In this document: piece after piece, positions 1-64,000 of the stretch
Layout: every line of letters starts with the position of its first letter
Numbering within the stretch: the stretch's first letter is position 1
Assembly (NCBI GenBank): GCA_022376515.1
Contig: WTXI01000026.1
Coordinates: forward strand, 310,001-374,000
Direction of reading: 5' to 3'
Origin: Lactifluus volemus
Lineage: Eukaryota > Basidiomycota > Agaricomycetes > Russulales > Russulaceae
Length of the DNA: 64,000 nucleotides
Notes under the pieces: generated by a model
What the model was told of the DNA's origin: nothing
The model's database searches: none
Seen by the model: only the letters and a program-made list of their open reading frames with translations
Position numbers and translations under genes: made by a program

Positions 1-700
1 ACTTGGTGGACGCGTCTCGTTTCAGGACTCGTGTCTCTGGGACTGGCTCACATTACTCGAGATAAAATGGTTGCTGCAATGATTTTTTATACAGAATCAC
101 TCGTATGATTATCATGTACATATAGAACCTGGGGGGGGGGGGGAGGTACACCACCTTCTAATCAACACTGCACAACTGATTTGACTCGCAGTGTACACCC
201 ATTTCACATGGCGGCAATTCGCGTTACAAAGGCAGAGGTATTTTCTCACTCAGCAGCAACATTTTGGAGTTACACCATCTCTGCATCAGACATTGCACCG
301 AGTGGACCAAAGTGAAGAGATGGACTAATAGCCATGATTTTCGAGACAACCACTAGCGTATAACAAAGCCGAGACGAGTAGACAAAGGGGAACTAAAGAG
401 AGAAAAGCAGACGAAGGTACCTCTTGTAAAAATAGAGTTGGTACGCCCCGAAGAAGGAATGTGACAAGCATAGCGAACACACACTGTGCAAAAACTTCAA
501 CATCTTCGTGATCGCCCGGAAACCTTACCAATCAGTCCTTTTATACTTAATGAAGGCTATAAATCAGTTTTACGCGTCACGGCGTAGGATACTTCACTAC
601 CAACCCTCAACGACAATTCACTGTTTTCCGATTCCTACGCAGGCTGAATAAGCAAAGGTAAAAAGGCGAGAAACTTTCAGACAAACAGACATTTCAGGGG
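1..700. other. Intergenic, 3' flank of the Zn2Cys6-motif gene
   Basis: I see no convincing gene here. It contains a run of 13 G at 131-143 and a possible 68-codon reading frame on the minus strand at 325-531 with no family resemblance that I recognise. It probably holds the 3' untranslated region of the minus-strand gene that ends at 701. Confidence 0.5.
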
Positions 701-2327
701 TCAACCACGAGCTACTTGCTTTGCGGACGAACTGGTACGACGCTTGGCCGCACCAGACTTTCTGCGTTGCAGAGTAAATACGCCACGCAGTCCCTCCTGC
801 ACGCGTGCCATTCCGTCCAGTGTCATCTGGACAAAGCGGGCAAGTTCTTCATCTTCTTCGTCTTCGTCCACCTCGTCCCGGGATATGGTCCTGCCGACGC
901 CGTTCGCCGGCATCGCAGAGGACAAGGGCTCGCTCTCGTCGACGGGCCCATGAGACGCGGTCGTGGCAGTATTGAGCAGGTTCTCGACCGCAGCGTCATC
1001 GTCAGGGGCATCCAACTCTGCCCCGTCGCTGTCTTCGTGCAAACTTGACGCGGATTCAGAATCGCGATGCGAGCCAACGGACGAGAGGGGACTACTGGCG
1101 CTGCTAGTACTCTCCACGAAAGCTGGCCCTGAGCGTCATGTATGAGGACACAAACTGCACATTCACAAATGCGCGAAAGTACGTACTGAGTGTCGGGCGA
1201 AACACGGCGGCTGATCGACTTGGACTCGAACCGCTGCTTTTCGGGTTTGGACCATTTCCCACTTTTGAAGACGTCCGGGGCTTGTGTAGGGCGCTTCTGG
1301 TGGTCTTTGCTTTTGCGGTGACATGAGGGCCTCCAGTGCCTTGCTTTGCTGCGGTACTCTTCATGCTCTCGTGATCACGCGAGAGTTTTGGGGTATTATT
1401 GTGCGAACAGTATCGCTTCTTGAAACGACATCTACCACAGCGTTCACCCGGCAAACCAGAGCAAGGCGTCTTATCCCTAGCACAGCTGGAACAAGGAGTG
1501 GGCATTTTGAGCTGGACACCGTTGATGTACATGAGCCAGCCAGTTTGGGTTGCACCGGCCTTGGCGTAAGGACCTGAGCGAACTAGAGGGGTAGGTTCTG
1601 ATGGGGATGGTGGCTGTTCATACGGGATACTCTTTGACCTTTTTGCGGGTGGGGCAGAGGCAGATTCACCTGGGGCGCCATTACTCTCAAAGCGAGCGTG
1701 CTTCCTGTTGACGGGTGGGGCGGAGAGTGGGCGAGGGTCTTGTTCGTCAGATTCCTGGTCAGAAAGAGGGGCCTCCTTTACTTTTCGGGGATTGCCACGC
1801 TTTCCGGACACCTCGAGCCACTTGGCGACGGCATCTGCGGGACCCATTTTGGCAATTTGAGGCGAGTTGTGCTCAATGTTAGAGATAATTTTGATGTTGG
1901 CCCATATAAAATCGGAACCGTTAAAGACGAGGTAGAACCTGCGCTGGGCATGATCCGAATTGAGGAAGGGGTGAGTACGAATCAGGGTGCGGTCGCCGAT
2001 AGTGGCGGCGTTACCAACCCAAGGGGACCAATCTCTCCCTTCACGAGTATAACAAGCGTAGACACGGGCTTTGCGATGACCTAAAGGTGGTTGAATCCAA
2101 ACATCACCAGGACGGGCAACGTCTGGATCTGGTTGCTCTGGGGAATGAAATTCGAGCCAACCGATAGTGTATCGGGGACCTCGAGCTCTGGGGGGAGTTT
2201 GAGGAGCTTTGAAAGGGAAAGTAGACGGAATAGAAGGGATTGTAGAGATGCGAGTGATAGCTGGGTAAATCTGAGAGCGCTGTGGCTCTGTAATGTAGTG
2301 CATGTCGGGCAATCCTTGGAAAGTCAT
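701..2327 (-). CDS. Hypothetical nuclear protein with a Zn2Cys6-type cysteine motif
   Basis: I read two exons: 2327..1187 and 1128..701. The 58-bp intron (1186..1129) runs from GTACGT to CTCAG and joins the frames in phase 1, giving about 522 residues. Residues 279-307 hold six cysteines spaced C-x2-C-x6-C-x7-C-x2-C-x6-C, which fits the fungal Zn(II)2Cys6 binuclear cluster. The cluster lies mid-protein, whereas most such factors carry it near the N-terminus. Residues 50-175 form a more globular part rich in aromatic residues. The rest is Pro/Ser-rich and basic, and the C-terminus has an acidic stretch (DEDEEDEE) followed by a basic tail. A DNA-binding role is inferred from the cysteine pattern only. 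It is divergent from the Byr4/Bfa1 gene, with 385 bp between the starts. An upstream in-frame start is possible. Confidence 0.75.
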
Positions 2328-2712
2328 CGTACCAGTCGTCGTAGTTTAGAGTCAAGTTAAGCGACTCTAGTTCCTGTCACACTCCTGGTCCCGTCACCGA
2401 CCACTCATGCTATAACAACTCTTGACCGTATGTATATACGCGCATATATTCATCATTTTTGTCAATAATAATGCATACAACCCTCTCATTTATGCATCAG
2501 AGCAAGAAAGCAAAACATGTCAGTTTGGTGCGCCTGCGCCGCGGGGGCGCTGGCCTGATCACGTAATCATGAGCTGACCCCATGGTCATCGTTGCCTCGA
2601 CTCGCCTTGTTGTCTCCTTCTCTCATCTCTCTCTTCTCTTTCTCAGTCAATTACACTTCCAATATTGTTTCCACGCGACATCAGTTCATATAAATGATAC
2701 AATCTCATTTTG

Positions 2713-5700
2713 ATGGCTGCTAGATCTCTCATAGGTCTCCCTCTCCCTTTTCTTTCTATCCTCACGCGACTAATCTTCTCTTTCCACCAGCCGCCCCATC
2801 CGAGAATTGGGATGATGACTTTGTCTTTCAGAGAGCGAAGGATCTCTCCAACATTCAAAAGCCTGAGTCTGATGTGCCACAGTGGTCAACCAAGTCGACT
2901 TGCCAAGACTGGCCTGCCGACGCCACCACCATTCCTGCTCGTAATTCAACTTCACCCCTTTCTCACCTCGACATGCAACTGCCTACCACCCGACTTCAAG
3001 AGTGGGCCGAACCCGGTCCTTCCACCCCTCCGAAGCCCACCGTCACCCCTACAGAGAATTGGGATGATGACTTTGAAGACAAGACTGACTCACCTGCCCG
3101 CCACCCGCATTCACGACCTCATCATAGATCCCCCAAATTTCCAGACATACCCGAACCAGAGAATTGGGATGACGACCTCGAGAGTAATAGATTTATATCG
3201 CCGAAAAAGTGCCAATCATGGGACTCATCCGATGAAGAAGATCCTACCGACTTTGTCGACCAAGAGGAGGACAAGACCGTCACTGCACGTTCTCGTAAGG
3301 TCGCCCTCATAAATTCCTCTCCTCCACCCCCCTTACCTGCACTCCCACTTCAATCCGTACCCGTGGGAGGGGCCTTCCCTCGGTCTCCCACTACTTCCAT
3401 CTTTTCTCTTCCCTCTCCACGCAATTCTGCCACATATTCTTCCGTTGCCCATCTCCCCTTGCGTAGCGGCAGTGCTTCCGCTCTTGCAGTCCTACCCACA
3501 AACTCTTCTCCCCAAAGGCCGCGTAGGCGCTTGCGAAAAAAGTCGCGTCCCCCTGATAATAACCTCTTCGAGCTCCTTGACAGACGGCAGCATAGTGCTC
3601 CCTTACCATCCCCTCCTCAATCGTCCTCTCCAAACCTGGAACCCATCGACCTTCCTGTTTCAGATTCTTCCAACCCCTCCAGGACTTCTATTTTGTCCCG
3701 TATCGGGTCAGTCACAAGATGGGGCGCTCGCAAGAGGCGTACTAGCCCTAGCACTGCTGACCCCGTTGAGAGTATTGACGGTAGGGATGCGACGCCCCGT
3801 CCTGCTGCTACTTCTCAGGCACCCTCTCCAACCCGGACCCCAAGTTGGTTTTTTCGCTCTTCCGATTCGATTCCAGGTTCCCCGTTAGGATCTGCTACCC
3901 TCGAGCTCAAGCACGAGCGGAGCTTTAGGCATCTCAGGGCATATCCCACTGTCGATTCACCAACAAAGCAGGGAAGAACCCATGCTGCTATGCTAGGTGA
4001 ACGTTCCCATGACTCGGGCTCTACTTCGACATTAGAGGGTTCGCAACCCTCATCCCCGCGCCGCCCGCGCCGCCCGACATCGATGCAGGTTCCTACGACG
4101 ACTCAGCCACATTTCCCTCGCCATGCCTCATATGGCGCGCCGTCTATGTCACGCTCTCCATCTCACACCAGTATAGGAGACATCAGTCGCAAAGGCGAGA
4201 GCAAAGGAAAGGAAATTGATGGTCACCGCAGTTTCATGAGCAGCGTACGCCGTATATCGCTTGTGTCTCGCAAAAGACACAAGCGCACCAAGAGTACTGG
4301 GACCGTCGACGAGCCCCCCTTGCCTTCGATTCCACAAATCTTGCCATCGGCATTTTCCCTTTCCCCCACCCCTTCGTCCCACTTACTTCCACCGATCGAA
4401 CTCCAGCCCCCATCGCCTCCGCGAGCAGAGCAAGATCCTGACGAACCACGGAAATCAATAGCTTCGGAACGCTCCCTCGCCTCCACCTCAGAGTCGCTTG
4501 CTGCCGGAGCTGAGTCGCTACTTCTTCAACCCGCAATGGATATAAAATCTTCGTCGTTGCAATCGCCACCATCCGTCATTGCAAGGTCATTGCCCACCAA
4601 GAACGGTTCTCCTCAAGCGGCCTCACTTGGACGCTCTACCCAACCGCCTCCCGCTGGTACAGTAACGGGTATCGTGCCAAGAAGGAATTCTCTGGGCGAC
4701 TTGAAGATACCCACCAGGATCAGTCAAGCGCAAGTTGGTTTGAAGAGAGATTTGGGTATGGTACGTGAGTTTGCGGCTGAGGTCGAGAGTGAGTACAGGA
4801 AAATCGCTCTATCTTGATGTATCATTGGTTGCTGAGATGAAATGGATCTGTAGAGCTCAGGGAACTCCAAACTACCTATCAATCTCTCGCAGCGGAGGCT
4901 CAAACCGTTTTCGAGCGTACACGTACGCGGCATCCGCCCCGCGCCACCTCCCCAACGTTCTTCAATATACCTCGTCCCCGCTCCCGCGCGCGGTCCAACA
5001 CCAGCCCGAACCCCTCTCTCGAACTCGCAGATCCCCATAGGCAAATTTCGGCTCTGCTTTCCTACCTAGAACATAAGTACAAGATTTCATGGGAATGCGC
5101 TGAGCTTCTCATCGAGCTCGGGGGCGGGCCACCAGCTCCCACATCTCAGTCACACACGTATTCCCCGGCTTCCGCTCAGCATTTTATTCATCCTCTTGAT
5201 TCAATCAGCGGCAGAAAAAGTCGTGAACGTGCGATAACATTAGCGGGCGATGAGTCCGTGCCCCCGCTCCCCATGTCATTCTCTGGTTCCTCTGTGGCTG
5301 GCCCGCCAGGGGATTGGCGCGCGTCTACAGGTCGCAATGACCTCAGTCAGAGGCAATTGTGGCTCCTCCGTGATATGCTCAATAGGTCCGACTCATCGCC
5401 CACCATGCTTGCCGATCTGCAGATTCCCGAGGAGGGGTCTATCAACAAGACCTGGCGCGAGGCAACGAGTAGCGCTATTACACTCCCGTCCGATGAATCA
5501 TTACGCAACTCATCGTCGCCCGCCAAGAAGCGACGCTACAGTCGATTAGGGATGAGTGGACTGCGCGACTTGCTGAGATCGCTCACCCGTGGCAATCAGC
5601 ATCCTCCCACATTTTTCCGCCCTACGTCTTCTGCATCGACGAGCGCGTCGTCATCCTACGATGACCAGTCCATGCATCCACCTCAGGAGACGAACGGTAT

Positions 5701-6616
5701 TGGTCTCGAAGGTACTCCTCCCATCTGTCCGAGTTCCCCCTTTAGCACTACCCCTGCGCTTTCGCATAAGTCTCCTCGCCGACCCTCGATAGCGTCAATC
5801 TTCCGCTTCGCCCAAAGAGCAAAGACCTCGCCGCCGGGAGGAACAGAGTCAAAACAATCCGGCCATTCGCATCGAGTTCTCCACTCGTATGGCAGCGGGT
5901 CAGATCTCAGCAACCGCAATGGTATAGTGGATGATGAAGAGGACTGGGACCACCTCGATTCAGCTGAGGATCTGGATGCCGCTGCACATGCTCTAGGGCT
6001 GAGGGATTTGAACGGTACGGCAACATTGCGCGGTCGCAGGACCAAGCAGCACCCATACCACCAGCCCGAGCGTGAACAGAAGGCTTCGTCCATGAAGAAA
6101 GGCACCTCTGCAAGCGCATCGCAGTCGTCGCTCTCACTTTGGGCTGAAACTCCTTCCACTGGCTCTCGTTCACAGGTGTCCCTTCCCTCAACCGCCGCTC
6201 CCGTGCAGGCGACATCCTTGCCTCACCCGCCGTTACCCACCACGGCCCCGCCGCTGCCGGTATACATGCGTCCAACACGCCTGTCGAACGTCGAAGAGAT
6301 GACCGAGGCCCAGCTCGACAATGATCATAACCGCCGAATCGAATCACATGTCGCTTCACCAACAGGCAGAGCCGAAGGCAAGGGCAAAAGCAAGAGCCCC
6401 AGACGAACGTCATTACGACGTGGAGGACTCACCGGATCCGTGCGCTCGGCTCCTCCTCCGACCCCATTGTTGCGGGATGGTGACAGGCGGAGTCTTGCGT
6501 TGTCGTTGACGCCAGAGACGATCCGGCCGCTGCTCGAGAACGCCAGGGAGGTCCACGCAAAGTGTTTCGAGTGTGTCGATGAACTACGCACATTGCTTGC
6601 AGTGCCACCTTCTTGA
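2713..6616 (+). CDS. Byr4/Bfa1-family septation/mitotic-exit GAP component
   Basis: I read three exons: 2713..2734, 2791..4788 and 4854..6616 (introns 2735-2790 and 4789-4853), about 1260 residues. The family partners Cdc16/Bub2 in the two-component GAP that restrains the Spg1/Tem1 GTPase at the spindle pole body. The N-terminus carries three copies of ENWDDD(F/L) near residues 11, 96 and 131. The middle is a long Ser/Pro/Arg-rich, probably disordered region. After the second intron come a helical stretch (LRELQTTYQSLAAEAQ) and the block YLEHKYKISWECAELLIELG, which I associate with fungal Byr4/Bfa1 proteins, then RNDLSQRQLWLLRDMLNR. The first exon is the weak point: its donor is GTCTCC and it encodes only seven residues. 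The family call rests on remembered conservation, not a search. It converges on the TatD gene (226 bp between stops). Confidence 0.8.
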
Positions 6617-6842
6617 CCCCTATCTAATCTTTTCTTTTTTCTTTTTTCTCATTTGACGTGTTATCGTTATTTTACCATGTACGCTCTCGCATCACCGCAT
6701 CACTGCACACAAGCTGGACTTTTTTTTTTGCATACGCTGTGAACACACACAAGTTGACATTAGTGTTAGTGCTCAGGATGTATCACACATTTCTACTCAT
6801 GGTTCGTAATCTATTTGACAACTTTGCATCATACACGCTACC

Positions 6843-8100
6843 TCAAATACCATATACACGGTGAGCGTTATTCCTCCCGAGCTCTAGCACACGCTCTACA
6901 TCCCATCTTTCACCGGCAACAGTCGCCACAAACTCCGCGGTCCAGGGTATCATCGCCGAGTGAGAAAGTGGAAGCCTTCCCTTGACCGTTGGTAAAGAGC
7001 CATAGATGTTTGCGGGTACCATGTAAGGTGCATCCGTTTCAAGAATGACACGCGGTGAAGGCGACTGAGTGAACATCTGGCGAACGAGGTTGGATGTGTT
7101 TTCGTTGGACGAGAATGTGATCACACCTTGGCACAAAACCGTCAGTCGTGGACATCTGGGTCAGGTAGAAGACAAAAAGAATCGTACCCGTGATGCCGAT
7201 GAACAGGTTCGGAAAGTGGTCCAACAAACGCTGAGCGAAATCGGGCGAGTCTGTGAAGCAATGTATGTGTATCTGCGGTTTGCCACAAATAAGTCAATGC
7301 GTAGTGCCTCAGCGGATACGCCACACCTTGTGGTCTTTGGGAACTTCAGCCTTGAGTATCCTCTCGGTATCTTCGTCCGCCTCTCGCGTGTGTACGGCAA
7401 TGGGTTTTCCTAGCCGTACAGCGTGGCGGAGTTGCCGCGAAAATACGTCCCTTTGAGCGTCCCTTGGAGAGTTATCGTAGTGGTAGTCGAGTCCGATCTC
7501 GCCCCACCCTACGTTGCGAGGATGCGTCATGGCTTCAAGACTGGATTATTGGGTGGTCATCTAAGCACATCGTAGCGAGTAAGGTAAGGCATACATGTCC
7601 TTCTCAACATCGCTGGTATAGAGTCTGGCTTCGTGTCTGTGCTCCCAGACTTATTAGAAGGAGACTCACTCCAGATACCAGTTGGCACACTCACGGATGA
7701 ACACCTACGACATTCCGGGCATGGCACAATCACATATTAGCTCGCCTCAAATAGTCGACGACTTTTGAAACGCACCCATAACGAACCAATACTCCAGTCC
7801 ACCCCACTTTTCCGCCCGGTCACTCTCAGCAATAGCTGAATCCGCAACCTCTTTCCACACTCTCTGCACCGGTGCCTCGCACCAAACATCGACCAAGGCT
7901 GCCACTTTCTTACCTTGATACAAACCTCTCACGAGTTCATAAACACTGTCAAATTTGCCGTCCTTATACTTTTGCTTATACGCAACAAATGTGGACAGAA
8001 TGTGCGTGTGCGTGTCTACAATCGGTGCGACCAAGTGACTCGGGTGATTTGGCAGAATCAAGACATCCTCCGAGGGACCTTTCTTATTGTTCTTCCCCAT
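6843..8100 (-). CDS. TatD-family metal-dependent deoxyribonuclease
   Basis: Six exons, all with GT..AG borders: 8100..7776, 7704..7695, 7636..7595, 7540..7327, 7272..7188 and 7126..6843, giving 319 residues, a normal length for the family. TatD enzymes are TIM-barrel hydrolases (amidohydrolase fold) that need divalent metal and act in DNA processing. Visible signatures, in order, are the metal-binding VDTHTH near the N-terminus, GVHPHEA, the GEIGLDYHYD strand, KPIAVHTREAD, HIHCFTDS and the C-terminal LETDAPY. The start chosen is the methionine at 8098-8100 (MGKNNKKG); an in-frame methionine 24 codons upstream lacks family resemblance. The second exon is only 10 nt, but is needed to give GVHP in frame. 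It is divergent from PCNA across 204 bp. Confidence 0.92.
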
Positions 8101-8304
8101 AATATAGAATGATGCGCTGTGAGGAGGGGAGTATCGTCGAGTGCGGAACTTGATGACGCGGAAGATTGACACATAGACTGTGACAAACGCGGTGTGACTG
8201 TGTTATGTCACGCGTTTCAGTCTCCGCGTGAATCGAACGCGTATCCACCCTCGACCTCGCGCGCGGGTGCTCATGCTCATTTAACTCATATCTTTTGGCG
8301 GACA
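8101..8304. promoter_or_regulatory. Divergent TatD/PCNA promoter with two ACGCGT boxes
   Basis: This 204-bp gap separates the divergent start codons. It holds two exact ACGCGT hexamers, at 8210-8215 and 8237-8242 (27 bp apart, about 95 and 68 bp upstream of the PCNA ATG). ACGCGT is the MluI cell-cycle box bound by MBF-type factors, which drive G1/S genes such as PCNA in yeasts. The motifs are seen directly; MBF control in this fungus is inferred. Confidence 0.65.
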
Positions 8305-9669
8305 ATGCTGGAAGCAACCCTCAACGAGGCAGCGACCCTCAAACGTCTTCTTGATGGTATGGATCTCCTATAATTTCAGCCAAGTAATCTGGTAACAATG
8401 ACTTGTAGCGGTCAAGGAACTCGTGCAGGATGCCAACTTTGAATGTAATGAAACCGGTATCGTGAGTAGCCCGTGCTTTTCTCTTTAAAGAGTCCTAGCC
8501 ATACAATATGACATCTTAAAGAACCTTCAAGCGATGGATAACTCCCATGTCGCTCTCGTCTCGGTCAAATTGCATGCCGATGGCTTTGCGTTGTACCGCT
8601 GCGACCGTCCAATCCCCCTGGGTGTCAACCTTGGCTCGCTCACAAAGGTTCTCAAATGTGCTAAAGATGACGACAAGTGTACAATCAAGGCGACCGATGA
8701 TGGCGACGTCCTCAGCCTCAAGTACGAGGCACACCGTCCGTTTATCTCTCGGATCTCCTTACTCCCCTTGCTAACGTTTTTTTCATGTCCCAGGCGGGGA
8801 TCGCGTTGCCGAGTACGACATGAAACTCATGGACATTGATGCCGACACGCTTGGCATCCCAGAAACTGACTACGACGCGCGTGTTACCATGACTGCTGCT
8901 GAGTTCACCCGCATTGTCCGTGACCTTTCCTCCCTTGGTGAATCCGTTCGAATCGAGGTGTCCAAGGAGGGCGTTCGCTTTGCAAGTGATGGCGAGGCCG
9001 CTCAAGGGAGCATACTGTTGAAGCAAACAGATGCTGCACGTGCACGCTACGAGAACTACGGCAAAGATGACGACGATGAGGTAGTGGAAGTCAAGGGGGA
9101 AGATGACGAAGACGGAGAGAAGCCGAAGAAGCCGAAGAAAGAGAAAGTGAAGAAGGAAGAGGGTGCAGAGGATGAGGATGAGGAGATGGCAAACGGGGAC
9201 GACGAGGAAGCTGAGTTCCAGGCCAAGTCTGAAGACGAGGGTGAGGAGGAAGTCAGCGATAGCGAGAAAAAGAAACGCAAGCGCCCCAAAACATCGTCAT
9301 CTGTTCGTGTTTCGTTCTTCCTTATCCTTGTCATCACCTCACGGGATTTTAAAGGCAAAAAAGAAGGCCAAAAAGAGTTCCGATGACTCGGCCGAAGGGA
9401 GTGGAGGGGGCGGGGTGCACATCGAAATGACACTGCACGTTAACTTAACATTCTCGCTGAAATATCTCGTCAATTTCTCCAAGAGCGCGTCACTTTCGGA
9501 CACGGTCCAACTTATGCTCAAAAACGACGTACCGCTCCTTGTAAGCCTCATTTCGCAATTTGCGCGTTACATCTGCTCAAGACTGTCCCTTTTTTTGTTT
9601 CAGGTGTCGTACACTTTCGGCCAGGGTTATATTCGGTACTACCTGGCACCTAAGATTGGCGATGACTAG
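8305..9669 (+). CDS. Proliferating cell nuclear antigen (sliding clamp) with a long charged insert
   Basis: Six exons: 8305..8356, 8409..8461, 8522..8735, 8794..9302, 9355..9540 and 9604..9669, giving 359 residues against about 260 in most eukaryotes. The clamp encircles DNA and tethers polymerase delta and other PIP-box proteins. Hallmarks are LQAMDNSHVALVSV, the YRCDRPIPLGVNL strand, EYDMKLMDIDADTLGIPE and the C-terminal IRYYLAPKIGDD. The extra length is one block at about residues 187-296, in the loop where human PCNA has only about ten residues (before V-IEM). It is rich in Asp/Glu and Lys, with nuclear-localisation-like runs (KKKRKRPK, AKKKAKK). Intron 4, with a GTTCGT donor, falls inside the insert. 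The fold on both sides looks intact. I recall that a mushroom PCNA (Coprinopsis) is also unusually long; not verified here. Confidence 0.95.
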
Positions 9670-12600
9670 CATTGCGTCCACAACCCTCCACCGGTCGTAC
9701 TGTATCGGAAACGTCGCTTTCGTTTAGCCGCATTGTATCTCATTGTCGCTTTTATTTATTCTGCTCGATGAATGAGAGGAACCATGCTAGCACCGTCGTA
9801 AGGATTGCCGAGCTACGGCTTTGATGACCTCAGCATGCGGCATACAACCTCGTCTCAACCATATCATGATTCTACTAGTTCAGCGCTACTAATATAGGAT
9901 AACTCCAGCAAGCCCAGCAGCCTTGCTAATCGAAATCCGCCTTTTGAAAACGGGTGAAGCTAGGCTTGGTTTTTATCGTATTTCCCATCTGTTAGGTGAT
10001 GAGCTCAGGCTGAAGTCAGGACCTTCTTACCGTCTTGGTATCTATGCCTGAATATGCCAGTGTCTTCCTTTGTACATGCCCAGGTCAGTATCGTGGCTGT
10101 ATGATTTTACAGCATATAGGACTGTTCCCAGACATGGTCGCACTCGTCTTGAAGATGCCAACCATTAGAGCATTATCCAGTCTTGAGAAACAATTACGTC
10201 GGCGAGTGGAGAGTGAAGCCGTATGAAAGGCGTGTGCGAGGATCATCCCGTCAAAGGGCGATGTCAAGTATATTAGTTAGATGTAGCTATGCACAAGATA
10301 GAGATCACTGGCAAATGTCCATTTGCCATAAATTCCATCCACCCACTTTTACATTCCTACCTCCTCTTCAGACATCGCAAGTCATACGTAGCACGCTCAG
10401 CTACTATTATCAATTACATATATACTGTAGAATAAATACTGTGTCGTAGCCCATCGTCAATATAAGCTTCACTCCTCGCGTCCGAGTCCGAGTTCCCCCC
10501 AAACAGCACATCAGAAGGATACCCTTGACCATATGATGAGTGACTGTCCTTCCAATAAGGCCGAGCTTCTACAACGCGCACAACTAATTCACCGAATGTT
10601 GCATCACTATTGATTCGCTGCGTGAATGCAAGCCAGAGACTCGATCTAATAGGCACTTTTAGTTCCCGCAACGCTCTGCCATCGAAGATATCGATCTTCA
10701 AAGAGAATGCTGTATGTCCCTTCCTCCGACTCCTTCAAACCTGCCTCGTGAGAGGAGGTTAGTAAGAAGTGTATGGCCTCACTATTCATAGTGCATGATG
10801 GAAGGTGATGGGTATGCCGCACTTTTATTAGCCAGACCATCAAACGCGGTGAACCTGTGTAGCGTCAAGTAGACCCTGAGTTATAGGAACACAAGGTACT
10901 CTCCAGATTCTTTCAGGAGAAAGAGTTTCTTCAAAGAGAAAGATAGAACAACTGACGAAGATTGAGGGACCCTGCAGACCCGCGAAACATTATCCAAAGA
11001 GGTCCAAAGTCAATTCCGAGTGCTTGTCTGGAACCTGGCGCAAATTTGAAGCGGCGTGAGCATCTTGTCGGCATCGTCAGTTGCCAGCGTAAATTGCTTC
11101 CAACTAGTGTTTAGACAAGTCTAAGCAGTCAAGCACGCTTGGGAGAGTCGTGCCGGTATGTGTGTGTGGTGTGTGTGGGGGGGTGTAGGTGTTGGTGTCG
11201 GCGTCGGTGATGGGGATTTGGCAGGAGTTGGAGTTGGAGACTGTGCCGGTTGCGTGTGAAAGGTGGGAATTTGAAAGATTTAGATTTCACAGCCTAGGCA
11301 CGGCTCCTGACAAAATGCTGCAGATCGAGCCTACAGCGCGGGTCATTCAGTTCCTGGTTTGTGCCTCTTTGCCTTCGGCCCGAACTGACGCCGGTCATTT
11401 TTTGGCCGCGAATAGCACTGAGGACTCGGAAGACTGTCACGAAGTCTCCAAATTCTCAACGCAGGACGATACTGTATTGTGACCGTCAGCTTGCAGAAAA
11501 TTTTACGAAGCTTCCACAGACATACGGTTCCCTTTATGATGAATTTTATTCAACAATTGGCCATAGTAGCCGCGGCATACAGTAGTAGTACTCCAGATGC
11601 CGCTATGCGAAGAGTCAGTAGCCGAGCCTTCCCATTTATATAAACCAAAACTCCTTCAAAGAAGCTTTATACTTAGTAAGCGTTTATTTGGGCCGGTGGG
11701 AGGTTCACTCCCTGGCTTTCGAAGACTCGAGTTCCAGGCTCTGGATCCTACTCAAAAAACTGGTTATTTCTTTCACTAGCAGCTTTATACACTGGGAATT
11801 CAGTTATACACAACTCGAGACATGCATGTTACTCCTTCATGCAGCCCTTACTAGACCCTATCATGTCGCTGTAGAAATTCGGATCTATCGCTAATTCGCT
11901 TCCAGGTTCCGCCTTTCAAAGGCCCATTACTGTAGTCGCCGTTGTTAAACGTGACCGGGTGACCAACAATCAATTTCGAAGTTCAATCGAGCAGCGACTG
12001 CTGCGCCTTCCGAATAGCCGCGGCGGGGTGATAAAACAATTCCCGACAGACGGCGAATAACTTGATATGATCCTAAGCGGATAAGAATTACCCGCTCAAG
12101 TTAGGCAGTAACTTGCGGGCGTAGCAATGGAAGCAGCAATTTTGTAGAAGGCCGATGAAAGCTTCACTGGCACTGGCATAAGCCAATCAAGTCATGGTAA
12201 CGTGCCATATGGAAGGTGTGATAGCAAATGACCGTTTCAAAGGCCATAACGTACGGTGCAGGGTTGAGGTTCTACACCTCATTACCGCCGCTACGCGGGA
12301 ATTCTGATACGACAGATTTACTTCTGGTAGTAAACAACGCTGTCATTGTCATGCCATCGGGCACCCCATTCAAACGCCAGCAATAACTGGTACCCCGCGC
12401 ACTTTTTATGTAGGGGCTCATATCAAACACTCTTGGACTATGCTCTGGTGCCCGGCAAGAAGTGATCGTATAAGCGAGTGCCAGTGGGCACGAAACTTGA
12501 ACAGATACAATGATGTATTGCATGCAATAGGTGACGTTCATGGTGGTAAACCGTTCCGCTAACGCCAAGGATTGTATAGGACCATAATACTATCATGTGG

Positions 12601-12815
12601 CCATGAACCAAGTAATCACGCTACAGTTTGCTCAGTCACCTATTGTACCTGAAGTAAATAGGCTTTTAGCGTTCGCGTTCGGGAAATCACGGCCGCAATT
12701 GAGACTCCGGTCGGCTGCTCAGCGCCGACGTGATTCAATCGAATTGTACTGTAAATCAGAGGTTGCATTGTATTGTCAACACACCCCTTTTGAAGACAGC
12801 ACTTGCTGTCTGACA
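9670..12815. other. Gene-poor intergenic region
   Basis: Three kilobases without a gene I can defend. A G/T-rich stretch lies at about 11158-11225. A minus-strand pair of reading frames at 10414-10843 is listed separately. I find no transposon hallmarks such as an LTR, terminal repeats or transposase motifs. It may be old decayed sequence. Confidence 0.5.
10414..10843 (-). CDS. Hypothetical protein fragment
   Basis: Two overlapping open frames are seen on the minus strand, 10843..10646 and 10701..10414. The second has reasonable protein-like composition (FDGRALRELKVPIRSSLWLAF, then VVRVVEARPYW). They could be two exons of a small gene or the remnant of one. I recognise no family and could not fix a start or a clean splice junction. 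Low confidence. Confidence 0.2.
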
Positions 12816-13842
12816 CTATTCTAAACGCAATCTATGATATACAGGGAGCATATATGCCGCACAGAGCCATGCCTGATTATACGAATAAGACACGTCGGAA
12901 TGGGGAGGAGGGCAACTTACATTATACCAGTAAAATGAGACCTTGTCCGCATGCACGTTCGTCAGAACGACGAGCCTCACACCGACCACAAGGGCAAGAA
13001 CGCCCACACCTGCGGCGGCAGCGACATCTAATATCCACGTCTGCGAAAGACCCCAAGACCATGCGATCAATAACAGTGCGGTAGACACTCGTGATAGGGT
13101 AGGATATGCAATGGGAAGCGTGACACGCCCAGCTACGGAGTCCCCCCGCACGTCTTTGAAGTCTTGCATATGAATCGTTGTCAAGATGATTCCAGCGCTC
13201 AGCGCAATGGAAATGCACACAGTGCGATCAGCTTCACTCTCGTTGCCGTCTGTCGCGGTGTTATAAAATCTTGGCGGTTGAACCAGCAGGTCCAAATTAG
13301 ACACGTACAAGCAACAAGAGTCGCACCAACTTCGGCCACACTATACCCGACTGCGTTCAACGCATTGCGGATAAACCAATGGCCATTCGCTCCACCGCAT
13401 TCATTGTAACCCCAGATGAAAAGTGAGGAGCCGAGACTAGCGAGCATTGTCCACGGGCCATAGGCTGCAGATAGTAAAAGACAAAGGGGTATCATCGCCC
13501 AACGTAGCGCACGTGCGGCACCGACTGAAATACGGCGAGCGGGAATAGGTCGGTCGGGGTGATTTAACGCATCCTCTGCGATCGCACGAGGGAATGTCTG
13601 ATTTGCGAGCCCAAGCTGCAGGGCATGAACCCATAACCAGAGGATGATGTGTTGAAGGCGGAAGAGGCTGTATGAGGGAGCGGTGGCGAGAGCAAAAAGA
13701 GCCTGCATAAAACCAGTCAATGAATGTAGGCCTGGAGGCCACAACAAGCAGCACGCACGACTGGGGGAATGAGGGTTTTCAAGTCTGACTTTGTAAACAA
13801 AAAAAGAGTGTGTAAGTGGTACGAGAGAGCCTTTGTAGCCAT
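12816..13842 (-). CDS. UbiA-family aromatic prenyltransferase-like membrane protein
   Basis: Four exons: 13842..13759, 13702..13309, 13249..12921 and 12872..12816, giving 287 residues with clean phases. UbiA enzymes are multi-pass membrane proteins that move an isoprenoid chain from a diphosphate donor to an acceptor, using two Asp-rich Mg-binding motifs. The N-terminus carries LFTKSDLKTLIPP, which I associate with fungal members. The first Asp-rich region is N-x9-ED with HPDRPIPARRIS just after it, and the second is QDFKDVRGD followed by GRVTLPI. Several hydrophobic helices are evident (ALRWAMIPLCLLLSAAYG, RVSTALLLIAW). The last exon (AWLCAAYMLPVYHRLRLE) fits the family C-terminus. The substrate cannot be read from sequence. 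The nearest gene is the broken transporter downstream. Confidence 0.88.
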
Positions 13843-14437
13843 ATGGGTTGAAGAAAAGGAATTACCAAGTCAATTGCAGAGTGCCGAGAAATAAGAGCCA
13901 TCCTATCAGCATATACTTACTTGATGTATATCTGTCCCTTCTATATCGGTTGCCACGGATTAGAGAGTGAGCGGTTACTACTTGGCTCTGGACCATGGGG
14001 CGGGAACGAAGGAACCACGAGGTTAGGTAGTAGTAAACTGCGGAAGAACATTGAGGCTCATGACGACTCAGAGCGGCTTTCATAGATGAAAGACAAATTT
14101 AGTAATAGCATAGCCCGTCAGACAGATCGCACTACAGTACAGTATCCCCAGTGTGACATCTGACGCAGTTGAGACTCTAGTCCAAAGTCCAATTACGCGA
14201 ACCGGCGCGAACACCGATATTCAAGATTTTCGATTTTGAAAGTCCGACACGGCAAACAACGGCTATTGTAAACCACCTCATGCCACACAAGTATGAAGTC
14301 ATACAGTATCATCAGATACGATAAAATCAATGTACTCGTGGACGCGCGGAATTCAGCACAGGATCTAGTTACACATCAAGCCATTTCGCCCTCACCCTTC
14401 TCACCGACAGGCTCCAAGTCGACTCCAGTCCTCATTT
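13843..14437. other. Intergenic between UbiA gene and transporter remnant
   Basis: About 600 bp. A 73-codon minus-strand frame at 13862-14083 is open but does not join the UbiA gene in a way I could support. It probably holds the UbiA promoter and the 3' end of the transporter transcript. Confidence 0.45.
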
Positions 14438-15543
14438 CTAGTTACCAATCAGGATAAAGCCGAGGGAAGTGAAACATGATGCACCCCGTTCCTGGCGCGC
14501 AATGTTTTCGGCGCGGTCGTCGGCACTGATGACACCGAAAACAATATCCATCTCTTCAAGGGAGCGACCTTTTGTTTCCGGAATTAGACTGGATGGTTGT
14601 GTGAGTATTCTCTAGGAGAAACTGAAGGCTGGCCATACAAAGAAAACGGAATCATTACTCCCACATTCACAGACGCGAACAACAAAAACATCTTGTAACC
14701 AAGTTTTGTGTGCATCGTCGGTGTTATTTTTGATACGACGAAGTCTGGGGGGTTCCAGTTGTGGGCTTTTCGTCTGCGAATATACAAAGAAAATACACAC
14801 TCCACAACCACTGTGACGATGACGCCACAGCCAATCCGTGGTGTCTGGTCCGCGTTGGAAAGATATCAGATACATATACCCATGGCAAGGGACCCCAACC
14901 CATCGAATAAAAACAGACGTAGATGTAAATCATCGCAGCCATTGCTTTGCCAGACACGGGAGGGTTGGGCTGTGGCATTGAGGCTGGCGGATGAGTCTTG
15001 AGAACAGCACCCACAATGAAGAACAAAGTGCCCATCCCGATCGCAGAGACGAAGAGAGATGGTTTTCGACCCCAGGTATCGACTAGGAAAAATATGAACA
15101 TTGCTGTTGCTATGAACTTGACTACGCCATAGATGCCGGATGCGAGGAGAGAATTTGTTGAACCCGTGTAGCCGATCTAGCTAGATCAAGTATGTTGACG
15201 AGAAATCGGGGAACGTACTCACGGAAGTGAAAATCTGTGGGGCGTAGTAGTTGACTGAGTTTTGTCCGCACCACTGCTGCAGGAAAAATATGAAAAAGGC
15301 GATAAGAAATCGGATGGAATTGCCACGCTCTAAGATCGCCTGACGAAGGCCAAGATTGGTGCGGGCTTCACGTTCCTCTGCAATGGCCGCATCGATCTCG
15401 GCAAGTTCATGGCGCAATTGCTCGGAATTTGGTGTACGCTTACGCAAATATGCCAAATTCGTAAGTGCCTCGCCACTACGACCCTGAGATGCCAGCCAGC
15501 GAGGGGACTCGCAGACGGTTAACAGACCAAGGGCCATGATTCC
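14438..15543 (-). pseudogene. MFS sugar/quinate-type transporter, C-terminal piece of a gene split by two transposons
   Basis: This is the last part of a minus-strand MFS transporter gene whose other pieces lie at 23259-23435 and 30791-31551. It begins at GIMALGLLTV and includes the family signature ESPRWLA, the cytoplasmic loop, FLQQWCGQNSVNYYAPQIF, GIYGVVKF and the GWGPLPWVYVSDIFPTRTR helix, then IPETKGRSLEEMD before the TAG at 14438-14440. Introns with normal borders are readable at QIFTS|IGYTGS, WLW|NFVVSK and FSL|LIPETKG. I saw no stop or frameshift in this piece, so the gene seems to have been lost by insertion, not by gradual decay. Confidence 0.88.
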
Positions 15544-15558
15544 CATCAGCAAAATGAT
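15544..15558 (+). repeat. Left terminal inverted repeat of the Plavaka-type element
   Basis: CATCAGCAAAATGAT, the exact reverse complement of 23244-23258. It directly abuts transporter coding sequence (GGAATC on the minus strand). Confidence 0.92.
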
Positions 15559-15564
15559 TTGTGA

Positions 15565-15830
15565 CTGGCGTTACTAGACTAGGTCACCTAGTCACGTCTA
15601 GTTGCCAAGTTTGGCACCTAGACCCAGCGGACTTGCCGAGGCCAGTACGCGCGATACTGGCTCTAGGTGGGCCAGTATTGCATCTGGCACTAGTTTCGTG
15701 TCTAGGGCTAGTTTTTCACCTAGGACTAGTTTCTCACCTAGGACTACTGTCTTATCTAGGGCTAGTTTTTCACCTAGCTTCAGTCATCGCACTGGGACTA
15801 TTCCCTTGTACTGGGAAATTATGAATGCAG
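15565..15830. repeat. Left subterminal CTAG-type repeats
   Basis: Many short motifs of the type CTAGGRCTAGTTT, TCACCTAG and ACTAG crowd this stretch (for example 15699-15780, where a unit close to TAGGGCTAGTTTTTCACC recurs). The right end (23090-23225) has similar CTAG-rich sequence in inverse order. Subterminal repeats of this kind are usual transposase binding sites in CMC-like elements; the role here is inferred. Confidence 0.6.
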
Positions 15831-15994
15831 TTTTACTTATTTTCACACGCTCATGTCCGAATTAGGCAAGCATTGTCATTTGAAATAACTAAGATAAGAT
15901 CACGACGACTATGGAACATCAAGAGAGCATCAGAATGTCAGAATTAAGTTCAATTAACTGTCCAGACTCGGGGATTCACAAAATAACGACGAAA

Positions 15995-16150
15995 ACGTGG
16001 GGGTCAGCGGCAGGGTATCTGAGATCGACGCGTAACAGCGCAACACGGGGACCGGAACATAATGGCGCTAACTTGAACGTGGGGATCGGCCGCAGGGTAT
16101 CTGGAATCGATGTGCAATGGCGTAACATGAGGACCGGCAGTATCTGGGAT
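15995..16150 (+). repeat. Two imperfect direct repeats near the end of the accessory gene
   Basis: Two units of about 79 bp, starting near 16000 and 16079, share CGTGGGG-TC-GC-GCAGGGTATCTG and GAGGACCGG-like ends. They lie between the left subterminal region and the stop of the accessory gene. The function is unknown. Confidence 0.5.
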
Positions 16151-16157
16151 CAATCGA

Positions 16158-18773
16158 TCAACGCTTAAGCAAAGAATGGCTGTAAGTGTATAATAAACCA
16201 TACCAGTTAAGTGCAACGCAAGAGCGAAGATCAACTTCGTATTCATCTCCACCTTCGGCACAATCCCCCTCCGCAATCTGCTCACCTTCTGGGATGTAAG
16301 CACACGCATCGTTGACAACTTTGTGCCAGTGGTCTTCATCAAGCCGTTGGGTACTCCCGGCCCACATGCGAGCCTTCTTCCCCCAGGGGTTGTCACTGAA
16401 ACTCCACTCCCGAGGATTGACCTTGGCTTTTTTATGTTCGCCTGACGCCCTGGCCCTCCGTTTTTCACGTTCACGTGCGGTAACATCCTCCCCGGTCGTG
16501 AACAAGGTCAGACCACGCTCGACCTGTAGCGTTAGATAAGTAGCAACATCGATTAAAACGCAACGAGACCTTACCGCAGCGGTTGCAAGTGCCAGTGCCC
16601 CAAATTGCATGTTTGCCAGTGGTAGGATCTTCCGAAGGTGCACAGAAAACACTTTGGAGATCAGATTGGAGCAGAACGCGGCACGCGCACCCTGTTGATT
16701 GTGTCAGATGGTGTAAAACTCTGTATATACACTTACCTCTGCATCTGGGTATTTATATATGAACCTGAGCCCTTCTAATTCCATTTTAATGTATTGTGCA
16801 CGAGCTTCCGCGTCGTTGAATGAGGCTGGGTCCTCAAGCCACATATCAACGATTGCTCGATGCCCAGCCTTCCCAATTTCGCTGCGCCAGTTGTTAAGCG
16901 CATTCTCGGCCTGAAAGCGTCAATAGGATATATGTGCCCGTAGAATCGTAGTACGTACCACAGTCAAGACTATTTCAAGTCCCCTTTCTTCAAGCAGCAC
17001 ATCCGGGAACGTGGTCGACCAGATGACACTTACTGGGCCTCTCATCCGGCCGTTCGTGCCAAACGGATCAGCTTGCTGTCCGGCCCAGCTCAGGAGGGAA
17101 GGTATGAACGTCTTGCGCCACATCTCCATATAGTTGTCTTTGTCCACCGCTGGGAAAGGAAGATCTGTCATCACATATTTTGGCTTCCTGGAACGCTTAG
17201 CCTGAGACACTTGGGCATCGCCCTCTGCGCCCCCGGAAAGGACGATGCCCATCTGTTTTGACAAGGAGTTTTACTTGAACCAGATGTCAAATCACCACGC
17301 TCACCTGCGCCGTTTCCCGTGCTCCAACCCTGCCACTGAATGCCGCACCTTTTGATCCACTCCGAGCCACACTGGAAGCTTGACCCATGCTGGTAGACTT
17401 GCTAGGCTTCGCTCGACTCAGTACGTCTTCTGATTCTTCATTGTGGAACTCGCCCACCGTCGCACTGGAACCTGAGCTGATGCTGATGATTACCTCTGAG
17501 TCTTGATCCATGGGCCCAGGTGTCCTATGGCTGGGCTCGTGCATGTGTCTCGTCTGTCTTATCCCGGGCTGTGCTCCTGTATATACCTGTCAAGATGGGT
17601 AGTTAACTCAGAGGGCGGGGGCGGTTACCTGCTATTGGGGCTTCGAGTCTCTTTTGCCAGTCGGTTAGCAGACCACCTGGTTCTGCCCTTGCACGCTTAG
17701 ATTGATGCCTGCTAATCATGGTGAGTCTCGAGCTCTAGGGAATGTCTATAACTCACCTTGAAAACTGAGGCTGGGATTTTCGTTTAGTGCTGGTACTTAG
17801 CCTGGTCACCTCCCGTGGCTGCGTTGGTGGTGGAGGTGACGGAGTCCGAGTCACAGCTGGTGTCAGGGCACTTGGTTCATCCCTCCTAATTACTGTGGGC
17901 TTGGGTCTAAGCTGGAGGCGACATCACTTACTGAGAAGTGGATCTGTATATTGCCCGGGGCCTGGGACGAGATGGAGGCAGAGGGGCTCTACTTTGGGCG
18001 TTATCGACTTCGGCATGCCAGTGAGGGTTCAACGGCCGCGTTGCCTATTCGGTACGCCTCAGTTCCCATCAAATGAGTAAAAAAACACGCGGCAGGCAAA
18101 CCTTGGAATTTTTTTTGTTCTTGTTCTCAGGCTGGGCGTCCTTATCAAGCCAACCATCGATGTTCCCTTCGTCTTCATTATCGCCATCATCCTCATATCC
18201 CGCGGCATCGTTTTCTTCTCTGGTCGCTCTCTCCGAGTCTTCATTGCTAAGAACATCGAGTATCGGTTCTGCATCTGTGAATGATGCTGGCGATATTGTT
18301 GATATGTCGTCGTAAGACGCAGTGACACTGGCCCCGTAATAGCTCCTTGGAGTTTCTATTCTATTGCCAAGGTCAGAAAAACGATCACAAAAAAGGTGAG
18401 TTTTGAAATACTCGTCTTCCTCATCAATCAGCTCATCTGTGTCTTGTTGAGCAGCTAGGGCGTGTTTCATGTGCCTCGTCATGAACTTCTGAACCGCCGT
18501 TGACTGTCCGCTAGCACTGTGACGCAAATCCGGCCTAGCTGCGTGCTCTTGTGCCAGCTGCGAGCCTTGCTGGAGTTCTTCTTCCAGCTCATTGATACGG
18601 CTGACGACGGCCTTGAGCTTGGCGTTAGCATCCTCTGCGGTTGAAGCGGCTGCTGCCTCGGCCAGCATTCTATCCTCTGCGGCCTGCTGAGGAGTACGAC
18701 GCTTTTGCTGAGCATCGAGAATAATTTTACCTGGGTGCGCCTCTGCATTCTTTTTCCGCGTAATGATTGGCAT
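16158..18773 (-). CDS. Accessory protein of the Plavaka-type element, multi-exon
   Basis: The start is the methionine at 18771-18773 (MPIITRKKNAEAHPGK). A coiled-coil-like stretch (VVSRINELEEELQQ), an acidic disordered region and a Ser/Pro-rich middle follow, then a conserved-looking C-terminal half: KPKYVMTDLPFPAVDKDNY, WRKTFIPSLLSWAGQQADPF, VIWSTTFPDV, AIVDMWLEDPASF and NPWGKKARMWAGSTQRLDEDHW. Exons can be followed to a stop near 16158, though I did not fix every junction. I remember similar proteins as partners of transposases in agaricomycete elements, but know of no demonstrated function. Divergent transcription from the transposase suggests shared control. A DNA-binding or regulatory role would be a guess. 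Confidence 0.6.
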
Positions 18774-18775
18774 AC

Positions 18776-19275
18776 TAACTGAGAGAATCTTAGGCAGGTG
18801 TGTGGGAAGGTTCGTTGTCTTTGCGCATCAAAATTCGAGCTATTTCTGAGACCCTGCGCCAACCCTCTTTCCCGACGCTCCCTTTCAGTTCAGCCCGTAG
18901 TCCCGACGGCATTTACTGTCATCGACTGCTAGTGTGCATTCTCGCTTGTCAAGGATATGTTGCGCTGACTATTCCCACTTCAATACGCCCTCCTCACTGC
19001 CCTTCAGTCTCATTCTGTCAATGTCTTTCCTGCCAGTGTGACTTTCATTGTTTCTCTGGAATAACTGAGAGAATCTTAGGCAGGTGTGTGGGAAGGTTAG
19101 TCGTCTTTGTGCATCGAAATTCTGAGACCCTGCGCCAACCCTCCTTCCTGCCACTCCCTTTCTGTCCAGCTCACAGTCCCGACGGCATTTACTGTCATCA
19201 ACTACTAGTGTCCATTCTCGCCTGTCAAGAATCTGTCGCGCTGACTACTCCCGCTTCCTTGCACCTCCCTCACCG
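18776..19275 (+). repeat. Long direct repeat between the two divergent transposon genes
   Basis: A unit of about 205 bp starting at 18778 (ACTGAGAGAATCTTAGGCAG) recurs at 19064, period 286 bp, with moderate divergence. Both copies also carry TTCTGAGACCCTGCGCCAAC and CGACGGCATTTACTGTCATC. The pair sits directly upstream of the accessory gene and about 0.6 kb before the transposase, a position suited to a duplicated promoter or binding region. Confidence 0.75.
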
Positions 19276-19429
19276 CCTCTCATTTACAGACATTTCTGCG
19301 TTGATTTCCTGGTCTCAGACCTGCTGGCACTCGCAAACGTCCTGAGTGAGTTCATGGCAATTTCATGCCTACTGGCGCTTTGAATCAGTAACTTCGTGTT
19401 CCCGCTCCCCGCAATTCACTCAGGTCGGG

Positions 19430-19560
19430 TGTACACTTTTTCTCAGTAGCAACCGGTGCGCATTTTTCTCCGGTCCTTTGTCGCTTAGCAGCAACGGTGC
19501 ATAAACTTTCCCGGTTCCTTAACATTCAGTAGCGACCGGTGCAGAAATTTCCCCGGTACT
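19430..19560 (+). repeat. Three short repeats around GCAACGGTGC
   Basis: Three units of about 55-60 bp share AGYAGCRACCGGTGC (the middle copy lacks two bases) followed by a T/A-rich stretch and (T/C)CCGGT. They lie in the transposase leader. Possible binding sites; no function is known to me. Confidence 0.55.
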
Positions 19561-19853
19561 AGTTTGTTATTCACTGTTGCTGGCACACGTCAAATTCTCT
19601 CCATTTTCTCCGGTGTATGTGTATCTCCTGTTGCCTCATGACCCATTGCATTCATTGTACTGAAATCTTTTACCCATAGTTTCATTTCGCCTCTGACTTC
19701 TGGCATGGAACGCCCCCGATTTCCACCTACCCGTGTCCCTCTTCCCACGACCAATGCCTAGCACGCCCGTGCCTGCGGGCTAAGTAAATTATCAGGCTCT
19801 CCACGTAAGTCCTTCCTCACTGGCACCACTTTCTCCTGCCTTTCTTACTCACC

Positions 19854-22800
19854 ATGTTGTCATCGTACAGACTCCCGTGCTTGGTTTCTGGATGTCCCTC
19901 TACATTCAAGAGTCAGCACGGCCGCACATATCACTTCCGCACATTTCACACAAATTCCAACCTCCAGGCAAATCCAGGACAACGACAATCTACTCCCGAA
20001 CTCCCACAAGCGCCACAACAACAACGCAGCGAACGCATAGAACACCCTCACCTAACTGGTAAGTATTTTCTACATATCCCAAGTACTATGAACATTACTG
20101 ATGCTCCTTCAACCAGCCCTTCCTTGCGATGCTGATGGGAACTTCCTGCCACCTGGGGCTCAGTCAACACCCCGCGCACTCGCATCGCCCGACGATTGGA
20201 CCCCATTTGAGAACAAAGTCCAGTTTCTCGTTGCCGATCTTCTGTACCGCCGAGTCGAGATGTCTGCCGCCAATATCGACTTGCTAATGGAGCTGTGGGG
20301 ATTGTCTGTTGAAGGTTCCGATGAGTCCAGCCCATTCCAAAATCACCAACACCTGCACGCAACAATTGATTCATCAGCTCTTGGTGATGTGCCATGGAAA
20401 TGTCTGATCACTGGATTCTCTGAGGATGTTGCAAGGGACGCTCCTAGCTGGAAACAGACGGACTACGAAGTGTGGTATCGTGATCCTGATGAGGTTGTAC
20501 GCACGATGTTGGATAATCCGGGTTTCAATGGGCAATTTGATTTTTGTCCATATGTCGAGCTTGACAAAGATCGTAAGCGTTGCTGGAGCAATGTAATGTC
20601 TGCAAACATCGCCTGGTATCATTGTGTAAGTTTGTATTCATTGTCCATACATTAGGCTGACTTCGTAATCATAGGATGTCATTGCCACGCTGCGCGATGT
20701 CGAGACACGTGGCGCGATGTACTGCCCGATTATTTTAGGCAGTGACAAGACCACAGTCTCAGTCGCCACTGGACATGTCGAATATCATCCGTTGTACCTA
20801 TCAATCGGCAATCCACACAATACAGTGCGACGTGCACACCGCAATGCCGTGATACCGATAGCGTTTCTCGCTATCCCCAAGAGTACGTTACATCATATTT
20901 TATAACGACTAAGGTATATTTATATGAACACGATGATCTAGGTGACCGGCGATATGACAACGATCCGGAGTTTCGCAAATTCAAGCGGCAATTATTCCAT
21001 GCGTCGATATCTGCGGTGCTACAGCCGCTTCGACCTGGGATGACAAGGCCAGTCGTCCGACGATGCCCCGATGGCCACTACCGGCGGGTCATCTACGACT
21101 TGGTAGCTTTCATCGCTGACTACCCTGAACAAGTCATGTTGACAGGGATTGTCCAGGGTTGGTGCCCGAAGTAAGTAGTTTAGTTTGACTCGGACTCGGA
21201 GAGTCGGAATTGGGCAACTGAATCCCAATACTGGAATAGGTGTACCGCCTCGCCAAATAACCCAGACGCCATTTCAGTGCCGCGAACGGGCGTGCTCACG
21301 GACGAGCTCATTTGTCTTCTAGATTCCAAGTCGCTTTGGGAAAAATATGGAATCAATGACGACATTATTGTGAGTATTGGATTCTCATCCCATCTATGTA
21401 TTATTGATGGATATTACAGCCATTCACCGCTGATTTTCCACGTGCAGATATCAACGAGATGATTTCGCCCGATCTACTACACCAAGCTATCAAAGGCGCG
21501 TTCAAAGATCACCTTGTAACGTGGGTTGTGGACTACTTGAGAATCGCTTGGAATGAAAGTCAGGCAAACAAGATCCTTGATGACATTGACTGTCGGTGCG
21601 TCACGGATTTCTTTCCATACTGGCATCAAGCTCACACACCAAGGAAGAATCGCTGCCGTACCACCATTCCCAGGTCTTCGCCGCTTTCCTCATGGTCGCC
21701 GCTTCAAGCAGTGGACAGGGGATGACTCTAAAGCCTTGATGAAGGTATTTTCACACTGCTAGTGATGCGATTCCCCATGACTTATACTTGAGATAGGTGT
21801 ATCTTCCTGCGATTGTTGGCTATGTACCAGATGACATGGTAGCATGTATCGCGTCCTTCCTCGACGCCTGCTACATCTCCCGCCGCCAAGACATAAACGA
21901 GGACGCCTTGAACAACTTCGATCACTCACTTTCCAAGTTCCTGCGATTGCGTGAAGTATTTCGTACTACCGGTGTCCGACCAACAGGTTTTTTCCTTCCG
22001 CGTCAGCATATGCTGACACACTATCACACCCTTATCCAAGACTTCGGTGCCCCAGGTGGGCTTTGCTCATCCATCACAGAATCTCGTCATATTACTGCCG
22101 TCAAGAAACCATGGCGGCGCTCTAGTCGGAATAACGCGCTTGGACAAATGCTCATGACAAACCAGCGCCTCGACAAGCTCGCAGCGATGCAGGCTGACTT
22201 TGTTGCCCGCGGGATGCTGCCAGCTGGCCATATGCCTCCTCCCAATGTCTCGTTCCTCCCCCGCCCAATCGATAACCCACCTGCACGCGACAATGACAGT
22301 GATGGTGACGATGACGATGAAGGGCCTGTGGACTCAGATATGAACGTGCTTGGGCACGTTGTCCTTGCACGTTTTTGTGGTAAGTACTGTAACACCGCTA
22401 CACATTTTATATGAGTTTGAATCTAATATACTGTGCTGGAACTAGTGAGATCCTATCCCGGGGCTCTGCAAGAACTTGCGGCCAAAATAAATGAAGCTGA
22501 TCTCCCCACACTGACACAGGCATTCCTTTCCGAGCAGCTTGGAATAGATGGAATACCAGCGGGCTTTCTGCCATACACCATCGATGTGAAAGTCTTCCAT
22601 TCTGCGATTGCAACTTTCTTTGCACCGAGCGATCCCAGTGGCGTCTGCGGCATGCGGCGCGAGCGCATACGAGCAACGCCTTCGTGGCGAGGAGGGGGAC
22701 CAAGATATGACACCGTGTTTGTGGTCGAGGACGATGAGAGGCCGGGAATGCGTGGACTCAACGTTGCCCGCATCCGGACATTTTTTTCATTTGTGTACAA

Positions 22801-23077
22801 TGATGTAGTGTTTCCATGTGCGTTTGTCGAATGGTTCACAACGGTAGGCGTGGACAGCATCACTGGAATGTGGGTGGTGCATCCCGATTATATCTGCAAC
22901 AGACGCCACAAGGCTGTTATTCACCTCGACGCGATCCTGCGCGCTGCTCATCTTATCCCGATTTATGGTCGTAATCCCTTACCAATACAAATAAATTCAG
23001 TAGTATCACTCGATACTTTTAAAGCATATTACGTCAATAAGTATATTGACCATCACGCACACGAAATCGCTTTCTGA
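19854..23077 (+). CDS. Plavaka-type transposase
   Basis: About nine exons encode roughly 900 residues. The N-terminus has a C2H2 zinc finger (CLVSGCPSTFKSQHGRTYHFRTFH). The core includes DDWTPFENKVQFLVADLLYR, ILGSDKTTVSVATGHVEYHP, VIYDLVAFIADYPEQVMLTG, a Cys-rich WCPKCTASPNNP, FPRADINEMISPDLLHQAIK and FKDHLVTWVVDYL, which I associate with Plavaka transposases of basidiomycetes. Acidic residues for an RNase H-like DDE site are present in these blocks but I cannot assign them individually. Junctions such as 20058|20115, TAT CAT TGT|GTAAGT near 20622 and ATGAAG|GTATTT near 21744 keep frame. I found no internal stop, so the element may be autonomous. Confidence 0.82.
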
Positions 23078-23243
23078 TATTCTTTCTGTACTACCTAGAT
23101 CTAGATTAGTTTCTGTTGTAACTAGAAACTTTATGTCGTTCCTAGAATCGGCTAGAATTGGTTACTAGAATTGACTAGGTGACTAGATGTCACTAGAGCC
23201 AGTAACCTAGTGACGCTAGTGACAAAAGTCGCTCCAGTAAAAT

Positions 23244-23258
23244 ATCATTTTGCTGATG
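23244..23258 (-). repeat. Right terminal inverted repeat of the Plavaka-type element
   Basis: ATCATTTTGCTGATG, the exact reverse complement of the left terminus. It abuts transporter coding sequence (GTGCCTGCGG on the minus strand, residues VPA). Confidence 0.92.
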
Positions 23259-23432
23259 CCGCAGGCACTAGTTGGAACCCGAATGGTATACGCCAGATTT
23301 TTGGGCTATTTTGAACGTAAAGGCCAATCCCAACTACGATGTGGAGTTCAGATAGAATAAAGAGGCGGCAACTTTGAACGTACAGTTTACAAAGTATGAA
23401 ATCATGACTCCAATGGACACCATGATTTGGAA

Positions 23433-23435
<3 letters not shown>
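23259..23435 (-). pseudogene. MFS transporter, 177-bp middle piece between two transposons
   Basis: On the minus strand this stretch reads QIMVSIGVMISYFVN, then an intron with a GTACGT donor and CATCGTAG acceptor, then FGIGLYVQNSPKIWRIPFGFQLVPA. It joins in frame to the upstream piece (VRGRITGMF at 30791 and above) and the downstream piece (GIMALGLL at 15543 and below). It shows that the LINE and the DNA transposon are two separate insertions into one gene. Confidence 0.9.
23422..23435 (+). repeat. Target-site duplication of the LINE, 3' side
   Basis: ATGATTTGGAACAT, identical to 30791-30804. The last T may also belong to the T run. Confidence 0.92.

Positions 23436-23465
<30 letters not shown>
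23435..23465 (-). repeat. LINE poly(A) tail
   Basis: A run of 31 T on the plus strand, the A tail of the minus-strand LINE, directly next to the target-site duplication. Confidence 0.9.
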
Positions 23466-23466
<1 letters not shown>

Positions 23467-23637
23467 AATTGGGGTTTATAGTCCCCGCGTATATTGCGAC
23501 AAGACTAAGTTACTCTGTACAGGGTACTATCCAAACGGAGACACAAGTAAGGAAACGAGGAAATGATAAGGGGAAGAAAGAAGGAGTATAATAAGAGGGG
23601 GTCAGAAGAAAAGGAGCGCGGCCGAGGCCGGAGTCAT

Positions 23638-26600
23638 TCAAGGGGGGTCAGGGCGGGGTGGGAGGGGCCGGAGGCCTTGTTGAGAGAGGAGTAAGAATTG
23701 GGCGAGACGTCGGCCACCTGCTTCAGTAGAGAAGAGGTATTGAGAGGAAAAGCCCCCAATAGTGGAGGCACGGTGGTCAGAGTGAAGGCGACAGTCAAAG
23801 AGGACGTGGTTGATGGAGTAGCGGTGGATGGGGACCGGTGTGGGTGGGCCTGAGTGAAGTGGAGAGAGTGTGGGTGTGAAGGGGATGCCGTTGCAGGGGC
23901 AGAAGGTGTTGTCTCCTGCTAGTGGCCGGAACTGGTCGCTATAGTCTGCGAAGAAGGCGTGTTGACTGAGGATTTGTAGCCCGGACGTAAAGAGATGTCT
24001 GTTTTTGTGGGAGAGCAGTCCCCGCACAAATGGTGGAGGTTGATTTGACGGGGTGGTAGGGCATGCGCGCCAGGCCTTGTGACCCGGCGTGCGAGGGAGC
24101 TCCCCAGAAGCGATCTCCTTCCCCCATAAGTGGAAAGCGAGATCAGAGGGGGGAACTGGGGGTTCAACCGCTAAGGCAGGTTGCAATTCCCTAAGGAGGC
24201 GAGCGAGTTCCTCCGACCCAGGGACACAAGCCCAAGACTCCTTGAAGAGCCGTAGCTCAACAGCGCGCGCTGGGGAAGGGTCCAAAAAGGAAGAAAGGGA
24301 AGAAGTAAAGTACGATGTAAAAGAAAGAAAGGGGGACTTAGCAGAAGTGTTCAGAAGATAAGGTAGCACCAATTTGTTCGGTAGGAGAATATAGAGAAAA
24401 CCCCCCGAAGGGAGCGAGAGGAAAAAATTGAGGCCCTGCGAGAGGGCCTTGAGGAGTGACCATCTACGGTCCGTGTCCACCGACACCTCCGACTGCAACA
24501 ACCTCTCCCCACTGTAAAGTAAGAAGGCATGTCCGTAAGAGTCAGGGGTGGGGATAGGAAGGGATCTAATGTAAAGGCAGTGGGCAAGAGGAGGAGGTTT
24601 AGTGATGAGGGAACGAGTGAGAGAGTGTACCTCCTTAGGGGAGGAAGCATAGGAAGTGAAGCCCTGGTGTGACCAGGCGGACAAGTACGGTGGGGAGGGG
24701 TACGAGAAAGGAAAGAGTGGGGGGGTTCTGGATTTAACTAGAGACCAAAGGTTCGTGAGGGGAAGGAAGGTGAGATGCCAACGCGAGATGGGGTTGGACC
24801 AGACCGACGTGAGCAGGGGGGATGATGGGGGAAGGGATGAGAGGCGAGTGATGTACTGGGTCCTGAGTTTAAGCAGGGTGTATCGTACGGGTGGGATGCT
24901 AAGTAAGTGATGAAGTGGGGCAGTAGGTGTAGTACGGAAGGCGCCGCTGAGGCGGCGACAGGCTTGGTTCTGTGCCACCTGAAGGGGCTGAACCAAGCCT
25001 TTCTGTTTGACGTCAGTGAACCAAATGGGAGAACCGTACGTGATAATTGGAAGAATTACCGCGAGGTAGACTTTACGCCAGTTAGCGAAGTCTAAACCTC
25101 GAATAGAATTGCCGAGGACCCCCAGGGCCGCTAGGGAGGAGCGGGCTCTGGAGGCCATGATGGAGACGTGTTCTTTCCACGAGAGCGTGGGGTTGAAGTA
25201 TATACCGAGGTAGCGGACCACCTTGGATGCTTTGACTGTGTACTCACCGTTGGAGGGATCACGGAGGGCGAGGCGAGTTAAATGAGGGCCAAAATGGCGT
25301 TCGACATGGCGGGTGCGGAAGATCATGAATTCCGTCTTCTCCGGGTCGAGCCGGAGCCCCACATCAAATAGCCAGGAAGCTGCTTGTTCGTACAAACGCG
25401 CGGCCTTCGACGCCGCAGAGCGGTACGTTTCCCCGCTGGCAGTGATGCAGCTGTCGTCAACATATAACTGGAAGGAGGTAAAGGGAGAGGAGTCCGAGGA
25501 GTTAAGGAGAGTGAGGAGGGGCACCGTATAAATAGCCGAAAGGATAGGTGAGAGGGGAGATCCCTGAGGGGTGCCGTAAGAGAGTGACTGGGGGTCGTGT
25601 GTGTAACCATTGAAGGAAAGTGAGGCCGTCCGGTCGGAAAGGAAGGAAAGGGTCCATTGGACCAGGGACGGTGGGAAGCCGTAAATGTGAAGGAGGTGTG
25701 CGACCCGGGCGGGGTTCAGGTTGTCGAAGAAGCCCTGGATGTCAAAGAAGATGGTCGCAGCAACGTGTCCGGCCTTAAGGCAGGATTGGGCTAGATGGGC
25801 CAAGTGTCCGGCTCCATCGACGGCGCTGCTGTAGTCCCGGGAGCCAAATTGGAGGGGGGGAAGAATGTGATAAGTGTTGAGGTCGGCTAGGAGGCGTTTG
25901 GCGACTATCTTCTCCAAGAGCTTGCCAGCGCATTCTAGGAGGCTGATGGGTCTGTAGGCCTTAGCCAGGGAGTAGTCCGGCTTGCCTGGTTTGTGGAGGA
26001 CAACTACCCGGGCTGCCCGCCAAGGGTGGACGCCGAGGGAGAGAGCAGCCGAGAAGAGAGTGACGAAGCGCGAGGGGGAAGCGGCGAAGGCCCATTTTAG
26101 AAGTTTGTAGCCGATGCCGCTGGGGCCAGGAGCCGATTTGTTGGAGGTGGGCGCCAACGCCGAACGAATTTCGGAAGGAGTGACAGGGCCATGATGTCGG
26201 GCAGGTAAAGGAAGGGGGTCCGAAGGGAGTGTGATCGCCTTCCCAGGGGGAAGGGGTGGGAAGAACCGGGATTGGAGGATGGTCGCCATGGCAGGTGGGT
26301 CGACAGTCAAGGAGTTTGTGGTAGAGTCAAGAAGAGGAGGGACGAGAGAAACCGAGCGGCCGTGTCGCCATCGAGCAGCTTTCCAGAGGTCATCAGGGGA
26401 GCAGTGGTCAAGGAAATCGTGAGCGGCATCGCGCTTGGCCTTTGTAATGGTGGTACGGAGAGCATGGTAGAGGGGTGCACGAAGAGGGGGAGGGGCCTGC
26501 TTCCAGAGGGCGAGAGCGGCAGAGCACTCTTGGTTCCACCACCGGGCCCCCCGGGGGTCCGGGGTTGAGCGGCGGTCAAAGAATTCGGAGCAGACCGTGT

Positions 26601-27543
26601 CGATGTCCTGCATGAGGCGATCGGCTTCCCTGGAGAGGTCGGCTTCAGAGGTGATCGGGGGAGTGATCGGGAGGGCCCGGAAGGTATGTTGCCAGGCGTC
26701 TTCCATGTCATCGATCACTTTGAACCCCGGGAGTTCCCGGGTGGGAGGGGGAGGAAGAGGAGAGTGAAGGGAGAGAGCGGTGGAAAGAGCGGCATGGTCA
26801 GAGTGAAGGGAGAGATCGAAAGAGACAGTGATAGGAGAAAGATCAAGGATGGCGGCAGCCAGGGAGTTAACGAGAAAGAGATCGAGAACGGAAGGTTCGT
26901 GTCCTGGGGGTCCCCTCCAGGTGGGCGTACCGAGAGGGTTTAGGCAGGCGAGGTCCTGTGACGTTATCCAATCTTCAAGGAGGGGGCCCCAGGAGGAGAG
27001 AGCATGTCCAGGGGGTGACCACATGGCACTGTGCGTATTGAAATCCCCTACGACCAGGGTGGGAATCGTGTTGTCAATGGAGGAGGAGAGGAGGCCGTGG
27101 AGGCCGTGCCCATGATCTGGGACGGAGTGATAGAAGTTGCATAGACGGAAAGAGGGTGCGGAAATGAACGTGAAGTCAACGGCCATGCCGGAAGGTGAAG
27201 AGAGGCCGTCGATTGATCGGAGGATCGGAGAACAGGCGGACATGAGAGAGTGATGGACGTAAAGGAGGGTTTTGGCGTGTTGGCCAGGTGTGAGGATAGG
27301 GCTCAGACAAGTCCATTTGTCATTGGCGGCCCCTCTGAGGATTGGGAGGCCGTCAGGATCCGAGTCAGAGCGAGAAGTGGAGACGTGGCCGAACCAGGGT
27401 TCTTGGACCGCGAGGATATGATGATCGGAGGATTGGAGGAGGGCATGCATCATGTGATTGCGGCGGCGCATGTTCACCGACAATATCTTGATATGGTTTA
27501 GAGACATTGACGACGGGCAGCCGCACGTTCGAATTTGAGCCAA
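23638..27543 (-). CDS. LINE ORF2: endonuclease and reverse transcriptase
   Basis: 1301 residues, uninterrupted. The N-terminal AP-endonuclease-like domain shows VQEPWF, VVGDFNTHSAMW, the SVLDLFLVNS strand and SDHAAL. The reverse transcriptase follows with RPISLLECAGKLLEKI, TIFFDIQGFFDNL, YGTPQGSPLSPILSAIY and the catalytic FQLYVDDS (YVDD). After the RT is a region whose pattern (YGHAFLLYSG, LKALSQGLNFFL, LYILLPNKL) resembles an RNase H fold without the expected acidic residues. The last 120 residues carry a Cys/His cluster (CPCNG, then HVLFDCRLHSDH) common in fungal LINEs. The start overlaps the end of ORF1 by 46 bp in another frame, so it is probably translated by reinitiation or frameshifting. 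Confidence 0.93.
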   Translation of the reverse strand: MAQIRTCGCPSSMSLNHIKILSVNMRRRNHMMHALLQSSDHHILAVQEPWFGHVSTSRSDSDPDGLPILRGAANDKWTCLSPILTPGQHAKTLLYVHHSLMSACSPILRSIDGLSSPSGMAVDFTFISAPSFRLCNFYHSVPDHGHGLHGLLSSSIDNTIPTLVVGDFNTHSAMWSPPGHALSSWGPLLEDWITSQDLACLNPLGTPTWRGPPGHEPSVLDLFLVNSLAAAILDLSPITVSFDLSLHSDHAALSTALSLHSPLPPPPTRELPGFKVIDDMEDAWQHTFRALPITPPITSEADLSREADRLMQDIDTVCSEFFDRRSTPDPRGARWWNQECSAALALWKQAPPPLRAPLYHALRTTITKAKRDAAHDFLDHCSPDDLWKAARWRHGRSVSLVPPLLDSTTNSLTVDPPAMATILQSRFFPPLPPGKAITLPSDPLPLPARHHGPVTPSEIRSALAPTSNKSAPGPSGIGYKLLKWAFAASPSRFVTLFSAALSLGVHPWRAARVVVLHKPGKPDYSLAKAYRPISLLECAGKLLEKIVAKRLLADLNTYHILPPLQFGSRDYSSAVDGAGHLAHLAQSCLKAGHVAATIFFDIQGFFDNLNPARVAHLLHIYGFPPSLVQWTLSFLSDRTASLSFNGYTHDPQSLSYGTPQGSPLSPILSAIYTVPLLTLLNSSDSSPFTSFQLYVDDSCITASGETYRSAASKAARLYEQAASWLFDVGLRLDPEKTEFMIFRTRHVERHFGPHLTRLALRDPSNGEYTVKASKVVRYLGIYFNPTLSWKEHVSIMASRARSSLAALGVLGNSIRGLDFANWRKVYLAVILPIITYGSPIWFTDVKQKGLVQPLQVAQNQACRRLSGAFRTTPTAPLHHLLSIPPVRYTLLKLRTQYITRLSSLPPSSPLLTSVWSNPISRWHLTFLPLTNLWSLVKSRTPPLFPFSYPSPPYLSAWSHQGFTSYASSPKEVHSLTRSLITKPPPLAHCLYIRSLPIPTPDSYGHAFLLYSGERLLQSEVSVDTDRRWSLLKALSQGLNFFLSLPSGGFLYILLPNKLVLPYLLNTSAKSPFLSFTSYFTSSLSSFLDPSPARAVELRLFKESWACVPGSEELARLLRELQPALAVEPPVPPSDLAFHLWGKEIASGELPRTPGHKAWRACPTTPSNQPPPFVRGLLSHKNRHLFTSGLQILSQHAFFADYSDQFRPLAGDNTFCPCNGIPFTPTLSPLHSGPPTPVPIHRYSINHVLFDCRLHSDHRASTIGGFSSQYLFSTEAGGRRLAQFLLLSQQGLRPLPPRPDPP

Positions 27544-30500
27544 CGTTGCTCCTCTGGCGACAAAGAAGCAAGTTCGGAGGTGGAGGGGCCGTCTGGGCGA
27601 GAGGCGAGGGAGAGGACATGGGCCGGGAAGTTGGAGGCGTCTACCGGGTTGACGTCATGAAAGATTGGGACAGGGCGCGGTCTGGAGATAGCGGAGATTG
27701 GCGTTGCCTCTGGTAGAGCACGGGAAGTGGTAGGTACGGGTGAGGATGGGGCCTCTTCGCCCTCCGAGGGGGTCGGGAGACGATAAGCAGCACGGAGAGG
27801 GCAGGAGACGTCGAGGGCAGAGTGTCCGACCAGAGAGGGGCCTTTCCCTGACTTTCGTTTGGTCCTGGTGCAGTTGAGGCATGTGGATTCGCAGTGACAG
27901 ACTGATGGTTCCTTATGTGAGAGAAGGTTGGGGCAGAGGTTAGCATGTTGTTCAAGAGAGTGTGGGCCGCCGCAGCGGGGGCAGATGATCTTATTCTCTG
28001 GGACACGGCAGCGCGTGGCCTGGTGGCCTAACGCCCAACAACGGTTGCACTGTTGGAGGGTAGGTCTGGCCTCAAAGCGTTGGGCGGTGACCCGTTGGCC
28101 GAAAAGGGCGGGAGGAGAGCGGATGAGAGAAGGGACGGTTTTGCCATCTGGGTCGACGAGACTGAGGAGGACGGAGGAGTGTCGAGCGAAGAAGTTGATA
28201 TCCTTCTTCAGCCAGCGAGGAGCGGCAAGGAAGGTGATGCCGGAGCAAACAGGGTTGGATTCCAGTTCTCGGCGAAGGTCTTGTTCAGAAGGGAGGTTGC
28301 CATTTTCATCTCGGATGATCGGGACTGCGTTCAGGAGGACTCGGACGGAGCCTTTCTGAGGGGCGAGAAGGCAAGGTGGGAAAGGATCGGTGAGGATTTT
28401 CCGGAGGCGGAAGATCGCTTCCATGGGAGGGGAACCAGCAAAAGTGAGGACGAAGTTGTGCGAGTTGGGGCCTTGCCAGCGTCCAGCAAGGAGGGAGACG
28501 CCGTCGGAGGGTACCGTGGATTGTCGGATGGCCCTCTGGAGGTCTCTGGTGATCGTTCCTTGATCGCCTCGCTTGGGTTCTTGGAGCAGGACAGGGGAGG
28601 TGCGGATGAGAAGGTAATCGGTGGTGAGGGAAGGGGAAGGGGCCTTGGTGGGTTGTGATTTCTGAGCGAGAGGCTTGGTGAGGTAAAGATCGACGATGGC
28701 AGGGATCGTGAGATTGGTGTTGGTCAATTTCTTGCCCCATTTAGCATGGTAAGCTGCCAAGAGTTGGGCGCGGGACATCTTGAGAAGGTCCTCCTTAGTG
28801 AGAACGGAGGAGGGTGGAGGGGACTGAGAAGAGGGTACCGTAGGGCTAGGTTGGCGTATGTTGGACCGTTGTGTCGCGGCCTGTTTCCCTTTCCCTTTCC
28901 GGCGGCCATGGACAGCACTAATCCAGGGGGCGGTGGGTGAGGAGGCGTCGTCCACCTCCGGGGGTGATGGCCGGGGAGTGACGGACAGAGCGGGTGGGGG
29001 GGCGGCCACAGATGTAGAGGCAGGTGGCGCATCAGGTGGCGCGTTGGCGGGGGGGAGGGGAGGGAAAGAGTGGTCGTCAATGCGCACGACAGGGGGAGGA
29101 GAGGGGTCGTCCCATCCCGTGGGTTGGGGGAGGGGCGGCACAGCGGTTTGCGGAGGGTCTCCACAGTCCATGTCGAAGTCGGGGCCGAAGTCAGGGTAGC
29201 CCTCTAGTACTTCGACTCTGAAGTCGAGGTTCTTCACCTTGGATGAGAGCGACGAAAGATGAGCCATGATTTCAGAGAGGCCTGGAACAGATGAGGTCGT
29301 AGGGATGGGAACAGGAGGGTTTGCAGGGAGAGGGGCCGAAGTGGCAGGTTGAATGAGTTGTTCAGTCGAGGTCTGGATGGGGGAAGCTGGAGGGATTCCC
29401 GGACCCGGGAGGAAGAGAGCAGGGGGTTCGTCCGGGGGGCAGATTGGAGATGCTTGAGGGGTGCGGTTGGGGGAGGGGTGGGTAGACTGGGCCCGGGATG
29501 GAGGGCGCGCAAGGGGGTCTACGCGATGGGTCTTATGGGAGGATTTGGCAGCAGATTTCGGGGGAGGAGGCAGCGCCTGGACTGCAGCAATGCGGGCCGC
29601 TTCTTTGGCCTCCTGGGCCTCGATGCGGAGTTGTTGTTTGTATGCGAGAAAGTCGGCATCCATCTGCTGGCGGAGAGAGGCACGGTAGGCCTCATATTCT
29701 TCAGAGAGTTCTCGAGAAGCCTGTGTCTGTAGACGGGCAAATTCATCTTTGTGGAGGGCAGCCACTTGGGCCCGTGCATCATCTAGGGACTCGCGGGTCA
29801 ACGCGGCAACAGTGGTGCGGCGCTCCTCCTCCGCTAGAGAGGGGATCACATGATCGGAGATGTGTTGGGCCATGTCTTTGACCCAAGAATTGAGTTCAGG
29901 GTGGGAGGTGTCGGAAGGGAGTCCGAGGACATGCCCAATCAATGCAGCTTTAATTTCCGTGAGTTGATCGGCGATCCAGCGATCGGCCAGCTGGGAAAGG
30001 TCCTGGTGAGCGGCGTTGAAAACAGAAGTGTGTGCTATCTGAAAGTCGTGGCCGCAGGACATGAGGGCGGCTTGGAAGGGTTGTTCCATCGAGGCCGTGT
30101 TGCAGTTTTCAAGGCAACGCATGCACAGCGACCAGTGGGCGGGGTCAGTGGTGAAGGAGGAGAAGAAAGAATCGATCGCGCGGACTCCGGCAGCGGTAGC
30201 GGCAACAGAGGCTTCTAAGTCGGTAGAGGGGTGAGGGAGAGGGTGAGTTTCATTAGGAAGTTCGGGGTCGAAAGTCATGCACGAGCGGCGCATGCCGCCG
30301 TGGATCTGGAGGACAATGTTGGCTGCCACACGAAACCAAAGGTCCCTAGGGACAGCGGAGTCGGGAGAGGAGGAAGGGGTAGTGAAGCCATGGCTGAAAA
30401 ACTCTCCGAGACGGTCGAGGGCCGCTCGGGTAACGCTGCCATTGACGGTCACGTCGAAAAAAGAGGAAGGAGGGGTAGGGAGGAGGTCGATGGTGAAGGT

Positions 30501-30644
30501 GGGGAGAGAGGTAGCTCCGGTGACGAGATGCACGTCCCCGAGGCCGGGGGGGACAGGGACGGGTAGGGAAGGGTGTGAGGGGTTGTAAGGAATAGGAAGA
30601 GCGGGGGGTTCCCCAGAGGAAGGAGGTGGGACAACGGGGTCCAT
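27498..30644 (-). CDS. LINE ORF1: coiled-coil, zinc-knuckle RNA-binding protein
   Basis: 1048 residues, uninterrupted. A Pro-rich N-terminus precedes a helical region. A long coiled coil follows around residues 270-360 (ERRTTVAALTRESLDDARAQ onward, rich in E, A, Q and R), then Pro/Ser-rich linkers. Near the C-terminus is a gag-like stretch with the zinc knuckle C-x2-C-x4-H-x4-C (CNRCWALGHQATRC), then CPRCGGPHSLEQHANLC and CHCESTCLNC. ORF1 proteins of this type bind the element RNA. The start is the first methionine (MDPVVPPPSSGEPP), 146 bp inside the 5' end of the element. Confidence 0.9.
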   Translation of the reverse strand: MDPVVPPPSSGEPPALPIPYNPSHPSLPVPVPPGLGDVHLVTGATSLPTFTIDLLPTPPSSFFDVTVNGSVTRAALDRLGEFFSHGFTTPSSSPDSAVPRDLWFRVAANIVLQIHGGMRRSCMTFDPELPNETHPLPHPSTDLEASVAATAAGVRAIDSFFSSFTTDPAHWSLCMRCLENCNTASMEQPFQAALMSCGHDFQIAHTSVFNAAHQDLSQLADRWIADQLTEIKAALIGHVLGLPSDTSHPELNSWVKDMAQHISDHVIPSLAEEERRTTVAALTRESLDDARAQVAALHKDEFARLQTQASRELSEEYEAYRASLRQQMDADFLAYKQQLRIEAQEAKEAARIAAVQALPPPPKSAAKSSHKTHRVDPLARPPSRAQSTHPSPNRTPQASPICPPDEPPALFLPGPGIPPASPIQTSTEQLIQPATSAPLPANPPVPIPTTSSVPGLSEIMAHLSSLSSKVKNLDFRVEVLEGYPDFGPDFDMDCGDPPQTAVPPLPQPTGWDDPSPPPVVRIDDHSFPPLPPANAPPDAPPASTSVAAPPPALSVTPRPSPPEVDDASSPTAPWISAVHGRRKGKGKQAATQRSNIRQPSPTVPSSQSPPPSSVLTKEDLLKMSRAQLLAAYHAKWGKKLTNTNLTIPAIVDLYLTKPLAQKSQPTKAPSPSLTTDYLLIRTSPVLLQEPKRGDQGTITRDLQRAIRQSTVPSDGVSLLAGRWQGPNSHNFVLTFAGSPPMEAIFRLRKILTDPFPPCLLAPQKGSVRVLLNAVPIIRDENGNLPSEQDLRRELESNPVCSGITFLAAPRWLKKDINFFARHSSVLLSLVDPDGKTVPSLIRSPPALFGQRVTAQRFEARPTLQQCNRCWALGHQATRCRVPENKIICPRCGGPHSLEQHANLCPNLLSHKEPSVCHCESTCLNCTRTKRKSGKGPSLVGHSALDVSCPLRAAYRLPTPSEGEEAPSSPVPTTSRALPEATPISAISRPRPVPIFHDVNPVDASNFPAHVLSLASRPDGPSTSELASLSPEEQRWLKFERAAARRQCL

Positions 30645-30790
30645 TGGAGGAGGAGGAAGGAAGAGGGGACGTTGACAAAAACGAGTACAGACGAGGATAA
30701 CAGAGTCGAGTGTTGGAGCGTTGAAAAAGCAGAGTCAGGTCGCGAGATACCAGGCGGGTTCTGACTAGGGATGGTGGTGGTAAGAGGTCG

Positions 30791-30804
30791 ATGATTTGGA
30801 ACAT
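30791..30804 (+). repeat. Target-site duplication of the LINE, 5' side
   Basis: ATGATTTGGAACAT, identical to 23422-23435. Confidence 0.92.
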
Positions 30805-31551
30805 GCCGGTGATACGACCACGCACTTCCTTTGGCGAGCATTCGGACACGTAAGCTGGCGCTACGGCGCTTATTCCGCCGATCCCAAGGCCAGATACGAC
30901 GCGACCACCATAGATGTATCCAAGCCCGCGGTTGCCTTTTCCACCGGCCATAGTCTGCAATACCTGCGATGGCGCACGTCGGTGCATGCAAATAGGTGTT
31001 GGTGGAGCTGCCTACCGCACCAACGATGAAGATCAACGTATATCCAAGGAGGGTCTTGCGCCTTCCTATCAAGGCTATATAAAATTCAGGAATCAGGCTA
31101 GCTCGAGACGTTGTTGCAGAAAAGAAGTGGGCTCGTCTTCCTCGGGAAGCTGTCAAGCATACGGAGAAAGATATCGGCAAGGCTCAGGGGTCATGCTCAT
31201 TACAACAACAACTCGAATAAAACTTAGACAACAAAAGAAAGAAGCGAGACCCACCTGATATGGGCGCACTGCCGAGAGCGCCGAAGAATGCACCACCTTG
31301 TAGCACAGATACGACATTCGCAGATACGTCATCAATGCGACTCTGGTCCGGAGAGCCTTCAACAGGACGAATGCCGAATTTTATCTGGAAATATTTCGAC
31401 TGAACAACGCCACCAGCAACGCCACTGGTTGAAGAACGGTCGATCTCAGGATATTGCATTGCGGAACCACAACTCACGTGTCATAACCAAACAAGACAAT
31501 GCCCCAGTACGCGATGAAGGCTAACCCTGGAAAATGGTTTCCTGTCAACAT
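30791..31551 (-). pseudogene. MFS transporter, N-terminal piece of the split gene
   Basis: Read on the minus strand from the methionine at 31549-31551: MLTGNHFPGLAFIAYWGIVLFGYDT, then TGVAGGVVQSKYFQIKFGI, VVSVLQGGAFFGALGSAPIS, ALIGRRKTLLGYTLIFIVGA, VLQTMAGGKGNRGLGYIYGG and RVVSGLGIGGISAVAPAYVS, ending in VRGRITGMFQI where the LINE begins. The GRR and GRR-like loop motifs and R-G-I-G-G are MFS sugar-porter signatures. Three introns have normal borders and keep frame. The promoter and start look intact, so a truncated transcript reading into the LINE (same strand) is possible. Confidence 0.88.
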
Positions 31552-32752
31552 AAGAAGACAGGAATAGATAAAACTGAGGCTGAAGGGGAAAGCATCGGAA
31601 GTCGTATTGTCATCATACACTGCTGGGTGGTATCCTCCAAACCCAGGACGGCCGGCAATAAAATGCGGGGATGAATGGTGAAAAGGGGACGCACAATAGA
31701 CGCGTGTGTTTCGGGAAAGGCTTGCCTTGGAGCAGTTAATGCGCATGATGCTACAACTAATAGATTTGACAGACCAATGCCAAAACAGAGCAGTGACTTC
31801 TTATCGGACAAGGTCAAGGTGAGGCCTTTTATAAGGTGGCATCGACGCCACAGTTTCGCAGAAGGAAAAGGGATATCCTGCAACACTGTACGCACGCCCC
31901 CGCGGCATCGGCACATAGCGAGCCCCACTTCAAGGAACTTTGGACCATTTCGCGGGACAGGACACGTTGAACAGTATAGCACTGATTGGTGATCGCACGT
32001 GATGGTGAATCTTGTATTACCCAACCTTATTCGTCTGGCAATCTGGTGGCGAGTCCCAACTTGAAGGCAATTCTGAGCGCAGTATCGATTGAGCCAACAC
32101 GAATCGGGGCGAACTTTACATATATATGTGACATGACGTCAGAGTAGCGTGTTGCACGGGAGCTACGTACCACTGTAAACGGAATTGCAAGGTCCTGCTT
32201 CATCTACCAATATCAACATTGCGTAACCGCTCCGCGTCCGCATCACCCGCGGTCGCCGCGAAAGGGAGAAGTGAATGTTCAGCCGAGTCCCCCTCTCCGA
32301 GGACATTACGTCCCGAGTCAGGGCCGCGTCCCGTTATATTTATTTATGTTTGGTCGAGCTGAACTCCGAGCGTGAGAATGTCCTCATTCCGCTCGGAAGG
32401 TCAGCAAAACGCAAACGTCATGGGTACCCTCAGGAAAAAACTCGAGTCTTCGCTTCCAAGCCCCCGTTGATAGACATATCGAATCGGAAGGTCTCCCGTC
32501 AACTTGAAGTGCCGCCACCACTGCGATTATTGATGCCATAGGACAGGGGCACAGCGCTGGCACCACATTGGGTCACGATAACCTTAACAACCAACCACTT
32601 GAGCACCTCACGCTTGAATGACCATGACATAGTGGTAAATTCTACGGTACCGGCGTATCACTAGTGGTAGCTGTATTAAATGTATAATATCATAATCTGA
32701 CGCACGGGTTATTAATAGACGAGACTGTTATACTCTATGAACACGTCAATCC
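31552..32752. other. Intergenic, upstream of the split transporter
   Basis: No gene I can defend. It should hold the transporter promoter (minus strand) and the 3' flank of the unknown gene ending at 32753. Plus-strand frames at 31675 and 32275 have no family resemblance. Confidence 0.45.
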
Positions 32753-33606
32753 TTAGAATATCACAAAGCGACTGAATCCATCATCCAATTGTACGATTGG
32801 CATCCAACTGCCTTGAGAGACCTGGACTACCCCGATCAATGTGATATCGCGAGGGGTGATCCCATTGTCCCCGATAAACCAGCGTTGTTCGTGGCTATTG
32901 TAAGGGTGAGATTTGACCAGCTAGCGATTGTCCCTTAATTAATCAACGAAAGTTTTTTGGGAACTGAAACCAAATTACCTCCATGAACTTCATCACTTTA
33001 CCTGCGACATACTTTGCGAATGTCTCAAGGGAGACGGTTTCTTGTCCTGGAGTTTGCCTTCGAATCATGATTTGGTCGTCCCATGGAGCATAGCCACGCC
33101 ACTTAGAAAGGAAGATTCAGAACCCTGAGCATATAGGTCAACATTCAACTCACATTGATACGAATCTGTGCATGGACACCTGGGCCAACAGGGGCCGTTT
33201 GGTCTGCACCACGAAGAGACATGCAGTTACCCGCAGCAACGTCGGTCAAGGGAAAACCAAGGTCTATCGAATTCCTATGGACCAAAAAGATGGGGGGGTG
33301 CAGTTGTTCATGTTCCACGTAGCGTCGTGCATCCGACCTGTTTCGGGGAGCCCAAATTTGTTGTGGTATGACTGGACCCGTATCCTTGGCTACATAGTCT
33401 ATAATCCAGTGTCCTGGACCATTTGTGATTGGAGCGGCGGCGAGGAAGAACGACAAAGACCCTGCTTCTTCTGTGTGCCAATTTATGTCCCGTGATTCCC
33501 TCCTTAACAAGGAGGTATGATACCGTTCGGCGAACTGAGGGTCGAACATGTGGGAAATGTAGCCATCCACCCAGAGCAGTCGTTGACCAGGTTGCTGACT
33601 ACTCAT
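32753..33606 (-). CDS. Unknown 247-residue protein
   Basis: Three exons, all phase 0: 33606..33154, 33101..32979 and 32920..32753. The introns have GTGAGT and GTAATT donors and AG acceptors. I recognise no family. The sequence has no signal peptide or membrane segment, is rich in Trp/Tyr/Phe and looks globular (GHWIIDYVAKDTGPVIPQQIW; TVSLETFAKYVAGKVMKFMEL; RWFIGDNGITPRDITLIGVV; QGSWMPIVQLDDGF). The open frame across two introns and the conserved-looking C-terminal half support a real gene. Function unknown. Confidence 0.65.
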
Positions 33607-35174
33607 TTGTGAAGACCAAGTCGAAGTAAATGAGATGGAGAAGGTTTTCTCTTTGACCGAGAGGTGTTTTCAAAAAGATTGAGAAAGATGATTTAGAAAA
33701 AACGCTAGGGGGTGGTCCTTTTAAAGTGCACGAGTGCCATGCCAGCGCCACTCTTGAACTGTAGTAGTAGTAGTTGCTTCATCTTCATCATGGCATTGGC
33801 AGGCGGTGCCCGGTTCAGCTGCTATAGTGATTATACTGGATGACCTATGTAGTGATAAGACGGGATCCCGGGACTGCTTGCATTGGACGCCGATTCAGTC
33901 AAGTTTACCATTAATTTCTGGAAAAGGCAGGATACTTACTGAGACATAGCCTAGAACCACGAAGAGTCTGCAAGCTGGACTCAGAAAAAAATATTTGATA
34001 GCCAGCCAGAAGTGGTTCCAATGCGACCCACGATAGCGGCTACAGCTGAAGTAGTTGTCCAGACACATTGTGAACGATCGATTAAATTCATATCAACCCT
34101 GTTACCGGAGGGACGTAACCGCGTTTGAAACAAGCCAAAACTAGGCTCTGGCAAACTTTTTTACAGTCAGCCGTGCGGTCTAATGTATGTCAAATTTGGA
34201 GGGGAAGAACCGGCCACTTGATAAAAGTGCCACTACTAGGATACATTTGGGCAGACAGGATCCAAGCGCTGGATGAATCCGTGGGACCTACGACAGCACG
34301 CCAGAGATAGCTGAGACCCGGGTAATCGGACTAGCAAATGAAAAGCACCTCCGGTCTTGCCTCTGAGCGACTGGACTGTTCGTAAGCCCTGAACCTGCTA
34401 TGATCAGCGACAACTCTTGCGAAGGCCACGATAGGTTACCAACGACCTCGACACGAAGAGAACGAGGACTGGAGCTTTCTCAGCATAGTGTGAACCTTGG
34501 AGAGATCAAGGGTCAGTCCGCCAGAGTTACAGATGAGGCGCCAGTGCTGAGATTTAATCGAAGTACGTGATGCTAACGCATAATAGCGCGCAAGTTGTGG
34601 TACCTCGGAAGAAGTAGCTTCCGGGTTAGTCCAGTAAGGCATAGGCGCTTGGTTAGGATAGGTCTCAGTGGGTGCATGATTGGATGGTCAACTCGATGTG
34701 GTCACTGGGAAACCCACTTAAACTGAAAGCTAATTGGGACGGCGGCGGGAGGATAGCTTGTGAGGACATCACAACCACCCCTTGCCGAGCGATGCCGTAT
34801 CGGAGTTTTTAAATGCACCCATCGCAAATGTACTATTTATTAATAATGAAATCTTATCATGTCGTTATCACAGAACACGCATCAAACGACCAATTATATC
34901 CGCTTCACCACAGATTTCGTACTGTATGATATCTCTTTTCGCAATTAATGTCAGTATTCATTTATAGTCCATAGCCATTCCATTACATTCTTCATCCAGT
35001 AGCAGAAATCACCATGCTCGGGAGCAACCAAGCGGAACATCAGATTTGGTCCAAGAGCGTGTTGTCCCGTATCACAGGTCTAGACTCTAGATGCACGAAT
35101 GTCAGCTCGCGGGCCGGGAAAAGCCACCTTTATTAGTATCAAGGCACCGTTCCCCATCCATCCCCATCACCACC
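33607..35174. other. Intergenic region
   Basis: About 1.57 kb with only short frames and no family resemblance. It holds the promoter of the unknown minus-strand gene and of phospholipase D. A possible CA/CG-poor, A+T-richer stretch occupies 34790-34980. Nothing else supportable. Confidence 0.45.
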
Positions 35175-38100
35175 ATGTCTTTCCTCACTCATCTCATTGA
35201 ACGCTTACCGGAGGGTATACAGCGCACCGAAGATACAATCCTCGGTCCGTACTTCGACTTATCATCCTGGCTAAGTTTTCTGACATTCAGATTCGTTCCT
35301 AAACATAGGGGTCTTGGATCCGAATAGTGAGTTAGGGTCTGTGGTTATCCTAGCGACCCCTCATCAGGGAGTAGGAAGGCATGACACTCCTGAGGCGAAG
35401 GTTCACGATGAAATACGAGCACAAATCAACGCGAATCACCGATTTGAAAGCTTTGCGGACCAACGACCCCATAATTCTGTCAAGTGGTATGTAATGTTTC
35501 AATAGCAGTCAGCTACTTCTTACCAGGATGCTTCAGGCACATAGATGGCCATGACTATTTCTATGCTCTGTCTGAGATGCTTGAAGGCGCAAGGGAGTGC
35601 ATCTTTATACTGGTATAGATCATCTCTCGTGTTTTCCTTCCCATGTGACCCCCTCGTAAGGACTGGTGGTTAACTCCTGAACTCTATCTACGCCGTCCGC
35701 CCGCGTACCATCAAGAGTGGCGCCTTGATAGAATTCTCAAGCGCAAAGCTGATCAAGGGGTGAAAATATATGTCGTCGTTTATAAGGAGGTACGGAGCCA
35801 CTACCGTCTCGACAATTCGTCAGTTCTGAGACGCTCAAGGTTACTCAAACGATGACCATGAGCTCTGCCCACACCAAGGTAAGACGCCCTACTACTGAGC
35901 TACACACACCGACACCTGATGGTACTCTGGTTCTCAGAGAGCTCTCGAGGCCTTACATCCCAACATCGCATGTATGCGGCATCCAGACCATATCGGGTCC
36001 AAAGGTGAGCGCTTATTTTTCCGTCTAGTTGATTTATTGATCTCGTAGATAATGTCGAGTTTTGGTCTCACCACGAGAAAGTCGTTGTTGTCGACAATCA
36101 TCGCGCATGTATTGGGGGCTTGATATTTGTTTTGGTCGTTGGGACACCCAGAATCACCCACTTGCCGACGCACATCCGACAGATTTCTCGCGCACCCTCT
36201 TTCCAGGCCAAGATTACAACAATGCGCGCATCACGGACTTTCATGAGGTCAGCAACTATGTAAATGAAACTATTTCCGTCTTGGAGAGTCCTCGCATGCC
36301 ATGGCACGATGTAAGTTTGTTAGGGTTCTTTCATTTAGCCCTATTTCACATGTAGCACTAGGTACACATGACGATCGATGGCCCCGTCGTCCTTGACATT
36401 GTCCAGCACTTCGTTGAAAGGTGGAACGAGGTCAAGCATCGCAAGGTGTGCTATTCTCCACGAAGTAATTTTGGCACTCACATTTTCGCCTGCATAATAG
36501 TATAAGGATGACAAGTTCGTCTTCCATCCTTTTTCGTACTCACCGCTACTGCTGATTACGTCGCTCAAGTCGCTACGACTGGCTTGCGCTCCCACACGAT
36601 GTCGTAGCCGCCCCAAACGAAGCAGTTGTGCGCCATCCACACCGTGAACAATGGCATCGCATTGGTCGGCATTTCAAGCAGCGCTTCCACAGCTTGTGCA
36701 GGGACAGAGGTGGAGAAAATGATCCCGATTATACATTTTACTCAAGGCCGCCTTATGGGACATGTCGCGTACAGGTCGTTCGGAGTGTCAGCGATTGGAG
36801 CCACGGTGTGTTGACAGAACACAGCATTCAGAATGCCTGTGAGAAGAATGGCTTGTATCAAAATGCGGGCTGATAGATGGTGACAGATATACAGTTGATT
36901 CGAGAAGCAAATCACTTCATTTACATCGGTATGTGGCCCCCAGTCTCGAATTGTGTATATGCCAGCCTAAATGCATCTCGCAGAGAACCAGTTCTTGTAA
37001 GTTAGGCTATCTTCTAATTTATTAAAGGTAGCCTGATTTGTGCCTCGAGTATATCGAGCACGAAAGAGTCAGGGCCTGTGAAGAATCAGATTGCCGCTGC
37101 GCTTGTCGAGCGCATCCTTAGCGCTGCGAAGTCCCAGAGGAAATTCAAGGTGAGCATCCCTAGTCTTGTTCAAAGCGTGCCTAACGGGAGAGGGCTTTCT
37201 TACAGGTCATTGTAGTTATTCCAGAGCTTCCAGGTTTCGCAGGTGATGTGAAGAGCGAAACTTCTCTCAAGACTATCATGGCCGCTCAGTACCGTACTAT
37301 CAATCGTGGTGGAAGTAGCATATATGAGGAGATTCGTAAAGCGGGATTCGAACCGTGAGTGCCTAGTCTTGTTCAACGTTGCGCATCTGACGGACTGTAA
37401 CCCAAGCACTGACTACATCCGGTTCTACCATCTACGTGTATTCGATCGGATCAATGCTCCCATCGGTGCGCACCCCTCGTTTTCATTTTATCACACTTCT
37501 CATGTGCGCATCATAGATACCCTCATTGCTCAGATGGAGGAAAAGTCGGGTGTCAAATTCGGCCAGGCGCAGGCAGCACTCGCGCGTCAGTGGGTCGGCG
37601 ACTCGGCGGATCGGGACATGCCGACTGAGACGACGATCAAGCTACCCGAACCAACGTCCGAAGGTATCGTCCTCAGCGCAAAGACAGAGATGAAGACAGA
37701 AAAGTACCCACTTCCCGTCTCGGTAAACGAAGCAGTTACTATGATCGAGCGGTTCGAATATAGTGCGACTGCACTCGTTGGGACTAGATATTCCGCAGTC
37801 GCTGATACGGTTGGGCAACACGCGCTACAAGATGAGACGAGGCTTGTGGATGAGCAGTGGTTAGGAAGTAAGGAAGAAGAGCTCAATTCGTACGTGTTCG
37901 TCTGATCCTGCGCCTGTGCTTATATATTCTCACCTCTCCAGATACGTGTCTGAGCTGTCATATATCCATAGCAAGCTCATGATTGTTGACGATCGTCGCG
38001 TTATCGTAAGCACGCACATGGAATTGTCGTGCAGCAATCCTCTCATTCGTCGTATTTCAGATGGGTTCGGCTAACCTGAATGACCGTAGTCAGAAGGTGC

Positions 38101-38899
38101 GCAATGCTTTGTAGAACGTGCAGATTGTCATTGACCCTGTATTCATATATTGACCGCAGGGTGGTGGTGACTCAGAGATTGCGCTGGTCGTCGAGGACGA
38201 AGATAGCATCCCGAGTATGATGGATGGCCGTCCGTACACGGCAGCCCGCTTCGCAGCGTCCCTACGGCGCAAACTCTTCCGCCGTGCGTGTCCATTGCAG
38301 TACAAATCATGGTTACATCATAACATCATATGGCCTGCGTGTTCTTGTAGAGCACGTCGGCTTAATTCCTCCTATGACCGTATCCTCCCGCCGCGAACAC
38401 GTCACTTCGTTCATGCGTCCGGCTCCAGTTCCCAATGACGACGAGACGGATCTCGAGGAGGATGCGTGGGTTGCAGACCCATTGTCCGATAGGCTGTTGA
38501 ACCTGTGGAACACTACCGCACGAGTGAATCGTGAGGTGTTTACGGAGCTCTTCCGCCCAGTGCCGAGTAATCTCGTGCACAACTGGAATGCCTATCGTGT
38601 AAGTATTGGGCGTTGCCGGTTCCTTGGCCCTGATAAGTTACCACGTACAGTCATATACGCCTAAAGTCAAAGTTGGGCACGTCGTTCCCGGGGTGTCGCT
38701 CGATCGTGTGAAGGAGAGACTTTCGCTTGTGCGCGGATCACTTGTGGAAGCCCCAATCGTATGTTGCTTTTTTATCCGCTTCATTTGTAGTTCCTGGTCC
38801 TGACTTTGAGAAACACAGGATTTTCTGATCGATGAGAAAGACTTTGTGGAAGGCCCGGATTGGATTGGGCTCAATCCTACGCTTCCGATCTATATCTGA
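35175..38899 (+). CDS. Phospholipase D family protein, with one frameshift
   Basis: About 16 short exons encode over 800 residues ([16 protein letters not shown] to [10 protein letters not shown]). Phospholipase D hydrolyses phosphatidylcholine to phosphatidic acid using two HxKxxxxD motifs. The first is [19 protein letters not shown] (about 36066-36118), the second [14 protein letters not shown] followed by [11 protein letters not shown] (about 37960-38095). Other family blocks are [67 protein letters not shown] and DFLIDEKDF. No PX or PH domain is visible. Just after HKD1 the frame breaks: ATTGGGGGCTTGAT (36111-36124) needs one more base, probably a G6 run read as G5, to give [13 protein letters not shown]. 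Everything else is intact, so this is either an assembly error or a very recent mutation. Confidence 0.88.
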
Positions 38900-39320
38900 A
38901 TACGAAAATGTATACTGTATTTAACTTGACTGTACTCCTACCCCTCGAATTGAGGGTTGCTCCACCAAGGCCTCGGAGCATTTATATAACTGAATCAGCA
39001 TCCTCCTCGGGCACTGTGCGAGCGTCTATCAGACTGTTATTACCCGAGTCTGTCACGTACCCTTCCCTCAAATTGAGGGTTACAGCATTATTACAATTGA
39101 GTGGTTCGCCCTCGGGCACTGTGACTACTCACAAACTCAGTTGTATAAATACGTTTTCCGAGTCCGGTCATCGATATGGGCCTTCGTCTTTTTCGACCTC
39201 AGGGATAGCAGGACTGGTCACTCACTGCGCCATCTCCGCCATAGTGTTGTGAGAGATTTCTAATTTATCTCGCCTCGCTCCTTACTTATGATGATTCTTA
39301 GGTTGTTTTTTCCAAACCAT
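38900..39320. other. Intergenic with short inverted/direct motifs
   Basis: Between phospholipase D and the Prm10-like gene. A short palindromic unit, CCTC(G/A)AATTGAGGGTT, occurs at about 38944 and 39065, each followed about 80-110 bp later by CCTCGGGCACTGTG. These could be regulatory or a small old duplication. No gene is seen. Confidence 0.5.
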
Positions 39321-40518
39321 ATGTCTAATCACTATCACTTTCCCTCGGCGGAATGCTCGCTCGGCGAAGGATCCTCGGTACCCGCTTGCACTCCAGGGAA
39401 CCGCACTCCTCGTCACGTTCAATGGGCAAGTGAGGTCGATGAGGATAACAGGATACGTGGCCATGCTTCAGAGGGTGCCTCGGATGTAACCTCAACGCAT
39501 GAGCTGGATGAAGCTGGTCTTGATGTGACTAACCTTTATTCCATTCTGGGCCTTCCTTACTTACTGATGTTCACAGCCAGCCGCCTTTCGAACACTTACC
39601 CATGCTCTCGAGCTTCATCGCTCCAGCTCTGTACCAACTCTTCCATCTATCCCTGCTCCTTCCAATACGTCCCAAACGTCGCCATTATATACGCCTTCCT
39701 CAGCCGAGTCATCTATGCCGGCTTCTCCAAAACATCTCGGAACAGAAATAAATGTACCTGGTGGGGTATTCATCGAACCCCATGAGCGTGCAGGGCTTCC
39801 AATACGGCGCGCCGACGACAACGTAGAACGCGGCTTTTCAGACGGTGAGGTACGTGCCGCCCATCTTGTTTCGTGCACATTTCAAGGACCCTTTCTCCAA
39901 GTACTTTTATCGTCGGCCCTCCCGTTCAACTCAACTCAAGCTTAACAATGTTACAGATGCGGAGGATCCTGTGACTCATACGACCTTGCCAATGACGCGT
40001 CCCAGCGGAGGAATACTTGCCGCGTTGCTGGCTCTATACGACCAGAAATTTCCCACCCCTTCGGTCTCGGACACATCGACGTTGAACTTCCCCGAGAGCC
40101 GTCCACGCGTCTCCCCAACTCATTCTCTACTCGAGCTCGCATCAGCATCGGGGAAGCGAATTGCAAATGCATCCAAGGCGTTACACCTTCCAGAGCCACG
40201 CCTACGAAGGGAACGCAATGCTGCGGGTGTCTGGGGCCCACTGATCGCTTGCACGACAGGCTCCCTTGTCGGCGCGGCCGCCCCTACCCACAGTACCATC
40301 GCCCCAGATATCAAAAGACATGGGTATCACCTCTCGCGGTTCGTATATGACTTCTTTTCTGTCGCATTAAACTCGCTGAGAACCTCCCATAGCTACTCCA
40401 TGGAAAATAGTGTTCCCACTGCTTCCACGCATCCCCCGTTGAAAAGGCCCCGGGGCATGTCATTCGAAGGAAACACTGGTATGCAGCGCCATTCTATCAC
40501 ATCTTCATCTTCCTAAAC

Positions 40519-40564
<46 letters not shown>

Positions 40565-42618
40565 ACACACATCGGTCCGCATGCACCTTTGTTAGCTTCC
40601 AATTCGTTGGCATCGCGCGAACACTTTGCGACGGGTATTGAGGACTTGCAAGATTTACCCAAACACGGTTGGATTAGCGACCAAGGTGCCTTCCTGGGCA
40701 CGCCGAACATGGCAACAGATAGCGCACGGTTTAATGAGAAGGGATATTGGAGCACTGACACGGAAAACGACGGGAGACGTGGTGCGACTACCTGGAGACG
40801 TGAGAAGAAGAAACGACGTAGGCGCAAGGCCGAGATCTACGTGAGTTTTTCTTTCGTGTCAATGGGGCAGCATTGGTTCAATTCTTATTTAGATCACTCG
40901 ACATATATCATCTCTGATTTCCAGGCAGACGTTCATTTTGAAGCTAGCTCGTGCCATGATGATGTTTGGAGGCCCGACACATCGTCTTCAGTCACAGATA
41001 CAGAGCACGGCACGCGTCCTCGAGATCTCGCTATCTTGCCTGTACCTCCCGGATGTGATGTTGATAGCGTTTGACGATGACGTTACAAGCACGAGTAACG
41101 TGAAGCTCATACGGCAAGGTTCGTCTCTGGACCTGGGCAAAGTACAGGATGCATACGAGATCTATTGGCAAGTATGTACAACTTGAACACAAGTCAGCAA
41201 GGAGGCAACTGAACCTCAAGCATAGGTTATCCACGACGATACGTCAGTTATAGATGCCTCAGCAGCACTGGATGCGCTCATGCTTTCAACGCCGTTATAT
41301 TCCCCATGGCAACTGATCTTTTTCGGAGGGATGGCGTCTGCATCGATCTGCAGCGTCTCCTTCAACGGCTCCTTTATTGACAGTCTCATTTCTTTCCCGC
41401 TAGGGGGGCTTCTCGTCTCCGTACAGATGCTATCAGTGAAAAATGAACTATACTCTAATGTCTTTGAGTACGTGGCACCGTTTTTGCCTTTCCTTGGGCT
41501 TAAAGCTGGGTTATACAGAATCACAATCGCGACTCTCTTGAGCTTCCTTTCTGGCGCTCTGGCTCAGACGCATAAATTCTGCTATTCCGCTGTCGCATCA
41601 TCGTCAGTCGTGCTTATTCTACCCGTACGTAACTCTTATTCTACTGCCCCATGACTTCAGGTAAAGTATTTTCCAGGGCTTTATTGTACTCTGTGGCTCG
41701 CTTGAGCTATCTTCGCGTAATATTGTTGCCGGGGCCGTACGCCTTTGTTACGCTCTTGTATATTCGCTCTTCCTTGGCTTCGGTCTCGCAATTGGGGCCG
41801 AAGTTTACGAGAAAATGACGGGACTCCAGATTTTTGGGCCAGAGGATTATTTGTGTGGGAAGAGTCACAGCGACGCGCCGTGGTACAGAGAGACACCTTC
41901 ACACTTTTGGGGTGAGCCCTCTTCTCTGTAAACCACCCTATCTATTCTCATGCTTGACGTTTGGCTAGCGTTCCTGACTGTCCCAATGTTTTCGCTCTTT
42001 CTCAGTCTACGAAATCAAGTGCCGTGGTACCGGAAGGAACTCGTGGGTTATATCTTGTCTCGCAGAAACACTGAGTGATGAGCCCTGATAGGCCGTGCTT
42101 CTGGCGATTTCGTGCGTCGGTTGGGTCACCAACCACTTTGTCGGTACCAAGTTCCCGAACCAGAGCGACATAAGTGCTGCGGTTGGGTGTGTGCATGTCG
42201 GCTTCTTACTTGCATATTTTAGTCTTTTAATGTCAACGCCTATAGTGCGTTTGCTGTAGGCATCACTGCAAACATATATGGTCGCCTCTTCGGGGGGAAT
42301 GCCTTTGTGGTGATGGTGTGTGCCACTCTATCTCTGGTGTTTCGCATCCACACAATCTAGAGCTGAGCTTTATAATCCTGACAGATCACTGGTGTACTAT
42401 TTCAGCTGCCATCGGGTCTCGGCAACGGAGGGCTTTTACATTTTGCTTCCCAACAGGCTTCCGGCAGTTCAAGTTCCACATCGTACTTGTCTGGATTCCA
42501 AGTCGCCCTGCAGCTCATTTCCGTGTCCGTTGGGCTGACCGTCGGGCTCGGTATCTCACTTGTACTTGTTTTCCCGATTCAGTCGCGCAGGCGGAAGAGT
42601 GGTGTCTTTAGCCTTTGA
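39321..42618 (+). CDS. Prm10/ThrE-like (DUF1212) multi-pass membrane protein
   Basis: A multi-exon gene with a long Ser/Pro-rich N-terminal half and a C-terminal transporter-like domain. The latter shows LKLARAMMMFGGPTHRLQSQ, STARVLEISLSCLYLPDVML, IHDDTSVIDASAALDALM, the helices WQLIFFGGMASASICSVSF, FIDSLISFPLGGLLVSVQML, HKFCYSAVASSSVVLILP|G and FIVLCGSLELSSRNIVAGAV, then LGFGLAIGAEVYEK and ITGVLFQLPSGLGNGG at the end. This is the pattern of fungal Prm10 relatives with ThrE/ThrE_2 domains; function is poorly known. The intron at 40479-40595 contains a C31(AC)10 tract. Near 39869 (CTTGTTTCGTGC) the frame seems to need one T fewer to run from RAAHLV into RAHFKDPFSKYFYRR; this may be a base error or an unrecognised splice. 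The start could also be the earlier methionine at 39288. Confidence 0.82.
40520..40570 (+). repeat. C31(AC)10 microsatellite inside an intron
   Basis: 31 C (40520-40550) followed by ten AC repeats (40551-40570). It lies 5 bp after a branch-point-like CTAAAC (40513-40518) and 25 bp before the acceptor TTGTTAG (ends 40595), in the place of the polypyrimidine tract. Confidence 0.95.
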
Positions 42619-43340
42619 TTTTGCTCGCATTTCTCCACTACTGTACTACGATAGCATTGACTGTCTCACGTGGACATGACGGTGTTCAACTTAAGCTACC
42701 GCCATACACCGTCATTTACTATCTCTTAAGCAATCGCGTCGAAACTCTAGACCTGATATAGCCTGATGCTATAAACGAATTGTATGAGACACTCGTTTTG
42801 ACCATTAATAGACAAACAAGTAACCACACGTCCGAGGCAGTTATTTATGTGTTCAACACCTATAGTCACACGGGAGTAAACAAACCAACTATCATGTGGC
42901 AAGGTAAACCAATTGTGACCGAGTGGTATATGATGATCAACTAACTAGCCGACCATGATGAGAAAATACATGTTGCGGTCGGAGGCGTTAACCCCACGGT
43001 GTCCGGACACCGCCCGTGACTCGAAAGAAAAATCGTAAAGGGGCGTGAACAGAAAGAGGTGTCCTTGGTGTAAGGTTACCAATGGGAGGAAACACAATAG
43101 GATATGGATATAAATAGAGGACTGAATTAAAGATACGGGAGCGGCAGTTAAAGAAGTTCATCGTCCAAAAATTCGCAGGCCCGGTCAACAAGATCCACCA
43201 GTCGAGACAGAAGCAACAGCAAAAGGGGCCAAGAAAGAGGGTGTATATGAAGTACAACGGGGGCATCGAACTTGTAAAGTGGCTAGGTGAAGGATAGAAA
43301 GTCTGAGAAAAAGTCTGAGGTAAATACCACGAAAGAGCAC
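42619..43340. other. Intergenic between convergent genes
   Basis: About 720 bp between the stops of the Prm10-like gene and the membrane-protein gene. It should hold two 3' ends. A 92-codon minus-strand frame at 42988-43266 has no support as a gene. Confidence 0.45.
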
Positions 43341-44952
43341 CTAATGGGTACCTCCGTAGGCATCTTCTTCAGCAAACCCGCTGTATTGACTTCCAGTGGT
43401 AGTATGCTTTTGGTTGTGGTCAGTTGCCACTTGTGTTTCGATGTGGGTTGGAGAGTAGAGCGTGCGAATGCCGCCTGGCATGCCGGCACCAGCATACGTG
43501 GGTGATGGAACGGTGGGGCCCTCTGCAACGACAGAATTTCCAACCGCACGACGTTCAGCGTACGCGCGCAGCATGTCATCCGGGGACATCACATTCGCGG
43601 GCATTGGTTGCATTGGCATGAAGGTTGACATGGCAGACGCAGATGCTGCGCTACCCGGGCTGTGAGTAGGACTTGGGATAGTAGGGAACGTCGCAGACTG
43701 AGCAGAGAAGAGAAGTTCGGGTTCCTCGCCCTCGGCGTCGGAGGAGGGGTCACCACCAGTGCGCATCACTGCGATGGAGAGGTTTAATCTGGGAGCGGGA
43801 GAAGTTAGAGGAAAGATACGCACAGCGCAGGGCGGGCATAAGGGCATCTACACTTGGGCGTGGAGTCGTCTCCGTGCCAGCTAAGTGGGCTTGAATATCT
43901 TCTATGCTGAGCGTCTCTGGGCCATTGGTCTGGGTAGGGGACAATGTGCCATCCGGTTCCAAGCCGGGAGTAGCGGGCAATGTTTTCCACCGGAGATCTG
44001 GAAGCGGTGGGACGATAGCCGTGTGAAACGCCCGACTAGTAACCGTGCGACGACCCTCGGAGCTCGGACGTACGTCAGGGGCAAACGAGACGCGTGAAAC
44101 ACGTTCGGCCATCATCTGGGTGGCGAGAGCGGAAGACCGCAGTTGCGCCGTACCATTGCTATGACCTGGGAGGACCGTACGGCCCTTTGAACCGATATTT
44201 GCTTCACCGTCTTCGACTGCAACCGAGACGGGGCGAATGTTGCCAAAGGAGAAGGCTGATCCCCGGTTTGAATCGACGGCGATGCTGTTGCGGATAGCAG
44301 CCTGGGCACCAGCAGCAGAGATGGGTTTCCAAGCTGTCGAAATAGTACTCATACGCTTGTCGACGGCCTCGCTCCACAGCTTGCGCTCCTCTCTCCCGCG
44401 CTGGCGTCTCATCTTGATGTACGCGGCGAAGATGAGCGATAAGATAAGAAGGGTCATGATAACTGCAGCGGCAGTTTTTCCGCCCGAAGTGTGCTTGTGA
44501 GAGGGAGCATTCTTCACGACAGTGACAGGATTATCAGGGTTGGAAGTGTTGGCGACGATTGGAGTGCCAGTGGAAGGAGGTTTATAGGTGACAGAGAAGA
44601 TGGGGCCAGCGGGGAAGGGTGATAGGAAAGGAGGGGTATTGGATCCGACGATGATGAGCTGAAGGTTGACGGAAGCGGTGGAGTTCCACCACTTTGGGTG
44701 CAGTAAGGTCTGATAAGAACCTGGGGAGGAGTAGACGCTTTGCCAAGAATGAACGTGGGTAGGAGTGGCGCCTACGACGTAGAGGTATATATCGAGATTG
44801 GTAGCATTGAGACAAGACGTGTCCCAGGTGATATTGATAGGTGTGGTATAGTTGAAAGACTGGGATGCAGTAGGGGACTTGTAGAACCCGCCAGTGCTGC
44901 AAGCTACAAAGGGGGATGTCAGATGCGAAGTATAAGGCGAAAGTACGTTCAA
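43341..44952 (-). CDS. Single-pass membrane protein with extracellular N-terminal domain
   Basis: The readable coding region runs from an acceptor near 44904 to the stop at 43341, with one intron (43823-43769) joining PALR to LMRTGGDPSSD. A Ser/Thr-rich N-terminal part with several N-x-(S/T) sites (NYTTPINITWDTSCLNATNL) precedes a transmembrane helix (TAAAVIMTLLILSLIFAAYI) flanked by basic residues (KMRRQRGREER). A long cytoplasmic tail of about 270 residues with phosphorylation-like Ser/Pro motifs follows. This layout is common for secreted-side sensor-like proteins of basidiomycetes. I could not settle the first exon: upstream frames give either YPTGIATTSVSTS or MGKRVPHWNSHNK before the acceptor, and no clear signal peptide. 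Function unknown. Confidence 0.72.
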
Positions 44953-45114
44953 AGAGCAAAAATGATCGGCAGAATTGAATGGAACGAGAAAACCAAGGCA
45001 GAAGAGAAAAGGATTGCAAGGACTTACACTTGTCGATACGCTTGTTGTGGCTATTCCAGTGGGGTACCCTCTTGCCCATACGAAAGTGGGTCATTGTTTG
45101 GCCTGACCGTTTAA

Positions 45115-46545
45115 GGAGTGTGACCGGTAGAAAGGAGTGGAAGGGGAGGGACGTGAAAAGAAGGAAGAGAAGCCAGAAAAAAAAAAAAAAAGAAAGAGAA
45201 AAGAGAGAGATAAGCCGGGGAAAACAAGTTGTCAACAACGGGACAAAACGAAATCGTCGTCGTCACCAAGCTTATGTCATCATCACGTTTGATCCTCGGG
45301 ACCTTGCAACACAAACTTGTTTTGTATCCCCGGGTCCGCGGGCTCAACGAGCTGAGCCATTGTTGAGTTCACAATAGACCCTGGTTCGGCTTGGCTAAGC
45401 TCCAGACTCCAGAAGCCTAGGCTGATAATTTTTGTGATCGAACAAACCGTATGAAGATGAGATTGCGTTGCCACGGCTCGGCTCAGAAGCAGCTACAAAT
45501 GAACTCAGCCAGTGAGATGGCTCCTGGTTCGGCTCGAGCTGTGTCTCGTGTCGAATCTGGAAATATTCCAATTTGGATAATGCTGTCAATGACTTGGTGC
45601 GGTTCGTTGTATGCTAGGCCATCTGGATATTTGGCATCTCTCTCTCCGTGAGTCCCCCTTTCGTCGTCTTGTGGTGGCAGCGCTCACACACTTCCTCCCC
45701 TCCCTAGACAATGATGATTTTAGGTCTTCTTCCCTAACTTCCAATTTGGTCGCCATGACATCCTATACCCTCTTTTGCTTCCCCCAACACATCCGCAACT
45801 CAGCTTTCCCTCATGTCAACTCGACCGGCATCCTCCCATCTGTCAGTGGCTCGCTGCACGACACATCCGCAGACATGTGCTATTTGGAGGCCTAGTGCCT
45901 CCTGACAAATGAAACTCTCCCCCTCGTGCTTCTAATCTCATTCTTCAGCCCTGAGCACTTCCTGGTGGGTTGTCGCTCCTAGACGTCGATCCAAGCTTGT
46001 TTGATGTGACGGAATATAGGCACAGGTGTACGTGCACCGCTGGCTTGCTTCAACTCGCCCGTCTTGAAGGCACTCACGCCCCGTCTTTAAGGCGTCTTAC
46101 AGCCCAGTGCTCAGAGTGCGCATGCACGTGCTTACATACAAGTTTAAGTCTGGCTCATGTCCTGCAACCGAGCCCACGCTCACTAGCTGTAACCACCGTC
46201 CCAGTTCTTGCCATCACCATTCGATAAAAATTTTCTACTGCCAGTTAGGAGCCTCGTCAGAAGTGAAAAAAAATAGCTACCAACGCATGCTCTCAGAATT
46301 CGCGTGAGTAACAGTTCCTGTTTCTACTTGACCAACGAAAAAATAAATTTAAAAGGAAGGGTCCTGATAACTTTTCTTATTTTTTGCATGGGTGTAGGAT
46401 GCGTGTGCGTAGAAATCGACGCGTAGTGGGCTTGGGGTTTGTGCCACTCACATTCCCGACGCAAATCTACCATCCAACTGGACTACCACGATGATGTAAT
46501 CAGAGTCATCGTTTACTTTTCTCTAGAGCTCAGCTCACCCTCCGA
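45115..46545. other. Intergenic region
   Basis: About 1.4 kb upstream of the membrane-protein gene. It has a pyrimidine-rich stretch on the minus strand (a run of 14 A at 45178-45191 on the plus strand), typical of basidiomycete promoters. I see no supportable gene. Confidence 0.45.
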
Positions 46546-46549
46546 GCCT

Positions 46550-47115
46550 ATGACGCCTTTCTCACACGTCCGGCAAGCCAACCTCTGGGGCGGTCCCGAA
46601 TAGGCTGACCACCAGCATCGTGGATGTTTCCAGGGAACCTGACTCTTCCGCCCAACTGATGGCTGTTGCAACCGCTGCTAGCACAGATGCCTCGAATGTT
46701 CCCTCCAACCCTATGCTTTCTCGTTCCCACCTTGCCGTTCAACTCGTATCGTCCCACTTTGAATCCATACAGCGCAGCTTCAAGGTACCAGCTTCCGTCG
46801 ACCTATCTTACAACGGCTTCGAAGTATCCTTCTCAACTGCCTCTGTACCCTGGGTTGGTGACTCTGCCGCTGTGTCCATACTCGCTGACGTGGGTGGACC
46901 GCGCTTTTGAGATCACGCCCGCGCCATCTAATGCAGCGCTGCATCGGTACATCAAGGACCTCGCCCATGTGCATATGGACCTTATTCCTACGCAGGCTGC
47001 GGAGAACGAAAGCACCGACCCGGCTATCGTGCAGCTGGAGCTGTGGATCAAGTCGGAGCAGGAAGCCACACGAAGGTGGATGAAGTGCACATCAGGAAAA
47101 GTTGAATTTAATTGA
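46550..47115 (+). CDS. Hypothetical protein, possibly truncated by a repeat element
   Basis: A short frame from ATG at 46550, then a frame SHLAVQLVSSHFESIQRSFK, and a third, AFEITPAPSNAALHRYIKDL followed by IVQLELWIKSEQEATRRWM, have protein-like composition. They could be exons of one gene, but I could not join them cleanly. The last frame stops at 47115, exactly where the TTAA-rich inverted-repeat element begins, so the 3' end may be lost. Family unknown; a faint resemblance to helical co-chaperone-type proteins is too weak to call. Confidence 0.3.
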
Positions 47116-47659
47116 CACACCCTTAAATGTCCTTAAAACTACTTAACACTCATTAACCACTGGTTCAATGAGGTTTAAGGAACTATTTTTTAAGTAAAAT
47201 ATTAATTGTAATAATTGATGCAAGCAAAAGTTTCATCAGGAAAACGTCATATTTGCTTACGCTAATTAATGGTGCTTACTTTGCTTAATGGTCTTAATTA
47301 TGGTCTTCTGCTTAATAAAAAATTTCTGTTTTTTGGTTTAAGCACGTTAAGCACATTAATCACATTAATCCACACTTAGCACAACTAAGCAAATTTTATT
47401 ATGACCAATAATGAAAATTAAGCAAACTTTAATCACACTAAGTAAACCAGTAGTTTAAGCAAACTAAGAGAATTTTAAGAGGCTTTTAATCATGCTAAGC
47501 AAATTGAAGTATTTTATGTAATTTAATTAAAGTCCGAAAAATATGCAAAGTCATGAAATTTTCACTAAGTCGTTCCCATGCACCAACCACGTGCATCTTT
47601 GTTTGTTCTTATTTGCATGATGTTGATTTTCGTGCATTTTCGTGCCAAGTCTTCTGTCC

Positions 47660-47664
47660 CTCCC
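47660..47664 (+). repeat. CTCCC target-site duplication, left of solo LTR
   Basis: CTCCC, repeated at 48607-48611 on the other side of the LTR. Confidence 0.8.
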
Positions 47665-48606
47665 TGTCACGGTTCGCAGGGACCGTGGCTCGAAGTGAGC
47701 GTCGTTCTGGTTGGCTATTTGCTGTGGCGAGTCGGACAAGACTAGCAACACCAAATAGTCGATTCTAGCACGCGCAGGCAAGGTCCTGTGTGGAGTAGAC
47801 TTGACTGTGCGAACTCTGGGTGTCTGTATCGCGCGAGACGGGCTAGCGGGCCGGCGCACGCGATGGTCGGAGTTACCGTTCCCAAAAGGGATAGACGGTG
47901 GCAGATGGGTTAATGACGATGTGTAGGTTCAACCGCAACACGGGCGCGAGTGTAATTGGAATGCAAGAGATACTCGCCTTCCAAGGACACTCGTGAGAGG
48001 TTGAACTAAGGTTCGAGGGCGGACGCGAACGCGGGGTGAGAAGTGGGGACTACTTCTCACAGCGCGTTCGTATTAGGGTTCAGGCGTCTGGGGACTTGTT
48101 GCACGGAAATGGAACAAGTTCACAGATGTCTGATCGTGGCGCGAAGTACCTAGATCAAGGTACGAAGAGGGGATTCACAAGAAGAGAGGAGGAGATGCGA
48201 TGCGAGTGTGAGCAGGAAACAATGAACTGCGATTCTAGACGAAGCTGAAGCTGGGGCTTTAGCTCGTCTACAGGGCCCTATTTATGCGTACAGAGGGCCA
48301 GCCAACTATCCTACAAAGGTCACAGTACAGTAGCGAAGTCAGAACTATTGACTAAGGACCTGAGTCAGTTCTGATGACTCAAGAACTGACTCAGTGCGTC
48401 TGACTCAAGATCTGAGTCAAGAACGCTGACTCAAGATTTGAGTCATGATCCCTGAGTCAAATACACGTCCAAAACGGCGACGCACAGCCCCTAGAAGCGG
48501 AACAGAAGGGGCTGGCCAAGGAAAGGGATCCTAGGTCACAACACAAGTCGAAAATCAGACGGAAAATAGTCAGAAATGGGCCGGGCGGCCCGCATATCCG
48601 TAACAC
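47665..48606 (-). mobile_element. Solo LTR, gypsy family B, reverse orientation
   Basis: 942 bp, the reverse complement of the LTR at 59611-60546 along its whole length with few differences. On the minus strand it starts TGTTACGG and ends CCGTGACA. A 5-bp duplication CTCCC flanks it, so it is the product of LTR-LTR recombination after a complete insertion into the TTAA-rich element. Confidence 0.93.
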
Positions 48607-48611
48607 TCCCT
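48607..48611 (+). repeat. CTCCC target-site duplication, right of solo LTR
   Basis: CTCCC, same as 47660-47664. Confidence 0.8.
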
Positions 48612-49890
48612 CCCCTCTGTCGTCGTCGCCCCTGTGTTGAGGACTCCGCTGTTGTCACCACGGCTGGCTCACCGTCTGGCGCTGCCACACGTCTTGCCCT
48701 CTCTCCTTGCCGTCTCCGGGGCCTCTGTCGCCACCGCTCGCCGCCTTGCGCTGCCACAAGCCTCAGCGTCCCCACGTTCTCTTTGCCACCGCATTTCCCC
48801 CCCCTTTTTTCCCCCCGCGCAAACGCGTCTCAATGCTGCTTCCTCTGCCTCTGCCTCTGCCTCTGCCTCTGCCTCTGCCTCTGCCTCTGCCTCTGCCTCC
48901 ACCGCGTCATCCTCTGCCTCCTGCACCTGCGCCGCGTCCACGCCCTCGCCTCCTTCGCATCGCTTCCTCCTGGAACCACTGGGCTGGGCTGCGAGGGGTC
49001 CACGGCGCACGCTGCCTGCGCCGCGCCTTCTGCGCCACCTCTCCGGTATGTTGTACGCTACCTCACCCCAACGCTTCCTGACCCTTTTTTTTTGTTCGCC
49101 TTCACCTCTGCCTCCGCCTCCTCCTGTGGCGCCGCCTCCCCTGCCTGCACCACCCCTCCTGCGCCTTCTGTGCACTTCCGTCCCCTCCGCCGTCCCCGCG
49201 CCTCCTCCGCTTCCCGCGCCTCCCGCGCCTTCTCCCGCGCCTCCTCCTGCCCCTCCCGCGGCATTTCCTGGGCTTCCCGCGCCCCGTGCCTCCTCCCTTG
49301 GCCCTCGCCTCCTCCCGCGCCTCCTGCGCCTCCGCCTCCACCACCGCCTCCTCGTTGGATCGCGTTGGAGTCTGGCGGGCGCATTTCCCGGTTGCAGGCC
49401 ATCGAGCTGGCCTCTATCAATCTCAGGAAGCTCTTGTGTCGCAACGGAAACAAAGGAAAATCTGAGCTGGTAGCCACACCCGCCCGTTGTGTCACGACTT
49501 TACCCATATCTCGCCGATTACATCCCACTCTTTCAGCACTACAGGAGGGTCACTCATACTTTGCCTCTCAGGGGACGCTTCTTCTGCACCATCTACCTGG
49601 TCTTCCAAGAGCAGCACTCTCAGCCCACCGATGGACACAAACCCGGTCCTGAGCGGAGCGTACTCGAGTTCGAAATCCCAGAACCCTTCTCCCCTTTTTG
49701 TCGTTCCGCCTGTCGTCGCTGCCTCCACACCACCAACCCTTCCATCGTCCCTTTTTTTGTCCCGGTCACCGCTGCTGTTAATCAAAGAATCGGAGGGGGT
49801 AGGAACGGCGAGCGTGATGGGTGGCACCAGCAGCGTCGACGCACCGAGGAAACGCATTGCACTGCGTAGCTTTAAGTTTTCGTGACACTT
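48612..49890 (+). other. GC-rich, Pro/Ala/Ser-coding low-complexity interior
   Basis: Long open frames occur in several phases and on both strands only because the sequence is C-rich and poor in A/T. The translations are runs of Pro, Ala, Ser and Arg. From about 49350 onward one frame (ISRLQAIELASINLRKLL; another with LADYIPLFQHYRRV) looks more protein-like. It may be a remnant of a coding region of the surrounding element. I do not recognise it and assign no CDS. Confidence 0.4.
48842..48899 (+). repeat. (CCTCTG)n microsatellite
   Basis: Nine consecutive CCTCTG hexamers followed by CCTCC, coding for Ser-Ala or Leu-Pro repeats depending on frame. Confidence 0.93.
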
Positions 49891-50404
49891 CTCATCTCCG
49901 GGCGTGATCGGCTCTGGTGGGGGGAGGAGATTACTAGTCTTAGATATTCATGTTGTAGTTTTACTCCAATATATAATTTTGATGCCTATAAAATTGTGTG
50001 ATTGAAAATATCAAATTGTGATGAAAATTTCAAATTAGTTAAAAATGTGAAAGGTGCTTAATGTTACTTAGATCTTGCTTAATTAGCTTAATTAAGCAGA
50101 ATGCGCTTAATTAAGCAGAATGAGCTTAATTCAGCAACGGGCTTGTCTTACGGTGCTTAATCAAGGTAGCTTAACTTGTGCTTAATTCTTCTTAATGCTT
50201 GCTTAACCTGCTTAATGATGACATTAAGCACACTAATCACACTTTAAGCACGTTAAGCAAATATGACATTTTCCTGATGTTATTGAAATAATTAGATCCT
50301 TCTCATTAAACCTGCTTAAGGTGACTGCTTAAGCAAGTTCACAAACTTAAGAGCAGGCTAATAAAGTGCAACAAATGCTTAAGAGTGGTAGTGATGGATG
50401 TGGG

Positions 50405-50600
50405 TGTCATGGTTCACAGGGACCATGGCTTGAAGTGAGCATTGTTTGGTATCAGTGATTTGTACTATTTTGTAGTGACAAGTCAGACAAGACTTGGCAC
50501 CCCAAATAGTCAATAAAGAATGTGCAGGCAAGTTCCTGTGAGGGATAGACTTGACTGTGTGAACTCTCAGGTTTGTATCATGTGAGGTGGGTAGCATGGG
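50405..50600 (-). mobile_element. CpG-free remnant of a family B LTR
   Basis: It aligns to the start of the solo LTR at 47665 (TGTCAYGGTTCRCAGGGACC and on through AGACTTGACTGTG). Nearly every CpG of the intact copy is TG or CA here, and no CpG remains in about 200 bp. Truncated at 50600 against another LTR fragment. Confidence 0.8.
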
Positions 50601-50630
50601 TGTTACAGCTCGACTAGGGCCGGGTCCCAA
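50601..50630 (-). mobile_element. 30-bp end of a family A LTR
   Basis: TGTTACRGCTCGACTAGGGC and the next ten bases match the terminus at 52019 in 29 of 30 positions. A scar of an older nested insertion. Confidence 0.7.
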
Positions 50631-51109
50631 TGTTATGGACTGACACGTGGTTGCTGACTCATACTATACATTTTCGGACTGATGACTCATTTCTGCTGAC
50701 TCCTTGCTTATGCGAATGGACTGCCGATCGCTTTGTTTCAGATCGCTTACTTATTTTTCTCATGATACAGCCTCACACAGCACCGTACAGCTGCAAGTAA
50801 CAGCCACATGCACAGGATGACTTGCTGATTCCTGAAATATGTTTCAAACCCTGAAAGCTGTACGAAGATCACAGCCCCTATGGCTGTGTACATAGCCTCG
50901 TCTTCTTGTATATAAACCTTGTACTTTCTGCCCTAGAGACCTTAAGTCTCAGTTTTGTTTCGCAATCCAAGTCTTCTATCTATTAGAATCTTGCTTGCCT
51001 AGAAGCATCAGACCTGAGAGAACCCTCTTGACATCACACTCTTCGACTTCTTGACACTTTGGTCTTATCCCTAAGCCCAAAGCCCTTGACCTCTGAAATG
51101 CTCTTGACT
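50631..51109 (+). mobile_element. Probable partial LTR of a further family
   Basis: Starts TGTTATGG, close to the TGTTACGG start of the other LTRs, and has a TATA-like TATATAAA at about 50909-50916. It lacks an end because gypsy element A begins at 51110. The rest may lie beyond element A, outside the window. Only the start and TATA support it. Confidence 0.45.
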
Positions 51110-51625
51110 TGTTACGGAATGCAGGACACGTTGGACCCTATGCTTCCCTAACCCGCTTACTCATCCTGATGACGTCCCATCCACATTGTCTCTATTGTGC
51201 TGACTGTTTTATTGTTCTGATTGTGCTATTGTCTGTCCCAGTTAGTCCAGTGTTATTGTTCCGAGCCTCTATTGTTCTCGCGTTCTATTGTCTTGACCCT
51301 TTGCTTATTGTCCACCCTAGTTTGGTAGAACAATTAGCGTATGTTGTATAAGTAGGCCTCAGCTGGTAGCTTGTACCCCAGCTTCGGCTTTAACCTGAAT
51401 CGACTTGTTCCCCTCTCCTAAAAGACAGAACTTCTCTTCCTCCCCCTCCTCTCTTTCTCTCCCCCCTCTTACACGCCCTAATAAGGCTACTGAAGCTTGG
51501 TGGTTGTGCTACAACACCACAGGGCTCTGCGCGTCGTTACCTTGGGTAACCCTGAGCCTAGGTCTTAGGAGAGACCAGAATTACTTGAACCCTAGTTGGG
51601 ACCCAGCCCTAGTCGAGCCGTAACA
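51110..51625 (+). mobile_element. 5' LTR of gypsy element A
   Basis: 516 bp, TGTTACGG...CCGTAACA. A reverse-complement copy is at 52019-52531. It carries nine ATTGT motifs (51185-51311), a TATA box (51347-51350) and the R-region segment AGCTTCGGCTTT (51380-51391). Confidence 0.92.
51185..51391 (+). promoter_or_regulatory. ATTGT array, TATA box and start region of LTR A
   Basis: Nine ATTGT pentamers in 127 bp, mostly as (C/T)TATTGT(C/T), precede TATAAG at 51347. ATTGT is the core bound by HMG-box (SOX/Rox1-like) proteins. AGCTTCGGCTTT starts 33 nt after the TATA, where transcription should begin. Confidence 0.55.
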
Positions 51626-51637
51626 AAAGCCGAAGCT
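51626..51637 (+). other. Putative self-priming primer-binding site, element A
   Basis: AAAGCCGAAGCT lies immediately after the LTR end (51625). It is the perfect 12-nt complement of AGCTTCGGCTTT (51380-51391) at the predicted 5' end of the transcript, as in Tf1-type self-primed reverse transcription. Confidence 0.75.
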
Positions 51638-51639
51638 CT

Positions 51640-54161
51640 TCCTTAGTAGATGACCACTTGGGACTATCTATGACAACCAATCTATCTGCGGATCAAAGAA
51701 TTGTTGATTGACGCACACTTGAACAAGAACGAGGCAATACAGAAACAGTATAACGCCAAATGAAGATCGGAGCAAAGGTGCTGGAAAGAAGTCAGCATTT
51801 CTGGTGTACGCACCATTGGGCACCTAGAAACAATCTTGGGTGCAGGAACGGAATTGTTCCAATCTGAACAAGGAAACACGTTGATCCTCTATCTACCAGA
51901 GGATCACATTGCCTTCCATATGCAAGGCTGGACAGGAATAACGACAGGTCTTTAATCGTTGTCTGGGACACAAACGAAGACGACCTAGGAACTAGAATCA
52001 TTCCCAGAGAGGACGACGTGTTACGGCTCGACTAGGGCCGGGTCCCAACAAGGGTTCTGGTTGTTCGGGTCTCTCCTAAGACCTGGGCTCAGGGACACTC
52101 CAAGTGTCGACGCGCTGAGTCCTGTGGTGTTGTAGCACAACCACCAAGCTTCGATGACCCTACTAGGGCGTATAGGAGGGTAAGAGAAGAGAGGGAAGAG
52201 GAGAGGAGAAGATCTGTCTTTCTGGAGAGTGAAATGAGTCGATTTGGGTTAAAGCCGAAGCTGGGGTACAAGCTACCAGCTGAGGCCTACTTATACAATC
52301 TATGCTAATTGTTCTACCAAACTAGGGTGGACAATAAGCAAAGGGTCAAGAACAATAGAGAACTAGAACAATAGAGGCGCGAGACAATAACACTGGACCA
52401 ATCGGGACGAACAATAGAGCATCAGGACAATAGAACAGTCAGCACAATAGAAACAATGTGGAAGGGACGTCATCAGTGTGAGTAAGCGTGTTAGGAAGCA
52501 TAGGGTCCAACGTGTCCTGCATTCCGTAACACGATGACTTAACCATCGAACAGAAAGGAAGCATCAGATTCTTGGAAGATAGAAGACAAACGCACCAACT
52601 CTACCAGAAACCGACGACCTATCACTCCTATCACGTAGAAGAGAGATCGAGAACCAAGTACAGATCCCCCTGCGAATTCATCAACAACCAGTGGTACAAC
52701 ATCTATTGGTCAAACAGCGAGTATTGGACCGATCCCATGATGAAGTTCACCAAATATGACTACATCCTCAATGAGCTAGCTTTTTCCCCTTCTATGCAAG
52801 CGTCAGAAGCCAGTGAAGACAAGAGTGAGGATGGAGATGGAGCAACATCCCCCCAACAGGACTCGGCAGGAGCAAACTCCTCCTCCGGTGACAGCCAAGG
52901 CAGAGAACCCCCGCCCACGCAGGAAAACGAAGAACCAAGATTAATCACACCAGTCACCCCCATAGACCATGCCATGAGTGCCCTTAGCATCACCTCACCA
53001 ACCCCCATGTTTACTCGCTCAGCAACTCTGACGCAGCCAACCCAAACCACGGCAATGGCCGGACCAAGCCAGGGTGGTGGTGGTGGCGGTAGTGGCGGTG
53101 GTGGCAGTGGTGGTGGTGGTGGTGGCAGCGGTGGCGGCGGTGGTGGAGGTGGGGGTGCAGCAGCTGCAGCAGTCGGAGCCCAGCCAGTTGCCCCGCCAAG
53201 AAATGGCTTGAAAGGGATTCCACCTATGCTGTTCAAAGGAGACAAAAGTCTGTATGACGTCTTCAAAACCGAGTGGAGGATGTACAAAGCCATCAATCGA
53301 AACCACGATGACATGCTTGTCCCCTATAATCGCGTCATGACGATGCTAGGGATGGTCAAAGGACCTTTGGTGTCAGCATGGGTGCAAGACTACCTGGACA
53401 CGATCGAGCAAGAAGTGGTTCAGCATGGAGAAAATGCAGAAATCCTCTGGATCAATTTCGAGGATGCTTTGGACGATGCCTTCAAAGACACTAACGAAGA
53501 AGACGATACAATCACAAGGCTAGAGCACTTAGAGATGAAGAAAGGAAACCTAGCCCAGTATACGGCCGAGTTCAATCGTCTCAGAAAGAAGGCAGGATGG
53601 GACGCCGACAGTAATGGCACCATCAGAATGTACAAGAGGGGACTAGACCTAGGGCTCCTCACCAGCATGCTCAAACAAGTAGGGGCCAACCCAAACACCC
53701 TGAAAGACTGGCAGGAGCTGGCCACTCAGCACCACGACGCGTACCAACAATTGAGGCATGAAATCCGCTTCAGGAAGGACGTTCCCCGGTGGGCCAGCCA
53801 GCTCATGGCCAAAAAGAAGGAAACCCCCCCTCAGAAAGACCCTTGGGCCATGGACATTGATGTCACCAGAACTGACTCAACCAAAGCGGATGAAAAGCAG
53901 AGGCTGAGGAGGGAAGGGCGGTGTTTCTTCTGCAAGGAACAGGGCCACCTCTCCAGAGATTGCCCTAAGAAGAAAAAGGAAAGCAATCCCAGACCGTCAC
54001 AGCAGCCCAGGGCTAGAGCCAGCAAGAAGGAGGACGATGAAGCCACGCAAGTCAGTGACGACGAGGACCCCATCCAGATGCTCCGGAGCATCAGAGCCAA
54101 AATTGGGAAAGGAGCCTTCAACGCCGCCTTGGATGGGTTGGTAGAAGAAGAGGATTTTTGA
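51640..54161 (+). pseudogene. Gag of element A
   Basis: The 5' part (51640-51890) lacks a single open frame. From about 51867 the frame runs LIVVWDTNEDDLGTRI into the site of the solo LTR (52019-52531) and resumes exactly in frame after it (DLTIEQKGSIRFLEDRR). The rest (to 54161) has a glycine-rich linker (about 53070-53155), a capsid-like helical domain (MLFKGDKSLYDVFKTEW to DWQELATQH) and one zinc knuckle CFFCKEQGHLSRDC. It ends EEDF-stop at GGATTTTTGA. Confidence 0.85.
52019..52531 (-). mobile_element. Solo LTR, gypsy family A, inside gag of element A
   Basis: 513 bp, the reverse complement of 51110-51625 with scattered differences. Flanks are CGACG (52014-52018) and CGATG (52532-52536), a 5-bp duplication with one transition. 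Its removal restores the gag frame (REDDDDLTIEQ). A family member inserted into its own relative and was later reduced to a solo LTR. Confidence 0.9.
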
Positions 54162-54193
54162 ATGGCTCGACCCGCGCAGCCTGGGTGCGAGCC
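54152..54193 (+). promoter_or_regulatory. Putative -1 frameshift signal between gag and pol, element A
   Basis: GGATTTTTGA (54152-54161) ends gag. A hairpin GGCTCG (54164-54169) / CGAGCC (54188-54193) follows two bases after the stop, and pol continues in the -1 frame. The same layout exists in element B at 62623-62663. Confidence 0.65.
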
Positions 54194-57100
54194 TGTCTTA
54201 CTCAAATATGTCGTATCTCGAGAACCAATACACTGGACATTCCCCTATCGTTCACAAGCGCGACCAAGACGGCTGCCGAAAAGGCACTACTCAATAGTGG
54301 TGCCACAGAAAATTTCATTGACCCGAGGATGGTGGAAAAACTGGGTCTGGGATCGATAGACCTCCAGGAGCCACGAACGGTGTTCAATGTGGATGGAACA
54401 GAAAACCAAGACGGGAAGATCACCAGTTACTGTCTCCTCAATATACTGCAAGGACGAAAGGAAGCAGCACAAGTCTTCTTCATCACGAACTTGGGCGAAG
54501 ATCAAATTATCTTGGGATATCCTTAGTTACGAGAGTTCGACCCCCAAATTAACTGGAAGGATGGGAAGGTTCGTGGCCCACCGATCAAGCTTTTCACCAC
54601 AGGGCGAAGCTGGAAGTTGAAGTGGGCAGCACGAAAGACGAGGGCATGCAAGACGAGTTTTAGCCAACAATGGGCACAACGAGAAGGAAAGGGGCAAAGC
54701 AAGGTGGCAGTCCCAGAACAGTTCCAGAAATACGCCAAAGTTTTCTCGGAAGAAGAAGCAAAATGTTTCCCCCCTTCGCGACCAGAGGACCTTGTTATCA
54801 CACTATTGCCAGATGCCCCAAAGACCATCAATTGCAAGACATACAAATTAACGGCGGAAGAAACCAAATCCATACGAACGTTCCTCACCGAGCAACAGGC
54901 CAAGGGTTACATCACGAGGTCGAAATCGGCATGGTCCAGCCCCTTCTTCTACATCAAAAAGCAGGATGGGAAGCTGAGGCCAGTTTATGACTACAGAAAA
55001 GTAAACGAATGGACGGTTAAGGACATGTACCCCCTTCCCCGTATCGACACTATCTTCGACCAGATGGGAGACGCTAGGCTCATGTCCAAATTCGACATTA
55101 GGGATGGGTATTATAACATCAGAATCCACCCCGATAGCCAGTGGATCACAGCAGTCAAAACGGATGAAGGCCTATTCGAAGCGAAGGTCATGCCCTTTGA
55201 ACTATGCAATGCGCCAGCTGCCTTCCAACGGATGGCAGATCGCATCTTTGCCGATCTAAAAAAGAAATACCCTCGATGGGTTCACTAGTACCTGGACGAC
55301 TTTCTCATCGTGATCCCTGATGACCCAGAACTGCATGACCAGATCACCAAGGAGTACTTGGAGATCCTGGAAAAGGAGTCGCTCTTCCTGAAACCAGAAA
55401 AATGTCAGTTCGCTAGGAAGGAGATAGAGTTTCTGGGATACATCATCGATCAGGGGACCATCCGCATCGACCCAAGTAAGAAGCATGGCCTAGCAGACTG
55501 GCCTCAACAACTGAAGTCAGTACGGGAGGTCCGCAGCACACTTGGGGTCTTGGGCTATCAATGGCAGTTCATTCCAGGGTTCGCAAATGTGGCTAGGCCC
55601 CTAACCAACCTATTAAAGAAAACGACCAAGTTTGAATGGACCAAGGAATGTATGAAGGCAGTAGACCAACTGATCAAGGCAGTCACTAGCGATCCGGTGT
55701 TACAGCGGCCTAATTTGGCCGAACCATTCGTACTGGAAGTGGACGCTTCGCAGTACGCGAGTGGGGCCATTCTCCATCAACCAGACAAGGACCAGAAGTT
55801 GCGCCCAGTAGGCTACTACTTGTGAACGTTCAACCAAGCTGAGAGAAACTATGATATCCACGATCGGGAACTATTGGCAATGGTCCGAGGGTTGGAACAT
55901 TGGCGACACCTCCTGCTAAGCTCCCCACACGTTGTTACGGTCATCAGCGACCACGCAAACCTCCAGTACTATCGGGAAGCCCACAAGATTAGCAGGCGAG
56001 TGGCACGCTACATCCCAAAGATGGCGGAATACAACATGAGGATTGTGCACTGGCCTGGAAAAACCAATAAAGCTGATCCACTGTCACGACGACCAGGGTG
56101 TGATCAGGGGGAGAACGATCATGAGGATGTATTGGTCCTACCCCCGGAACTCTTTGTACGTCTCTTCACTGAGGAACAATCGCTGGAGCAGGAAGTGGAA
56201 CGAGCCCAAGAGCGGCACCAACAGCAGTTGGAAGAATGGACAAAGACGGAAGGAGTACGAAAGCACCGGACACACTTTGGAACCAAGTGGTATCACCACG
56301 ACCGGTTGGCGGTCCCAGAAGACCCCGCAGTGCACCGAAGCATTCTACAAATGTACCACGATCACAAGACGGCAGGGCATCCAGGGATCATGAGAACTTG
56401 GTCCACAATAGCTAAGGACTATTAGTGGCCCACAATGAGAACGTTTACCACCAAGTATGTGCAAGGGTGTGCAACTTGCCAAAGCACCAAGAGTGGCACG
56501 ACCAGACCCAAAGTCCCTTTGGTGCCCATACCCCCAAAACAAAGCTACGCCCCGTATTTGACAATTGCCTTAGACCTAATCACAGACCTCCCAGAGTCGC
56601 AAGGCTACGATAGCATTCTGACCATCACCGACCACGACTGTAGCAAGGCAGCATTCTTTATTCCTTGCAACAAAACCATCGACAGTGAAGGAGTTGCGAG
56701 ATGCTATGCCAAAGAGGTGTTCCCCCACTACAGCCCCCCAAAGCGGGTGATTTCGGATCGCAATCTGTGTTTCGCATCAAAATGGACAAGAGAACTGTGT
56801 AGACAATTGGGGATCGACCAGAACATCAGTACGGCATACCACCCCCAGACAGATGGCCAATCGGAACGAACGAACCAATGGCTAGAACAATACCTACGCG
56901 TCTATGGAAACTTCCAACAGAATGACTGGGTCAGCTGGTTGTCTCTAGCCCAATTCGTACACAACTCGTGGATCAATGAAACAACAAAGCAAACCCCGTT
57001 CGACTTACTCATGGGACACACGCCCACGGTGTGGCAAACTGACAAGGAAGGGAAGATGCCAGCCGTAGAACAGCGCAAAGACTATCTGATGGAGAAACGT

Positions 57101-57322
57101 AACCAAGCGCGTCAAGCGATCCAAAGGGCGCAAGACCTCCTCCAGAAGTGGAATGTGCGAAAGAAGGGCAGACGGGCATATGAACCCTTCAAGGAAGGGG
57201 ACCAAGTTTGGCTAGACGGGAAGAACCTCAAAACGTCACACCCCTTCGCCAAGTTAGCCCCAAAAAGATACGGCCCATTCCCAGTGGTCCAGGTGATTAA
57301 CCCGGTGGTTTTCGAACTGAAA

Positions 57323-57327
57323 CTCCC
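57323..57327 (+). repeat. CTCCC target-site duplication, left of third solo LTR
   Basis: CTCCC, repeated at 58200-58204. Confidence 0.85.
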
Positions 57328-58199
57328 TGTCAAGGCTCAGAAGGGCCTTGCGCTCGACGTGAGCTTAGTCGCGTGACCTAGTCCTTTCAAGGGCTAGCGT
57401 CACGTGACACTTGAGGTTGCTGATTAAACTTGAGGGCACGTGAGTCCTGTCACGTGACCGTGGGATACTTGATGATGATGTAACGGATGACTAAGCCGCA
57501 GTGGTCACGAGGCTTAGTCTGACTAATCAGGGTTCAGGGTTCTATGTCCCACTGGCTCTACTCAGGAGGAGGGCGTCGCGCTGACGGATGCACCCCTGGT
57601 ATTGTCAATGATCTTTTAGGGCCCCTCTCTGGTAGGCAAGAGCTAACCCTCCTAACACACTAGAGGTTAGGGAGGATGACTTAAGAGATGAGAGGGGAGA
57701 CCGGAAGGTCTTTGGAAAGTGGGAAGATGGTGGTTCTGATTAAAGACGAAGTGAAGACTAAAGACAAGGGGCACTGAAAGTGCCGGCTTATATACTACTG
57801 GGATGTGACGCTTACTAAGGGAATCTCAGGGATGTCACATAGGGTGACATCACGATATAATAATAGATAGGGGCTAATAGGGGCTGATCGAGATAGCATC
57901 GAGATAGGATCGAGATGTATCGAGATCCTGGGGTAACCTCGGTGCTGCGCCGGAATGATGTCGGGGTCACATCGGGGTAATCTTGGGGGAACTGTATCGT
58001 AACTGAATCTGTATAGTACTGTATAGTAGTTATGTAAGCGAGATCGGATCGGGGATAGATCGAGCGTCACGTGTCTTCACTGTTTACTTAGCTTGGTTCT
58101 TGTTTGTTACTGTTGTTTATATGGCTTGAAATGGTTTGAATTTCCCACGGTTGCAAGTGGTACTTTTCTGAACGTCATGTGACGGTGGAAACCGTAACA
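57328..58199 (-). mobile_element. Solo LTR of a third gypsy family
   Basis: 872 bp. On the minus strand it starts TGTTACGG (ends at 58199 on plus as CCGTAACA) and ends CCTTGACA. CTCCC flanks both sides. On the minus strand a TATATA box (about 57789-57795) is followed by a CCCC-TTGTCTTTAGTC region, similar in layout to the other LTRs. Inserted in the integrase C-terminal part of element A. Confidence 0.88.
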
Positions 58200-58204
58200 C
58201 TCCC
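58200..58204 (+). repeat. CTCCC target-site duplication, right of third solo LTR
   Basis: CTCCC, same as 57323-57327. Confidence 0.85.
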
Positions 58205-58535
58205 AGATCAGTGGCGTCAAAAACGCGTCCACCCGGTCTTCCATGCGTCCCTTCTATCTCCATATAAGGAGACAGAAGAAAACGGGCAGGCCTTCACGGA
58301 ACCAGCCCCAGACGTAATAGAAGGTGAGGAAGAATACGAAGTCGAACAAGTGTTGGACTCCAGGCGAAAGGGGCGTGGCAAGGGGCGCCTCGAGTATTTC
58401 CTGAAGTGAGAAGGGTACCCCCACGCCCACAACACCTGGGAACCAGCTGACCAGGTGCACGTGGATGACTTGGTGGAGGAATTCCACAAACAAAACCCAA
58501 CAAAGGCGAGAAAAATTATAATAAGGCGAGGGAGG

Positions 58536-59610
58536 ATGGGTAGCAGACAATGCAGCTTCGCTCCCTCTTCCAAGAACCTGACGAACCCCCTTTCGTTGTC
58601 CCTCACTTCCGCGAGTTCTTCCTCAAACGACAAATCCATATCACCTACGCCCATCATAGCCAGCACAAACACTTCTGTCGGGAGGCCATCTGCGCTTCCC
58701 ATTACTAACGCCCCGGTCACCTCGCTCCCCTATACTTGGGAGGAGATTCAATCCGCGAACCTCGACCTCTCCCTTCCTCAAATCTTCCAAGCTTCCCGCG
58801 CGGACGCCAACTTCTTCGATCCCAAACGAGAACATCGCACTTCCCCCGGCTCCTTCATCATTGACTATTGTCAAGTCCGTCTCGTGTGTTTGGGGATCCT
58901 GTATGACTGGCCAGTGGGGCGCGAAAGCAACTACGAGTGGCCTTACAATCCCTATAAGTACTACGAGGATACCCGACAGTGTCTTCACTGCCTTTTCGAC
59001 TTCAAGTGGAGGAGAGACCACCCCGGAGCTCAGAAACGCACCCGCGTCTTCACTGACGGCCGTAGCACCATGGTTGCCCAAAGGCTGGGTGACTTCGCTA
59101 GACCAGAAACCCCTGAAGAAGAATGGTTTGAGGAAGACGACAAAGGCAAGCTACAGATCAACCTCCTTCGTGCTCCCACAAACCCCACTGTCGTGGCGGC
59201 GCAGACAGACAGTTGGCTCCCGGATCCGCCCCCTCAGACCCGCAGCGTTGGCACCCAGACAACCCCAGTTAGCACACAGGATGAAGCCATTCAAGCATTT
59301 CCTACCTACGGAACCACCGAATATTGGCTCGACCAGAGGGACGGTAATCCTGGGGGTCCTCAGCAGAGAGATCGGGATATGGAACCACGAGCGCGTCTTA
59401 CTCTTCACCCACACGGACTTGATCGCTTGGGACTCGATTCCGGAGGTCTTCAGAGATTCGATTTTCCAAATGACTCTACGCCGCGTAGAGAACTAAAGCA
59501 TTGCCGCTTCCACGACAGAATGATGACCCATAACAGCGACGGCTGCCCCTTCCCTCACTTCTCCTGTATGCCCGGGCTTGGAGTGTGCCACGTCCCTGAG
59601 GACCACATAT
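58536..59610 (+). CDS. Downstream coding region (third ORF or Pol extension) of element A, truncated
   Basis: From MGSRQCSFAPSSKNL the frame is open for about 360 codons to the insertion of element B, and it is in the same frame as the chromodomain upstream with no stop between. Features are a Ser-rich start, LPYTWEEIQSANLDLSLPQI, the block LVCLGILYDWPVGRESNYEW, HPGAQKRTRVFTDGRSTMV and, near the end, a Cys/His group (CRFHDRMMTHNSDGCPFPHF and SC). I do not recognise a domain. It could be an additional protein of this chromovirus lineage or a captured host sequence. It breaks at VPEDHI. Confidence 0.65.
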
Positions 59611-60546
59611 TGTTACGGTTATGCGGGCCGCCCGGCCCATTTCTTACTGTTTTCCGTCTGATTTTCGACTTGTATTGTGACCCAGAATCCCTTTCCTTGG
59701 CCAGCCCCTTCTGTTCCGCTTCTAGGGGCTGTGCATCGCCGTTTTGGACGTGTATTTGACTCAGGAATCATGACTCAAATCTTGAGTCAGCGTTCTTGAC
59801 TCAGATCTTGAGTCAGACGCACTGAGTCAGTTCTTGAGTCATCAGAACTGACTCAGGTCCTTAGTCAATAGTCTTGACTTCGCTACTGTACTGTGACCTT
59901 TGTAGGATAGTTGGCTGGCCCTCTGTACGCATAAATAGGGCCCTGTAGACGAGCTAAAGCCCCAGCTTCAGCTTCGTCTAGAATCGCAGTTCATTGTTTC
60001 CTGCTCACACTCGCATCGCATCTTCCTCCTCTCTTCTTGTGAATCCCCTCTTCGTACCTTGATCTAGGTACTTCGCGCCACGATCAGACATCTGTGAACT
60101 TGTTCCATTTCCGTGCAACAAGTCCCCAGACGCCTGAACCCTAATACGAACGCGCTGTGAGAAGTAGTCCCCACTTCTCACCCCGCGTCCGCCCTCGAAC
60201 CTTAGTTCAACCTCTCACGAGTGTCCTTGGAAGGCGAGCATCTCTTGCATTCCAATTACACTCGCGCCCGTGTTGCGGTTGAACCTACACATCGTCATTA
60301 ACCCATCTGCCACCGTCTATCCCTTTTGGGAACGGTAACTCCGACCATCGTGTGCGCCGGCCCGCTAGCCCGTCTCGCGCGATACAGACACCCAGAGTTC
60401 GCACAGTCAAGTCTACTCCACACAGGACCTTGCCTGCGCGTGCTAGAATCGACTATTTGGTGTTGCTAGTCTTGTCCGACTCGCCACAGCAAATAGCCAA
60501 CCAGAACGACGCTCACTTCGAGCCATGGTCCCTGCGAACCGTGACA
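59611..60546 (+). mobile_element. 5' LTR of gypsy element B
   Basis: 936 bp, TGTTACGG...CCGTGACA, matching the solo LTR 47665-48606 in reverse. It has eight TGA(G/C)TCA motifs (59757-59855), a TATA-like ATAAATAG (59931) and the R segment AGCTTCAGCTT (59964-59974). Confidence 0.94.
59757..59974 (+). promoter_or_regulatory. Eight TGA(G/C)TCA sites, TATA box and start region of LTR B
   Basis: Eight exact TGACTCA/TGAGTCA heptamers fill 99 bp; a ninth near match is TTAGTCA. This palindrome is the Gcn4/AP-1 bZIP site. The TATA box at 59931 is 33 nt before AGCTTCAGCTT. The solo LTR copy has eight sites over 48361-48459 too. Confidence 0.75.
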
Positions 60547-60547
60547 T

Positions 60548-60558
60548 AAGCTGAAGCT
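60548..60558 (+). other. Putative self-priming primer-binding site, element B
   Basis: AAGCTGAAGCT, one base after the LTR end, is the perfect 11-nt complement of AGCTTCAGCTT (59964-59974) in the R region. Relative to element A both partners differ by the matching base (CGG/CCG against CAG/CTG). Confidence 0.75.
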
Positions 60559-60734
60559 CCTATCCCTCCACTTCTTCGTCACAAGAAGTGTACCCGAAAC
60601 GAACCAGACCGTTGCCCACTTTCTTTTCAGGCCGAGAAAGTGTGTGCCAGAGTGCACAGAAATTTTTCGTTCCTCTTGCTAGAGTGAACAACTTATAGGC
60701 TACTGAGACCGCTCCTCTTGCGAAGAGTGGGCGA

Positions 60735-62632
60735 TTGATCGACAAAACGGCTTCCATAACTGTTGGTTGGACCTCAGAGAAGGGGAAGCTCACCAGAGTC
60801 GAAACCAGAGACGCACCAGACCTCCCAGACCACGTAGTTGGGCACGCCTTTTGGATAAAACGTCAAGAAAACCCCAAGCAAAGTGCCTATTGGGCTTTTG
60901 ACAAAGGAGATCCACACGGACCCATCGAGTTTATCAACCAGAAGTGGTATCACGTCGAGTGGTTCGATAAACCACAGACTTACGCGACGGAGATAGGGAG
61001 ATACATCACAGACGACGACATCGCACGATTTGAACTTGGCTGGTGGAGACCAAGTGATCCACAGCACCCAGACTATCCAGTACACGCGCTGTCCTTGACA
61101 CCGGCAGGCTCAGGATCTGGAAGTACCCCAGAACGACCCGAAGCACTTTCACCTAGTGGACAGTTATTTGAACCGGTCTATCAAGCCGCACAGCCCCCTT
61201 TGATCAGTGTTCCCCCTGGAATTCATCAGCAGCTTGAACCAACCTCGACGTTGCAAGTGCCCCCAGTACAAAAACAAATGGAATCACCATACTCCGATGT
61301 CAGTGTGTCAATGGTGACAGACCCAACCAGTGGAATGTTGGTGGATCCCACCATGTTTCCAGCCGCCCTCTCCCCCGCTCCACAACCTCATCCTAGTGTG
61401 CCTAGTGGTAGTGCGTTCATCAGGTCAGCTGCGGTCAGCACTGCCATCACCACACCAACAGCACTAGCTGGCATCACAGGATTCAGCTCCTCTGGGCAAC
61501 CTGGAGGAGGACCTCCGGCTGGGGCACAGCCGGGAGGAAGTGGAGGTGGAGGAGGTGGAGGTGGAGGTGGAGGCGGAGGAGGAGGAGCTCCCCCTCCAGG
61601 AGGACAAGCAGCAGGTGGTCAACCACACCAGCCTTCAGCCCTCTTTGGCACGATCCCTGAAATTTTCAATGGGGATCGTGACGACCTCGCGCGTTTCCGC
61701 CGCGCCTTCACAGTCTTCTGGGAGATGAATCGGGACCACCCCTCCATAAGCAGCCCCTACATGCGGGTCCTCACCTGTGTGGGAAGGATCCGAGGCAAAG
61801 CAGTCGACCAGTGGGTCGATGGAATCATCCAACCCTTGATGAATGGGGTGGCAATGTGGCGGCAGTACCCAAATCACCTTCTGGCCATTGACCCAAACAA
61901 CGAACAAGTCTGGACGGACTTTGACAATGCGTTCAAAGCTCAGTTTCAGAACACTGTGGCCAGAGAGGAGGCATTGGGGCGCCTGCTCACCCTGCAGATG
62001 CAAGGGGAAGACCTCAAAACGTACATCAATGATTTCAATACACTAATCGCTCTTGCCAAGTGGGGTCCAAATGAGCAAGGGACCCTCCTTCGATTTAAAG
62101 ATGGCTTGAAGCGAGTCCTCCGTGAAAAGATCATTGATTTTGAGGCCACCCTACCCGATACTCTGAAGGGATGGCAAGACGCAGCCCTGAGGCGCCAAGG
62201 GAGGTGGATCGAAGCCAGGGCCACCTCTACAAGCCAGGCCAAAACTTCCGCCAACGCCTTGCTATGGCGCTAGGGAGGTACCAGCAGGACAGGCACACGA
62301 AACCCCGACCTTCTGACGCCATGGACGTTGACGCCATCCATACGGGGGGGCCTACCCCTGAAGAAAAGAAGAAATTAGTAGCGGAAGGTCGCTGCTTCAC
62401 CTGCAAGCGACAGGGCCATGTGAGCCGCATGTGCCCTGAGAAGAAGAAGAACCAGAACAAAGGCAACAAGCCTGCACAGCGCCCCGCCGCAGTACGGGCT
62501 GTCGAAGAAGAAAAGAAAGAAATCACCCGCGACCAGCTCATGGACGGACTTATGAAGTTGTCTGACGACGACAAGGAACGCTTTATCAAGGATATGGTTG
62601 ACTCCACCGACTCTGCGCCCCAGGATTTTTGA
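60735..62632 (+). CDS. Gag of element B, with one frameshift
   Basis: The first frame (60735-62273, 512 codons) begins MIDKTASITVGW, has W-rich IEFINQKWYHVEWFDK, Pro/Ser-rich and polyglycine linkers (61530-61600) and a capsid-like domain (EIFNGDRDDLARFRRAF to GWQDAALRRQ). The zinc-knuckle part (CFTCKRQGHVSRMC, MDVDAIHTGG, to APQDF) is in the next frame. The switch occurs at about 62224-62228, where ACCTCTACAAG would need one more C to give ATLYKPGQNF. A single-base deletion or an assembly error is likely. It ends at the same GGATTTTTGA as element A. Confidence 0.88.
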
Positions 62633-62663
62633 AGAGCTCGTGCCGCGCGACCTGGGTACGAGC
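62623..62663 (+). promoter_or_regulatory. Putative -1 frameshift signal between gag and pol, element B
   Basis: GGATTTTTGA (62623-62632), then hairpin GCTCGT (62636-62641) / ACGAGC (62658-62663). The -1 frame continues as S-C-R-A-T-W-V-R-A, matching S-T-R-A-A-W-V-R-A in element A. Confidence 0.65.
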
Positions 62664-64000
62664 CTTAGGACTGAAACGAATGTACATTAGCTATGCCAAT
62701 GCCAATGCTTTGAATTTGCCCATTTCATTTTTGAATGTCCACAAAACGGTCGCAGATGTCGCCTTAGTCGACAGTGGAGCCACGGAAAACTTCCTTGATC
62801 AGCGCACAGTCCGCCGATGGGGACTCAGCACTCATAGACTCCCTCACCCCCGCTACGTCTACAATGTGGATGGAACCCAGAACCAGGCTGGGACACTTAC
62901 GGAGTATTGTGTTCTTCGCTGTGTCGTGGGGGACAAAGACACTCTCCAGCGGTTCTATGTCACCAATCTTGGCAAGGATCGTGTCCTCTTGGGGCACCCC
63001 TGGCTCTCAGAGTTCAATCCTCGTATCGATTGGACCAAGGGAGAAGTACAGAACGGAGGAGTACGGATCGAAACCAAGTGGAGGAAGTTCCAGCGCCCTC
63101 GTCAGATATACAAGGACAGGGAGAGGGAACCAGCACGCATTGATCGCACCAATGTGGCCCAGGAATGGGCCATAAAGGCGCACCAAGAGCAGGTAGCCAG
63201 TGGGGAAAAGCACGAGGTGCTACCACCCCAATACCGAGACTATGCGGACGTCTTTGACGAAGAAAAATCCCATCGTTTCCCACCTTCACGACCAGAGGAT
63301 CACGCCATTGTCTTGAAGGAGGACGCCCCAGCTTCCATCAATTGTAAAGTCTATGCCCTCACAAGGGAAGAGAAGGAAGCGACCCAGAAGTTCTTGAAAG
63401 AGAATGAGCAGTGGGGATTCATCGAAAAGTCCAACTCTCCTTGGTCGACCCCTTGGTTCTTTATAAAGAAAAGAGATGGGAGTCTCCGGCCCATCCAGGA
63501 CTATAGGGAAGTGAACAGTTGGACGATTCGAGATGTGTACCCCATCCCTCGCATTGAGCAAATTCTGGAAGCGTTGCACGGACGCACCCTCTTCACGGCA
63601 CTGGACATTCGTTGGGGCTATCATAACATCCAGATTCGCCCTGAGGATCGATGGAAGGCTGCGTTTAAGACTCCCTTTGGCCTGTACCAACCAAAGGTGA
63701 TGCTCTTTGGCCTCCAGAACTCTCCAGCCACCTTTCAGCATTGCATGGATCGGGTCTTTGCTAAAATCATGAACCGCTACCCAGGGAAGGTGTTTGTGTA
63801 CATGGATGATGTCTTGGTGGCCACAGGAGGAGACGTGGAGGAACATAGGAGGATAGTCCGAGAAATCCTCGAGATGTTCCGCCAAGAATCCTTCTTCCTC
63901 AAACTGTCGAAGTGCAAGTTTGAGCAGACCAGCATTGACTACCTTGGCATCCGTGTGGAACACGGGACCATCTGCATCGATCCCACGAAGAGGAAAGGAC
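62629..64000 (+). CDS. Pol of element B (partial): protease and reverse transcriptase
   Basis: Open from the -1 frame start to the window end. Protease: VALVDSGATENFLDQ with the catalytic Asp intact, and VLLGHPWLSEFNPRIDW. Reverse transcriptase: FFIKKRDGSLRPIQDYREVN, TALDIRWGYHNIQI, LFGLQNSPATFQ and the catalytic VYMDDVLVAT (YMDD at 63799-63810), then FLKLSKCKFEQ. RNase H and integrase would lie beyond 64000. The first in-frame ATG is at 62680, but continuation of gag by frameshift is more likely the way it is made. Confidence 0.93.
   Translation, partial: MKSSCRATWVRALGLKRMYISYANANALNLPISFLNVHKTVADVALVDSGATENFLDQRTVRRWGLSTHRLPHPRYVYNVDGTQNQAGTLTEYCVLRCVVGDKDTLQRFYVTNLGKDRVLLGHPWLSEFNPRIDWTKGEVQNGGVRIETKWRKFQRPRQIYKDREREPARIDRTNVAQEWAIKAHQEQVASGEKHEVLPPQYRDYADVFDEEKSHRFPPSRPEDHAIVLKEDAPASINCKVYALTREEKEATQKFLKENEQWGFIEKSNSPWSTPWFFIKKRDGSLRPIQDYREVNSWTIRDVYPIPRIEQILEALHGRTLFTALDIRWGYHNIQIRPEDRWKAAFKTPFGLYQPKVMLFGLQNSPATFQHCMDRVFAKIMNRYPGKVFVYMDDVLVATGGDVEEHRRIVREILEMFRQESFFLKLSKCKFEQTSIDYLGIRVEHGTICIDPTKRKG

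Follow-up and report, generated by a model that had tools for sequence, protein, structure and literature searches.

Covarying R and primer-binding-site segments point to self-priming in Ty3/gypsy retrotransposon families of Lactifluus volemus

Within a 64,000-nucleotide stretch of the Lactifluus volemus genome (contig WTXI01000026.1, positions 310,001 to 374,000, forward strand; hereafter the window, whose own numbering is used below), we found a retrotransposon, element B, that on the evidence of its sequence very probably primes its own reverse transcription, the 5' end of its RNA (R) folding back onto its primer-binding site (PBS). Self-priming is well supported by the presence of the R/PBS pair in five families (A to E), five covarying base pairs in the R/PBS helix (helix I), a second covarying helix (helix II), a PBS predicted for family E from its R segment, and Copia elements of the same genome in which such a pair is absent. 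Self-priming of this kind is already known, as in Tf1, and families A to E look like new members of the self-primed elements.

Element B and its primer pair

The initial annotation of this DNA had noted that the R segment of element B, 33 nt downstream of a TATA-like box, is complementary to a segment just past the LTR. Letters, coordinates and spacing were all correct, and the complementarity extends over 11/11 positions. The features of element B are as follows.

59606-59610, + strand: left copy of the TSD CATAT; the right copy follows the 3' LTR, beyond the window
59611-60546, + strand: 5' LTR (TGTTACGG...CCGTGACA), delimited by a solo LTR, the 3' LTR (L008) and the TSD CATAT
59931-59938, + strand: TATA-like box ATAAATAG, 33 nt ahead of R, with equal spacing in A, C, D and E
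59964-59974, + strand: R segment AGCTTCAGCTT, 5' arm of helix I, predicted RNA nt 1-11 and putative self-primer
59984-59989, + strand: helix II 5' arm TCGCAG, nt 21-26 of the predicted RNA
60532-60537, + strand: helix II 3' arm CTGCGA, at the end of U5, 16 to 11 nt before the PBS
60548-60558, + strand: PBS AAGCTGAAGCT, 3' arm of helix I, 1 nt past the LTR
60735-62273, + strand: gag ORF (Pfam Retrotrans_gag)
62629-63999, continuing beyond the window, + strand: pol ORF (RT; protease matches weak and under the Pfam cut-off)

The LTR borders were set independently of the pair, using the solo LTR at 47665-48605 and the 3' LTR at C179:377124-378065; these two terminate at matching letters, and CATAT flanks element B on both sides. 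The PBS is separated from the terminal CA of the LTR by a single nucleotide. With an LTR pair that is 98.8% identical, TG..CA ends and this duplication, element B is an LTR retrotransposon of the Ty3/gypsy type, and of chromovirus type by its relatives. Its domain order was seen in part, with RT in the window and the integrase H2C2 domain at C179:374819, in a 1494-aa open frame downstream of the window.

Based on this anatomy, the RNA of element B would most likely start at or beside 59964, its first 11 nt would fold back over approximately 584 nt to pair with the PBS one nucleotide past the 5' LTR, and the 6-bp helix II between nt 21-26 and the end of U5 would support the fold. By analogy with Tf1, the RNase H of the element may then cleave the RNA behind nt 11, leaving a 3' end from which minus-strand DNA synthesis would start.

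Element A and nested insertions

Element B is inserted in element A, the two being flanked by different duplications (CATAT for B, TGACT for A). The R segment, PBS, TATAAG motif and again 33-nt spacing that had been described for element A were recovered as described, and its LTRs have TG..CA ends and are 99.0% identical (5 mismatches in 516).

51110-51625, + strand: element A 5' LTR; the 3' LTR lies beyond B at L008:2606-3121, with TGACT at both ends
51380-51390, + strand: element A R segment AGCTTCGGCTT, 33 nt past TATAAG at 51347
51400-51405, + strand: element A helix II 5' arm TCGACT
51611-51616, + strand: element A helix II 3' arm AGTCGA
51627-51637, + strand: element A PBS AAGCCGAAGCT
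52019-52531, - strand: inverted A-family solo LTR within element A (R at 52252-52262; flanks CGACG/CGATG)
57328-58199, - strand: E-family solo LTR within element A (R AGTCTTCACTT at 57749-57759; flanks GGGAG/GGGAG)
within 57328-58199, - strand: helix II arms TCAGAA and TTCTGA of the E-family solo LTR
47665-48605, - strand: B-family solo LTR (R at 48242-48252; flanks CTCCC/CTCCC)

The region from 51110 to 59610 and beyond is thus a set of nested transposons, in which element A hosts B together with A-family and E-family solo LTRs. Elsewhere in the window, a LINE-type element occupies positions 23638-30644 on the - strand; it has two long ORFs, of which one encodes an endonuclease and a reverse transcriptase domain, and it sits in a stretch of strong GC skew.

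The pair across gypsy families of the genome

A search of the 62.4-Mb genome with the pattern TRACANAAGNNNARKCTC, which combines the LTR end with a PBS of this type, gave 232 matches compared to 3 for the reversed control, indicating that the arrangement is more than chance. We then selected 20 gypsy loci (5 + 15) by integrase domain alone, among the 150 hits listed and ignoring the pair. Sixteen had a readable 5' end, the stretches of L032, L037, L038 and L050 being without one. R starts 33 nt after a TATA-like box in all 16 readable loci, although in C and D a longer TATATAA run makes a spacing of 31 or 35 equally readable, and R and PBS match perfectly over 11 nt in 15 of them, with one mismatch in L039. 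Within the batch of 15 stretches, 11 had a perfect 11- or 12-nt pair at TATA+33 adjoining the LTR end, L039 with its single mismatch being the twelfth. Complementary pairs of at least 10 nt also occurred elsewhere in these 15 stretches, many of them in the tandem repeats of L044, and none of those outside R/PBS lay 15-50 nt from a TATA-like box.

The comparison of LTR families that the initial annotation had proposed bears out its expectation for the gypsy families sampled, as families A to D each carry an 11-nt R segment at TATA+33 complementary to their own PBS, and family E does so as predicted (see below). The pairs (R/PBS) are:

family A: AGCTTCGGCTT/AAGCCGAAGCT
family B: AGCTTCAGCTT/AAGCTGAAGCT
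family C: AGACTTCGCTT/AAGCGAAGTCT
family D: AGCTTGGACTT/AAGTCCAAGCT

The copies read for A (L034), C (L033) and D (L035), one per family, encode RT, RNase H, integrase, SH3_Tf2-1 and a chromodomain in that order (Pfam Chromo E-values of 8.7e-16, 6.2e-15 and 8.9e-15, respectively), which identifies them as Ty3/gypsy chromoviruses. Their pol frames (L034:672-5366, L033:3565-8508 and L035:4156-8658) continue for 410-455 aa after the chromodomain and stop shortly before the 3' LTR, and this extension gave no Pfam match in the A, C and D copies. In L034, the listed gag and pol ORFs occupy different frames and overlap by a few bases (5363-5366, - strand), which suggests frameshifting or reinitiation rather than one ORF.

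A primer-binding site predicted from R in family E

One stretch (L094) contained an unrelated LTR with AGTCTTCACTT after TATATAAG, the R segment of a fifth family, E. From this R segment alone we predicted the PBS AAGTGAAGACT and searched for it genome-wide in the form ACAN + PBS. Seven matches were found compared to none in the reversed control, whilst the family E R 18-mer had 21 genome matches and likewise none in its control. Comparison of positions by hand placed the R 18-mer 432-438 nt upstream of six of the seven predicted PBS places, on the same strand; for the seventh (C89), no exact R was present among the R matches listed. The E-family solo LTR within element A accounts for one of the 21 R matches, and its R begins 33 (or 35) nt after a TATA run. 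Family E is known here from its LTR, R and PBS sequence, and the end of its LTR resembles that of family C.

A second helix at a fixed position

Free folding of the predicted RNAs of A to D yields the 11-bp helix I with a mean pair probability of 0.95-0.97, and in A, B and D it adds the 6-bp helix II, in which nt 21-26 pair with the end of U5 so that the 3' arm lies 16-11 nt before the PBS (15-10 in D). Family C can form five of the six helix II pairs at the same place, where its free fold favours a local hairpin, and family E can form all six (TCAGAA with TTCTGA, the PBS being taken 1 nt after the LTR). Across 100 copies from families A to D, the arms of helix II are 83-100% paired in register compared to at most 60% when the register is shifted by up to 6 nt either way. 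All six pairs are present in all 21 D copies, in 28 of 37 A copies and in 21 of 25 B copies, and one pair is absent from each of the 17 C copies.

Helix II also changes in a compensated manner within families. A double change from G-C to C-G, which converts TCGACT/AGTCGA to TCCACT/AGTGGA, is shared by three A copies (L051, L054 and L058) that belong to one clade, whilst a C-G pair has become U-A in one D copy (L071) and a G-C pair A-U in the B-like L036. A third helix between post-PBS and LTR sequence, of the kind described in Tf1, was not found to be shared by the families, in which such matches are family-specific. The longest candidate, 10 nt in B (nt 70-79), overlaps a local hairpin and is not claimed.

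Covariation between families

RT identity among families A to D ranges from 49.6% (A-B) to 67.6% (B-D), A being the most distant of the four, and their LTRs have only short matches in common, of up to 24 nt. In helix I, 5 of the 11 pairs differ on both sides among A to D and none on one side only. When helices I and II were taken together with one row for each of the five families, 10 of 17 pairs had changed on both sides and 98.8% of cells were paired; in shuffles uncorrected for relatedness, four of the five measures were matched or exceeded by 0/500 and the fifth by 2/500. Eight hand-chosen rows covering both helices likewise gave 10 of 17 doubly changed pairs, with shuffles that again ignore relatedness. 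The rows in all of these shuffles are hand-chosen representatives.

The initial annotation had rated the covariation between A and B above either match by itself, a compensatory change appearing to preserve the pair. The pair is indeed kept despite changes in both R and PBS, but the step is neither recent nor free of a mutational reading. Since A is the most distant of A to D by RT identity, A and B do not differ by one recent step, and an origin of B from A by a recent compensatory change is ruled out by the A-B and B-D identities given above. Where A has CG, B has CA in R and TG in the PBS; these differences are of the CpG-decay type, to which nearly all one-sided variants within families also belong. 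Families C, D and E supply stronger covariation than the A-B contrast.

Copies within families and CpG decay

In total, 102 distinct R/PBS pairs were read on both strands, of which 100 were retained after dropping L068 (wrong anchor) and L130 (the same place as L010). Left uncounted were PBSs lacking an R anchor, namely those of L036 and L114, with a matching R at 510 and 522 nt, and those of L073, L094 and L101, with no R in the stretch. Thirteen of the 100 copies had been fetched for a variant PBS and were kept apart from the other 87. These 87 are a non-random set, drawn from B-family DNA hits, the integrase-picked loci, the window, and places from 100 listed of the 232 TRACANAAGNNNARKCTC matches, the latter taken mostly in list order (contigs C1-C141, some skipped) from a listing itself selected by PBS type.

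The R/PBS match is perfect in 80 of these 87 copies (26/28 in A, 25/25 in B, 9/13 in C and 20/21 in D), and of the seven broken pairs, three could form G-U (C copies L070, L127 and L128). Among the 13 copies selected for a differing PBS, the pair is intact in 3 and broken in 10. In A and C, the one-sided changes are C-to-T or G-to-A substitutions affecting the pair's CpG, with L057 carrying one further change outside it, and are as would be expected from decay of methylated CpG. The pairs of B and D are without CpG and nearly free of misfits, the sole D misfit (L097) being a G-to-A outside CpG.

These observations bear on a purely mutational explanation, whereby CpG decay in both arms would have turned the A-type pair into the B-type without selection for pairing. 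The exact nature of the A-B difference and the one-sided variants at the CpG of A and C are what this explanation would produce, and five of six copies hit in both arms match at the CpG, a frequency that independent decay would reach with p ~0.11. We therefore rejected the matched variants in A and C (L051, L055, L010 (= L130) and L060) as added covariation, the five matches being within chance; L051, L055 and L060 carry many CpG changes (L010 lay outside that comparison), and those belonging to A fall in separate lineages. Against the mutational explanation, the differences that separate C, D and E from A lie elsewhere in the pair and are compensated throughout, the helix II double change in the three A copies from a single clade is not of the CpG-decay type, and the CpG-free pair of B is perfect in every copy. 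As sole explanation CpG decay is already refuted by C to E, and it is scarcely credible as the origin of the pair, whilst being a likely source of the variants within families. The helix I data within families neither add covariation nor contradict pairing, and the argument is carried by the data between families.

Independent variation of the two segments among full-length copies had been named in the initial annotation as evidence that would count against the pairing. It is partly present, in two A elements (C135 and C508) whose R has changed from CG to CA in both LTRs whilst the PBS keeps A-type letters, the LTR pairs being 98.7% and 98.8% identical; yet the great majority of unselected copies, as counted above, are perfect. 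Since the R change is found in both LTRs it most simply predates insertion, so that, barring two separate origins of the change, mobility is compatible with a mismatch between R and PBS. These two elements limit the pairing rule without removing it: R/PBS pairing is a rule, not an absolute.

Copia elements and tRNA priming

As a control, five Copia elements were read among the 150 hits listed, the repeat ends of three of them (L132, L133 and L135) not being clean TG..CA. In all five, the longest LTR stretch complementary to the first 25 nt beyond the LTR has at most 7 nt. In four (L131, L132, L134 and L135), GTTATGGGCCCTG directly follows the LTR or is separated from it by one extra G, whilst L133 has a different sequence at the PBS position. 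A tRNA-Met gene of this genome (L140:1473-1548) contains CAGGGCCCATAACCC, which is complementary to GTTATGGGCCCTG, so that the four Copia PBSs match its anticodon arm. Half-tRNA priming of this type is known from copia.

The Copia sites show that tRNA-type priming exists in L. volemus, and a tRNA or tRNA fragment might thus also prime the gypsy families, their R/PBS complementarity being a by-product of, for example, a regulatory leader fold. The 3' CCA end of a tRNA would give a PBS starting TGG, whereas the PBSs of all five families begin AAG; moreover, the PBS varies from family to family and matches the R of the family concerned. Judged from the first letters of the PBS and its match to R, we consider such a tRNA primer highly improbable for element B and its relatives, and favour self-priming.

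A possible route to covariation

In Tf1, the self-primer is reportedly not removed. If the primer likewise stays on the cDNA here, the next PBS would be copied from the 5' R, and both new R segments would derive from the parent's 3' LTR. Plus-strand synthesis would copy the retained R-derived primer, and a change in the 5' R would pass into the PBS of the next generation. It is conceivable, though rather doubtful, that R acts in this way as the master copy of the PBS and that replication itself, with R changing first, produced the covariation, and not selection for rare double mutants. C135 and C508, in which both LTRs have the new R beside an unaltered PBS, resemble the first step expected of such templating; parallel decay, or a tolerated one-sided change, fits them as well.

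Relation to known self-primed elements

In the Tf1 element of Schizosaccharomyces pombe, the PBS is complementary to RNA bases 1-11, and the cut by RNase H falls between bases 11 and 12 (PMC7175516); further duplexes, in which PBS-adjacent sequence pairs with LTR sequence, are also described (PMC10085805). The families reported here are similar to Tf1 in their 11-nt match between predicted 5' end and PBS and, in A, C and D, in the chromodomain, priming being deduced in their case from sequence. They differ in having sequences of their own, gag and pol listed as separate frames, a pol that in A, C and D runs 410-455 aa beyond the chromodomain, and a single supporting helix common to the families. 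Within the Tf1/sushi group, self-priming is presented as a common feature in fungi, vertebrates and non-seed plants (PMC10085805, PMC6317226 and PMC4600332). With members of this group (for example Tj1, Tosmo1-3, Tcry1 and the plant Tcn1 clade), our five families share complementarity of 5' end and PBS, here at TATA+33, where the RNA probably starts. The Pfam SH3_Tf2-1 match in the A, C and D copies is the one domain link to Tf1/sushi. In Cryptococcus neoformans, Tcn1 is proposed to self-prime like Tf1/sushi (PMC7175516), whilst a potentially novel priming is proposed for Tcn2-5.

Through this analysis, a single match read by hand became a genome-wide test with a successful prediction in family E. 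The sampled gypsy families of L. volemus have a self-complementary 5' end and a fixed two-helix layout, whilst the sampled Copia elements of the same genome have a tRNA-type primer site (4/5). Copies in which R and PBS are matched, changed on one side or doubly changed provide a natural data set on whether the primer dictates the PBS.
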